A stretch of DNA of 64,000 nucleotides, from contig NC_088302.1 of assembly GCF_032854445.1 (NCBI RefSeq), positions 47,776,521 to 47,840,520 on the forward strand, given 5' to 3'. Below the pieces are notes generated by a model, which ran no database searches, was not told the origin of the DNA, and was given only the letters and a program-made list of their open reading frames with translations. The DNA comes from Liolophura sinensis. Lineage: Eukaryota > Mollusca > Polyplacophora > Chitonida > Chitonidae. The first letter of the stretch is position 1. Each line of letters begins with the position of its first letter. Made by a program: the position numbers and the translations under genes. Positions 1-64,000 of the stretch are shown in pieces.

Positions 1-239
1 GATGACTTATCATTATCAGGGCCACATGGGCGTTGACGATGACTTATCGCTTCTCAGCACACTTCAGGAAATTTGCTGTTAATACCAATCTGACGACTGA
101 CCTACAAAAAGATACGATGGGACCAGTCAAGCTACTCATTGGTCTAATGATTTGCAGGTTTGCAGTCAGGACTGCCCGGATTACAAAATGGCAGGCGGGA
201 TCAAAAGAACGATACATTCGCCGAGTTCCCTGTTGGTGT

Positions 240-560
240 GACACGTAGGCCTGTATTTACAGACAGATTGGTGGACGGACGTACAGAAAGGAAAATCGGA
301 CAAGTGTAACGAGAAACCTTCTACAGACACGAGGATTGGTGGATTTACGAGCATTGTGGGAGGCTTATCAATGGATCCGTCGACTGAGAGGCCTTCCATG
401 ATGCGCCAGCAGATCTACAGACGCACGGACGGGCGAAAGGATGGGCGGGCAGAATGAAAATCTAGATCAATCGAACGACCCATTGACCGAGAGACCTTCT
501 AGTGTGCCGACAGATCTACAGAATGAGAGACCGGTGGACAGGTTGACCGACAAGACCAGT
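240..560. repeat. Degenerate minisatellite
   Basis: Loosely repeated phrase: CGAGAAACCTTCTACAGAC, CTGAGAGGCCTTCCATG, CCGAGAGACCTTCTAGTG, with CAGATCTACAGA between. Copies are too diverged for a firm period. Confidence 0.4.
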
Positions 561-741
561 AGACATACCTATACTTTCAAGTGAAACTACCTCTGAATAA
601 TTATATTTTTGAATCCACAGGTGAATGAAGTCCTTACTCATGTAGAGAAGAGCTGAACTATTTTTCTGACTGAAGTGTGAAGAGATTTTACTGAAACACT
701 TTTTAAGCTCACACGTTGTTACATAAAGCCTTTATATAATT

Positions 742-988
742 TATTTATTTATCTGATTGGTGTTTTACGCCGTATTCAAGAATATTTCACTTATACGACG
801 GCGGCAAGTATTATGGTGGGAGGAAACCGGGCACAGCCCGGGGGAAACCCACGACCATCCGGAGGTTGCTGACAGACCTTCCCACTTACGGCCTGAGAGG
901 AAGCCAGCATGAGTTGGACTTGAACTCACAGCGACTGCATTGGTGAGAGGCTCCTGAGTCGCGCTAACCGACTGAGCTACGGAGGACC
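742..988 (-). mobile_element. tRNA-headed SINE (MetaSINE-like), near full length
   Basis: Read on the minus strand: a tRNA-like head with A box near 975 (TAGCTCAGTCGGTTAGCGCG) and B box near 920 (GTTCAAGTCC), then the conserved core (CCGGTTTCCTCCCACCATAA, TTCTTGAATACGGCGTAAAA) and an AAATAAATAA tail. This copy shows the family's full order and serves as reference for the others listed. The head implies pol III transcription and LINE-assisted insertion (family knowledge). Confidence 0.85.
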
Positions 989-1249
989 CTTTGTATAATT
1001 AAAGAATTATTTTAGTAGAAAGACACGGCTTTTTCATTTGTAACTTGTGTGTTTACGAGTCTCTTGTTCTAGAAGTAAATATTACAATCCAAGATTTTAT
1101 TTGAATAGTGGATCAACCCGGTTTGTACCTTGGGATTCACATATGGAGATCATTGAAAGCGGCCGAAGACAATAACATTAATTAGTGTCTTATAATGAAA
1201 CCTAAATGCCGCCCTGTTATTATCAGGACACAACAGTTGATAGTTATTT

Positions 1250-1507
1250 GATTTATTTATTTGATTAGTATTTTACTCAAGAATATTTAACTTATACGTC
1301 GGTGGCCAGCATTATGGTTGGAGGAAGCCGGGCAGAGCCGGGGAGAAACCCACGACCAACCGCAGGTTGTTGACAGACCTTCTCGCGTACGGCCGGAGAA
1401 GAAGCCAACATGAACTGATGGAGTTGAACACAGCGATGTCATTGGTGAGAGGTTCCTGGTCATTGCGCCGCGCTAGCAAACTAATCACCTCGGCCACGGA
1501 GGCCCCT
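1250..1507 (-). mobile_element. tRNA-headed SINE (MetaSINE-like)
   Basis: Head at the right (GGGGCCTCCGTGGCC on minus), core and ATTTATTTATTT-type tail at the left. Slightly diverged from the 742-988 copy. Confidence 0.83.
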
Positions 1508-1509
1508 AG

Positions 1510-3332
1510 CAGTTGAAAAGTGTAATGCAAGAATGACTTTCATTCAGTATATCTGGTGTGTTTATTTGTGTAAGCATGACATTGACTTGACAAATTTGAT
1601 TTAAATATAGAGCATTAATATTATTCTTGTGCCTGCGCATCACAGAATATACACAGACATGAAGCCATTTAATTAAGGAAGTTGTGTTGTCTTATCGGTG
1701 TTTACCATATATACATACTTCTGAGGCACAAAAAGGTATGGAACCAATTTTGAATAAAACACTGAACACTGAAACACTGAAGTCCCTGCACAGTCCACTC
1801 AGCAGATCAGCATGGTAGTGAAGAAAATCAGCTTATACACATCGCTCAGTATCTGTGACGGTACGGGTCGTTCCCACGGGACACCAGTGTTGATGAGTGC
1901 CGGAGAGATGAAATCATTAATAAATACAGGGAATGGTCGACGAGGATTTAAGGGAGAAAAGGCTTATCGATGGATCTGGTTCCCAGGGGAGTCTGAAGAC
2001 AGCAACTAGATATACCTTATTAGCAATCAATATACCTAGGCGTAAATGCTGGTGAGCGGTCATGACGTATGAATGCTGTGTTCTCAGAGCTTGCTAACAC
2101 TGCAGAGTTGAAGACTAAACGGCGGACGTCCTCGTATAGAGACTGCCTGGAATGGACACCAATGGATTACTTTATGAATCGATAGCGTTCTCGCTCGGGA
2201 AGCCGAGGCTCTGATCGCCCGGTTAAATCAAATCCCCCGGGTAAGGTTATCATGATGGAGTCTGTCTCATCGAGGAGCCGTCTGAGCGAGTAATTTCAGG
2301 AGCGGTTACGAGTGTGGAGTCACCGATTTACCACCGGGTGCCAGGGCCTACACGAAGAACCAATAACACCATCTGGAATAGTTACCGTACTCGGTAATCT
2401 GCAATGGAAAGAGCAAAGGTTATCAGGAAGACTTCTAGACTGTGGATATTTATATGAACGGCTCAAACGTCTGGTAATAATAAAACTGGAGATATACAAA
2501 CTTCTTAATACCTGTATTTCTGGTTCAGAACAAAAACGAATGTCCTACCAAATTTATCATGTGAAATCAATATAAAAGGCGGTATGTAAAACGCAAAGCA
2601 ATGCCAAGATATATCGGCCTGTGAAGACGTACTGGAAACATGCCAATTTGATGCCCAAGCCAAAGGATCAGAGAGCTGTTTTGACCTTTAGTAAAAGAAA
2701 GCTAAAATATCAAGTAAGCTTCATCATACATACTGAAAACTATGCGTAAAAATACTTTCATTTGTTTTTTTAGATATTTTTTAAGTGTTGAGGCATTCAG
2801 ATATTTGAATACTATGGTGGGCTGTATGAGCCATACTGATGATATCTATGAACTCTGACGTCACATCACATTTTTCCCTGATGATCACCAAAAGGAAGGG
2901 ATTTGGGGGGAAATTATTTCAGTCATCTTTTACTCATAGATAAAAAGGGATTATTTCAACATTCTGTGTGTCGTAACTAGAGTTGGATAAACCTCATGTG
3001 ACGAGTTCCTAACCTCTGATATGGTGTGGTCCATAAACCAAAAGTAATTCAAATGTTTGAGCGTCTTTAACTCTTTCACACAAATCTAAAAAAATAAATG
3101 ACAGTACACTAAGGCATAGTTTTAAGTGATCTGTTTATTGATCCCTAATTCGATTTCTTCTTTTTAGTGGGATAAAAGTGCGACTTACCTAGTTTGTTTT
3201 AATACATAGAAGTGCCATAGACTTAAATACTAATTGTAAATTTTGTGATAGATGTCGAAGTTCAGGAAATAGAACTTCAGTTTATGACTTTTGAGCCAGG
3301 AGTTCTCCTGAATAAGAATTATTACTGCATTG
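1510..3332. other. No recognised gene
   Basis: Short frames at 1812-2009 and 2312-2575 have no recognisable motif. I see no repeat family here. Confidence 0.5.
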
Positions 3333-3416
3333 TCGCAAAAGGTTGCGATAACACCAATTGAAATAATTAAATTTATTTCAATAGGAAGTGAGTGCAATTG
3401 CACACCTTCACTTCCT
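3333..3416. other. Cluster of three consecutive hairpins
   Basis: TCGCAA-AAGG-TTGCGA at about 3333-3348; ATTGAAATA with TATTTCAAT at 3357-3382; AGGAAGTGA with TCACTTCCT at 3383-3416, the last enclosing the 12-base palindrome GTGCAATTGCAC. All stems are perfect. No gene is nearby and function is unknown. Confidence 0.6.
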
Positions 3417-3705
3417 CTGCATTGTGGCTAACATAGCATTTGCATTTGCTTCCTTTTAAGGTTCCTTATTTGCAAGATAATCTAACCACTGGATTATTAA
3501 TTTTATTTGTTTATTAGTGCTGGGTCACATATTGAAATCGTTTGGATTTTTAGTATCTTTTTTCCGTTTCATTGAAAGATTTAAGAGCTATAAAAATTTT
3601 TATTGGATGTTGTTGAAATTTGGTGACTAGGAACAAGGCTATGAGGTAATACACTGGACAAGGCATTCTTATGGATGTACAACTTCTTGGTTTATTTAAC
3701 ACAAC

Positions 3706-3741
3706 GTTTCGATGCAGATACTAGCATCGTTATCAAGTGAA
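3706..3741 (-). ncRNA. Hammerhead-like hairpin at the 3' end of the Penelope element
   Basis: Minus strand: CTTGATAA, then stem CGATGC with an 8-base loop and GCATCG, then AAACG. Penelope-like elements are known to carry hammerhead ribozymes, in which a CUGANGA box, stem II and GAAA follow each other in this order. The stem and GAAA are present; the CUGANGA box here would read UUGAUAA, so cleavage activity is doubtful. Confidence 0.35.
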
Positions 3742-3865
3742 TGACATCAAAATTACCACTGCGCTTATATATGGCAAGAGAAGCAAATGTCAACAGATAA
3801 AACAAAAAGAGGGTAAACAGTCCTCAGGGGATTAAGGTGTCCTGGGGTGAGTGTTGGGGTACTGA

Positions 3866-5605
3866 CTAGGCTCGGTGGGGTTCCTGAGCGGTTTGGAGGA
3901 TTAGCAGATCATAAGCTGAGGGGAGGTAGATGCCGTGATCTCTGTTCAGGCTGGGCTTTAATCTCTTAATCTGGATGGCTTCCTGTAGTTTTCGTTTCTT
4001 CCAATGGGGCTGATTCATGTTAAGTGTCCTGACTGTATTCCAGTTGATGTTGTGGGATGGGTTTTCATGTATGTGGTCAGATATGGCAGATTTGGAGTCA
4101 AGTTTCTGTACTGATGATTGGTGTTCTTTAATTCTGGTTTGAAGCTGTCTGCCTGTTTCACCTATGTAGGAGTTGTTGCAGCTGCATTTTAATTGGTAGA
4201 CAACTCCTTTGGGAGGCTGGGGTTTGGTTGGTGTCTTCTTTCCTGTGGCATGTAGGTGGGTCTTTAGTGTGGTCAGGCTTCTGAAGACTGTTTCTATTCC
4301 AGTTGTCTGTTTTATTAGGCGGGCTATTTTGTGGCTGGTTGGACCTATGTAGGGGAGGTTGATTCGTATACCGGGGCCTTCCACGTGGACTCTAGGCTGT
4401 TGATTGTGTTCAGGTTGCGAGGACTTCTGGATGGTTTTATTTACTTGGTCTGCTGGGTATCCATTCAGGTGGGTGAAAACTGTGCGCAGGTGTTGGATCT
4501 CTTCATCTAAGTTGCTATTACAGATGAGTTTAGCTCTCTTTGTGAGGGTGGAGATGATGCCGGTCTTGGTTTTGGGCGGGTGGTTGGACTTGTAGTGGAT
4601 GTACTGGTCGGAGTGGGTCGGTTTGCGGTACACTGTGGTTTGGAGAGCGTCCGCTGTTCTCTTCACGTGGACATCTAGGAATGGTATTTGTTGGTCTTTT
4701 TCAGTTTCCATGGTGAATTTGATGCGTTGGTGTTGTGAATTTAGGTGGTCAAGTAAGGCAGATGGATCTTGGTGGTGTTGAAGTGCGACGAAGGTATCGT
4801 CCACTTTTCGCATCCAACAGATGGGCTGGATGGGTGACGTGGCTAAGGCTTTGTTCTCTAGTTCAGTTAGGTAGATCTCGGAGACAATCGGGGATAGTGG
4901 GGATCCCATGGGGAGGCCATGGATCTGCTCATAAATTGTGTCACCCCAAGTGAAGTAAGTGGATGACAGGCAACAGTCCAGTAGGCGGATGATATTATCT
5001 GGGGATAGGGATGTCGTCGGTGGAGTGGTTGTTATCTTGTCTCTTATGACATCTAGGGCTTGGCTAGTTGGGACATTGGTAAATAGGTCAATAACATCGT
5101 AGCTCACAAGTTTGCAGGGTTCATTGATCTGACGTATTTTGTTACAGAAGTCAGCTGAGTCTTTGATAAAGGAGTCGGCAGCCTTAGACCATAGTGATAG
5201 TAGTCTCGTGAGGTACTGGGCAGTGTTATAGAAGACAGTTCCTCTGGAGCATATCAGTAACCTGGCTTTTACAGGGTCCTTGTGGATTTTGATGGTTGCA
5301 CGGGCATACGGTGCACGGGGGTGTTGCACTGTTAACTTACGTTGGATTTCAGGTGTGATCTCACCACTGGTTTTGAGTTGGTTCAGGAGGGATCTGTGTT
5401 GCCGGTCAAACTTGTTGGTGGGGTCAGTTTTCAGGGTTCGGTATGTGGACTGGTCTGTTAGTAAGTTGTCTACCAGTTTGTTAAAATCTGTTTTGTCAAG
5501 AATGGCTGCGGCTTTTCCTTTATCAGCTGGTGCTATGGTTATGGACTTGTCTTTCTTCAGTTCGGCCAGGAGTATCCCCTCACCGACTTCTAAATGCCAC
5601 TTAAG
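3866..5605 (-). CDS. Penelope-type reverse transcriptase with GIY-YIG endonuclease
   Basis: An open frame of 650 residues runs 5818-3866; only the part from 5605 belongs to the element and the first ~70 residues are read from flanking host DNA. Order of motifs: KSITIAPADKGKAAAILDKT (conserved Penelope N-terminal block), KIHKDPVKARLLIC, palm motif A SYDVIDLFTNVP, motif B GLPMGSPLSPIVSEIY, motif C KVDDTFVAL (catalytic DD present), then FLDVHVKR and TTVYRKPTHSDQYIHY. The C-terminal domain has VYQLKCSCNNSYIGETGRQL, the GIY-YIG nuclease signature of the group. In complete elements these do RT and nicking for target-primed insertion; this copy lacks its 5' part. Confidence 0.92.
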   Translation of the reverse strand, partial: LKWHLEVGEGILLAELKKDKSITIAPADKGKAAAILDKTDFNKLVDNLLTDQSTYRTLKTDPTNKFDRQHRSLLNQLKTSGEITPEIQRKLTVQHPRAPYARATIKIHKDPVKARLLICSRGTVFYNTAQYLTRLLSLWSKAADSFIKDSADFCNKIRQINEPCKLVSYDVIDLFTNVPTSQALDVIRDKITTTPPTTSLSPDNIIRLLDCCLSSTYFTWGDTIYEQIHGLPMGSPLSPIVSEIYLTELENKALATSPIQPICWMRKVDDTFVALQHHQDPSALLDHLNSQHQRIKFTMETEKDQQIPFLDVHVKRTADALQTTVYRKPTHSDQYIHYKSNHPPKTKTGIISTLTKRAKLICNSNLDEEIQHLRTVFTHLNGYPADQVNKTIQKSSQPEHNQQPRVHVEGPGIRINLPYIGPTSHKIARLIKQTTGIETVFRSLTTLKTHLHATGKKTPTKPQPPKGVVYQLKCSCNNSYIGETGRQLQTRIKEHQSSVQKLDSKSAISDHIHENPSHNINWNTVRTLNMNQPHWKKRKLQEAIQIKRLKPSLNRDHGIYLPSAYDLLILQTAQEPHRA

Positions 5606-5622
5606 CAAGGCTATGAGGTAAT

Positions 5623-7125
5623 TTGGGCTGTTTTTGGTTAACTTTGGTCTCGTGACAAAGTGGCCAACTTGGATTTTGATTAAAACCACTAAAAATCTTC
5701 TTCTCAAGAAGCAACGAACGGGTTCTTTTGAAATATGATATACTTGTAGAGTGATCCCAGTTTTAAGAAGTTTGAAAAAAAATTTGAACATACATTGAAA
5801 ACGTTGACAGCTCGCCATTGATCATACTTATGACGTCTTAAAAGGTGTCTAATTTTGATAATAATTTCATGTATTCTGGTGCCTTTGGTAACGCTGATTG
5901 CGAATCTGCTTTAGGATTTTGCCTATCTTTGTAACTATTTGATATATAGTCAAAAACTTTTTTCAGTCACGTAATTTCAATGGCCTGTAACTCGAGAACT
6001 ATGAAAGGTACAATTCTGAGACTTGCACCAAATTGTAGCCCATGACATGTAGTTTCTGGTGCATGCCAACAGAGCTATGATCTATAATTTTCTCACTAGA
6101 AATATTTAAATGACACCACTCAACTTCACAAATAGAAATGTCAGCCTGTGCATTTAACACAGCTTTTGGAGGTAACTGTGTATTACTTACTATACATGTG
6201 CTGCAGGTAAGCTACCTGCCTGTCATTCAAACCGAGAAATGAACAACTCTCCCTCCTGTCCATAGCTATCCACGGACAATTTTCAATGTTTGCACGTAAA
6301 GCCAGCCCTGTTCACAGTGCATCATGGGCAATTCTCAACAATCCCTAAGGCATTCCCCATACCCTCGTTCTATCAGGAATATAAGTCCAATGCCATGGCG
6401 AAATATACGAGAAATCTATCCACACCTTGAGTCATGACGAGCCCAAAACATGTTACTCTTATTAGGCCAAATTCAACCGTTAAAGAAATATCGTGGTTTC
6501 CAGTTTCTATTCAGGTCTAGACCTTACATGTCCATCAGAAAGAGACGGGTTGTAGGATGCCGCACAGAAAAGTAACTACGAAACCGTACTCCATGGCTTT
6601 GGACTGAAGATCTTTTTTACAGAAAACAACACACAACACCGCTTACTCCTTCTAACTGTTTAGACCAAAATTTCATGTCTTTATAGTCTCCTAACATTTC
6701 CTGTCACCTACATGCAATCTGTCCTCGCCCGCCCTCAAAATTGAACTGAGCCCAAGCAAACCAGATGGGACCCTATGAAATCTACATACTTAACTAGGTG
6801 CGGCGATCGCCAGGGCCTAGCGCGATCAAGACGCTGTGGTGGTTTTCACCACCAGACGCATTGTATATGATAGCTGGTGGTGTGCGGTTCAAACCCAGTT
6901 GATTATTTTTCATTTTTGTGATGCTGTATGTGTACTTCGGCAGGTGAATAAAGCTATTCGTCGTTATGTGTGTTAGCATCTGTTGGTTAACAGGTGTTTT
7001 CCAAGGCTTAATTTCTTCCGATAATGGCAAATTAGTTCAGTGAGACACTTTCACATTGATTTTTATTTGACATTCAGTTGGGCTCTGATGCTTGGTCCCC
7101 GGGATCGCTGTAAGGAACGTAACAG
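5623..7125. other. No recognised gene
   Basis: Flank of the Penelope insertion. Only short frames are present and no repeats stand out. Confidence 0.5.
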
Positions 7126-7275
7126 CTTTAATTCGATTTGTGTTTTGAGCTGCACTCAAGAATATTCCGTTTATACGACGGCGGCCAACATTGTGGTGGT
7201 ACGAAATCGGTCATAGCCCGAGGGAAACCCACGACCATCCGCAGGTTGCTGAAAGACCTTCCCTCGTGCCGGTCT
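7126..7275 (-). mobile_element. SINE fragment (MetaSINE-like core)
   Basis: Carries only core and tail (CACTCAAGAATATTCCGTTT, ACGACGGCGGCCAACATT); the tRNA head is missing. Confidence 0.75.
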
Positions 7276-7478
7276 GGATTACGAATAGTCTGTACGTGCA
7301 TTATGCTGATGTAAACTAAACGTAGTATTCTTCGTGGTGTAAAAATTCCTGCATTGTTCAAATCATTACTGATACTCTTTTTTTGACATGTTTTTTTTTT
7401 CTATACTTATTATTAATCCTATAAACGAGTCACTGATAAACAAAATGATAATTATATCTGCCCTAGACACGCGTGTCG

Positions 7479-7690
7479 GGGGCCTCCGTGCTGCTAGTGC
7501 AGCACAATGACCCACGAGCTGCACATAATGCGATCGCTTTGAGATCAAGTCCAGCTGATACTTCCTCTGTGGTCTGTCAGCAACATGCAGATGGTCGTTT
7601 CTTCATACCATAACGCTGGCCACCGTCTTGTCAGTAAAATATTCTTATGTGCGGTGCTAAACTCCTATGAAATAAAAAAAATTAATAAAC
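7479..7690 (+). mobile_element. tRNA-headed SINE (MetaSINE-like), diverged
   Basis: Plus orientation: GGGGGCCTCCGTGCTGC head, B box GATCAAGTCC, core CATAACGCTGGCCACCGTC and a TGAAATAAAAAAAATTAATA tail. Opposite to the fragment 200 bp to its left. Confidence 0.75.
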
Positions 7691-7999
7691 AACAAGAGTG
7701 GCAATGTCTTCTCGCTTTTAGTCGAACACTGTATGAGTTCATACCTACAGCTTAACTCTTCAGTGACAACATAAAATCTGAGCACTCGTTTGTCCCAGTC
7801 AAGTGTGGTTTAAAGTGAAAATATAGGTGTGTCATGACTTTAGTCCCTACGGCGCTCTGATGGAATTTAAGTCATGGAATTACAGAAAAGTGACATGTGA
7901 AAACAAGACTTTACTTTAGGCCCGGAAGAGCTTCTGACGGATTACGCGCGATCTGCTGCGAATCCCTCCTGACGAGATATTGTCCCCAGAATGCAGACA

Positions 8000-8440
8000 T
8001 ATCAACACAGAACACGTGTGAGTACCGACCGTGGTATACAACGGGTTGACATATTACACACGTGGAATGGCCAGCATTGCCTAACTGTAATAAGAAGCAT
8101 GTAATATCTGAGGGAACAGGTACCGTAGTATAAGGGGGAAGATTTTTGAGAGGGGGGGGGGGGCATTTGGAATAACCAACGTGACATATTTGAATTTTTC
8201 GGGATATATCATATAAGTGGATGTACTGTTCAGTTTGTATATTCATCGTGGCCTGCTTGTGTGTATCATGGTACATACATCGACACATTACCCAGTTGTA
8301 ATTTTACGCCAGCATTGCGTATTTGAGTGCATCGTGGTATATTATATAGGTGGACACATTATCCAGTTATAATAAGCAATATACCACATTTGTGTGTATC
8401 GTGATGAACTATACAGCGAAGTGTTATTGCAGTTTCGGAA
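8000..8440. repeat. Degenerate ~90-bp tandem repeat
   Basis: Phrases such as ATCGTGGTATATTATATAGG, GGACACATTATCCAGTTATA and ACACATTACCCAGTTGTAAT recur four or so times with heavy divergence. A G-run lies at 8150-8163. Confidence 0.45.
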
Positions 8441-8542
8441 CAAACCTCTCCATGCCCTTTGCTGAAAACGAACACTGTGTAAAACGGCTACTGGTCACCA
8501 ATCCATGTCCAATGATGTTCGAATCGAGCTCCAGACAGACCA

Positions 8543-8705
8543 GTTGTGATTCGTTAATAATAAGTAAATCTCCTCTAACTCATAAATACAGTCAGCGTGT
8601 AAGTTGCTACGTCTAAAGTATTTACATGAACAGTTAGAATAAAACGCTAAAAGAGATAAAATGAAGCCGAATTTCAACGCTTACCTGTGACGCCCATTTT
8701 TGTTT
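8543..8705 (+). repeat. Dispersed repeat family R3, copy 1
   Basis: Contains TTTACATGAACAGTTAGAAT, AAAACGCTAAAAGAGATAAA, GAAGCCGAATTTCAACGCTT. Five copies of this sequence, all in plus orientation, occur in the window (8543, 23424, 34577, 53866, 58203). No tRNA head, coding capacity or clear terminal inverted repeats seen. Confidence 0.6.
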
Positions 8706-8839
8706 TAACAATTTTCTCTTTATTATCGCTAATACAAAAGTTAGATATATTTTAAAAACATATTTTAAATGCTAGTATCCTTAATTTGCTTTTTGGTAGC
8801 AAGGTATATTTCTTCAAGTATTCGTCTGATATTGTGGCT

Positions 8840-9065
8840 GAGACCTTCTAGAACGCGGAGGTCACGGCTTTATCAAAATCAATTACAACCGCGTTCTCCG
8901 CGACCTTCGTGCTCCTGTGGAACACGCGAAGCCGCGCCCTCAGAGTTTTCAGTGCCTTCTGTGCTCTCTGTGGGTCACGAAGGTCACAGAAATTGAGGTT
9001 CCAAAGTGTTCCGCGATCTTCCTGACCCTGTGGAACACGCAGAGTCGCAAAGGTCGAAGTCACAA
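8840..9065. other. GC-rich stretch with CTCTGTG-like phrases
   Basis: Phrases GCGACCTTCGTGCTCCTGTG / GAACACGCGAAG and GCGATCTTCCTGACCCTGTG / GAACACGCAGAG form two loose copies about 125 bp apart, with GCCTTCTGTGCTCTCTGTGG between. Composition is unlike the surrounding AT-rich DNA. Confidence 0.5.
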
Positions 9066-9149
9066 TGTATACTTTCAGCCAACATAGTCTTGTGTGTACA
9101 AAGAGTCAAACAATGTAATGTTATACTGACGTACGTAACTATTTTATTT

Positions 9150-9317
9150 TGATCTATTTTGATTGGTGTTTTACGCCGTAGTCAAGAATATTTCACACAC
9201 GACGGCGGCCAGCATTATGGTGGAAGGAAACAGGGCAGAGCCCTGGGGAATCCCACGACTATCCGCAGGTTGCTGTGGGACCTTCCCACGTACAGCAGGT
9301 GAGGAAGCCAGCATGAC
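9150..9317 (-). mobile_element. SINE fragment (MetaSINE-like core)
   Basis: Core GGTGTTTTACGCCGTAGTCA to GAGGAAGCCAGCATGA; head missing. Confidence 0.78.
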
Positions 9318-9878
9318 GTACGTAACTACCATGTCAGTGATATGCCTTCATAACTAACTGGTATATTAGATCTTTACGTGTGTTTCTCGCATGGTGCCAA
9401 GTCATGAACTAGAGGCATGTCATATTGTAGCTCTGGCGGATTAATCATCCAGTTAAGAGACTGTGACAAGGACACATCATAGTGTTTACTGAGCCAACTT
9501 TGTCGCCTGCCAGTGTTCCACGTGACCTTTCCACCTCTGCTTCGTAATGAAATTAACTGGCCCAAACATTTTTTCAGTTAGTGATCCAGAAGAAGGCAGT
9601 AAATGTACGTGTCCGTATTTCAAGAAAGGCTCCAGAATTTTTCTTTAAAGCATGAGAAATTACATCAGAGATCAGTTTTGACGGTCAGTATATTTCTTTA
9701 GTTACCTTGCAATTTATTTTACAGCTATTTCTAACGCAAATGTTTCTTTAGGTTCGACAAAACCCTTGCTAATTTTGAACAATTAATTTGTATGACGAGG
9801 TTCAATAGTAAAGTTTTACCTGCCACTATTATCCCTTTGGAATAATCTGGCAGTGCATGGTATGGCACCCTGCAGGGT

Positions 9879-10241
9879 ATGGGGGATTGTCACCTTAGGG
9901 ATCACGTTAATAAACAACGGAGGTACTCTGTAGCTTCCTTAATACATTGCCAACTTGCTGGGCTGTTACTTGCATGGAAGCACTATACTGGGACTCCTGT
10001 GTTTCCGGATAAATGGCGTTTCCATCTTTATCTCAGTTTGAACAGCTGTGATTGTTGGCATTACGTGCCTATTGGCTCATATTTATCGCCCTTGGCAGAG
10101 GCAGGTCTATTCCCAGAGATTGACGCTTTGATGGATACAGGAGCCCTCATACACTCAGCTGCCTCCCTGGGGCTCAGCCGTCCTTACAGTAGCAAGTCAG
10201 GCAAGGTTAAGAGACCTGCTGTTCAGTGGGCGCTAATTTAA
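9879..10241 (+). CDS. Hypothetical 120-residue open frame
   Basis: ATG at 9879, stop at 10239-10241. I do not recognise it. One stretch, ALMDTGALIHSAASLGLSRP, has the spacing of the DxG..N....L.L.RP segment of cytosolic phospholipase A2, but the key Asn is not there and no flanking exon supports it. It could be a relic exon or chance. Confidence 0.2.
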   Translation: MGDCHLRDHVNKQRRYSVASLIHCQLAGLLLAWKHYTGTPVFPDKWRFHLYLSLNSCDCWHYVPIGSYLSPLAEAGLFPEIDALMDTGALIHSAASLGLSRPYSSKSGKVKRPAVQWALI

Positions 10242-10889
10242 TTTGGTATCTTGAACGAAGGCTGTGTGCTACGTTATAAGGGTTCATTTAGTCACCCAGC
10301 TGTACCTTAGGGACCAACACGTGTAAGATGACACGTTGATAAGTTGAGATAGAATATATAGAGCCTTCTTATACCAACAGGATGTCAGCAGCACCAGATG
10401 GACCTTGGCAGAACAAGTTGTGGCATGGCCACAACGTTACGCTTTCACTGAACCTGATTCCGTCCCTTTAACACTAATACACCGATACGGATCTTTCCTG
10501 TTCAGTTTCTTGGTATAAGTAAAAGGACGGAGTTCTTGCAACGCCAAGCTAGAAAGCAATCATTTGGGCAGAATAGTGGTAAAAGTGCTCACTACATGCC
10601 TGTATGTCAGACAGTGAACCCAATGAACACGGTCTGGAGGACAAAAGGAATTACATCTTCAGGCTTCTGTATGATGATAACGTTTAGTACTTCCACTCTA
10701 GATCTACCATCACTTCTGTCTAAGCCTCTGTTCACTAACTTCTTTATTCTTACGCTTCTGTATTCTACACACCCATCCGCGATTCTAACTACCACGTATC
10801 GTTTCTGCCAGGAGTTCTTTTTATCCAGCACGGCTACACATCTATCTATTCAGTAACCATGCACCTACAATTCTCTATACCCAGTGTCC

Positions 10890-11350
10890 GTTTTAATATT
10901 GTTTTGGTCTGTCTACCTATGCGTTCTGCCTACAATTTAGCCTGGTTGCGCTTATCGGTTTTTTCGTACAACCAATATCTAGTCTGTCTGCCAACCCGTT
11001 TACCTATATATGCACCTAACTGTTTTGTCAGCAGTTCTCTCTCTATCTACATATCCCTTCTGTCGACGGTTCTGTTTACTTACCTACCCGGCGTTATGTC
11101 AAGGGTTCTGTTTACTGTATACCAACTCGTTCTCTCAACGGTTCTGCCTACCTACTTATCCGTTCTGTCAATGGCTTTGCCTGCCTCCATATACGGTATT
11201 TTCTCAACGGTTCCGTCTGCCAACTTATCCGTTTAGCCAATGGTCTACCTACTTATCCCTTCTGCATACAATTCTGTCTGCCTACTTATCAGTTATGTCA
11301 AGGGTTCTATCTATCTACCTATTCGTTTTGCCAACGGTTCTGCTTGCCTT
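10890..11350. repeat. Pyrimidine-rich degenerate minisatellite (~32 bp)
   Basis: CCTACTTATCCGTTCTGTCA with ACGGTTCTGCCTA recurs about a dozen times with drift. The long open frames here (10859-11236, 11010-11414) are by-products of the stop-poor unit. Confidence 0.65.
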
Positions 11351-11419
11351 AATATCTTTCTGTGTGAGCTGTTCTTTATGCTTCGTTTTCAAATGTCTTG
11401 ATTCTAAACAGTGATGTGT

Positions 11420-13596
11420 ATGTAACTATATACACTGCGAGGCAAAACCTCTCTGGTGTAGTGCCATTGGGCCAGTACCAAGATTCAGTGTCTCAAATCT
11501 TGATCCAATTCAATCCTCTGGGAACATTTAACGCCAAGTCTTATCTCTAAACGTACCAAGCCAAATCTTTACTCTGTGTGTTTTTGATGCCATATCAAAG
11601 GTCACTGTGTCAGGTCAGAAGGTCATGGTCAATCAGGCCTACTTGGAGAAAAAGCAAGTTAATTGGACCGAAAATAAGTCAGTATATAGTACTGAACGTG
11701 AACTGATGGTATTACATTTATTATACGGTGTATGTGACCGGTATATTTCCGAGAACACTAAAGAGGAATGAACCAGGCAAATTTTTTTATATATAGAAAA
11801 GTATCTTTCTCTCAAAGTACTGACAGAAGCGAAATTCACGCTAACAGTAAACAAAAAACAAATCTTTCTGGTCCCAAATAATGGCACGCAAACCTGAGCT
11901 GTATGAAACCATGGGTTAAACTAAACCAAGCTTTCTGCATGGAAATCTTCTGTTGATCTAACTCTTACGTCAGTAAAATCATTTTTGTAAAAGAAAAGAA
12001 AAGAAAAAAGTAGATACTTCCCCAGCAATGTCCTGATTTCCCATGAAATACTGAACTGTTCCCAAGTGGACATCCTTGTTACACTCAGAAACCAGCTGAG
12101 TCGCTTCGCTGACATCCTCTTTTTTCTCCGCCAATACTGTCGATATTTCTTGCTTATTGCCAGAATTGAAATACATAAAGATCGTTTGTTTGCACAACTA
12201 TGGCTTTTTTTTTCTTCCGCTGAACTGACGCTTTCGTTAGCAATCATCTTTCTTTTGGGATTTCTTTCACCGTTGTTGCCATGTTGTGTATCTAGATTAA
12301 ATTCTTATCAGTCTGCCTGTTCGTCCAACAATCCATTCTCCGTTGGATCAATCAATCCGACCAATCAATCAGTCATCCATCTATTTCTTTATACGTTGGA
12401 TTGATGTGTAATGCCAGACTCTACCATTTTTCACGTGAATGATGTTGGTTGGGTTTATTGGTGGAGGAACTGTAGTGAGCTATCCTCTTGGCTTAAAGTC
12501 TTACCAGATGAAGCGGTAGTTAAATTAAAACACATAACCTTATTGGTCAAGGGTCTGACTCTAGCAGCGAGCCAGCGGTTTAACCATATCAGCCAATAAT
12601 ATTAATATTATCATAATAATCATGATGAACATGAAGATGATGAATCAGTTTACATGCAGCGTGTATATCAATCATCTATACGTCAGCATTCGCCACCAAC
12701 CCATCCAGCCAGCAATCCATTTGAGAATAGATCCTCCATTGAAGAATGCCGTTCAACACTGAAAGGTTAGAGCAAGGAAACAGAACTGGCGGGCCTGTTG
12801 TCATGCAGTATAATGTGGCGGAGTGGGGTGTTATGCCTGGTGTTCTCGGCATAATACTTCAGTGGCGGCAGTACTTTGGTGGCATGAACTCACCTTGTCA
12901 CAGGGTATATATACACACACCCAATGACTCCTCGTCATCATTTGTCAAGTACGATGTAAAAACTCAAGTATACATATATCTATACGATTAATGATATATA
13001 CGGAGCTTACTGGTTCACATGCTTAAAACGACTATATAAGACCCTAAGTCATTGTGGTTGCAAGTGTCAGTTAATCTGACAGGTACCTGTCGATGGTCGT
13101 TGGTTTACTCAAAAGCAATCCACTTCTGCTCCACTAATAAACCCGAGGCAAAGGGAAGCATGTATGTCAAGAATTAATAGGAAAAAGGTTTTGGGCTTTT
13201 TAATAACACCTCCTGAATTTCTGTATAAAATTTTTTATAGCGGTGACAGTGATGAAAATAGAACGTATGCGCAGTACCCAGTAAGAGATACCACAGTATA
13301 GCTTAAAAACTGGTCGTAATATCTACGTTTATACCTCCTTGACATGAAAATGATTCCTGGGTTTAATGATGATGATGAATAATGTTGTTTTTTTAGTTTT
13401 ATGGGGGCTTTTTTTTTCTTGTGAAGCCTATTTCTGCATGAAGCCATGTACATTGAGTGAATGTCATTTCTTTCGATGCAACAGGAGCATAGTTAAACAT
13501 TCAGGTTCCGTGTGAACCTCACAGCTTCCAACGTGGGAAAGACTTACCGCAATGTGTAACTCAGCATATTAGTCACTGCTTGACCGAGTTATGAAA
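11420..13596. other. No recognised gene
   Basis: Overlapping frames around 11921-12404 on both strands share no known motif. An AT-rich simple stretch lies near 12593-12630. Confidence 0.5.
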
Positions 13597-13835
13597 CCTT
13601 AACCGTCATATGGGGTGATGAAGGCGATAAAGAAAGAAATTTGCAACTGAATGACAGCTGTGCCAAAAACGCACCCTTAACCATCATATGGAGGTTAAGA
13701 AGACGATAAAGAAAGAAATTTGCAAGTGAATGACAGCTGTACAAAAAACGCACCCTTAACCATCATATGGAGGTTAAGAAGACGATAAAGAAAGAAATTT
13801 GCAAAGTGAATGACAGCTGTGCAAAAAACGCACCC
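13597..13835. repeat. 79-bp tandem repeat, three copies
   Basis: Unit begins CCTTAACCATCATATGGAGG, continues GATAAAGAAAGAAATTTGCA and ends GACAGCTGTGCAAAAAACGC. Copies 2 and 3 are nearly identical; copy 1 is more diverged. Confidence 0.9.
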
Positions 13836-16027
13836 ATACTCACTGTGCGCTTTTGAGCTCACAGCGAATAACTGTAGGATCTCTAGATACATCAACGTCT
13901 GGCTATGTACTCCTTCGTGAGCTTATACTTGAAAACATAAATCCCAAACAAACAAGAAATTTCTAACTAAATATTACAGAATGGCATTTGCAATATTGCA
14001 GTGCTACATGTATATACTTTCCCTTTTAAAGCAATATAGAAGGTCACATAAGCCTATAATCTATCTTGAATGAATGTTCAAGAGCTCTTTCTATTTCATC
14101 ATTTCCAGTACTGTCATAATCTTTCACCACTCTTTGTTGGTAGAGTCGGTTTTAATTTCCGTGCCAGTTTCCGTGATAGGCTAACGCTATTCATCAAAGC
14201 TTATGAAGCAACAATTAGATAATTTTATGATGATTTTAACTTAATCAGCCTAAATTACTGGTGCCTCTGGGGAAATTCAAACAATCCCCTTACATCCCCA
14301 TCGTTCCATGACTATGAATCTCTCTAATTGAGCGGGGAAATTAATTTCTCCCAAAGCTTTCACCCCAATTGCTAAAGTATGGCGCGGATTAAACGTGGTT
14401 ATACAGCATGCTTCAGTGCTGACATTAACGTCCTCAATCATAGCAGAACCGCCATAATGGGGGTATATCAAAGTCTCCTGGAAAATAAAAACATCATATT
14501 TTGATCCCATCCTTCAAGTCCACCCTTAGCTCGCCCGCCAGTTACAGTGTTTCGATGGCATACACGATACTTTCCGGTACATGCAGGCGGACTGCATGTG
14601 TCGCTTTATGCCAAAGTTTGTCCATTTCTGTGTCCTGAACTATTAAGACCTTTATTTGCCATGTGTGTATGTATCAGAATATGACAGAAACCTAAATTGC
14701 GCTCATGATCTCTGCGCGTACATGGATTTAAGTATTCTTGAAATTACTGGACAGTGTACTGTGTATACGAACCACTGGCATTTCTCACACATCCGCTTGA
14801 TTGCTTGTGAGATGGGATGCGGTATTTGGATATGGGGTGATTGTGTGTGGGGTGCCGTGGGTGTTGGTGGTAGTGGACGGGGGGCGGGGGACGGGGCCAA
14901 CTATAGTAACAGCATTCTCAGTGACGAAAAATTTGTGTAGGCTACTAACAGACAGTTTTATGACATTGATGAAAACAGCATTCCTCACAGCGTTAGTTGT
15001 TAAGTCTTGTAACTGCTTCTACTTTCACTTAAACTGTACATATAAATTCATGTTCCTTAACACATAATATGATGCTAATTCTAATTAAAAATGAAATATT
15101 TATATCTATATATCGAAGTAATTGTCATGTCTCAAGAGGGATGTAAGTGGGCTCTTACATAAAATCTAATATAGGTCCACACGTACGTGTAAATGTCCAT
15201 GTAAAGATGTTTAAATACATGTACTATGATAGACAATGGCCCAATACATAGCAAGCTATAATAATTGTATAAATAAATCCAAAGGTATGCATGTAAATAA
15301 TTTTAGCATAATTTCTTGCTGTATTTATATACCTTTCAACACCTCGGCGCATTTTTAGCTGACCGTTTCTTTAAGGCATGAACACAAGGATACTGTTCAT
15401 TGTTTACTCGAGTGGTGTACCTTTTATTGGACAATGGCGTCTCGGGTCAAAGCAGAATTGCCTGTTGTTTTCTTGTAATGTAATACGTTACCATTTTGTC
15501 AAGAAATCTTCGTCACAAAGGTGGGAATGAACAGGTTAAGTCAGGATAACTTCAGGCGGGGAAAGGTACCCCATCGCGTTTTGGTCAGTGGGGCCTTCCG
15601 TACATTTCCGCTCACTGTAATGTGTATGGAACGAAGGCATCCTTTAGAAACGTGGGAGGATATTTTTATGGTCATAGAGTCAGTTCTGAAGGTGTTGATC
15701 ATGAATAATCCTAAGACGATTATCACTGAACCCAAGCCTCTGGAGACGATAAAGAGAGTATTAAAATTTCATGAGATTTTCCGCTCAGAGTGACGACGTG
15801 CGTCAGCGTGAGGAGGTCGGATGTACTGATGCCTGTTCAAACTACGGGCTTTAATTGATTGCTCTAATCATCACTGCTGGAATTTCGCTCAGTGTTTCTG
15901 ATTTTAATTGATGTTAGGATCAGGCATCGACTGTTGTGACATTCTCAGACAACGGTTGCTGGACACCCCATGCATCAGTCTCACGTTTTGTCTGTGCCGA
16001 GTAACCATGAGCCTGTTCTCTTCACCC
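13836..16027. other. No recognised gene
   Basis: A 90-residue frame at 15521-15793 (GMNRLSQDNFRRGKVPHR..) is unrecognised and lacks splice or neighbour support. A short G-rich stretch lies near 14865-14890. Confidence 0.45.
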
Positions 16028-16358
16028 TACTGGTAGAGCGTCAGCGTCGGGAGCGGTACATCCAGGGTCAATCCTGGGTCGGGTCACACCTAAGAGCTTA
16101 AAAAAAGGAAGTTTTAGCTTCCTCGCTTGGCGTCCAGCAACAAAGCTATAGTGAAACGACCGACTGACACGTATCAGGATAGTGGCTCGGGCGGGGCGGC
16201 TTATTTGCCTTCAGTAAGGCGTCTCAGATAAGCAGCACTAGATAAAAGAGCGGCGAAAATCCGTCCTGCAGCAAGAGGGCACATGACATACACTCCTTCG
16301 TCGTCATATGACTGAAAAAATTAAGTACGACGTTAAACCCCGAGCACTCACTCACGCT
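16028..16358 (+). mobile_element. tRNA-headed SINE, second family (ACTC tail)
   Basis: Head CTGGTAGAGCGTCAGC (A-box-like) and GGGTCAATCCTGGGTCGGGT (B-box-like), a body of about 250 bp, and the end TACGACGTTAAACCCCGAGC followed by ACTCACTCACGC. Such ACTC-tailed repeats are familiar from molluscs. Confidence 0.7.
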
Positions 16359-16900
16359 TCACCATACATTGTGTAGATTTACCTCTTTTTCTTAGCAATG
16401 TCACGCCATTGCCATACCATCGGTCGAAGTTTTCAATGTGACATCAGTCTGTTTGTTTTCTACAATATGCCAAATATATGCATATTTTCGAGTACATGCC
16501 ATTAAACAAGAATGCAATAAAATTAAAATAAATAAAATGCGGATATATTCTAATGTCACGTGTGTTGTTTAATGGCATTTACTGCATTGTTAGTGTAATA
16601 ATGTTTGTTTTTCATGCATGCCATGTGGACAAAACTTGGTTTGTTGTCCCTAAATTTTCCAAATAGGCAAAAAAGGGTGTCACAGGCTCTCCCCACGAAG
16701 CCTGTGTAGTTAAGAATAAATGTGCCTTTCTACCATATGTCTTATAGGCATATGTCTTTCTGGTATTTCACATGCAGGTATTAAAAAAATAACACGTGTA
16801 TAAATAAAATGTGTATATGTATCGAAAAAGTATCCCAGTGAAAGTTTACGAAGCGTGCTCATTGAGAAAATCGAAACAGTCGCCATGTTATCGATTTCAA

Positions 16901-16960
16901 CCAATCAGGCGAGAGCTATTTATATAATTTCAGAAAGCGCCCTTTTCCGCTGTGACGTCA
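16901..16960 (+). promoter_or_regulatory. Promoter-like motif group without a gene
   Basis: CCAATCAGG at 16901, TATTTATATAA near 16917-16927 and a perfect CRE TGACGTCA at 16953-16960. No convincing coding frame follows on either strand, so this may be coincidence. Confidence 0.25.
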
Positions 16961-19599
16961 TGTACTTTTGAGTCATACAGATTGACGAGTATAGGGCTTG
17001 AGTGACGCAATATTGTTGTTCCAATTTCTCTATAATACGGCGTATTCCAGGGCTCGGTAGGAATTCACATTAGAATTAATTGATACAGAGTTACCAAGCA
17101 CGTCCGAAAAACTAAACAAGGGAAATTAATTTCCCACACATAACAGAACAGTTTCTTTATTGTCTGTTTTTCTAGAAGGCTAAAAAAATAAGAATTACAA
17201 AACTATGTCCCTTCCGCGTTTCTGTGGTTTCTAACCAAGTTTTCTGTTTCATTTTGTGTTGTCTTTACTTTAACCAAAATAATTGTTTGTGTTACATGCA
17301 TCAGACGAGCTTATGACGACATCTTTCGTGTAAAATTACAATGGAAAAACGACAGAAACCACAGAATATGTTCATTTCTTCTCACTCTTACTAAAAGGAA
17401 AAACACTTATGTCTAACCTGAATGACTAAGTGTGTCGTCGTTATTTGAACACGGGTAGAATGGGTGGGTCACTTTGTGCATAGCATTCGTTCAGATAATT
17501 TATTACGTTTTTATCAGCGAAGTAAATAGAAACTATGATAGCTCTTATATCGATCTTATCGAATGAAAGAAAACCGAGATCAAAGGTTAAGCCAGATAAA
17601 TATGTAAGACCATCTTAGATAAAAGGATAACAGTTAGTTTTTCCTGAGAGGAAATTGGTGTGACCTCATTTTTACTATGTTGTGCAAGTAAAACATATAA
17701 TATCAACATTTTCATTACATGCATGGCATGACACTTTTCGTCAGTATGCGCCCAAACATGATTATAGATCAGAAGGGTATCTCAAGCCTTGTATCTGCCT
17801 TGATCACGTATATGCGGCTATGCCAACAGAGCGCTGTGCCAGAAAGCGGTTGTCAGCGTCCTTTAACCGTTTAATTCGTCTTCCATGAAGTTCACTTGCC
17901 TTCCATCAATATGGTGCCTAAGAGGCTTTAAGCCTATAATCGTTCATGAGTATGGCATAGGCCCCAACATTAAGGTGGCATATACACATACGGCATTGAA
18001 CGTCAAACAAATAATCATTGCGTTTTTATACCTCAATAAGAGTATACCACAGATTAAGACTAATCTTTATTTGAATATTCAGCTGATCGGCGTTTAACTC
18101 ACAAAGAACACGTGGATTATGTAATTTAGATGAACATCTTTATGTTGTAGAGCGTGTTATGTAACACAAAGAACGTGTCCTTTCTGGCAAAACTCTGTTA
18201 TACTCAGCGTAGTAAACTTAAATTAAGAAATCTTTATCAGTCAAGAAAACATGGTAATTCAAGCCAAGATATCAAAAAACAGTCTGATGGAAAGCCTGCA
18301 TAGTACCGTATTTTGGTAAAGTTTTTTCATCATGAAATACATTCTTTATTTCCTTATCTTATATTTTTTATCACTTTTAAATATGTAAAATGTGTGGCAT
18401 TATGTAGACTACTATGTTAATGAAAGAAAACAATCTCTGTGAAAACTAACAAACTTACCCACGTTCAAAACTTAGGTTTTCGCCTTGAGTGAAGAATGCA
18501 TTTGTTATTGGTACATAGTTTATTCTCCAGCTGGTAGACACGGTAGTGCTGTTTGTATTAAAGGAGAAGTCCGTCGCTCTGGCCGAAGGTGCTTGGGTGC
18601 GCTCTAACAAATCAAGATAAACCAGAGAATTATCTTGTTTTTACCTGGGCGGCGCCTGGCACTCGAGAAAGCCTGTATGTTCCCAAATTATACTTAAAGT
18701 TGGCTAATTTTATTGTACCTGAACAAGTTCGTATCCCACAGCCTTCAACCGACGGCCTCGTCTAGCCTGCGGGGAATAAACGATTGTTGAAGCAAAAAAT
18801 GATTTGTTAGAGTGTAGCGAATTGGAACATTAGCTGTATTTCATTTTGGTGGACGTCTATAAACTTCATGTAAGACCATGTTAACGGCACTAAGAACGCT
18901 GCTGACCACTTTTTGTCAGCGAAACTCCTTGAAAAGTGCAAGCCCAGGAATCTCCAAAATTCCTCGTTTGAGGCTAGCAAAGAGCCAACAACTCTAACGT
19001 CCTGTCATTCAAAGGACAAGCGCCTCGTTCAACTCTCGGCCATCAATCGTTTTACATAACTGTGAATTTACTTTCGTGTTTTTAAATTCTAACTGGAAAA
19101 TAAATGAAGAGACACACTTATCTTTTACGTGATATTTTTTTTTTGCTTGCTTAATAAATGGGTTTAATGTTGATCTCTGTAATTCCTAAACTTTAAACCG
19201 AATAACACCATGTGTTTAATCATGCTTGAGATACGGGTGTAGTGTACACTCATACGTTTTCGAGAAAAAAAATGTCCCAGAGTAAAAACGATCCACAACT
19301 ACAGAAGCCCGGCGTCCAATTATTATGCCCTAATCTGTTTAGGTAATGAAACACTTAATCATTCTGTAATGCATTACACTTAATCTATTCGTCTAAGCAG
19401 CGAAAGCATTTCTTACACTTATGTTACTTTATCTTTTCAGTGCCAACTTTGATTTCCTCATTTGTTTTCAAAGGGATCAAGTCACTGTTGCACGTTAGGC
19501 GTATCTGATTTGCTTTGAATTTCTTTTAAACTGCAGAATTTCACGATAGATTTATATTTCAGGAGTACAGCTTGTCTATTTCCCAGTTTCCATTGATCG
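16961..19599. other. No recognised gene
   Basis: AT-rich, only short frames, no repeats noticed. Confidence 0.5.
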
Positions 19600-19647
19600 T
19601 TGTTAAGCCATAATCATTCATTCATTCATTCATTCATTCATTCATTC
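19600..19647 (+). repeat. SINE tail with (ATTC)n
   Basis: GTTAAGCCATAATCATTC followed by about nine ATTC units. The same tail lead occurs at 55738-55770 (GTTAAGCCATAATCATTC with TTTATTCATTTC), so it marks a dispersed family and not a random microsatellite. Confidence 0.6.
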
Positions 19648-19761
19648 CATTAATCGTGGGGCCTTGACAAACGGCCATCGACACTTGAGTCACTGCTTGA
19701 ACAACCCTACGTTCGTTGGAGATCACTACATCTAACAATATGGTGTGCGTATCTGTACGTC

Positions 19762-19886
19762 ACACGTGGGAAAGTTCATCAGTTCCCCGTGCACCCTGTT
19801 CTCATAAAAAATAAAAGAATGCAATCGGCGAATAAGTGAAAGGTGTTTTTCATATGGCGTTTGACAGCAATCAAATAAATCATTGA
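19762..19886 (+). mobile_element. Old SINE fragment
   Basis: CACACGTGGGAAAGTTCATC then a degenerate core ending CAATCAAATAAATCATT. Related to the fragments at 30120-30545. Confidence 0.4.
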
Positions 19887-19889
19887 AGA

Positions 19890-22160
19890 GGTTATCAGGT
19901 GAAAAGTTGTTTAAACCAGGCTATGTGTGGAAGAAAACCGGAGGTTTAAATCGTCAACTCTTGGCAAGCTACGGACGAACTTTCACACATGTGACATAGA
20001 CTTGCAGACCAATTTGGAGGAAAACTAAGGCTAAACTGCACAAAACGCCACAAGGCTTCGTCGTCCTCTAATTGTCGGGAACCCCCAGCCATGAGGTAAA
20101 TATTTTTAAGCACAATGTAAAACATAAATCCAACTTATACATAGTGTACGAAAATAACCTGCAGTTTTTTCACTCACATGTAGGTAAAGATAAGGGTGGC
20201 CATAAATTACATAAACTATCAGCTTTTTATAGAATATAACCAGATGGTGTACCATCTGTGTGTGCATCAATATGCACGAGTTTGTCTACTTCAAAATGCA
20301 CATGGTACAATAAAAATCTATAAAATCCACCAAATATGATATCATAAATAGATCCCAAGTGTCAAAAATCTTCCAGACAATTACTGTTTAAACAAGATTC
20401 TTATTAAGTAAGCCCTTGACACGACATGCGATTGTGTAACATAAGCAATACCTAATCAATACGTTGGTAAATGTTTTTGATAAAAAAAAAATCCATGAAA
20501 CGTGACGCTTCACATACATGGGGTATGCACGTCTGCAGCCGTGGGTTATTTACAGAAACACTCGTTAATAGTCCACACAGGCCGGGGAGAACTTATGCAG
20601 ATTTTATTTCGTTTGCAGTGGAACGGCAATACTCTGTTATCATTCATACTTTCTTGTGAGACGCCAGTCTCTCAGGCACTGTAATAAATCTGTTCTAAAT
20701 ATATAAGAATTAAGAAATCCTGCACAGCTATTCCTATCAGTCTGCCGTCTAAATACACCGGCTTTGTTAAAGCATGTATTGATTTTTCACCGAGCGGAAC
20801 AGGTTCTTGTCAATCAAGATTGTGGCCATTACGGGATTGTCCAGTAAGTAGTCCAAGCCTCCATTTGTTGTGCGACTGCAACGAATACGGCAATCGACTT
20901 GTACGAGCGCAGCTTAAGGGACTCCTCATATAAAGAAACCTGAATGCTGAAGCTTGGATTGCAGTACTGCAAATTGGCAAATTACTCATCGACATGAAGT
21001 TCTTTAATGAAGAGCCCTAATGTGAAAGCATTTTTTTCTGTGGATCAGCGAGACCTAATTCTTGTATCGCACTTGTGTTGGCTATAACTCAAATTGAACT
21101 TCGGTTAAAAGCGCGGATTGCAATAGTGCTTGTCGAAGAACGATGTTAAAGGGGTTGTTATGTTGTGCTACGGCTGCACTGCTTGTATGACCCATTTCCA
21201 TATTGGAAGTAGAGCCATTCGAGAAACTTGTTTCACAGAAGAAGCAAAAAAGAAGCGTGTTTTTTATCCACATCTGCATTGTCAAACAGTATCTCCTCGG
21301 TCTGATGTACAATAAAACAGAATCACTTGTAAAACTGACAATCAAAGTTTCTACCTGCTAATACAGAGGCAGAAAACAAAACACAAAATCGGCCAAAGCC
21401 TTACAGCTGGTTTTACGGTAACAGAGAGGTGAACCACGAAGCTGCCGTTCAACATCAGACATATCACTTGGGCCTGATATCGTTTTGGAAAAGACCCACT
21501 TTTGTAAAGCCATCAATTAAAGTTTATGGCTGGTTTTTATCTATTAACGCTGAATTAATTTAACGTAGACAAATTCATGAATTTTTAATGTGGGATTTAT
21601 GGACAAATTGGATATTTTTTTCCCTTGAAGAAATTCTTATGAAGTGTACACGTGTAATGAGTCGCTCTTTAATGTGCCTCTCTGTACTGGGATTCAGTAC
21701 AAAATTAATGGATAATTGATTTTCTGTTCAAATGTTTTTCAAAATTTCAAAGCACAAAACGAAACTTTATAGGGTGGTCATAAATATTCTAACCGAAAAA
21801 ATCCCTCTGAAGTTAGGAATGAATTAGGCCGTATTACCCAAATACTAGAATCTAAATGTCTGCATATTGCTAGCAACACGGAGAAAAATGATGAGAGAAT
21901 GTAGTGTAGTTATGTGACCAGAAAATGTAACATTCACGTTTTATTTTCTCTGTATCAGCTTGGGTCAAATGTTTCCAGGAATGAATGCTGATCAACTTTT
22001 TCCTAATCCCATCAGTTTCCTTATAAAATATGCATACAAACCGGCTGGTTTTTCGCAAGCCTTAAAATTATCATGTCTCTTTCTTGCGTTCAGCGACCTT
22101 TCAAAATGGGAAATGAGTTCGAGTGACCTGTTTAGATAATTGGCCACATGCTTTTTGTTC
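19890..22160. other. No recognised gene
   Basis: Short frames near 20471-20684 and 21082-21345 show no motif. Confidence 0.5.
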
Positions 22161-22163
22161 GCC

Positions 22164-22232
22164 AGCAGAATATCCACTTGTGAGATCCGCTAGCAGAATA
22201 TCCACTTGTGAGATCCGCCAGCAGAATTTCCT
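22164..22232. repeat. Short tandem duplication (~29 bp, two copies plus)
   Basis: AGCAGAATATCCACTTGTGA with GATCCGC, repeated twice and begun a third time. Confidence 0.85.
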
Positions 22233-22234
22233 TT

Positions 22235-23420
22235 CAGTAAAGTCAAGTGAGCCTTTCCAAAATATAAAAAAAACTGTAACTCTGTTTGGACGAAGGAAAG
22301 AGGAAGTTTCCCATTTAACTTTGAAGGCTTAGTTCGGTGAGAACTAAGTCGGTGAGAGCATGGGTGGTTTTTATGGCGTTTAGCCAGAAGCTGCTGTCTG
22401 TTTGTAATTATGCGGGTGTTTAGCTGAGCTATACAGGCTCCCGTCCATCATGAATATATCTCCACACTGGCAACAAGCCTTCATTCGCAATCCTCAGATT
22501 TCGGACTGAAAATATGTCTTTAAAGTTTATTGGCGAGGCTTCAATCCATTAAGGCCCCTACAAAGCGAGTTTTAAAGTCTTTTTTGTTCAGTGGAGTGGT
22601 TCGGTATAATGATTCTCAGTTTTACACACGATTGTGACTCTCAGAGTTAGGAGCGTGCCGAGGTTTTGCGTTTTTAGCAGGTTTTAATTTACCACCATAT
22701 TTCCCATACAGTCTCTCTATGTATCATCTACAGGTTGATTGGCGCCAACAACTGATAAAATCTCATTTTTCTTTAATACTTAGACAAAATAATAAAAAGG
22801 GACTTTTTTCAGGTTTTCTTTGCCATCTAGTTTTGGCAGTGAAGTGAATATGCGATAAAGAAGTCTGACTTCCTTCATTTGTCAATTCCCGGGAAGAAAT
22901 CTATATTGGCTACTCTTTCGGAGTCTGCTCAGAACCGTCGCCGTTCTCTCTGTACATAGCCTTCATACGTCATGGCGTATTGTCAGAAATAATAAACTTT
23001 TGTAACCATGCCTGCGTAGACTTCAAAAAACCACTAATCATGTAGGTCTGTAGTAGAGTTGAACTGCAGCATTGAGATCAAATGGTAACAGCAGTGAAAC
23101 TAAGAGCTAACGGTAAAACGAGATCATTGGCAAGATGGCGTAATGAGGGGTACGTGTGTAGAGCCTACACAACGATATATAGACCTTTCAAGTCGTACCG
23201 AGTCGAACTTTTCACCCCATTAACATGTGTTATTAAGGATAACAAATAATGCTGTTTCATAATTACGTAACACCGTTTACTTGACGCCACTTTTGAAGGG
23301 CAATAAGTATAAATCAGATGCCGATTGTACAAGGATGGTATTCTAAAATACGTTCAACCACGGCGTTCTCGTCGAGTCAGCAATCTTACAGCATTTTATG
23401 AAACCATTTTGTTTCTACAC
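22235..23420. other. No recognised gene
   Basis: Nothing recognised before R3 copy 2. Confidence 0.5.
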
Positions 23421-23423
23421 CAG

Positions 23424-23636
23424 TGCATGACATCTAATAAATTGCAATGAATTTCTTCTTTTACGCAGGAGACAGGTGCGTTGTTGACATTTAAGCCTGA
23501 TTTACATAAACAGTTACAATAAAACCCTAACTGAAGTAAACTTACACTCGGCCGAATTTCAGTGGCGACGTGTGACCATTTGGTTGCTATCACACTGTTG
23601 TCGCTGCTCTGGTTTTACGCTGTAGTCTTTTATATT
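23424..23636 (+). repeat. Dispersed repeat family R3, copy 2
   Basis: About 213 bp from GACATCTAATAAATTGCAAT through TTTACATAAACAGTTACAAT and CGACGTGTGACCATTTG to GCTGTAGTCTTTTA. With copy 3 it defines the unit's probable limits. Confidence 0.7.
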
Positions 23637-24435
23637 TAAATCTGTGCAATCCACACTAATAGACATTTTCATACTTAAAATCTCAAGGACACTCAGTGGG
23701 TTGATGATCTTTTATGTCTTAAATTTTCAATGCGGCTTTCAAACGTTCTACACCATGCTAAGTCAGCTTTTTATCTTGTCCCTTTTTAATTGGAAAAACG
23801 ATTGCCTGTAGACGTTTGAGGATTCTAAAAAATACTTGCAAACCCAAAACTGTGTAAGAAAATGGCTCAAGCTTCGCGAAATCTTAAGCTTGCAGGCGTT
23901 CATTATGAAAGAGAAAGCACGCAGAGATCTTTCCAAACTAATGTACAAAGTTTTATCGACCTGGTTCCTTTAATAGGCCATACATTTTCTGTGCGGTATC
24001 ACATTTTATGCTGTAGACCAAGGCTCATTATCAAATCACGTCGTATGAAACGTTTTATTAAAGTGGTTCTGGTGACATCTTGGTTTGGCACTTGTCACTT
24101 AACATGAAATCTGAAGTACTTATGAAGATGTGGTAATGTTTAAATTATACATCCATGGGGATTATTTTCATTTTGGGTTGTGTTAATCGTGGTTGTGGCA
24201 CATAAAAATATCATGCCGGTATTTGCCAGTACATATCATGAAGCACTGCACGTTGCTGTATTATCATCTTGACTCACTCATGCATTACCACTTTGGCCAA
24301 GGAAAAGGCATTTCTAGATTGCTCTCATTGGTCTCGGTCACAATCGAGTTTGTTGACAACCAGTTGTGGACATCGTTAGCGTGGTCGTTTCTGCAATCTT
24401 ATGCGTTCCTTGAAAACCACTAGTCTTCCACCAAT

Positions 24436-24675
24436 ATGGCCTGTAAGCGCATGTATATGTAAGATACACGTGAGAAAGGTCAATAGCTTCCCCTGGCCTG
24501 TAAGCGCATGCATATGTATGTAGTGTACACGTGAGAAAGGTCAATAGCTTCCCCTGGCCTGTAAGCGCATGCATATGTATGTAGGGTACACGTGAGAAAG
24601 GTCAATGGTTTCCCCTGGTCTGTAAGCGCATGTGCATGTATGTAGGGTACACGCGAGAAAGGTTAATGGTTTCTT
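24436..24675. repeat. 61-bp minisatellite, four copies
   Basis: Unit: GGCCTGTAAGCGCATGCATA, TGTATGTAGGGTACACGTGA, GAAAGGTCAATAGCTTCCCC. Copies differ by a few bases. Confidence 0.9.
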
Positions 24676-25244
24676 CCTTTTCCTTGATTTGCTTGTATTC
24701 GCTTTTTGTTATACCCTTGCCAACAATGACTGGGTGCAGCCTGGGCTCAACCCAGCTGTCGTCTTAAATGAAGCTTGCCTTCCTTAGGTGTGGTAGGGTT
24801 AACGAATGGTCACTCTAATGTCAGTTTTATGCTGTCTGTAATTTCACGATATGTTGAAGACTAGCTTACTGGCTGGGATTTGGTACCAACCAGAGTCAGT
24901 AGTTGTTTGGTATAGATACTGTGTTAGTCTTATTATTTGCAAGTGTAGAAGTTTTTCCAGTTTCATAATGTGAGAATAATGTTTTCAAACACGTATAGGT
25001 GGCGGTCTATATGAAACAGTTCACGATAATCTCAATCATTGTTCTCATCGGATCCGAGACTAGCCTAATTTATGTTTGTAGAAATGTTTGAACAGGTTGT
25101 TACTGGTACCAACATTCAACTCTTTTCAATTTAAGTAGAATTCTACAAATCCTACGACATCAACCTTAGATGAAAGATGTTCAAGGTGTATCCAGTCATC
25201 TGATAACAACAAAAAATATCTGGAATAACAAAATAGCATTTGCT

Positions 25245-25345
25245 TCAGGGAGTTAACATGGAAAGACCCTGGTGTTTCAGGGAGTTAACATGGAAAGAGA
25301 CTGGTGTTTCAGGGAGTTAACATGGAAAGAGACTGGTGTTTCAGA
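25245..25345. repeat. 32-bp minisatellite, three copies
   Basis: TTTCAGGGAGTTAACATGGA plus AAGAGACTGGTG, three times. Confidence 0.9.
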
Positions 25346-25349
25346 TTAA

Positions 25350-26365
25350 TATAAATCTTGGAAAGAAAACATTGCACGGTGCGGTACCATAAATATACTG
25401 TTCGCGTCATAGGTGTTAAAACCACCTGTCGGGACACAATGTAAATGCTTGTTTGTTTGTTTATTTGTTTGTTTGAGGGTTACCGTCAACATTGCAAGGA
25501 CATTTCTTTTATTAGAGTCCCTGTATTCAGCTGTCTCTATTGGTGGAAGGAAAATGCACTTACAGTACTTTATTTAATTCATACTGTTTAACTCCATAAG
25601 CCTGGTTTCAACACCAAGAAGTCATTGCCTCGGGCGACGTCATAATTATTCACGAACAAGTCTGAAGTGGCGTGCTCAGTAATGGGCGTGAAATGTAATT
25701 AGTTTTACAATAGCTGCACCAACTTGCTGTTGCAGCAGAACAATTTCCACTCAGTAACACAGATACAATACTGTTTCAGCGAATAGACTACATTGTATTT
25801 TTTATAACAGAATTTCCTAACTCTAAAACCATACTACATGCACTGTGAGATAATATACTACAAGACAGGGAATACAATTCATTTTAGAGTGTTATGTAAT
25901 ACTAAAACGTGCGAACAATGTCAAATATGGCGGTGTCAGAAATAAGGTTTAAATACAAGTCGACAGCTGTTTAGCTAACTTGTGCTTTTGACTATACAAG
26001 GCTTATGAAGTTTAACATAATAAATTAGAAAAATGACGTACTTCTAGCACATCGTTGTGTAGAGCTTGTGTTGTTACGTGTCACTGGCTCAAGGCAATTT
26101 TGGTTGCAAGTAGGACTGATTTTACAGACAGCTGAATACAGGCGACTCGCTAGAAGAACTAGACTGTAGTATGCCTGGATTACGCCGGTCTCAATGCGTA
26201 TTTATGATACTACCGCGTTGGAATTCTCGGTATACACCAGAGCTTAGGACTCCAGTTCATTCGCGTCGTTATTTGGCATACGCGTGCGCTTAGGACCCGA
26301 CATAAAGATCGAGCTGAGTCGAACTGAGCTTAAGACCTCATTTATGCCGAGCTAGACACCCTGAT
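25350..26365. other. No recognised gene
   Basis: A (TTTG)n-like run near 25446-25472; otherwise nothing. Upstream region of GALNT exon 1A. Confidence 0.5.
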
Positions 26366-26370
26366 AAAAT

Positions 26371-26500
26371 GTCTAACTCAGAGTACAGCGCACCTATGAC
26401 GTCCAACTCAGAGTACAGCGTACCTATGACGTCCAACTCAGAGTACAGTGCACCTATGACGTCCAACTCAGAGTACAGCGCACCTATGATCCCCACTCAA
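26371..26500. repeat. 30-bp minisatellite upstream of GALNT exon 1A
   Basis: TCCAACTCAGAGTACAGCGC plus ACCTATGACG, about 4.5 copies, near-identical, 640 bp before the exon 1A ATG. A frame reads SNSEYSAPMT repeats, but 30 is a multiple of 3 so this is expected by chance. Confidence 0.9.
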
Positions 26501-27139
26501 TGCATCGTGCACCTTTCACGTCCCATTCTGTGTTCAGTGCACCTATCCTGTACAAAGAACGTAAAGATTCTAGGATTTCAAATATCTGATTCTTACGTAC
26601 ATGTATGTCCTTAGTATGGTTGAAATGCATGGGCTTGTCCCGATTATGGTAGTAAAGTTTGAAGTGCAGCATGCCAACGACATGTCCTGAATCAGCCGTG
26701 CTTGTAGTGTATGACAACGGTCTGCTCTTGTTTTATGAAAGACAAATTGCCCCTTTTCTGCTGCGTTCCAGAGCCATTAAAAAACGCTTAGAGGATTTCT
26801 TTTGCGTAGTCTAGTTTGTGCGTCATAAGGCTTTTGGTGCGGAATGGTTGGATTGCTTGTTGTTTTAAGGCTTTTCCAAGCCACAAAAAGTGGCCTAATT
26901 TTTACTGCACGGATTCTTTGGCGAAAATTTTTTTCTGTCATGCTTGCCTTCTTGACTGCTTAATCATGGAGAACCTCCGTACCGAGTGCAGCTTTAGCGT
27001 CTATAACTGGTTTTCTACTTAACCGAGAAATGCACGAGTTGACGGGTGAGGCTGCCGTGTGAACCTAACTACCGCCCACCATAAAGTTTACAATGCTAGC
27101 ACGTCTTCGACGCAACTGTCGGGCGGATGTAACAAAGCA

Positions 27140-27645
27140 ATGCGTCTGCCAAGTCGATATTTCGCCTTGCTGTTCCTTTTGTTTACATTCTTTGTCACGA
27201 CGTTGATGTTGTTATTGTATGGTAAAAGAATCGGCGATACTCAACGAGCGATAGTTGTGTTTCCCTCACCAAAACACAACAAACTTCCGGGTAACGCCAT
27301 TATTCGTCACAATTTCTCCACTGGTACTCATGCACTTAAACAATCTCTGATCGGCCTTGACGTTTACAGCAATGGCCAAGGGAGATCTTCACGTGTTAAA
27401 CCACGAACCATCTCTGCTGAAAAATACAGATCAGACCCAAGGGAGCTCACCGGAAACTCCCTTATTGACAAATATGGTGAAAATGACCCTCAGGGGCCGG
27501 GTGAGTACGGTAACCCTGTACAGGTGACCGTGGATAGAAAAAAACGACGACTCTTTTATCGGCTAAAAGTCAAATTTAACGTGAACACTTTTGCCAGTGA
27601 CTTGGTGGCGTTGAACAGGATGTTACCTGATGCACGACCAAAAGG
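27140..27645 (+). CDS. GALNT gene 1, candidate first coding exon 1A
   Basis: The frame is open from 27059, but the first ATG is at 27140 ([15 protein letters not shown]), giving a short basic tail followed at once by a membrane segment, as expected for a type II Golgi enzyme. The stem follows, and the exon closes with [20 protein letters not shown] before a strong donor (AAAGG|GTAAGT) in phase 2. Exon 1B ends with the homologous [18 protein letters not shown] in the same phase. A shared stretch [14 protein letters not shown] (1A) and [14 protein letters not shown] (1B) confirms homology. Exon length from the ATG is 506 bp, identical to 1B. No other plus-strand GALNT exon occurs before 1B, so it most likely joins exon 2 at 42679 from its own promoter. 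It could instead be an orphan exon left from a partial duplication. Confidence 0.8.
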
Positions 27646-30600
27646 GTAAGTTGATCAACTGACTACAGTAGACTGGTTTAACATATGTCTGGTTCGTGAA
27701 TGTCTCTAGCCATGGTAGAAGTTTGTAGCTATGGCAGAAATATGTATTGCTCCCTCAGAAGTCTTTTCCACGACATTGGCTTTTTCCGCCTTGAATGTGT
27801 TTGCGCAGTCAAAACCTATACTTAAGGATTATCATGATCTAGATAATCATCATCATCATCATCATACAATCGACTACACAGAGAATTACGTTTTACTAAA
27901 GTTCACAATTTAAGTCGCAATTTAAATCCTAAATTAAAACTTATTACATGTGACCTTTTCAGAAATTCATACTTATTATGTGTCGGTTGGTAGAACATTA
28001 GATTCAAGATTTGCGACTTAAAACTTGGTAGGCCTATAATGAAATGCCCTCTTGCACCAGCTCGCAGGTATGTTCCTCGTGATCTTCGTGAGACATGTTT
28101 CAAGCCTTGGAACCCTTGTCAAACACATCTCTATAAATCATATTTTTGGGATTGTGATATCGTGTAAGAATGCTGAAAGAACTAAAATGAGGCGAGTCAA
28201 ACCAAGGCAATGACAAAAGTCTGATACTAATAATTGTATTGGTGAAATACGGCCACGTGACATTTCCGTTTCCGCAAGAGGTTCTCCATCTGTACATATT
28301 GAAGTCGCCACTTGATTTGCCAGCATAGTGTTAACTTAATGGCATTACGTTCGTATGGTATTGTTTTTGGTATAATATTCAATATCTACATGTCAGGGGG
28401 TCATGAAAGATGTTGCGAGCTGTATTAGAGCTGTATAATGTGGTAGCATATATATTTAGTACTAGCCATTTAAAAATAATGTACAGTATTCCACGCCTGC
28501 ACCAGTCTTTCAACATTGAATGTCAACGTAGGCTTTTTATAACTCGCTCTAATGAGCGAGCGAACGCAAGTCCATCATAACTGCCAGATAAGAATGTGTT
28601 TCGCCTTGTACACGGTTCAAATTTCTCCTCCCCACGTGCACTAGTTACCAGGGTGATAGAATAGGCATGCGCTCTGGCCCGAGATAAGCGCCTATATCAT
28701 ATAGTGGATCTCGGTGCTGTAAACAGGCCGGAAAAAACACATGCACTTTTCCAACAGATCAGACCTAATTTCACCTACGCCACAGCTGGTGAATAAAACA
28801 CTCTCACTAATTTACATGCAATCACTCACTTAATGGAGCGGCCAGGAAGGGAAAAAATGACAATAATCTTGCAATTTCCTGTGTGGTCATGGCAACCTTT
28901 TCATTTTAAAACACTCAAGACAAGTGATCTATCTGTCATTCTAAAGTGACTGCCGTCCATGTTAAATTTATTTCTTTACTTACTACCTGCAATCATGTCC
29001 TCAATATGACTTGTGCCGATGCGCCTAAACAAGGTCATCAGGGCTGTGGTGAAAGTAACTCATTGAAAACCTATGTTGAACGCTCTCTTTGTCAAGTTAT
29101 TGCCTCAGCAATTGTGCCATTATTTTCGAAACACTAATATGGAGAAGTGTACAGTTGTAATCTCTATCCAGTTGACGTTGTCCTTGACTGTTGCCATTAT
29201 CATCAACATCGCCTCCACCACCATAGTCGTTTTCATCATTGTCGTCGTCGCCACGACATCGTCTCATGTAAAACAACGATAACGCTAAAGCCGAAACGGA
29301 GAAAAGTGTGAACAAGATTCACGTGTGTCTTTGATTTTTCTGGGATTTATTGATTTATTGATGTTTAGTGTTTAGTGATGTTTTTCGCCGACGATAGCTC
29401 CCTGCTAAAATCCATCGTTAATGATTAACCTACTCAGCTGCAGTTTAAGGTTTAACCTAAAGTTGTAAATGCTAGTCATAGATACATAGATTGTATGATC
29501 CTATCATGTAACATATAAACAGATGTGCGCCAAAACAGTGAGCCAGTCACGTGGCACATTGGTTGGTATACAGTGGTAATTAGCAGCAAACCTCTGAACA
29601 CATATGGCCGTCATGATATCAAATTGTGTCGTGGTGGTGGTAGATAAACACGCGTGCAGCGTAGGTGTATCTTTCTTATCGAGGAAACGAGGTGTTATGA
29701 AGATTAAAGTCTGTTTGTGTACACATATATATATACCTCTATATGAATTCAATCTTACTGGTACATACATATGTATATGTATAGAGACACTATATCATAG
29801 CTGGGAATATTGGATTAAACGGCATTTCAGATTTTCCATTTACCTGTCAGACATTTTTGTTAATAAATAATTGCAGTCTCGGGTAAGCGCATATGCCTTG
29901 ACTATGGGCACATGTATCTATAGCCTTGAAACAAATCTTCATATCTGAATGACGTCATGAAGCAAACCCAAGGCTATGAGTGAGTTAGAGAGTGAGTGAG
30001 TGAGTGAGCGCTTGGGGTTTAACGTCGTACTTAACAACTTAGGTGTGACTCGACCCAGGATTGACCCTGGATCTACCGCTCCCGAAGCGGACGCTCTACC
30101 AACTGTGTTAGCAGCCCCTAGGCTATATAAGGATGCCCCGAATAAACCACCGAGCTTTGGCAAGTTATTGGCAAACATTCCCACGTGTGACGAATATGCA
30201 CACCGTATTTGGTGGAAGACCGTCGTCGATCACCTATTGTCACCAAGGCCGCAGAAAGCAAAGAGAGCGGGAGAATCTATAGGTTCCTTCTCCAAGGACG
30301 GGTATGAACCCGTATCTTGATCGTGTGTCTTAGCGATGAGGAGGAAATCGCCTTTAACCATTAGACTACTGTCCGCTGCCTTTTACCAAATACGAAATAT
30401 AGTGCATATGACACGTGGGGAAGTTCGTCAGCGACTTGACAAAAGCGAACGGTTTCATTCGTGCTCTCCGGTTTCCTCTATCCGCACAAAATGACCGCTG
30501 TCGTGTAGGCGAAGTGAGTCTTAAGTACTACCTTAAACCCATGACAGGTAAAGGAATAAATACATTATGACGTTGCACGTATAGAAATGACTTTTGTATC

Positions 30601-33600
30601 TTGAAAGAAAGATTTATCTCCACTTAACATATGACTACGTGTGAACGAAGTCTTACATTTTATTTATTTACTAGAATGATTACGAATATAACAGAATTGA
30701 CGTATAAAAGAGGGATTAACCATTTATTAAGATTTATTTTCCACTCAACACATTAGCGTAAAACGTTGTCTATATTGACTCCATCAGATGATGAGATGGG
30801 TTTGCGTATCTTCTTGTCATCCGCATTTAGATGTTTCATCTACTTGGGATCATTTACTACCAAACGCCAGCAGGAAAGAGTGTCCGTGTACAGAATGACT
30901 GGTAGTCCCGCAAAACTACATACCCTCTTGCATTACCTTACGTCATGGGTGGACAATCCTGCAAACCGGGGGGAACGTGCAAGAATTCCCAGATACGGTC
31001 CACTGAACGCATGCCGGTAACGCAAGACAGGGGAACTCCTACCAATGTATCAATGTGTGGAGTTTTACATGTCACTAACAAAGGGCAATTTTTTTTACAG
31101 AGAGTTGGATATAGACAAGTTAAAAGAAACAGACAATAGTTTAAACCCATCCTGATCATCATCGCCATATATGTGCAATACTGCCTATGACCGTTATATG
31201 AATGTTCAAACCGTATAACGTCGCCTGCCACCGCTACAAGCCCGTTTCTACTTGAGTAATGTCTGCGCGCTCCACCGTTACATCAATGCCCAGATTGTGT
31301 AACGCTGCCTGCCACCGCTACATGAATACCCAAACTGTGTAACGCTGTCTACCAACCGCTACATCAATGCTCAAACTGTGTAACGCTGCCTGCCGCCGCT
31401 ATATGAGAACCCAGACTGTGTAACGCTTCCTGCTACCGCTACATCAATGCTCAAACTGTGTAACACCGCCCGCCATCGCTACAGGAATGCTTAAACTGTG
31501 TAACGCTGCCTGCCACCGCTACATGAGTGCTTAAACTGTGTAACGCCGCCTGCCACCGCTACATGAGTGTTCAAACTGTGTAACGCTGCCTGCCACCGCT
31601 ACATGAATGCCCAAACCCTGTGACCTCCGACTGCCTCTACTACACCTCTACCACCGCTACATGAATGCTTAAACTGTGTAACGCCACCTGCCACCGCTAC
31701 ACGAGTGTCCAAACTGTGTAATGCTGCCTGCCACCGCTACATGAATGCTCAAACTGTGTAACGCTGCCTGCCACCGCTACATGAATGCCTAACTTGAGTA
31801 ACGTCGCGCTCCACCGCTATATGAATGTCCACACTGTATAACGCTGCTTGCCATCGTTCTATGAATGCCGTGTGAAACTCCGTCAGCAAAAACTAATAAA
31901 CAGATTTCTCGCACAGAGACCTAATCCACGAAGCTATTGCTGGGAAGTGTGCTGTGGTTAACTACTGATTCATTTCCTTAATAAAACAAGATTTATTATA
32001 GTCTGGGTTTACAAAAGTCTAGGCTCGAGTCGGTCGAGAGACGAATTTGATCGGAGTGGGTGGAATTTATGGATCTTTGACGACGAAGCAAAGACTAAGC
32101 AAATCCAAGTCTGACAGGCCTTGTACTGCGCTGTCCCGTCTGACTGTTCCGCAATATCAGCTTTCTAATAGAGCAACGGGAAATTTGATCTTTTCCTGTA
32201 AAAATGAAAAAAAAAAATAAAGGCCTCGCCCCAAATTGGTTGTTGGTGTGGAAATAGTAATGGAGCGGAAGGCGGAAAGAGCGAGCAAATTACTCACGTC
32301 TCCTTCCGCCGTCTTCCACGCGATGGTCTTCGGCAACGACGCTGTAGCTGGTGGAATCGATGCTCGACAGAGCCAGAAATGTGTAAAATAGGTTATTGGA
32401 GAGTGATCATTGAACAAACCCGCATCGGCAATATAGAGTGGGCATTCTACGACAACTCCAGCAGGCTGGCATAATATTATTGCCTGTGCCACGAATGTTC
32501 TACGACTAACAACTAACAACGCTGGCTGTTGGCCTATAACACTTCGATGATGGGTGAAATTCTACCTCTAGGGCACAATTAGAGGACTTCCATGCCAAGG
32601 TGAAGAAAAGCAATGATTGAGCACAAAGCCAGTGCTCTGTCATACCACGACATGATCACCTGGCCGTGCTACAGCGATCCCCCCTTTCTCCAGTTGACTG
32701 CGTACCTGTTCTGTGTTAAAGGGCTAACACAGGTGGACCAGCCGGGCACGCGCCAAACAGGTAAGATATAAATAATACACGAGTGATTGAACAGTCATGA
32801 ATAATATCTATATAGCCTTAAATGTGACACGAGTTACCTTTAAGGCTAACAAGCGCACCTATAGGAAGATATAAAACAGTGGTGTTTTCACTTATTTACT
32901 ATGTAAATATATTCTATGCCCATGATCGACCTTGGTTTCAAATTACAGGCGCCCTGGATAGACAATGTTTCTATTATGCAATGAATGCACTCACAATGCT
33001 ATTGCTGCCCACTAGATTGTGATCACGTTCGGACAGAGAGCGCTACAGTTGTATAGCTAACGACCAACTGTGGATGTAAGACATCTGACGTGTTCAGGCA
33101 GGTCTAGAATCAGCCATACCTCCTATAAACCCACCTCACAAAATCAGCTAGTACAAGTGATAGCTAAGTATCATAGTAACTCAATAGTCCGCATTTATGC
33201 ATGATAAAAAAAATGAGGTCGAGCCGGAAAGGACACTTGGCACGAAAGCGTCCTTTGTGGAAAACCCGGTTTCATTTCAGCGGGATATACATATAGCTCG
33301 ATTTATATAGACATTTTCTATACTGCCTGTAGATGAGGTGACTGAAAAAACTAGAGTTTTGAACCGGCGACTGCGAAGTCTTTCAAGATCACAATGCGAT
33401 AGGCGGACGGAGCTGACTGACGTGGAATTTGATGCGACAACAAGGTGAAGTACTTACCTTTAAATGACGGCGCCTATTTGTTTTCGAACAGGCTATGAGT
33501 GTCAGTAGAAATCTGTTTTGAACTTGGAAATTGTATCGCTTTAAGTACAAAAATCTCCATGGTCATGTAAAAAAATGTCTTTCGCAGAAATCTGCCAGCC

Positions 33601-34069
33601 CCTTAGTGTAAAACGAGAAGACTGTATAGCCCAATGCAACCTCGCCTAATAATCAGTCCATGTTATCCTGTACAATGTGGCGTTAACATTTAATCTGAGA
33701 CTGTAACTAAAGGATTATCTTTCCATGCTTGTGTCTATGTGTAAAGTGAACAACAAAGAAGCTATATAAAATAAATAGTATGAACATCTCAATTCAATGC
33801 TGTGCACAGCAAACTTGGCACATAGAGATCAGGGAAATAACTGTCGTGTATAAATGTTATATACTGACCATCCCTACATCAGAGTTACTCTACTTATTTA
33901 TTTGACTGGTTCATCCCACCATAATGCTGGCGTATGAGTGAAATATTCTTGAATATGGCGTTAAACACCAATGAAATAAATAAATGAATAAATGCTTGAT
34001 TAGTGTTTTACGCCGAATAAACTCAAGAATATTTCGCTTAGCATTATGGTGGGAGGTTTATCCTCACTT

Positions 34070-34166
<97 letters not shown>

Positions 34167-37100
34167 TACACTACAACATGAGGTCCATGGAGTTTATCAG
34201 GCAGATAGCGGATCTATACGTGTAGTTATATAAATTTATATATAATATATAGGTCAGGTATGTTGTATAGAGCCTACACATCAAACACTGTTTCAAGTCA
34301 TGTAATGATCCTTAAACGGCTTATATATGCACAATAAATATTCTACAGACTTCTACTAACCGTTGATATTTAAGTCCCTATGTACCAAGCTTGCAGTGGT
34401 GAATACCTGAGACTAAAATGATAGGGTACCGCTACGACTTAACTCAGACAAGCACTGGATCTTCCACATTAGTGGCCTGTCAATAAGTGGTTGAATAAGG
34501 GTCTATATTAAACAGATGTTTGTTTATAAAGACAAACATATGACAGTTGAATTGTGCGATTCTGTATTGGTACTATGAAGTTAACGGTGACGTCTAATAA
34601 TTTGCAATTCACATCACTGCATTTTTTTTACCTAATTCTATTTAAACCACGGTAAAGTTAAAGCATTTACATAAACAGTTAGAATAATACGCTGAGGTAA
34701 AGGGACAAGAGGCCGTATTTCACCGGCTACGTGTGACCATTTGCCAGCTCTCACAATGTCGTCGCTACGCTGGTTTCACTCTTTCTGCTGTACGTCTTTA
34801 ATGGGAGACTCGAGCACAAGCTTCAGAGAAGGTCCAAATGACAGTAGAACGCACTGTTTTCTTCTGTGACGTTGCGGTGTGTGTGTACTTCATATATGTT
34901 ATATGAGCACACATACACAAATAATTGTGACGTAATAAAAGGAAGAATAACTGATGACCACTTCTCTCTTGTGTGTTACCGGCTTTGTTTCTTATTTGTA
35001 TTATTTCTTACATACCTTTGTCTTTGGGAGTTAGTGTTAAACGTTGTTTTGGAAATGGATCTTGTGATTATCGACTTGGAACGCCTTTTACGGACTACGT
35101 ATGGTATATTAATGTCGGACTTGACGCTTAGATTTACATCTTCCAGGACTGTTTTGATACAGAGAATGAGTATTACGAGTATACCAATTAAATGGCTACA
35201 AGCGCCTGTCCTTGTAGCATGTATTCTAGCTGTAATATGCGTCGTTGTTGTTGAAAAACAAGACAAGTGACGAAGACTCTCGGCAAATGAACAATCAACA
35301 CAATTCACATGCTACATGGCCAAATCATCTCATAAACATTTGTCCATTAATAAGGACGTGGTGTTAAGTTGTGCCAAACATGAAATAAACTTGATTTAAT
35401 AAATTTTGGCTAATTGTGGACGAAAACATACCATGCTTTCTGATAATGGTACACAGTGTAACAGTCGCGAAGAGCGAGCGTGTGCCAATCGGCATTTTCG
35501 GTGACGTCGCCTGCTTTGGAGTAGTAACGTGAGAACGGCTTTCAGCTGTTGCTCCTTCATCTCCACAGGTGGAGCGCCACGTTTCACGTAACTACGCAAA
35601 GACTGATGACGTCGCATGTACAACGCTCACACTGTGCGCATGTGCAGCGTCGGTCTTTTCACCCGTTTCTTACACTCCCTTGTATCATGCAAGTCAGTGT
35701 AAAATTAAAATTTACTTAAAGTAAAGCTTAAATACACAAGTTATTTTCTGCGACATTTACATCTGACCTATGTTAAAGGATACATGAAACGCTTTGGTTT
35801 TATGTCTTAACGTGCAGATTATGACGAGTAATAACATATAACCGTACAAACAAATTCTGGGAGTAAAAATGGCTTCAGAGTAAAGTTTTCTTTAGGCCCC
35901 AGCGGCCAGTTCGAAAATTAGTAGCTTGCAGCGGTGACGTCAACGATGATCACTGTTTAAAAAGAACTCTTTGCGGGACACACCGAATGGTGGCGGGAGT
36001 GTGGGTAGCAGATCGAATCGGGCGGGTGTTGACCAGAGGGGGCGCTATGCTGGCCCGAAGAAGCCATGCAGTATCTGTGTTCATGTCACCTTGCCTACAC
36101 TGTATCGACACCGTTCACCGGGCTCGAGACACTTCGGGTGGTGTTCACCAAGTTCCGAGCAAGATCAACAATGACGTAATTCCGAAAAAAAAAACCGACC
36201 GATGACGGAAAATATGCATAATACAGAAGTATAAAAATACCACCAAAATAATTTTTTTAGCAAAAATTCAGGGGCATAATTCTGTCCATTTGGCATAGAA
36301 ACATAATATTTGTTTTAGAGTTCCGTATCATGTATCCTTTGATATGGAGAATTGGAAGATTAACTATTGGTGGCATGGACTCGTTCAGCACCCTCGTACT
36401 TCGCACGGTACAGTACTGCTACAATAGGGAAGACGTCACATAACAAGGGCAGGGGCCTGGGATATGGCTATATAGTACCTCTACACAAAACAGAGGAAGT
36501 ACTTCGGCTTGCTGATAGTGCTTCACGATTGTAATTATTTATCTGTTTTGTGAACCATGCCCCATAGCTTTATAAGCCTTCAGCCCTTTCTGTCAGTGTA
36601 CTTGTATAGCCCTTTCTGTCAGTGTATTTGTATCTAATCCATCGATTCTATACATACACAGGAACTATGAGACGCTACCACGCTCTCCCGTGACGCGAAC
36701 ACACACACGGCGACTCCGTCCTGGAACACATTCTAACGATGAGAGTCAAAGTTCGGAGTGTGTTCTTCGGACTGCTCTCAGTGTTCGTCGCTCTATGTGT
36801 CCTGCAGGCCCTTCAGTCTTTGGATCTTCTTCACGTTGGCAAGACCTCGGATTTACATCGGGACACTGACCGCCTGGACGGAATATTGGTGGGTCGCAGC
36901 ACAGGATTGGTGTCCTTCCGATTGTTAACTAACAACAGCGGACATCTTCGAGGGCGCACAGGTCTCAAGGACTTTCACCGTCAAGGGAAACCTTTCAAAG
37001 AAAATGTTGTTAAAGTATCCGCTGTAGACTTCAGGGGGGATCCCAACCTTATCACCGGAAATCGCCTCATAGACGATTACGGTAAAAATGATATCGCTCG

Positions 37101-40100
37101 TGCTGGAGAGAACGGTAGGGGGTTGAATTTCGCAGGAGCGGAGAAAAAACTTGTGGATTCTCACATGCAAAAGTACCAAGTGAATGTGTTAGCTAGTGAT
37201 ATAATTCCACTTAATCGGATGGTACCTGATTCTCGGCCCAGTGGGTAAGTAGGTATCAGTTTTGTTGTCAAGCGAATTTGGTTAGTCCTTTCCATGTAAT
37301 TTCGTCGAGGCTGGCGACGGAGGTAAGAGTTGTGTAAATACTAAAATAAACATTGCTGTTGTATAGGTGCGTCTACGCCCATGTAGTTGAAAGCTTCAGT
37401 TATTTAGGCGTATACTTTTTGGTGTTCGTCTTTGTATATATTAAACAGCGGAAACCTGTTATAAGTGCATTTTGGTGTTGTGGTTTGTGTACAAGGTTAA
37501 ACCGCTGCAGAAAGCTCACATTTGCCTGCAAGTGCATGCATGCAGGGGAATTGAAAATACACACTCGCGTGTTGTGTAAACTATTTGAGTCCGGTACGCC
37601 CTGTTTTAAACTCTTTTCACGGCGGATAGATTGTTCTAGTTGTGCAATACTCGCTGTTCCGTCAGCGACTTCTCCACAAAACGTTCTTGAGGATCGTAGT
37701 TAGCGAAACGCTATGAGAAAATCGGCTGGCCCTTCATGTGATTATATTGTGACATAAAACCATAATAAGAGATATAAGTTTACATTCACAAGCTCAAGAG
37801 ATATGTTCATTGCCCTTGTGCATTTTTGGTGTTGTAAGTAAGAAAGGAACACTGACGAATACCAAACGCCAGAAACCGATACACGTAAAAAGGCGCGAGT
37901 TTTAGATTTGTGTAATGACATTTCTGTGTGCTTTGCTCTGTATATACTCGTTTTTTTTTAATATACAGAAAACGAGGTAGAGTAACTATATTCAGTAATG
38001 AAACTAATAAAACTAAGTAATGTCCTTTTGAATATACACAAAAAGAGATACTGCAACTTTATTCAGTAATAAAACTAAGTGGGGTCCCTTTTAATATACA
38101 CCACACAAGATACTGCAACTATATATTCAGTGATGACGCTGGTACTTTATCCTCCATTTCACGGCCAAACTGACCTGTAAACACAAAGTGCCGCAACTAT
38201 AGATTCCCTGTTACTGACACTTCCAGTAGGGTGCGCTGTAAACTTGACCGCTGCACTCCAACTTTTACCTGACACGAAACATTTTAATAGTTGTTGAATG
38301 TATATTCCAGCCGTAACACAATGAGCCATTGATTAATTGATTATTAAGACAGCCTTGGGTTTTATATACCAGTTAAAAATGAATAAATGCGTGGTCTTTT
38401 TCCTGTCGTCACATCACGAAGAACAAAGCATTTCATGTTATCATAATTTAAAATTATCCACAGGCCTCTACATTGACAGAAATTAATTTATACTCAGACA
38501 TGCCTTATTAAAGTGTATTCGAACACCTGTCATGACTCATTAAACTTCATACGTAGCTTTCCTACAAAAACCTACCATTGGGTGACTGATTTACTTTTTT
38601 TTTATTTGATCGGTGTTTTACGACGTACTCCAAAATATTTCACTTATACGACAGCGGCCAGCATTATGATGGGAGAAAAATCCACGACCATCCGCAGGTT
38701 GCTGCAAGACCTGGGTGACTGAAAGTGAAGGCGAAATATCACCCACATAAACCATGTAAGTCCTGGCTCATACAGTTTACCAGAAGGATTACTTATGAAA
38801 CAACGGATCGCCTTCTGGTAACATATATGCTTCTTCACAAAGTATTTGTAAAATGAAATCATTACAACCCAAAATAATTCATGTACCTAAACTCAGAACT
38901 TAACAACCCAAAAACACTCCATGAGCCTCGACTCAAATCGTTACAGCCCAAAATAATTTGTGTACCAGTGCTCAAAACTTCACAACCAAAAACATTTCAT
39001 GAGCGGCCACTCAAATCGTTACAGCCCAAAATAATTCATGCTCTGCAGCTGAATACCTCACAATGCCAAACACGTCATGTGTCACAGATCAAAAATTCAT
39101 AACGCAGAACACCTCATGTACCTCAACTCAAAACGTCACCACCCAGTGAATATCGCGTACCATAAATATCGTACGTCACATAATGAAATGTGTAAGTTGA
39201 AGGCGCAATGTCTGATCTTTATGATATCAGTATGCCAAATACTGCTGTGCAGTCTCATCTAGTCTGCAGGCATCAAACACAACGCCGCCTTGTTTGATGC
39301 GAGGAGACCAGGTGCCTTCAAAACATTAATCTTGTTTATATAATCAGAATCACTTAATCAGGGTCTTAAGGGATTTGTCGTTTAAATACCATTATCGCAT
39401 TTTACAATATTCATTTTACGTTTTTTTTCCTTGAGTCACTCTCTAGTATACACAATTGTGACACCCGGCTGCTGGTTCTCCGTGGTTCTGGGTTAATGTC
39501 TGATAACAGTAATTTACTTTGTTAAGTAAACCTGATGTTAAGGTTTAATATTATTTTGTCATTACTTGAAAAAAAATGGCCATGTTAACCATACAACATA
39601 TTTGTACAAGTTCGCATTTCATCTGCTGTAAGTTAGATTATGTTTTAATCAAGATGGATTTTCCTAGCAGGAATTGATCCCGATACCTTGGGTTATGTAT
39701 ACGACATTGATAGCGAACTAGAGATAGCGAAGTAGAACTAGAGCTTCTACCCTAGGACAGTGTTAGCTGACCAAAAGTGCTGACGGTCTGGTCATGATTA
39801 TGGTACTAGGTTTAAGTCCGTGACGGTACTCTGGGTTTCTTTATCTATAGAGTTTTTTTTTTTTTATTTTCTTTTTTTTGGGGGTGGGGGTGGGGGTGGG
39901 GTGGGGGTGTGGGGTAGGGCTTGGGATGGGGGTGGGTGGGGTGGGCAAGCTTTTTACAGTGTTCATAACTTGATAACCCAAGTCCATTTAGAAGATAGTT
40001 ATTTCACTTCTGTACGTATGTTTAGAAATTTCACCCAACAAACCAAATTATATCATCGAATGTAAACAGTAGCCTGGTTACCGCTTGAATGGTTGTGTTA

Positions 40101-43100
40101 ATAGCTTTACAACTTTGGTCGTGTTGCTTACTTACCTCAGAGCTTGTACTAAATGTAGTGAAAATGGTTCTTTTTTCTCAATGACGGTGTATGTCCTGTG
40201 TAGGCGTACTGCTTTTTCCTCAGAGTATTTCTTTATTTATTGCCCTTTTTCGTCTTTCTTTTTGCTTGCTCACAAGTTGACTGATCTCCAGTTGATAGAA
40301 ACTCCCAGTTTATACCTGACTGGCCTACCCTTTGTCGAGTGCAAGGGAATCTTTTGCGATCATTAATGTCAGTATATTGGAATCATTAATGCCGGTATAT
40401 GGGAATCATTAATGCCGGTATATGGGAATCATTAATGCTGGTATATGGGAATCATTAATGTAGGTATATGGGAATCATTAGTGTCGGTATACTGGAATCA
40501 TTAATGTAGGTATATGGAAATCATTAGTGTCAGTATATTGTAACCATTTATATCAGTATATGAAAATCATTAATGTCGGTGTATGAGAATCATTAATGTC
40601 GGTATATCGGAATCATTAATGTCGGTGTATGGGAATCATTAATTTTGGTATACCTGAATTATTTATGTCTGTATATGGGAATCATTAATGGTATATTTGA
40701 ATTTGTCGTAAATGTCGTACGTTTTACCAGCCGTTACAGCCGTTTAGTTCGTATGTATGTATGCATATTTTGAGTTTTACATGGTGCTTAAGACTTAACC
40801 CCGTTGTTAGTTGACGACGAGGAATCATTAGGTGTGTGTACATATAATGTGTCTTTTAGTTTGAGAAACGTCCTTATGCGTTAAGCTGACTTTATGCAAC
40901 CTATAGGGAAACTTGGGTCAGGCGTAAAAATGTTTCCATCTGACAAGAGAGCTGGTTGCCTCGCACAGAAGTTCCACCAAGCTGGTACTTTCAGCTTATT
41001 AACCCAGCCGGTGTGGTGGTTAATGTAATTATTAGCCGTCCGATAAACTAAATATACACACTTATAATGAACAATTTATATTCATATTATATTGTATTAC
41101 TCTCCCACGTGTCACATCCATCCGTCGATCTACTAAATGAAGCATGAAGCATGCTCTCATGTCCAAGCGTCCGCCAATCTACTTAATGAAGCGCATGTTA
41201 TCAGGTTCAATCGTCCGTCGATCCACTTAATGAAGCACCTGTTCTCCTGTCCAAACGTCCGTCGGTGCACTTAAAGAAGCACTTGTTCTCAGATCCAAGC
41301 GCCTGTCGATCCACTTAATGCAAGGCTTATTCTCAAATCTAATCGTCCCTTGATCCACTTAATGAAGCACTTGTTCTCAAATCCAAGTGTTCGTCGATCC
41401 ACTTAATGAAACACTTGTTCTCAGGTCCAAGCGTCCTCCGATCCACTTAATGAAGCACTTGTTCTCATCTTAAAGCCTCCGTTGATCCACTTAATGAAGC
41501 ACTTGTTCACAGGTCTAAGCACCTGTCGATCCACTTAATGAATCATTTGTTCTCAAGTCCAAGGGTCCGCCGATCCACTTAATGAAGCACTTGTTCTTAT
41601 GTCCAAGAGTCCGCTAATCCACTTAATGAATCATTTGTTCTCAGACCCAAGCGTCCGTCGATCCACTTAATGAAGCACTTGCTCTTATGTCCAAGAATTC
41701 GCCGATCCACTTAATGAAGCACTTGTTCTCATGGCCAATCGTCCGTTGATGCACTTAATGAAGCCCTTGTTCTCATCTTAAAGCGTCCGTTGATCCACAT
41801 AATGAAGTACTTGCTCATATGTCCAAGAGTCCACCGATCCACTTAATGAACGACTTGTTCTCATGTCCAAGAATCCGCCGATCCACTTAATGAAGCACTT
41901 GCTCTTCTGTCCAATCGGCCCTTAATCCACTTAATGAAGCACTTGTTCTCATGTCCAATTGTCCGTTGATGCACTTAATGAAGCCCTTGTTCTCATCTTA
42001 AAGCGTCCGTTGATCCACATAATGAAGTACTTGTTCATATGTCCAAGAGTCCACCGATCCACTTAATGAAGGACTTGTTCTCATGTCCAAGAATCCGTCG
42101 ATCCACTTAATGAAGCACTTGCTCTTCTGTCCAATCGGCCCTTAATCCACTTAATGAAGCACTTGTTCTCATGTCCAATTGTCCGTTGATGCACTTAATG
42201 CAGCCCTTGTTCTCATCTTAAAGCGTCCGTTGATCCACATAATGCAGAACATGTTTTCATATCTGATTGTCCGTTGATCCGCTTAATGAAGCATTTGTTC
42301 TCATGTCCAAGAGTCCGCCGATCCACTTAATGAACCACTTGCTCTCATGTTCAGGAGTCCGCCTATTTACTTAATGAAGCACTTGTTCTCATGTGTAAAC
42401 GTCCGTTTATCCACTTTATGTAGCACTTGTTCTCATGTTCAAGAGTCCGATTATACACAGTTGTCTACTTACCCAAACCCTCTACTGTATCGCATATTCA
42501 TCAATCCAGACATCTACTCATCCACTTAACTGAACAATTTTGTAACGATTAAACCATCTGTCCACTTTAAACAATCATCCAACCAGACGTTGATCTTATC
42601 AGCCATTCACTGACCTGTAAATATTTTTCAAAATTATGTACAGACGCATATAACGTGATTGATTATTTTCATTTCCAGGTGTTCAAAAATTAAATACCCG
42701 GATAATCTTCCAACTGCCAGCATTGTAGTGCCTTTTTATGATGAGTGGCCTTCCATATTACTACGCACCGTGTATAGCATCATCAATCGAACTCCACGTC
42801 ACCTTCTTAAAGAAATAGTTCTGGTGGACGATGCCAGCACTATGGGTAAGTGAACTGACCTTATTTTCCTTATGTTCCCTTCATTGCATGGCTGGAAGAG
42901 TTGACTTTGACACACCACTTCGTAATTGGATAAATAATAAATGAAATGCTCCACAGAAACGTTTGAATGTCATATACATGTTGATTTTGTGAAAGAAAAA
43001 GGCGAAAACTTACTCGACATTTCACATGGGATATCTTTCATCATTCACTTCAAAAAATGACTTTGTCATGTAACTATCAATATGCATTATCCTCCGTATG

Positions 43101-46100
43101 CATTTACACATAACGGTCCCGAAAAGCCGCATCATGAAAGAGCAGCACCGTTGTCTGGCGTCGTAAAAATATCGATATACTGTTAGCCATACTTCGTATT
43201 TATCTTTGTGATAAACATTAGATTATATGAATAAAAGTACGTAAAATATTTATGGAATTAGCATATATTCATATAATCAACAAGTATATAATGTATACAG
43301 CAATCTGAACTTAAACAAAAACTTCAAAATATCTTTGCTTATTTATTTATTTATTTCTGGTTTGTTTTAGGAGACATTTTAAATCTAAGTCTTAAGTGAA
43401 TTACTGGCAAAAAGTCTAAAAATGTCACATTTTTCCTGAATATTTAAGTCAGATATTTGATATTGGACTGCAGACTTAGCATATATATGTGTACGAATGC
43501 AGGTGCACGTTCACTCTTGTCAAAAGCTGAACCTAAGCAAATAGCTTACTGTAATGTCATAGACAACAAATGTATAATCATATTCATAGATAGTCCGCTT
43601 TATGGCACCAATGGCACGCACTACAACCTGGTAGTGCAATAATCTTCGTTATAAATTGATGAAGAGATACTAAAAAACAAACGAACAGGTTTTTCTACGA
43701 TGTACCAAGGCGATTAGTATGCAGGAGAACCTTTTATACAGACTGATCAAATTATTAAGATCGTGTGCATTTCCAATTTTCTGGTCCGCTTGTACGAAGC
43801 CCTTCTTGCGTTACATACGATTATGTAATATCCGTGGCGACGTGATGCCTGTATAGGCCTACAGTACTGGTTACCATGGTAATGACATACATTGTGGTTC
43901 GTTATCTTCACACGTAGCTGGAACAAAAAGTCATATGTCTGTATGTTACGTGGATATAAAATCACCGGGCTATTTAGGGCAGTTCTGTAGCAGGTAACAC
44001 AGAGAATACTCGTCACAACAAGGCCGTTATTGTTTCCAGGAGTGTAATTCAGGGGATACTCGTCACAAGGCAGTTATTGTTTCCAGTCAGGCACATTCAC
44101 AGGATATGTAGGAACGCCACATAAAATGTGCCTCAGGCGTATAGAACGGTTATTTTTGGCGACTCCCTGCATTCCAGTGATCTTGAAATGTTTAAGTGTG
44201 TCTCTTGAGTTCAGAGCTCGTCGTCTGATTTCGGAATTCATTCGAATTAAGCAAATCAGTGCAGGTCTGGTTGGTTCGAACTGATTTTTTTTCTTCACCC
44301 CATTGTTTTCTTTTTTTTTCAAGCTACCTTTTCTCGTTTCATATAATCCTATGTTTTTAATTTTGACTTTCTACTAGGATCATTGAAAGACCCACTGGAC
44401 AAATACATCAATGAAAGCTTTCCCCATGGTATCGTCAAAATCATACACTTGCCGGAGCGTATGGGTTTAATAAGGGGCCGGATGATTGGCTGGAAACATA
44501 CTACCTCTGACGTCATTATATTCTTCGATTGCCACATGGAGGTCAACATTGACTGGTCAGTTTACTGACGGAAGTACATGTAGACGCGCCGCACTTTGTT
44601 TCTCGGACACCCATTTTGAAATATTTACTTTGATGATGTTATCATCAATACGCAATTGTCTGCTTGAAACATTCGCAATTTACTCTTAAGAAAAGATTCT
44701 TGTCAAAGACTTAAGTAAAAAAGATAACCTCTGAGCTTTTCTGTATTTATTCATTCTTTAATTTACTTTTTATTTGAGATTTTAAGGCGTAAAAATATTT
44801 CACATGTAGCAGTCAGGTTTATAGCTGCACGTAACTGGACAAAAGTCCCCATTGAGCGCGTTACCATGGACAATGCCCGGATGGGTCTGAGAGTTATTCC
44901 CCTGTATTGTTGTGAAGCGCCGCGGCCTTTACAGCGACCTTTTTAATCGATATCAATATAACTATATTTAGCTGGTTGTAGCTGCAATTTTCGAGGTTGT
45001 TTGTGTAAAACGAAGCGAGAGCCACTGATGAGTTTAATTATGCTCAAATACAACTCTACCACTTTACCCCTAGTTTTCAATTTACGAATAAATGATTATA
45101 ACCGCCATACTGAACTTTAGGGTTGTTTCTAATTTTCTTCACATTATTTTCGCCCATCTTAAATGTCCCATTTTATCAATTACAGGATTCAGCCGTTACT
45201 GGCGCAAATAAAAAAGAACCGTCACACGGTTGCCATGGGAACGCTCGACTACGTGCACCCTGAAACATTCCATTATAGGTTTTACGAAGATTACATGACT
45301 CGATATGGCTTTGACTGGAAGCTCACATTCTTTGAGACGTTCTGGAGGAACGCACAATTAGCGGGCCGTCAAGCCTCAGAGCCAAGAATGTAAGTCAGGC
45401 TACACGTGCTCAGTTGATTTGCACCTGGTTCAGGCTGTCGGCTTGACCCGTTTTAACTTTTCTGTAATACAAGAGTTTACACTTAAGCAATAAACATGAT
45501 GTACTTGTGACTACGGGATCACGCGACGATCTTAGACTTATATGTATATATTTGTGTATCGCTCGTTCAAAAATGATATAGATGTGTATAGTTTTGTGTA
45601 CCCCACGTACACCAATTGAGATAAAATTATACAGATGTGTAGGTACTAACATACTTACATGAGGTGGATACGTAATTTTAGATCTCGGATGTGCACAAAA
45701 TGAGGTGGGTGTGAGGCAGTTTTCCACATCTATACAAAATAAAGTACATTTGTGTGCCGCACATAACCAAAATGACATTTGTGTAGTTTTGTGATGGCCT
45801 ACAACTCCTTTCGATAAATATTCTACTTTTATTTATTTATTTTTTCTTTTCGTAACACATGCACTTTAAATTTAAGTCAGATTCATTATTAATTCTCAAA
45901 GAAATATTGTATTGATAAATGGTCTCTAATTTATTCGCTTTGTTGGCTGTACACAGAGGGGCCGTGATGGTGGGTGCAGCTTTTGCAATAGACAGTAAGT
46001 ACTTTGAAGAGATAGGAGCGTATGACGAGGGGATGGACGTGTGGGGAGGTGAGAACCTGGAGATGGCCTGGAGGGTAAGCAACTAGTTCAGTCTCTCCCA

Positions 46101-49100
46101 ATCACCGTATTAAGTCGCGTTCATGTACACAGTGTCGTATTGACTCCACCGTTGAATTAAAGTCTGTTTCGTATAGCCGGGTTTATGAGGTGAAATCTGT
46201 TGAATGCTACAGTTGCATAAAATAGAGGATATACTCTGTTTTAAGTGGACTAGTCGATTCCAATCGCACCGATTGAACGCGGTTTTATTTTTTGTTGGTT
46301 AATGGCAGTCATAACACTCCATAACGGATATTTTCGAACTGTCAATCCAAAAGACACATTAGACCAATCATTATCAGCATTGTTGCATATAGGCCTGAAT
46401 GGCCTGTACAGTGGTTACAAATGTCAGTCTTTCTGTGATGTCATGACATAGCTTTCAGCGGGAATGGAATGAAAAGAAGGGGTGGTGGGACATCGGATGT
46501 TTTGGGTCCATCTATACCACTTTGAAAAAAGATGATACCGGTTATTAACAAAAATTGCTTTGTTTTCCATTCCCAGGTTTGGATGTGTGGCGGAAGATTA
46601 ATACATCTTCCATGCTCCCACATAGGTCATATTGCCCGACCCCAGCCATATAGCTTCCCTGGGGGTCGACTCAACGTCGAGGTTCATAATTACAAGAGAG
46701 CGGTGGATGTGTGGATGGGAGATTATAAACGATTCGTATATGATCACTTCCCTGACATGGCCGTAAGTGTTTAGAATAGGGCAACATCGTAATAAAAATC
46801 TGTATACGCTTGTAATAGCTTTTCCAAAAACAAAAAAAAAACAAAAAAACAGGTTTCTTATAATTAATTAAATTTTTATTTGTCTGTAATAAATACTGCA
46901 GTATACTCAAGCCGTATTATCTCATTTCGACTTTGTTATCATTTAATGTTTCGTGTTAATAACTGTTGACAGGGATGTAATTATTATCATATCCCAAATC
47001 TACTGCACAACATTTATTTATGCTATTATAAAAATTGCAGTCATATTTTGTATATTTCTTGGCCTATGTTAACAAAGTCTTCAATGAATTAAATTTTCGT
47101 TTGAATATTTGTAATTTTGGTATTGTTTCAAAATGATTCATTTCTGTCACGACATAATTACGTACAATTGAGAACTTACGTACAATTGAGAACAAACGTA
47201 CAATTGAGAATTTACTAGATATTATTGTCCATTTGTATAATATCAGACTAGATTATTTAATTTCTTTTCTTTTTCACGCAGAAAATAGATGTTGGTGATC
47301 TTACAAAAAGAATAAAGTTGAAAGAAAAGTTACAGTGTAAAAACTTTACGTGGTTTATTGACAACGTTTGGCCAGAACTGAACGTCTTTGACAGAAATGC
47401 TAAGGCCTGGGGATCGGTGAGTAGAGCAGTAGTGTTAGGTGAATCACTCATTCAGCCCATTAGTCGGTTTGTGAAGTCCAAGATTCAATCGTTCATTCTG
47501 GTAATCACAGTAATCAGTAAGTAAGAGCTGGAATGAATGGTTAGTCCGATCATCCTAGCGTATTAACTGAAGGATTGGCATTAATCATAACATGTTGGCT
47601 TGTGCTCAGCACGGTACAGGCAGCTCGCCTGACAGTTACCTCTGGTCTCGGGATGAAGTATGACGGGTGTTCAATAAATAGAAGTCCAGTGACGTCAGAC
47701 GTCAAAACATTTGACGCCTTTTCGAGGACTTGCCAAGTGGTGTTCGTGTAATGTGTGTACGATTTGTATGTGTATTTTTTCTTAATATAAATGTTTTTTT
47801 ATGGGAATGTAATTAATGGTCCTTTTTGAATTGTGAAATGTTAAACTGTGAACAGCGAGCCAAGCTCACACACTTTGTAGTTTAACCACATGTATATACA
47901 AGTTATGTTATTGGTGTTGATTTCAATCACTGGTAAATCCTTGTAAATATCATATTCAACAAAAAGTCCTTAAAAGCATATATTGTTTGGTATTTAACCT
48001 TATTCGAAAGGTAGTAAAGGCCCAACTGAGGATTTTTAACTCAGGGTTTATCAGTGGACGAAATCAGATAGTGAATGTAAAATGAGCTAGAAACATTGAA
48101 TGTATGACTAAGTTTTATTGTGTAAACGTGATCGCCACAAATCACGACACAGGGTTTCCAAACGTTCAATGCCGGCAGGTCGATGTTGTCAGGTACCTCC
48201 AACTGGTTTACTCAATTTCTGGCTTTTTAACTGAAAGTAAGGTCCGTTGTATCAGTTGTGAGACAATTGAAGAAAATTCCCTGCCAGTTTTAACCTACAA
48301 ATCGTTTGTTACTTTTCAGGTGCAAAATCCTGCTACAGAATATTGTCTGGATACCAATGATTTTTTGTTTAATTACCAAGACAAATTGATGGCAAAGCCG
48401 TGTACACATAAACTGGCAAATCAGGTGAGTAATCGCAGATATTTTAGGTTTAATCTGAAACCTCTCCCGGCTTCATACAGAGAAGCATTTTTGAATCCAT
48501 TTCAGACTTCATATGCTTACACTTGTGAATTGGCGATATAACCGTATATAAAAATACTGAGTTGGATATGATATTGGCATATAAATCAAAATTAAACTTC
48601 TTAACGAAAATATACTCTCTTTATTTAAATCTGCCAACTTTTATTTCAACTACATTGTGCCTACTTTCATTAGGGATTTAATTGGGACAAAAGCAATCGC
48701 CTTCGCTCGTCTTTACACTGTGTTGTGGTCAATGATGGGGAAGGGATAGTTAAGCTTGACGACTGCATCCAAGGAGTACAGGATTTTTGGACACACGAAA
48801 AGGTAAGAGGACAAAATTATTGAATCTTGATTTTAATCAAATTAATATGTGACTGAGAGACTGATTAATTTTCGTTCTGCCGGCCAAATCCCAACCAGAG
48901 AGCGTGGTGAAACAGTGTCTGTTTTGTCAGTAACATGGCTTTTCACCACGAACTACGAGATAAAGCGAGATATTTAGGCATCAAAGGATGTCAAATGTTA
49001 ACATTTGTAATAAAGTCAGGGATGTTCAAAGTGTTCAAGAAGTAACCCGCCTACCAATACTTCCAATTCTTCAGAATGTAGGTCAGGTGCCCGTCGAGGT

Positions 49101-49817
49101 TGGATGGTTTTGGCTTTCCTCTGCAATTCTGGGGATCAGCGTTCATCGATAGGTGTATTGAGGGGTATTGGTTATTGGGATCCGTTAGGACAGACGCTGG
49201 ATCAGTATCCATCACTGGGTATTGGTCTGAGATCAGCGGATTAGCGTTCATCGATAGGTGTATTGAGGGGTATTGGTTGTTGGGATCCGTTAGGACAGAC
49301 GCTGGATCAGTATCCATCACTGGGTATTGGTCTGAGATCAGCGGATCAGCGTTCATCGATAGGTGTATTGAGGGGTATTGGTTATTGGGATCCGCTAGGA
49401 CAGACGCTGGATCAGTATCCATCACTGGGTATTGGTCTGAGATCAGCGGATCAGCGTTCATCGATAGGTGTATTGAGGGGTATTGGTTATTGGGATCTGC
49501 TAGGACAGACGCTGGATCAGTATCCATCACTGGGTATTGGTCCGAGAATACTGCTGCGTTCTACTTGCTTTTCCCAACAGATAAACAGGTAATACAAGTA
49601 ACGTAAATCAGATCAATACATAAACATATAAACCCATTATTTATTGGTTAGCCATTTCGAATAAGTTTTGTTTTATTGTACTTTTCAGAACGGAGCTATA
49701 CGTCACATCAAAACGGGGAAATGTCTGGAACTTAGTCCTAGCAACGAACCTATAATTAACACTTGCATTCCAAATTATGCTGCTCAAAAATGGACATTCC
49801 GTTTCGGCAATGTGTGA
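27140..49817 (+). CDS. Polypeptide N-acetylgalactosaminyltransferase gene 1 (GALNT family), complete, two candidate first exons
   Basis: Encodes a Golgi type II membrane enzyme that transfers GalNAc from UDP-GalNAc to Ser/Thr, the first step of mucin-type O-glycosylation. Coding exons: 1A 27140-27645 or 1B 36739-37244; 2 42679-42845; 3 44378-44555; 4 45186-45389; 5 45957-46074; 6 46577-46762; 7 47282-47416; 8 48320-48424; 9 48674-48802; 10 49689-49817. All introns are GT-AG and all phases match, giving 1857 bp (618 residues) with either first exon, normal for the family. Visible parts: signal anchor, stem, GT-A catalytic domain with the metal-binding DCH (residues 275-277) and WGGEN (381-385), and a C-terminal ricin-type lectin domain (exons 8-10, CLD and QKW motifs). 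The exon 6 motif [14 protein letters not shown] is family-typical. I cannot assign a vertebrate subtype. The catalytic and lectin reading is seen directly; location and reaction are family knowledge. Confidence 0.93.
27646..29975 (+). other. Intron after GALNT exon 1A
   Basis: No GALNT-like exon is visible between exon 1A and exon 1B. A CAT run lies near 27849-27866. Confidence 0.55.
29980..30110 (-). mobile_element. ACTC-tailed SINE, internally deleted
   Basis: (GAGT)n then GGGGTTTAACGTCGTACTTA is joined almost at once to the tRNA-like head (GGTGTGACTCGACCCAGGAT, TGACCCTGGATCTACCGCTC). The ~230-bp body seen at 16028-16358 is absent. Confidence 0.7.
30115..30395 (-). mobile_element. tRNA-headed SINE head region
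   Basis: Minus strand from 30395: TAGTCTAATGGTTAAAGGCG (A box) and ACGGGTTCATACCCGTCC (B box), then CACGTGGGAATGTTTGCCAA and ACTTGCCAAAGCTCGGTGG. A third tRNA head type in the window. Confidence 0.6.
30411..30545 (+). mobile_element. Old SINE fragment (MetaSINE-like)
   Basis: GACACGTGGGGAAGTTCGTC, CTCCGGTTTCCTCTATCCGC and a decayed core up to CTACCTTAAACCCATGAC. It forms a nest with the two SINE pieces to its left. Confidence 0.5.
31240..31865. repeat. 40-bp minisatellite, about 15 copies
   Basis: Unit TAACGCTGCCTGCCACCGCT followed by ACATGAATGCTCAAACTGTG. Some copies diverge, with an interruption near 31620-31660. Lies between exons 1A and 1B. Confidence 0.9.
31870..33905. other. No recognised exon (between GALNT exons 1A and 1B)
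   Basis: A 120-residue minus frame at 32157-32519 is unrecognised. Confidence 0.5.
33909..34062. mobile_element. Two SINE fragments in inverted orientation
   Basis: A plus-oriented core (CCCACCATAATGCTGGCGTA) to about 33990 is followed at once by a minus-oriented core (GTGTTTTACGCCGAATAAAC, GCATTATGGTGGGAGG), making an imperfect palindrome of about 150 bp next to a long (TA)n run. Confidence 0.75.
34073..34160. repeat. (TA)n microsatellite
   Basis: About 44 uninterrupted TA units directly beside the inverted SINE pair. Confidence 0.95.
34577..34800 (+). repeat. Dispersed repeat family R3, copy 3
   Basis: From GACGTCTAATAATTTGCAAT through TTTACATAAACAGTTAGAAT, GAGGCCGTATTTCACCGGCT and CACAATGTCGTCGCTACGCT to GCTGTACGTCTTTA. 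Confidence 0.7.
35310..36560. other. CpG-richer region upstream of GALNT exon 1B
   Basis: Around 35460-35660 CpG is denser, with GGTGACGTCGCC, GATGACGTCGCA and an NRF1-like TGCGCATGTGCA. No gene recognised; it could be distal regulatory sequence. Confidence 0.35.
36567..36635 (+). promoter_or_regulatory. Possible promoter of GALNT exon 1B
   Basis: TTTATAAG near 36569 followed by a direct 26-bp duplication AGCCCTTTCTGTCAGTGTAC / TTGTAT at 36582-36607 and 36608-36633. About 105-170 bp before the exon 1B ATG. TATA function is inferred from position only. Confidence 0.25.
36739..37244 (+). CDS. GALNT gene 1, first coding exon 1B
   Basis: ATG at 36739 opens [20 protein letters not shown], a basic tail plus hydrophobic signal anchor. 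The stem follows and the exon ends in the family motif before the catalytic domain ([20 protein letters not shown]). The donor is CAGTGG|GTAAGT, phase 2, matching exon 2, which starts with one base that completes Gly and then [11 protein letters not shown]. As the nearer first exon it is the likelier default start. A TATA-like TTTATAAG and a duplicated 26-bp element lie 100-170 bp upstream. Confidence 0.88.
38592..38715 (-). mobile_element. SINE fragment (MetaSINE-like), in GALNT gene 1 intron 1
   Basis: GGTGTTTTACGACGTACTCC to CCACGACCATCCGCAGGTTG; part of the core and the head are missing. Confidence 0.75.
38864..39140. repeat. ~39-bp minisatellite in GALNT gene 1 intron 1
   Basis: About seven units starting AACCCAAAATAATTCATG and ending ACTCAAAACTTCAC-like. 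Alternate units share ACTCAAATCGTTACAGCCC, suggesting a 78-bp dimer. Confidence 0.75.
39836..39952. repeat. T-run followed by G-rich simple sequence
   Basis: T/TTTTTATTTTC run to 39875, then about 75 bases of GGGGGTGGGGGTGGGG type on the plus strand. Many G-tracts of 3-5 with 1-2 base loops would allow G-quadruplexes. On the sense strand of gene 1 intron 1. Confidence 0.9.
40360..40700. repeat. 23-bp minisatellite in GALNT gene 1 intron 1
   Basis: GGAATCATTAATGTCGGTAT plus ATG, about 14-15 copies with point changes. Confidence 0.9.
41125..42450. repeat. 44-bp minisatellite with 220-bp higher-order repeat
   Basis: About 30 units of GATCCACTTAATGAAGCACT, TGTTCTCATGTCCAAGCGTC and CGTC-type joins. 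A five-unit block recurs at 220-bp spacing (ATGCACTTAATGAAGCCC near 41750, 41970 and 42190). It ends about 230 bp before exon 2 of GALNT gene 1. Confidence 0.92.
42679..42845 (+). CDS. GALNT gene 1 exon 2
   Basis: Acceptor TTTCCAG. Encodes the start of the GT-A domain: [20 protein letters not shown] and then [10 protein letters not shown], which is the nucleotide-sugar binding segment of the family. The donor is ATGG|GTAAGT in phase 1. It lies directly after a 1.3-kb 44-bp minisatellite. Confidence 0.93.
42846..44377 (+). other. GALNT gene 1 intron 2
   Basis: No repeat family or exon seen; a short ATTTATTTATTT run near 43340. Confidence 0.6.
44378..44555 (+). CDS. GALNT gene 1 exon 3 (DxH motif)
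   Basis: 178 bp, the same length as exon 3 of gene 2. Encodes [20 protein letters not shown] and ends with the metal-binding FFDCHMEVN (DxH type). Acceptor TTTCTACTAG, donor GACTG|GTCAGT in phase 2. Confidence 0.93.
45186..45389 (+). CDS. GALNT gene 1 exon 4
   Basis: 204 bp, identical in length to exon 4 of gene 2. Encodes [20 protein letters not shown], then [16 protein letters not shown], the catalytic-domain segment just before the WGGEN loop. Acceptor ATTACAG, donor AGAAT|GTAAGT in phase 2. Confidence 0.92.
45957..46074 (+). CDS. GALNT gene 1 exon 5 (WGGEN loop)
   Basis: 118 bp. Encodes [20 protein letters not shown] followed by [11 protein letters not shown], the most conserved motif of the family (acceptor and UDP-GalNAc site). 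Acceptor CTGTACACAG, donor TGGAGG|GTAAGC in phase 0. Confidence 0.94.
46577..46762 (+). CDS. GALNT gene 1 exon 6
   Basis: 186 bp in phase 0. Encodes [20 protein letters not shown] and then [19 protein letters not shown]. This is the end of the GT-A domain, with the paired cysteines of the CGG..PCS motif and the VWMD-type segment near the active-site lid. Gene 2's counterpart has 189 bp and carries the junction-derived array behind it; this exon has none. Confidence 0.93.
47159..47213. repeat. ~20-bp triplicate in GALNT gene 1 intron 6
   Basis: ACGTACAATTGAGAAC repeated three times with short variable joins. Confidence 0.85.
47282..47416 (+). CDS. GALNT gene 1 exon 7
   Basis: 135 bp, equal to gene 2's exon 7. 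Encodes [20 protein letters not shown] then [10 protein letters not shown], the family linker (GD...R..L+..L.CK.F.W) between catalytic and lectin domains. Ends AWGS at donor ATCG|GTGAGT, phase 0. A short 20-bp tandem repeat (47159-47213) sits in the intron just upstream. Confidence 0.92.
48320..48424 (+). CDS. GALNT gene 1 exon 8 (lectin repeat alpha)
   Basis: 105 bp, equal to gene 2's exon 8. Encodes [19 protein letters not shown] and [13 protein letters not shown]: the CLD motif opens the ricin B-type lectin domain. Acceptor ACTTTTCAG, donor AATCAG|GTGAGT. Confidence 0.9.
48674..48802 (+). CDS. GALNT gene 1 exon 9 (lectin)
   Basis: 129 bp, phase 0 at both ends. Encodes [20 protein letters not shown] and [14 protein letters not shown]; the paired cysteines are those of the lectin repeat. 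Acceptor TTTCATTAG, donor GAAAAG|GTAAGA. The following intron holds the 105-bp repeat array. Confidence 0.9.
49095..49545. repeat. 105-bp tandem repeat, four copies, GALNT gene 1 intron 9
   Basis: Unit: GCGTTCATCGATAGGTGTAT, TGAGGGGTATTGGTTATTGG, GATCCGTTAGGACAGACGCT, GGATCAGTATCCATCACTGG. Almost identical copies. Because 105 is a multiple of three, long open frames (159 and 168 residues) arise on both strands; they are not genes. Confidence 0.92.
49689..49817 (+). CDS. GALNT gene 1 exon 10, stop
   Basis: 129 bp including TGA at 49815-49817. Encodes [20 protein letters not shown] and ends [12 protein letters not shown], the QxW motif that closes the lectin domain and the protein. Acceptor ACTTTTCAG. 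No clear AATAAA follows closely; the nearest is in the A-rich tail of a SINE fragment near 50095, which may serve as poly(A) signal (inference). Confidence 0.92.
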   Translation, partial: NGAIRHIKTGKCLELSPSNEPIINTCIPNYAAQKWTFRFGNV

Positions 49818-50021
49818 AAACGCCTGGCCCTAGGGAAGGGGGTTGACAGTTAGTGTCTTCTTGCCAAGAATGCATAAAGTACAATACCTGGGGTTCTATG
49901 AGTCAATTTCACAAAACCTGCGTTGTCTGCAGGCTGTAATTTTAAGATAAATCCATCTAAATGTTTAACTTCTGGGACCGCAAGCGAAGAATTATTAATG
50001 ACGTGGTAGGCCTATATAAAG

Positions 50022-50112
50022 ACTTCCTCCCACCATAATGCTGGCCGCTGTTGTATAAGTGAAATATTCTTGAGTACAGGATAAAACAAAAATGAAATTA
50101 ATAAATAAATAT
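50022..50112 (+). mobile_element. SINE 3' fragment downstream of GALNT gene 1
   Basis: CTTCCTCCCACCATAATGCT then TATAAGTGAAATATTCTTGA and the AATAAATAAATA tail. Lies about 200 bp after the stop codon in sense orientation and supplies the nearest AATAAA. Confidence 0.78.
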
Positions 50113-50863
50113 ATGAAGACCAAAATCACAGTGTGAAATCGACCCTTGCTTCTCGTGGGAAAGGCAAAAAGGTCACATTACTTCCACGAGACTTCTTCCC
50201 TTTGCAAATCTTTGACGTCACCATCTCGAAAGTCTTCCTCTCTTACCACTGTTAATCCTTCACCCAGAAAGATGGGGGTGACGTTTCTTTGTTCAATACT
50301 CTGTAATCAGCTTGTAGCTTTAAGATAACCGGTTGCAAAACCTCGTATGATCCCGCATGGGTCTGAAGTAGCAGAGCGGTTTATTGAATACATGTACGGC
50401 GTCGGTACGTATGGTCTGTGTCAAGATAACGCGGGATCTCTTTGACACTTTACGAAATTATATTGGTCTTGATTAGAATCTCTGGATTGGGCCTGTATGC
50501 AGGTGCATGAAGTGCTGGAAGTTTATTTTACTGTTCATGTCCGTCCAAACTGATTTTGTTAAAATAGTGAATACAATGGTGAATACAATAAATGAAATGA
50601 CGACCAAATCGACTGATGGCTGTTTTCATATTTTGTTATGTCTCGAAGGAGGCGTGATTTATCCAAGATTTCTATTGATAAAAAATGATCGCCTCTTGTG
50701 TATATTCCTCATCACTGACCAACGATTGTGAGGGACAATGTAGACGTGCCAGTGAGGAGGACAGAGTCACTCTGTACTGCATCGTTGCCATGCGTGCGCG
50801 TGTGTTCTAAATGATCTGGGTAATGATTTAATCCATTCGTCTGGAATATTTCTTGAGTCTTCC

Positions 50864-50921
50864 CTTCAAGGTCAAGGTCAAGGCACAGGTTGGGTTTTTT
50901 GCAAGACCAATTTCCAAAACA
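50864..50921 (-). pseudogene. Decayed copy of the GALNT gene 2 last exon
   Basis: On the minus strand this stretch matches the start of exon 10 of gene 2: the 20-base core AACCTGTGCCTTGACCTTGA is shared, and the frame reads NWSCKKPNLCLDLDLEGK against [18 protein letters not shown]. The acceptor position reads TTTTGG rather than TTTCAG, and downstream similarity is lost. It lies in the gap between the two convergent genes, so it is probably a leftover of a tandem duplication of the gene 2 tail. Confidence 0.5.
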
Positions 50922-50988
50922 GCGTTCGAGGCAAGTCACCGAAGGACGGATTCGTGCAAACGAAAGCAGTCAGTAGTTTTCATTTTTC
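50910..50988 (+). other. Left arm of an inverted ~79-bp homologous pair
   Basis: TGCAAGACCAATTTCCAAAA through AAAGCAGTCAGTAG. Matches the reverse complement of 51816-51895 at about 83%. One frame reads CKTNFQNSVRGKSPKDGF and is open on through 51141. Confidence 0.6.
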
Positions 50989-51815
50989 AGTCATCACTGA
51001 TGATCACGTATTTGAATGTGAACATTTCCAACACATTAACGACTTAATATACCTTCCAAATAAACTCAATGATATGCCACCGCCTCCAATATACCTCCAA
51101 TTGTTGAGTAACACTCAGAGTATTGACACCTCGCTCAGCTAGAACGAGGTATTGTTTATGGACGCCCTACAATAAGACACAATAGACCCCTGCTAAACCA
51201 TGGACAACTGCGTTTTTATTTTATTATTTATTTTTTTATTTATTTATTTATTTTAATCTTCCAATATTCCTTCTTTAAAGCTAGTAAATGACTTCACAAC
51301 GCGTTTTGTTATATTTATAAAGATGCATATATATCTATTTATATATTTATAAAGATCCATGTATTTATAAAGATCCGTGCATAACCAGTTGCATGTATAT
51401 GTCATCATGTACATTATCTTACTATAACAAAAAACTATAATATACTCTTAACGTATTATTGACGTACATGTTTATTGTCCACTTTATTGACAGTTAACTG
51501 TGAAATGATACCGCCTGTTATGCCATATTGTTCTCTGCACAGTAATCAATTCATCGTAGTATATACTGCCAAATCTGTCCTACTGATTAAAATCACATCA
51601 TAACTGTTTATTACAAGGCTTATCTTATTAGATGAGATTGTGAATTATGCTTTTTTTTGGGAGCCTACTGTATACACGTATATACAGTTAAAACGTGCTA
51701 CACTTGGCAGACTTCTCCTGAGGATGACTTAATTGAAGTCGAAATACTGATATCGTCAAAATGAATTTCTCTGGAGTTACTTTCCTTATTTATGATCAGT
51801 GTTCTGCTGACTGCT

Positions 51816-51895
51816 TTTCTTTGGATGAATCCATCCTTCGATGATTTGCGTCGAACGCTGTTCTGGAAATTCGTCATGCAATTATTGACCGCGAA
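51816..51895 (-). other. Right arm of the inverted ~79-bp homologous pair
   Basis: On minus reads CMTNFQNSVRRKSSKDGF in a frame open from 51982 to 51698. Directly upstream in that frame is a hydrophobic stretch VVICFGLGLYFL that could be a membrane segment, after an acceptor-like GGGGTAG. Family unknown. Confidence 0.4.
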
Positions 51896-52579
51896 CGTCC
51901 AGTTTGACTGACTGACGACGGGGATGCGATTGTCTGTTTGGATGTCTAGAAAATACAATCCCAAACCAAAACAGATTACCACGATGACATAGGCCTACCC
52001 CGAATAGCACTATACTGTACTTATAAAATTTACAATTGTCATTGCGTTTCTGCGGTGAATACTTTCCATTCATTCATCCTAACTAGTTAAATCTGTTGTG
52101 AAAGGACCAAACTACAAAAACACCATAAACAAAATATGGGAATCATTAATGAGACATGAAATGAGTTTATTTTATATAACAGAAAACACAAGAATAGTAA
52201 AATTCTGTTGATGTTTATACAGAATACATACTCACTTCAGGCGGCATCACACTAAATCCACAGTAATGTTACCTTAAGATTTGAAGATTAGCTGTCAACA
52301 AAAGATATTATTATAAACTTCAACCGCACAAAAAGAAACAAACTTTTGCATCCAATTAACCATAGCTTTCGATATACAGCCCTTATGAGGTTCTATTATC
52401 GTCTGCCAAATAAATATGATATCACTTTACATGGTTATTAAACACAAGAAGTTTCAATCTCAACACACATCAAACGAAATGAAAAAGTTAAACTTTTTAT
52501 TCTATATAGCAACAGATGGCCCCTTTCTGAAATTACTCACAGTAAAAGTTTACTTGAGTGGAATGACGTGTAATAGCTG

Positions 52580-52720
52580 ATGTTTGACTTCAAAATCACT
52601 GGTGATAACACATTTATTCTTCATCACACATGGCTGTACGAAATGGTGGACAAGAATAAATTGTTCACAAGAGGGCGACACACGTATCACATCTGGGCGG
52701 CACACCAGAAAAAGGTAAAT
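52580..52720 (+). CDS. Possible exon of unknown gene in the intergenic gap
   Basis: Frame from ATG 52580: MFDFKITGDNTFILHHTWLY, then HTYHIWAAHQKK at a donor-like AAAAAG|GTAAAT. No family recognised. A second open stretch (53028-53252) lies downstream. Both may be chance frames. Confidence 0.15.
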
Positions 52721-53420
52721 ATGATCATCTATGCTTGCGAAAGCGACGGATTCTTAGAACGCTTCAAACTAAAAAAAATGGCAGCTGTTAACTGATCTAA
52801 TAGGAAGCTTTCGTTGTTCTCTGGCATGACAAAACAAACAAAAATCGCGCCAATCTGTCTGAGAGTGGACACTTGAGATCGTAGATCAGCCCAGGGTTCG
52901 TTTTGAGCCCTAAATCAACACGGTATAATCTAATTTTTTTACGCTGTATAACCTGTAGTCGTTATGACTTTGCCCATGACGTCTGTGAAAGTGAGGAATA
53001 TCAGCACCCATCCATCACCAATTCCAAGTGTCCCCTTGCCTGACTCCTAAGCACTACATAGCTTGCGAAAGCTGTTGTGACCAAAATTTAAGCAGTACCA
53101 TCCAATTCGATTCTGTGTTTGAGATAAAGACGACCAACAGCCACATTTCAATCACAAACGTCACTTCTTTACATGAATCACATTACCATCGTAACCATGA
53201 TTACTTTGAAAATTCGTCATTTTACACCAAACTTAATGAGTATTTCGGCTAGTGGCTATGTTTAAGATCTTATGTAAAATAAAAACTGTAAATAAACAAA
53301 GTATACAGCTATCTGTTGTTGGTATCACAGCTAGTTCTAACAAGCGCTATGCAGGATTCCAAAAATCCATCTTACTTCTCCCGCGACTTGCAATGACAAA
53401 ACGGTAAGATTAGCAGCAGG

Positions 53421-53546
53421 TCAAGCTTTATAGTGTTGAAATGTCCAGGTTTGAAAGCTGGCGGACGGATCACAGGCCTTCATGACGGGGTTTTCTCCTT
53501 CAAGGTCAAGGCACAGGTTGGATTTTACGTGCAGCAGTTGCCCATT
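53421..53546 (-). CDS. GALNT gene 2 exon 10, stop
   Basis: 126 bp including TGA at 53421-53423. Encodes [20 protein letters not shown] and ends [12 protein letters not shown], i.e. the CLD and QxW pair of the last lectin repeat. Acceptor TTGTTCATTTTCAG. It starts NG exactly like exon 10 of gene 1. Confidence 0.92.
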   Translation of the reverse strand, partial: NGQLLHVKSNLCLDLEGENPVMKACDPSASFQTWTFQHYKA

Positions 53547-56500
53547 CTGAAAATGAACAAGAAAGTCGAAAACATACTAATGGGTTGTCTACATGATTAT
53601 TTATTTATTTATTTATTCATTTGATTGGTGTTTCACGCCGTACTCAAGAATATTTCACTTACGACAGCGACCAGAATTATGGTGGGAGGAAACCGGCCGA
53701 ACTCGGGGAAAACCACGACGATCCGCAGGTTGCTGAAAGACCCTTCCACGTACGGCCTTGAGAGGCAGCCAGCATGAGCTGAACTGAACTCACAGTTAGT
53801 AAGAGGCTGGTCATGGTGCCGCATTGGCACGCTAACCACGGAGGCCACGGAAGCCGTCAGGAGGTGTTTAATTTGCCACTATTAAAGCATTTACATAAAT
53901 ATCCACAATAAAACCCTGACTGAGGAAAACTGGCAAGAGGCCGGATTTCCACGGTTAGGTGGCCTTACATTAATTCATTAGGGAGAATTTGCCATCCACC
54001 AACCTGGCCTGCGTCTGTACGCCCCTTGTCAGTTACTATTATTTGTCAAGGGCAGGTGGTTTAGTCCGATTTTTGGACCCAACTTCAGAGGGTTTATAAC
54101 CACTTATCTTCCAAAGACATTACATTGTTCTCCAACAATACCATGCTGGTCATTGTGTCGTCAATGACCTAAGCTGAACCTATTTGCTGGAATAAAGTTT
54201 CCTCCATGAGGTTTCATATTTTGCAGTGTGTAACCATATTTATTTACCTTTTCGTGTTTCCATTCATGGTTAGGTTCTAGCAGACAATCTTCTAATGCAA
54301 CACGCGTTTCTTTGACAACAACACACTGTAAAGAGGTTCTGAACTGTCCGGATTCCTTCAAAGAAAAGCTCTAGAAAGGAAGGAAAATATTAGAATCAAC
54401 ACGGTTAACTCGTTTTTTTTTTATCCACGACACTCAACACTGTGGCAAGTCGACAACTGATAGCCCACAACCTAGTTTCTGAAAATTCACGCATCTAGGG
54501 GAATGCAACTCTAAGAATGATAGACAGTAAGCTGTAGCATTTTACCGGGCTTTCCAGCACTTCTCTTTGTCTGCTTTTCAGAGGAAATTTAATTTCTAAT
54601 GCATTCTTTCAAAGTGGTAGTTCATGGTTTCATTTCATAAATCGTCAGCCATCACGATTAGGCAGCTGGAGAAGAACAGTTTTAAACCGAGACCCAAATT
54701 CGCATCAATCACTAGATATGACCTTGGGGTCAAGCGGTAATTTCAAATTAGGTTGGTCACGTTAGTGTTGGCAGGGATGATATTACGATGGCCATGAATG
54801 ACACATAATAAACCCAGACAACCGCCATGACACCCTGTGTTCAGGTTGCCTGAACTTGCTACGCGGTATGATTTATTTATTTATTTGTTTGACTGATCTT
54901 TTTCGCCGTACTCAAAAATATTTCACTTATACGACGGCGGCTAGCATTATGATGACAGGAAACCGAGCAGAGCCCGAGGGAAATCCACGACCATCCGCGG
55001 GTTGCTGACTTCCAACGTAAGGCCGGAGAGGAAGCCAGCATGAACAATTCTTTTAACATAAATTGAAAGGGGTTTCTTTTTAAATCGTTTCACATGGATA
55101 TTAAACTTTTGTTAAGTTGAAATCACTTCGTAGTGAGTACATGCAGTATCGATCCGAGAGAGAATAAAGCGGAGACGTTTTTACCTGTGAAGAGACTTTG
55201 TAAGTACAAGATTTGGCGAACAACTGCTGCTCCGCCTGGAAAAGGTAGTCATCGTTGTCCAAACAAAGAGGTATGTGCCGGTTTGAAACCTATAAGGAGG
55301 AAATAGTTAACCCAACTGTTATTTAATTATTTAATTAATTGGGGTTTTACGCGGTACTCAAGAATATTTCATTTCTACGACGGCGGCAAGTTAACTTAAA
55401 TATACCTGTTTATGTTTACTGTAACAGAAATAGAAATATCATAAGATTGGTATACTGGAAAAATTGCAGTGATAGAAGTGTCCCAGAAATGATGTGGCTT
55501 AGAGATGTGTGAAAGAGATGCTATAGCTTTGGAGACTTCCGCAATAATGATGAGGTGCCAGGATTCCACAGAAGATGTTTTCAGTGAATAAGCCACGGTT
55601 CCTCCGCATGTTTATCCTAAGTCCAGGAAGTGAAGGGCTTTGTAGTGAGAAGGATGTAGCCTTGTGTCTTATGAGATACCATACATCACAAGACTGCAAC
55701 TTTAAGGGTGGTCACAATATGGCTGAATGAGCGTTAAGCCATAATCATTCATTTATTCATTTCAAGGGTTGCACTTCAAGTATTTTTTAATATATTAACC
55801 ACACACCACATATTTAACGCAAATTAATGAGATTTTAAAATGATAAAGTTAGAAGAGATGCTTCTACCATTGCAAAATCTTACCCCTCCCCAGGCCTGAG
55901 CATTTTCCGGGAAGACAGTGAGCTCTGGCCATATCGTGTCCAAGAACCATGTGAAGTTTTTACAGTGTAGCTTCTCCTTTATTTCCAGTCGATCACTTAT
56001 ATCCCCGACGTCAACGGTCTGTGAAGTGGAAAAGGTACAGCGTTTTGTGAAGAAGAAGAAAACAATTAGTCTACGCATTATCCTTTCATTTTACAATTTA
56101 CATTCAATAACGAACTGTTTTCTGTTCACAAATGTTTTAGCAGAAATGTACTGCAAAAGACTGGAAAAACAAGAATTAATATTTTTTTGTCAATAGTTTG
56201 ATCCCAACATGAAAAGCATATCAAAGATTTACCTATCTAGATAACAAATTTGTATCAAAGTTTCCGATTTAGTATCGCGTGTACAGTTGTGACAACATAA
56301 GTGTAAAGAGTAATTTCATACGTAAAAATGATCATACATCAGACGTATAAAGCTGACTTTCATATTTAGGAAATGAACATAGAAGAAGTCAATGTGCGCT
56401 ACCTTCATACAGTCACTTAGTACTTACTGTGAGAATCAGCACAGATGAAGGTTTTGTTTTCTTTACAACGTAAACTACGGAACTTACTTTCATGGTCGGG

Positions 56501-59500
56501 AAATGGTTATAAATCAATTTTATGAGTACAGGCTCTATGAAAACTATTGTGCTTACTTTCATAACTGGGAAATGACCATAAATCAATTTTTGGGGTAAGG
56601 CCTCAATGTAAACTAGAGAGCTTACTTTCCCAGTTGGGAAATGGTCATAAATCAGTTTTATGGGCACAGCCATAATGCAGACTAAAGAGCTTACTTCCAT
56701 GGTCGGGAAATGGCCATAAATCAATTTTTATGGGTACAAACTCAATGGAAACTATTGTGCTTACTTCCATAATTGGGAAGTGACAATAAATCAATTTTTG
56801 GGGTAAGGCTTTAATGTTAACTAGAGAGCTTACTTTCCCAGTTGGGAAATGGTCATAAATCAGTTTTATGGGCACAGCCATAATGCAGACTAAAGAGCTT
56901 ACTTCCATGGTCGGGAAATGGCCATAAATCAATTTTTATGGGTACAAACTCAATGGAAACTATTGTGCTTACTTCCATAATTGGGAAGTGACAATAAATC
57001 AATTTTTGGGGTAAGGCTTTAATGTTAACTAGAGAGCTTACTTTCCCAGTTGGGAAATGGTCATAAATCAGTTTTATGGGCACAGCCATAATGCAGACTA
57101 CAGAGCTTACTTCCATGGTCGGGAAATGGCCATAAATCAATTTTTATGGGTACAAACTCAATGGAAACTATTGTGCTTACTTCCATAATTGGGAAATGAC
57201 AATAAATCAATTTTTGGGGTAAGGCCTCAATGTAAACGCACAGAGCTTACTTTCATAATTGGGAAATGACAATAAATCAATTTTTGGGGTAAGGCCTCAA
57301 TGTAAACGCACAGAGCTTACTTTCATAATTGGGAAATGAACATAAATCAATTTTTGGGGTAAGGCCTCAATGTAAACGCACAGAGCTTACTTTCATAATT
57401 GGGAAATGAACATAAATCAATTTTTGGGGTAAGGCCTCAATGTAAACGCACAGAGCTTACTTTCATAATTGTGAAATGACCATAAATCAATTTTTGTGGT
57501 AAGGCCTCAATGTAAACGCACAGAACTTACTTTCATAATTGGGAAATGACCATAAATCAATTTTTGGGGTAAGGCCTCAATGTAAACGCACAGAGCTTAC
57601 TTTCATAATTGGGAAATGACAATAAATCAGTTTTTGTGGTAAGGCCTCAATGTAAACGCACAGAGCTTACTTTCATAATTGGGAAATGACCATAAATCAA
57701 TTTTATGAGCACAGGTACAATTCAGACCATAGAGCTTACTTTCATACTTGGAAAATGGTCATAAATCAAGTTTTTGTGCAGAGGATCCATCCAGACGTCT
57801 ATGGCTCTCTTGTAGTTCAGAACTTCCGTTTCCATGCGTCCTTTAGGAAATGAATAGGGCTGTGTACGAGCTATGTGGCCTATATGTGAACAGGGAACAT
57901 GGACCATCCTTCCGCCACACATCCACACCTGCCACAAACAAACCAAACAGCCACTCGACAATATATTTTTTTCTTACTCCTTTGAAACACAAAGTAAAAG
58001 CGCACGATTTACGTATTTATGAATTTGATTGTCTTGTAACAGTATACTAAAAAAGTTGTGCGACGGTGATCAGCTTTATGGGTGGAGGATACCAAAGTAC
58101 CACGCATAAAACGCCCACCTTTAGCAAATTATTGAGAAGCATTTCCCTCCTGATACTTCGGTCAAATTGCTGGAGGACAAGTGGTCAAGGGGGCGAGTAA
58201 GTTGCTGTTTTTAAGCAATTCCATGAAAGAATTAAACTAACTGAGGTAAACTAACAGAAGCCGAATTTCACCGCTTATGTGTGACCGTTTGCCAGTAATT
58301 ACATTATCGTCACTATTCTAGTTTCACATCCCATGCGGAGATCCTTCGTGTTTTACGGTTGGCTTGCTGTTCAAATGATCCCTGTCGACGGTTTTGTTGT
58401 TTTTTTTTTGTTTTTTTTTTTTTGGTCAAGAATCTACAAATTCCCTCTCCAGGACCAAGACTGCACCGTTATGTCTCAGATATCTCTTTTAAAAAAATCC
58501 CGGGACAGGTTTACCTGGTTCATAAAGAATACACTTGAACAATGATATTAGGAAAACAATGTTATTCTATTATTCTATTTAATTTCTAAAAGTATGTGGG
58601 AGGGTCTGTCATCAACCTGCTGAGGGTCGTGGGTTTCCCCGCGCTGTGCCCGATTTCCTCTCACCATAATGCTGGCCGCCGTGATATCAGTGAAATATTC
58701 TTAAGTAGGGCGTAAAACACCGATCAAATAAATAATAAAATAAATAATTTCTAAAAGGTCAAATAGGAAAGTGCAAATGGAAATGGAAGCCAATCCTAAC
58801 TGCACACAATGACAGCAGTTTATACACGGGCACACAACAATAACATCAAGGCCTTAGCTGCGCCACATAAAACACTAAGAAACCACCATTCTTTAACTCT
58901 AGAAATATTTGGAAAGCATTTGAAGATTTTTGGGAATCTGACTGGAAAACAAATCGTAGTAAACATAAACGAGGTAACAATGACCCGAAACCTTGTCACA
59001 TGGTCTCACATTAAAAAGATCACTGCATAAAGGTTGTTTCCATATTATATTGGCATAAAGCTAGGTACATGTACGAGAGCTTATTTAAAAAGAGGCTTAC
59101 CCGCCAACCGAGTTCGATATTTTCACCTCCCCAAGTTTCCATACCCTCATCGTAGGAGCCGATTTCTTCAAAGTAATCGCTCTCTACAGCGAAACCAGTT
59201 CCCACCGTAATCACCCCTCTGAAAGGAAACACAGACATTTAGCCGGGGAAATCTAACAGGAAGACGTTACATAAGAACATACATGTTCATGTGTAGACAA
59301 AAGTTAGAACTTAGAGCCTCGGCTGATCAAAAGACTGATTACAAAAGTTGGGACTTAGAGCCTGGGCTGATCAAAAGACTGATTACAAAAGTTGGGACTT
59401 AAAGCATGGGCTGATCAAAAGACTGATTACAAAAGTTGGGACTTAGAGCCTGGTCTAATCAGAAGACAGATTCAAAAAGTTGGGGCTTACTCTCTGGGTT

Positions 59501-62500
59501 AATCAGAAGACAGATTCCAAACGTTGGGGCTTACTCTCTGGGCTAATCAGAAGACAGATTCCAAAAGTTGGGGCTAACTCTCTGGGCTAATCAGAAGACA
59601 GATTCCAAAAGTTGGGGCTAACTCTCTGGGCTAATCAGAAGACAGATTCCAAACGTTGGGGCTTACTCTCTGGGCTAATCAGAAGACAGATTCAAAAAGT
59701 TGGGGCTTACTCTCTGGGTTAATCAGAAGACAGATTCCAAACGTTGGGGCTTACTCTCTGGGCTAATCAGAAGACAGATTCCAAAAGTTGGGGCTAACTC
59801 TCTGGGCTAATCAGAAGACAGATTCCAAAAGTTGGGGCTAACTCTCTGGGCTAATCAGAAGACAGATTCCGAACGTTGGGGCTTACTTTCTGGGCTAATC
59901 AGAAGACAGATTCCAAACGTTGGGGCTTACTTTCTGGGCTAATCAGAAGGCTGATTACAAAGTTGAGACTTACGCCCTAGCCTGATCAGGAGACAGGTTC
60001 CACGTCAAATCCCTCCGAAAGAAGGTCTCAAAGAATACCAAGCGCCAGTCAAAGCCGTATCTGGTCATGTAGTCTGAGTGGAACTCGTACTCAAATGTCT
60101 TCGCGCTGATGTAGTCCAGTGTTCCCAGAGCCACGATCTGCCGGTCCTGCTTAATTTCATATAACAGAGGTTCTAACCTGTGGAAAGAAAAAGGCTGGTG
60201 TCATTTATTCGCTATATGACCATGATGGAGGCCAGATTTTCTTCTTAGCATCAAAGTTGCATCAACTTCACTAAAAAATTGTGTTCAGTTGGCAATCCGA
60301 ACACATGTACGTGATGAACCAATACCTCTTTTGTATAAAAAAAAATCCAAGAAAAGTGACATCACTTAAATCGTTTATCATGAAGATACACATAAATTAG
60401 ACGTGCGCCGGCACGATTCCAGTGATCTGATATCTGTTAAGGTTAAAACTAGGCTGCAAATATTTATTTATTTGACTAGCGTTCCACGCTTTAGAAATAT
60501 TCACTTTCATAACGGCTGTCAGACTGGATAGAGGAACCGGACTTAACAGGAAGAAAACCGCACCTTGCTTAATACAAAACAAACTTCCTAACTTAAGGCC
60601 ACAACTGAATCTGAGCTGGAATCGACCACGCGACTTCACTGGTCAATTGATCGTCTTCTGAGACAATTGCTAATCTGTCACATTGTTCTCTGAGAGTTAT
60701 TCCCCTTGAGGCGTGTTAACCTTATCCGTGACGTTCAGGCGAAAAGAAGAAAAATACACAGCTTTTTAATGTAGAAATCTTGCTATTTGTTTTCTCCCTA
60801 CTATAATACGATTCCTTCAGACGGATAGTTCTTCTCGATAAAGGACCGGCAACATTACAAAAAATGTGGAAAAAATGTGAAATTGACAACAGTTGTGAAT
60901 GACAGTGGATGCCAAATTCGTAAGGCCAGTTCTTTTTTTTAGTTCTGTTTTTCTTCTCTTTTTCTGTTACATGACAAGCGTGTGGAAAGATCCAAACACT
61001 CATAGAAGCAAGACTTTGTCTTAGCCCACTCCAGTCTCACTGAAATATCTTTCTCTATATTAGTTACTGCGGAGTGGGGGTAATCACTGTACCACAAATG
61101 TGACTTTCTGAAAACGCCTTGAGCACGGCTTTAAACTAATCAAATACAATAAAAAATATGTAATAAATGTAATTCCCAACCTTATAATTACGATACATAT
61201 TACACACACCATGACAAGGTTATAGTAAATGAGGGCATGAGGATTCACGCATGATTTCAGTATAGCTGCAACGTGTTACATATAGGTATACATTAACAAT
61301 TCACGGTAAAACCTATTTAACAAATTTTGGCTTTCGATCAAGTTTTCTACTTCTGATTGGGAAATTTACAAAAGTATTGTATTCTTATTGTTCATCTCTA
61401 GGGCCGAATTATTATTTTATCAAACCGTTAAGAGTTCTTAAAGAGCCATTTTAACCAAAATTCTTCCTTTGATGTATGAAAGAAGAAAGATATCCTGTCT
61501 AGCAATGCGTTATTTCATATACCATACATGAATTTTCTCAGATAATCCTACTAATACCGAGTGCTTACAGAAACAAAATTTCGGCCATTTCCGTACAAAT
61601 TCCTCGAGTCATTTTCCTGGAGCGACGTTATTTTTCCTGCAGTGACGTAATCTGCAACGTCTTCGATCACACTATAGCTCATTCACGGATGACGTAGTCT
61701 TCTGAGCAGGAGACGTCATCTGGAATTTTGTGAAGTCATAGTAGCGTCAAATGTCGTGATATGACGTCACACCAGGAATTTGTCCGGAAATGACCGAACA
61801 TTTTGTTTTTTGCATTGCGGGGAATTGCCCAAAAAGCTTAGCGTGTCTTTATGTGAATAAACCGTTTGCACATACTAGCAATTTTACCCTGAAATGTGTG
61901 TGCACCGGAATGGCTCTTTAACACCGGAAGAGCAAACTTTCCCTAGGTTAAAGTCTGTATAAGTTCCCATATTAAAAATAAATATATTCACCTTAACTAG
62001 ACTTGTGAGTATGAGCATTGATAATTGATAATGATTATGACAAACGATTAGCATTAACTGTTAAGTAAAGTCTCTTCCGTACAAATTCATGTGATGAAAT
62101 GCATCGCAATGGAGTGCATGGAATGCATGGTTGCAATACAACCCCACCTGTGGTTATATATCTTTGTGTTTAAATATGCAAAAACCGCATTCCAAAATCT
62201 CTTTCTTCTTTCAAAAGACTCTAAGATCGACCTGTCATCCCGGGGTCAGTTCTTTAAGTATTTTGAGAATAACGGGTTCTTCACACATTCTGAGAATAAC
62301 GGTTCTTCACACATTCTGAGAATAACGGGTTCTTCACACATTCTGAGAATAACGAGTTCTTACACATTCTGAGAGGAACGGGTTTTAAATACACTCTGAG
62401 AAAGATTTTTCTCAAAGGATAATACTGGGATACACAGAAGGTTTTCCAACGATGGCCAATTCTTCTCACCGAAGAACCCGCTATTCACAGAGCATATAAA

Positions 62501-62703
62501 GGATACGCACCATACCAGAACTTACCAGAAGTGATTCACCTCCATATGACTGTCAAAAATGACCAGCACTCTGCCAGTGGTCTGTTTCCACCCGATCAGC
62601 CTTGCTTTGATCAAGCCAGCTCTCCTCCGAAGACGAACGACCTTAACAATGCCCTCCGGGAACATCTTGGAGATGTAGTCGTCGAGCGGTTTACCAAGCT
62701 CAG
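53421..62703 (-). CDS. Polypeptide N-acetylgalactosaminyltransferase gene 2 (GALNT family), 3' part, exons 3-10
   Basis: Paralogue of gene 1, transcribed toward it. Exons on the minus strand: 3 62526-62703; 4 59974-60177; 5 59101-59218; 6 57740-57928; 7 55884-56018; 8 55185-55289; 9 about 54248-54371; 10 53421-53546. Exons 3, 4, 5, 7 and 8 have exactly gene 1's lengths and every intron lies at the same codon phase, so the two genes arose by duplication of an intron-bearing ancestor. The metal motif is DSH in exon 3, WGGEN is in exon 5, and the lectin CLD/QxW motifs are in exons 8-10. Exons 1 and 2 are not in the window and should lie beyond 64000. Odd features: introns 4 and 6 start with tandem copies of their own 5' splice junctions, and exon 9's acceptor is one base out of phase, so the locus may be damaged or use an unusual acceptor. 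Confidence 0.9.
53600..53852 (-). mobile_element. tRNA-headed SINE in GALNT gene 2 intron 9
   Basis: Near full length: ATTTATTTATTT tail at left, core, and head with CACGGAGGCCACGG at right. Inserted about 55 bp upstream of exon 10, in the same orientation as the gene. Confidence 0.8.
53866..53962 (+). repeat. Dispersed repeat family R3, copy 4 (partial)
   Basis: AAGCATTTACATAAATATCC, ACTGAGGAAAACTGGCAAGA and GGCCGGATTTCCACGG. Abuts the SINE at 53600-53852 in gene 2 intron 9. Confidence 0.6.
54248..54371 (-). CDS. GALNT gene 2 exon 9 (lectin), start phase uncertain
   Basis: Encodes [19 protein letters not shown] and [14 protein letters not shown], aligned to gene 1's exon 9. The donor AAAAG|GTAAAT is in phase. 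The best acceptor (TTCCTTCCTTTCTAG) leaves 124 bases where 123 are needed, a +1 shift relative to exon 8. An in-phase AG exists near 54410 (exon starting 54409, adding 13 codons) but lacks a pyrimidine tract. Either the exon uses that weak site, or the gene or this assembly carries a one-base error. Confidence 0.8.
54868..55042 (-). mobile_element. SINE fragment in GALNT gene 2 intron 8
   Basis: CGCCGTACTCAAAAATATTT to GAGAGGAAGCCAGCATGA; head missing. Confidence 0.78.
55185..55289 (-). CDS. GALNT gene 2 exon 8 (lectin repeat alpha)
   Basis: 105 bp, not the longest frame locally but clear by homology: [20 protein letters not shown] and [13 protein letters not shown] align without gaps to gene 1's exon 8. 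Acceptor CCTTATAG, donor TTCACAG|GTAAAA, phase 0. Confidence 0.88.
55318..55391 (-). mobile_element. SINE core fragment in GALNT gene 2 intron 7
   Basis: TTTTACGCGGTACTCAAGAA and CTACGACGGCGGCAAG with an AATTATTTAATTAATT tail. Confidence 0.7.
55738..55772 (+). repeat. SINE tail (GTTAAGCCATAATCATTC type)
   Basis: The second copy of the tail at 19600-19647, preceded by GGTGGTCACAATATGGCTGA. Body not delimited. Confidence 0.5.
55884..56018 (-). CDS. GALNT gene 2 exon 7
   Basis: 135 bp. Encodes [20 protein letters not shown] and [13 protein letters not shown], ending AQAWGG. Acceptor TTCCACTTCACAG, donor GGAGGG|GTAAGA. Linker between catalytic and lectin domains. Confidence 0.92.
56480..57740 (-). 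repeat. Intron 6 minisatellite built from the exon 6 5' splice junction
   Basis: About 18 tandem units of 69-70 bp between 56480 and 57739 (given here in minus order). On the minus strand each unit carries a degenerate end of exon 6 (LIY.HFP.M or similar), then GTAAG, then about 35 bases of intron. Donor cores appear on the plus strand as CTTAC near 56484, 56553, 56622, 56691, 56760, 56829, 56899, 56968, 57037, 57107, 57176, 57247, 57317, 57387, 57457, 57527, 57597 and 57667, followed by the real one at 57737. The exon-proximal units are nearly identical with a 70-bp period. The distal units form a 208-bp three-unit higher-order repeat (starts near 56691, 56899, 57107). Confidence 0.9.
57740..57928 (-). 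CDS. GALNT gene 2 exon 6
   Basis: 189 bp, one codon longer than in gene 1. Encodes [32 protein letters not shown] and ends [10 protein letters not shown] at donor GTAAGCTCT. The final 30 or so bases and the donor are repeated about 18 times in the intron behind it. Confidence 0.92.
58203..58335 (+). repeat. Dispersed repeat family R3, copy 5 (partial)
   Basis: AACTAACTGAGGTAAACTAA, GAAGCCGAATTTCACCGCTT, GTGTGACCGTTTGCCAG and CGTCACTATTCTAGTTTCAC. In gene 2 intron 5. Confidence 0.6.
58604..58748 (+). mobile_element. SINE fragment in GALNT gene 2 intron 5
   Basis: GGGTCGTGGGTTTCCCCGCG, CACCATAATGCTGGCCGCCG and GGCGTAAAACACCGATCAAA, ending in AATAAATAATAAAATAAATA. Antisense to the gene. Confidence 0.8.
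59101..59218 (-). CDS. GALNT gene 2 exon 5 (WGGEN loop)
   Basis: 118 bp. Encodes [20 protein letters not shown] then [11 protein letters not shown]. Acceptor GTTTCCTTTCAG, donor TGGCGG|GTAAGC. Same length and phase as exon 5 of gene 1. Confidence 0.93.
59300..59971 (-). repeat. Intron 4 minisatellite built from the exon 4 5' splice junction
   Basis: About 15 units of 44 bp that fill roughly 670 of the 755 bases of intron 4. Minus strand: exon 4 ends GGAACCTGTCTCCTGATCAG and GCTAGGGC before GTAAGTCTCAAC; the unit reads GGAATCTGTCTTCTGATTAG and CCCAGAGA before GTAAGCCCCAAC. The donor position recurs at 59486, 59530, 59574, 59618, 59662, 59706, 59750, 59794, 59838, 59882 and 59926, exactly 44 apart, with the authentic donor next at 59969-59973. 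Seven of these keep GTAAG and four have GTTAG; the four oldest, most distal units are more divergent. A 220-bp (5-unit) block is repeated. Confidence 0.92.
59974..60177 (-). CDS. GALNT gene 2 exon 4
   Basis: 204 bp. Encodes [37 protein letters not shown] and a variable end NLSPDQARA. The donor is AGGGC|GTAAGT. The last 28 bases plus the first 16 of the intron are the template of the 44-bp array that fills most of intron 4. Confidence 0.92.
60178..61437 (-). other. GALNT gene 2 intron 3, left part
   Basis: A very decayed SINE at 60460-60615; otherwise unremarkable AT-rich sequence. Confidence 0.55.
60460..60615 (-). mobile_element. Very diverged SINE core
   Basis: ATTTATTTATTTGACTAGCG followed by a degenerate core. 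Only order and spacing match the family. Confidence 0.4.
61438..61921. mobile_element. Fold-back/MITE-like element with TTAA ends in gene 2 intron 3
   Basis: The ends are a perfect 13-base inverted repeat: TTAAAGAGCCATT at 61438-61450 and AATGGCTCTTTAA at 61909-61921. A second inverted pair lies inside: GGCCATTTCCGTACAAATTC near 61593 matches the reverse complement of the sequence near 61777-61797 (about 18 of 21). TTAA at both outer edges would fit piggyBac-type target duplication, but the termini do not start with the usual CCC. No coding capacity. The centre is rich in TGACGT motifs (TGACGTAA, GACGTAG, GACGTCAT, TGACGTCA). Confidence 0.55.
62262..62392 (-). repeat. 27-bp minisatellite in gene 2 intron 3
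   Basis: About five copies of GAGAATAACGGGTTCTTCACAC plus ATTCT, some one base shorter. A single degenerate relative (AGAACCCGCTATTCACAG) lies near 62474, between the array and exon 3. The unit is not derived from the exon 3 end, but the array again sits just behind a 5' splice site, 130-260 bases into the intron. Confidence 0.8.
62526..62703 (-). CDS. GALNT gene 2 exon 3 (DxH motif)
   Basis: 178 bp. Encodes [20 protein letters not shown] and ends [13 protein letters not shown], the DxH metal site being DSH. Acceptor AAG|CTGAG is short of pyrimidines but in phase; donor CTTCTG|GTAAGT. Confidence 0.9.
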
Positions 62704-62925
62704 CTTAAACCATGAATGGTTCTCCTGCTTATTTCTTGGTATTTATTTGGTTAATGTAGGGTACAATCTATATTCATGATTAGTTTGCCTCGAGGTTAAA
62801 GGACAGGACCAGAGTGGGAAGGCAGAGAATCACGTACTGTAAAGCGACAAGTATCTGACCAATCAGTGGATGCTGTCAGAACTGGATCAGTATACAACAG
62901 GTTTTTTTGGCTGTGGTTTCTGTTT

Positions 62926-63150
62926 ACTTATTTATTTCATTCATGCTTTACGCCTTGCTCAAGAATATTTCACGTATACGACCAGACAGAGCCAGGAAGA
63001 AACCCACGTCTACCAAGTTGTTGGCAGACCTTCCCGCGTATGATGGGAGAGGAAGCCAGCATGAGCTGGACTTGAACTCACAACGACCGCATTGGTGAAG
63101 GGTCATTGTTCTGCACTATCACGCAACCACTGGGCCACGGAAGCCCCCCA
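62926..63150 (-). mobile_element. tRNA-headed SINE in GALNT gene 2 intron 2
   Basis: Core CTCAAGAATATTTCACGTAT, then GAGGAAGCCAGCATGAGCTG, B box as GGACTTGAAC, and a right end CACGGAAGCCCCCC. Confidence 0.8.
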
Positions 63151-63667
63151 GCTGTTCCGTAGGACAGATGTCAGGTTGATTTCTGGAGGAAATCGGAAAC
63201 ATGACAGAAAAACCACCTCACTACTACACTATTAAAAAAACACAGCTTTTCAGATATAATCTTTTCTTATGATGGAAAAAGTTAATAGGTTTGCATGTGA
63301 ACATTTTAGAAATAGCTTACAGCACAGCGAGCCTTTTTCTAGCTTATCCTGTAGAATTAATTGTGACTACAGATTCCCCCATCATGCGGTAATAGAATAA
63401 GCTGACGAGTCGAAGTTTTGAGAATGGTTGACTGCTAGTGTGTCAGTATGGGGCATCAGTTATCTCGCAGTCTGGTGCTGCAACATTTAATTCAATTAAG
63501 GCAAAAAAGTACTCAGCGTTAGTAATATGCAGCAAGTATCAAGTAACCAAACCTGCATAGTTACTTGGTGTTTAGCATCGTACCCATGATTATTCCGCTC
63601 AAGTTTAGCGGTTAGACCGCCCGACACGTAAATGGAAGATCTGAGAGTGCTAAGTTGAGATCAATAA

Positions 63668-63930
63668 TATTTATTATTTATTTGATTGGTGTTTTACGCC
63701 GTACTCGAAAATATATCACTAAAAGGGCGGCAGCCTGCATTATGGTAGAATAAAACCGGGCAGACTCCGGAGGAACCCATGACGATCCGCAGGCTGCTGA
63801 CAGATCTTTCCACGTATGACCAAAGAGGAAGTCAGCATGAGCTGGATTTTAACTCACAGCAACAGAATTGGTGAGAGACTCTTAGGTTATTGTGCCACGC
63901 TCGCGTGCTAACCCCCACGGAGAGCCCCCC
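63668..63930 (-). mobile_element. tRNA-headed SINE at the right edge
   Basis: ATTATTTATTTGATTGGTGT tail, core, and head ending CCCACGGAGAGCCCCCC, followed by a C-run. Confidence 0.8.
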
Positions 63931-64000
63931 CAACGCCCCCCCCCCCCCCCCGATCGAAAATCAAGTACAAAGAAGTCTTACGCATGTCGCTAGCATCGTC

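Follow-up and report, generated by a model that had tools for sequence, protein, structure and literature searches.

Tandem intron arrays resembling their own 5' splice junctions in a GALNT-like gene from the chiton Liolophura sinensis

Gene A is located on the minus strand of the 64,000-nucleotide stretch of Liolophura sinensis DNA analysed here (the window) and is predicted to encode a sugar-adding enzyme resembling the polypeptide GalNAc transferases (GALNT). Its product matches PF00535 (1.6e-14) and PF02709 (8.6e-06) in Pfam and GALNT1 (1.7e-63) among solved structures, in searches whose query began with A, read from the intron, instead of P. The protein spliced from exons 2–10 is identical to the database protein P0070 at 447 of 447 residues. 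A paralogue (B) lies on the plus strand of the same window, and a PGGT1B gene is located nearby. Arrays of tandem repeats that resemble the 5' splice junction of their own intron occupy introns 4 and 6 of gene A. The coordinates of these features are summarized in Table 1.

Table 1. Features of gene A and paralogue B in the window.
Feature	Position	Strand	Remarks
GALNT-like gene A		minus	carries arrays in introns 4 and 6
Exon 4, gene A	59974..60177	minus	final 28 bases form the exon half of the repeat template; boundaries agree with P0070
Intron 4, gene A	59973-59219	minus	755 bp
True 5' splice site, intron 4	59969..59973	minus	GGC/GTAAGT; junction as in P0070
Core 44-bp units (eleven) bearing decoy donors, intron 4	59475..59958	minus	first base of GT: 59930, 59886, 59842, 59798, 59754, 59710, 59666, 59622, 59578, 59534, 59490
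Block copies at 220-bp shift, intron 4	59455..59870	minus	59870-59675 equals 59650-59455, exact over 196 bases
Four distal diverged units without GT, intron 4	59299..59474	minus	CTAAG or TTAAG at 59446, 59402, 59358, 59314
Array-free 3' end of intron 4 with acceptor	59219..59298	minus	TTTCCTTTCAG
Exon 5, gene A	59101..59218	minus	agrees with P0070
Exon 6, gene A	57740..57928	minus	tail is the template of the intron 6 array
Second junction array, intron 6 of gene A (57739-56019)	56453..57739	minus	far end approximate; TRF gives 56466
Outlying diverged copy of intron 6 unit	56343..56381	minus	blastn, 79-85% identity over 39-base matches
Intron 4, paralogue B	45390..45956	plus	position and phase as in gene A; junction copies absent
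Intron 6, paralogue B	46763..47281	plus	position and phase as in gene A; junction copies absent

The array in intron 4, counted with the true junction, extends from 59973 to 59299 and accounts for 675 of the 755 bp, in agreement with the figure of about 670 in the initial annotation, and 80 bases lie outside it. TRF describes it as 44 bp × 15.5 copies with a score of 958. The unit is equivalent to the final 28 bases of exon 4 joined to the first 15–16 bases of the intron, and 15 repeats are located downstream of the true donor. The initial reading of intron 4 as an array built from its own 5' splice junction is upheld: the true junction is identical to the consensus of the core units at 34 of 44 positions, while the best 44-mer elsewhere in the window, on either strand, reaches 24/44. 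The junction had also been named as the template of the unit, and here the relation is clear but falls short of identity, with 21 of 28 exon positions shared. The likeness is not due to chance, as supported by the value of 24/44 elsewhere in the window and by the best ungapped self-match of the junction within its own intron, which scores 24, whereas the highest score from 20 dinucleotide shuffles was 11.

Among the eleven core units, seven keep GTAAG and four carry GTTAG (59842, 59798, 59622 and 59578), exactly as first counted, and GTAAG is lost in eight of the 15 array units overall. The ladder of donors described earlier does proceed in exact 44-base steps between decoys, although the true donor (59973) is 43 and not 44 bases from the first decoy; the positions originally given (59926–59486) denote the same pentamers by their other end, the first GT bases being 59930–59490. 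Ten of the eleven core units match the core consensus at 41–43 of 44 positions, the unit adjoining the true donor at 39 and the four distal units at 32–37. The array is homogenised inside, with diverged units at its edges, and the exact 196-base duplicate is a sign of recent block duplication within it.

The second array, in intron 6, has units of ∼70 bp of seven types. The true donor (AAA/GTAAGC at 57739) is followed by 18 decoys (57670 to 56487), and its nine bases are exactly repeated in ten of them, each preceded by about 30 bases copied from the exon tail. The number of extra states per column is 0.40 in the exon part and 0.17 in the donor part versus 0.85 in the spacer. An exact match of 282 bases at a shift of 208 reflects recent block duplication here as well. 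If the exon frame is extended beyond the true donor, a stop comes ahead of any decoy in both introns, after one base in intron 4 (GCG TAA) and after 15 bases in intron 6. The stop in the exon frame that had been claimed is present, and the truncation of the protein first predicted for decoy use in intron 4 would follow in intron 6 as well.

A third array was found in intron 6 of PGGT1B, with 17 decoys behind the true donor. The three junction arrays lie within ∼37 kb of chromosome, measure 0.7, 1.3 and 1.4 kb, and each matches the junction of its own intron. In the three neighbouring genes tested, donor-junction arrays are present in three of 26 introns and acceptor-junction arrays in none of the 26; the donor bias is based on few cases. 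The 26 introns are a non-random sample, gene A having been given by the finding and PGGT1B flagged when arrays were scanned for in-step donor motifs, an approach that is blind to acceptor-side arrays and that missed intron 4 of gene A. Since these two genes were chosen for their arrays, three of 26 provides no estimate of a genome-wide frequency. Across 284 kb, 43 minisatellite arrays (three or more copies, period of at least 20) were identified, at least three of which are junction arrays. In arrays at large no clear excess of in-step GT[AG]AG was detected (6 of 58, where 256 patterns average 4.2; rank 46). An array with in-step donors at L027:7537 had no Pfam match in its plus-strand frames, and another at L013:3350 matched neither Pfam (plus-strand frames) nor solved structures (one frame). 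Further arrays with in-step donors were read by eye at window position 24437 and at L014:3681. A junction-like match in intron 1 of paralogue B (window 37211) proved to be an alternative first exon and not an array.

Introns 4 and 6 of paralogue B contain no junction copies, which favours an array-free intron as the probable ancestral state, although B could have lost its arrays. Since B has these introns at identical position and phase, introns 4 and 6 of gene A appear to be older than their arrays. Barring convergence of these positions or a loss of arrays in B, the same observation makes it very improbable that the two introns are themselves new, created by a boundary-crossing duplication, despite the published precedents: it has been suggested that amphioxus repeats of this type give rise to new introns (PMC3087553), and a boundary-crossing duplication has been described in potato (PMC4974935). 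The potato case resembles the chiton arrays in being a tandem duplication across an exon–intron boundary that places duplicated exon sequence in an intron, and differs in that the intron there is new, whereas in the chiton the intron position is common with the paralogue and length alone has changed.

The exon is the better supported candidate for the template, with the array as its copy, because the ends of the exons encode protein and adjoin introns whose positions are common with paralogue B, and the tail of exon 6 encodes a conserved YxxxPxM motif (found in all nine of the other aligned proteins that reach that far). The opposite order, in which an ordinary minisatellite came first and supplied the end of the exon, or a likeness that is secondary, would suit a region so rich in minisatellites. 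We nevertheless give it very little credence, given the conserved coding sequence of the exon 6 tail, the retention of exon 4 length and position in paralogue B, and the presence of three arrays that each match their own junction. A false expansion of a short duplication during assembly is barely conceivable. Coverage is only 14× and tandem repeats are hard to assemble, but the units differ among themselves in a structured way and the mean HiFi read, at 8,347 bp (PMC11068029), greatly exceeds the length of any of the arrays; differences in copy number between haplotypes are possible.

The decoys could in principle function in splicing, either by offering a bank of U1 sites to support a weak true donor or by acting as a poison switch and giving rise to truncated transcripts. 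In introns 4 and 6 the true donor has no G at position −1 and pairs weakly with the U1 5' end (−5.9 and −4.5 kcal/mol), and the three weakest of the nine donors of gene A are those of introns 6, 2 (−4.6) and 4, arrays being present in 6 and 4. Moreover, GTAAG is kept by every decoy both in intron 6 (18 of 18) and in PGGT1B (17 of 17), and the stops noted above precede the first decoy. However, the donors of introns 4 and 6 in paralogue B are equally weak (−4.9 and −5.2) yet free of arrays, and the PGGT1B donor is ordinary (−8.5). Compensation for a weak donor was dropped because, set against all 26, the donors of the three array introns are not significantly weak (P = 0.17, in a comparison in which the donor of gene A intron 7 was placed one base early).

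Conservation of the decoys follows no consistent pattern either, and their maintenance was rejected as an explanation. The donor pentamer of intron 6 ranks seventh of 70 windows, or 11th with states counted among unit types, and 7 to 16 with wider windows, which over six test variants is only suggestive. In PGGT1B it ranks 18th of 76. In intron 4, where so many units have lost GTAAG, it ranks 37th of 44 over the 15 array units (37 of the 44 windows vary equally little or less) and is thus less conserved than most windows. Concealment of the decoys by RNA structure was likewise discarded, since in intron 6 the true donor is more accessible than every one of the 18 decoys, in intron 4 it is less accessible than any of the 11, and in PGGT1B it is intermediate. 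On balance, a function of the array in splicing is improbable.

Judged by sequence, the chiton arrays can be assigned to a kind already known, the amphioxus 'mirages' of Adh3, the globins BflGb6 and BflGb9, PGBD5 and troponin C (PMC3087553, PMC3902484), to which they would add a mollusc case. In those two reports, mirages are minisatellite-like tandem repeats across an exon–intron boundary of the host gene, with splice signals in many units, a homogenised interior and a diverged cluster edge, and are described as leaving regular splicing undisturbed. They occur there at both 5' and 3' boundaries, with globin units of 150–160 bp in three or six copies depending on haplotype and Adh3 units of 10–72 bp. 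Length polymorphism and somatic instability are further traits of mirages; the chiton sequence comes from one haploid assembly. The chiton belongs to another phylum, and its three cases, two of them in one gene, concern the donor boundary and comprise between 11 and 18 decoys each. No junction-spanning minisatellites from animal groups other than amphioxus were found in the open-licence literature searched. Ordinary intronic minisatellites of the same genome (for example the 105-bp array of intron 9 and the 44-bp one of intron 1 in paralogue B) are similar in neighbourhood, unit size and copy number, but unlike the junction arrays they contain no copy of the donor or acceptor junction of their intron.

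We therefore consider it highly probable that introns 4 and 6 each contain a 'mirage', a minisatellite whose unit spans its own exon–intron boundary, that arose by tandem duplication and was tolerated through use of the first donor. A short tandem duplication across the donor would have been the initial event, and the second copy, as we propose, fell into the intron at no cost because the first donor stayed in use. Unequal exchange or slippage may then have multiplied the copies and kept them alike, except at the far end, where units diverged, and intron 4 would have grown in this way to its present 755 bases. The pre-mRNA is presumably spliced at the first donor, the decoys being by-products and not parts of a switch; the first donor is also the one joined in P0070 and P0185, two database proteins modelled by annotation pipelines, which may favour an open frame.

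Three arrays in ∼37 kb suggest a wider process that lengthens introns and leaves the proteins unchanged. More tentatively, and as a possibility that we hold short of likely, duplication of the 5' splice junction with ∼28–35 bases of exon tail may be a recurrent, donor-biased source of intron lengthening in many genes, tolerated since splicing would strictly take the first of up to 19 near-identical donors. Decoy arrays of this kind are a real trap for gene predictors. If strict use of the first donor is true, introns with up to 19 near-identical donors would be natural saturation tests of donor choice, and what singles out the first of them (exon definition, distal exonic enhancers or the order of transcription) would become testable in one minigene.

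Intron 4 of gene A, the GALNT-like gene on the minus strand, contains a real and striking structure, an array of its own 5′ splice junction. As the initial annotation had proposed, the consensus of the core units resembles the true junction (34 of 44 positions match, including 21 of the 28 exonic ones), compared with 24 of 44 positions at the next-best site in the rest of the window on both strands. The array covers 675 of the 755 bases of the intron, close to the earlier estimate of about 670, and the annotated donor counts are reproduced in the 11 core units, with GTAAG in seven and GTTAG in four; in the four distal units this place is taken by CTAAG or TTAAG. The 44-bp repeat also stands, although the true donor (the first one, at the exon end) is not in register with the annotated ladder, as its distance to the first decoy, or donor copy, is 43 bases. 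An exact match of 196 bases at a shift of 220 indicates that a block of five units was recently duplicated. In the unit adjoining the true donor, the first part (GTAATCAG) resembles the distal units and the remainder resembles the core units, a mosaic that would be expected from exchange between units.

Gene A and junction-array features; window numbering is carried past the window end as window-equivalent, and L015 is a piece of neighbouring C8 DNA
Feature	Position	Strand	Location
Gene A exon 1	window-equivalent 79080–78556, outside window	minus	
Gene A exon 2	straddles window end	minus	
Gene A exons 3–10	within window	minus	
Gene A exon 4	60177–59974	minus	
Gene A exon 5	59218–59101	minus	
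44-bp array	59973 (true donor) to 59299	minus	gene A intron 4, between exons 4 and 5
Second donor-junction array, ∼70-bp units	57739 to about 56453 (intron, 57739–56019)	minus	gene A intron 6
Third donor-junction array, 76 bp × 18	L015:7983–9348 = C8:47868503–47869868, outside window		PGGT1B intron 6

The window (C8:47776521–47840520) belongs to an assembly of 609 Mb in 632 contigs, described as 609.5 Mb in 632 scaffolds from HiFi reads of mean length 8,347 bp at 14x (PMC11068029); in a correction, the chiton first named L. japonica became L. sinensis (PMC12441733). Pfam and similarity to the solved GALNT1 identify gene A as a predicted GALNT-type enzyme. The spliced product of exons 2–10 is identical at 447 of 447 residues to the L. 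sinensis database protein P0070 (622 residues), which is named ‘inactive polypeptide N-acetylgalactosaminyltransferase-like protein 5’. Paralogue B lies on the plus strand, convergent to gene A, and its introns correspond. In P0004, a Bulinus truncatus GALNT model, the C-terminal end is a repeated peptide (YLEYFTTVFGV...) that looks like a minisatellite translated within the gene model.

A survey of 284 contiguous kb around the window gave 43 arrays with at least three copies and a period of at least 20, of which at least three are donor-junction arrays (gene A introns 4 and 6 and PGGT1B intron 6). All 18 decoys of gene A intron 6 read GTAAG, and ten are identical to the true donor over nine bases. 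The host of the third array is assigned by Pfam PF00432, solved structures and L. sinensis protein P0185 to the geranylgeranyltransferase I beta gene (PGGT1B); GTAAGG is kept in 17 of 17 decoys and the nine bases of the true donor in 15. Intron 2 of this gene (L015 ∼2850) is a GC–AG intron with the donor AAG|GCAAGA. In L013, another piece of neighbouring C8 DNA, a 24-bp × 26 array (3350–3979) with 23 in-step donor motifs starts where a possible 42-base exon, preceded by an acceptor-like site, ends; no match was found in Pfam (three plus-strand frames) or in solved structures (one frame). In arrays at large, in-step GT[AG]AG is not clearly enriched (6 of 58 compared with a mean of 4.2 for 256 patterns, rank 46), and most arrays in this region are therefore probably of another kind.

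Each of the 26 introns of three genes, the two GALNT genes and PGGT1B (9 + 9 + 8), was searched for matches to its own junctions. Donor-junction arrays were detected in three, which is not an estimate of frequency because the choice of genes was biased: gene A was given by the finding and PGGT1B was selected for an array with in-step donors. The three arrays score 24, 36 and 40, and shuffled-junction controls reach at most 13 in any intron. An isolated match in intron 1 of paralogue B (score 20) is not an array; it reflects a second GALNT-type first exon (window ∼36740–37250, plus strand, donor GTAAGT), probably an alternative one, since the database calls the B protein isoform X2. The same test found no junction copies in introns 4 and 6 of paralogue B, which share positions and phases with those of gene A. 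Large minisatellites in other GALNT gene introns (window 41144–42449 and 49133–49547; window-equivalent 64300–64887 and 68270–70042) contain no copy of the junctions of their own introns. Acceptor-junction copies were found in none of the 26 introns.

The exon is most likely to be the template, since each of the three arrays resembles its own junction and both exon ends in gene A have counterparts elsewhere. In an alignment of nine of 69 listed relatives plus paralogue B, the YxxxPxM encoded by the exon 6 tail is kept in all nine other proteins that reach this place, and the exon 4 end is equal in length in paralogue B, although most relatives are one residue shorter there. Because the intron position is shared with paralogue B, the structure does not resemble a case in which an intron was gained by duplication.

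Tandem duplication across a donor would leave the upstream copy intact; with the first donor still used, the protein would be unchanged and the remaining copies would become intron. P0070 and P0185 are both joined at the first donor, and from these protein models we infer splicing of the mRNA at that site. In gene A, translation that ran through the true donor would reach a stop within one base in intron 4 and 15 bases in intron 6, both before the first decoy, and decoy use would thus truncate the product, as had been annotated for intron 4. In PGGT1B the first decoy starts at 76 bases and the stop lies one base further on, at 77; splicing at this decoy would add 76 bases and a frameshift, and splicing at any of the later ones would bring in the stop. 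That none of the 26 introns holds an acceptor-side array would, on these few cases, be consistent with acceptor choice by scanning, in which the first site is taken and a copied one would alter the protein.

Three ideas of how the arrays might be maintained received no consistent support: donor weakness of array introns (P = 0.17, 26 introns), conservation of the donor pentamer within units (window ranks of 7/70 in gene A intron 6, 18/76 in PGGT1B and 37/44 in gene A intron 4) and RNA accessibility of the donors. The strongest hint of constraint left comes from gene A intron 6: its units fall into seven diverged types, and every decoy donor is intact.

The intron 4 array has the defining structure of the mirages of amphioxus, minisatellites with a unit spanning the exon–intron boundary of their own gene. 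Among the hits listed by literature searches of open-licence papers, few of which were opened, no junction-spanning array from a mollusc was seen. The chiton arrays are a known kind of structure, now in another phylum; they may be spread more widely in the L. sinensis genome, and they offer a clean experiment on splicing.
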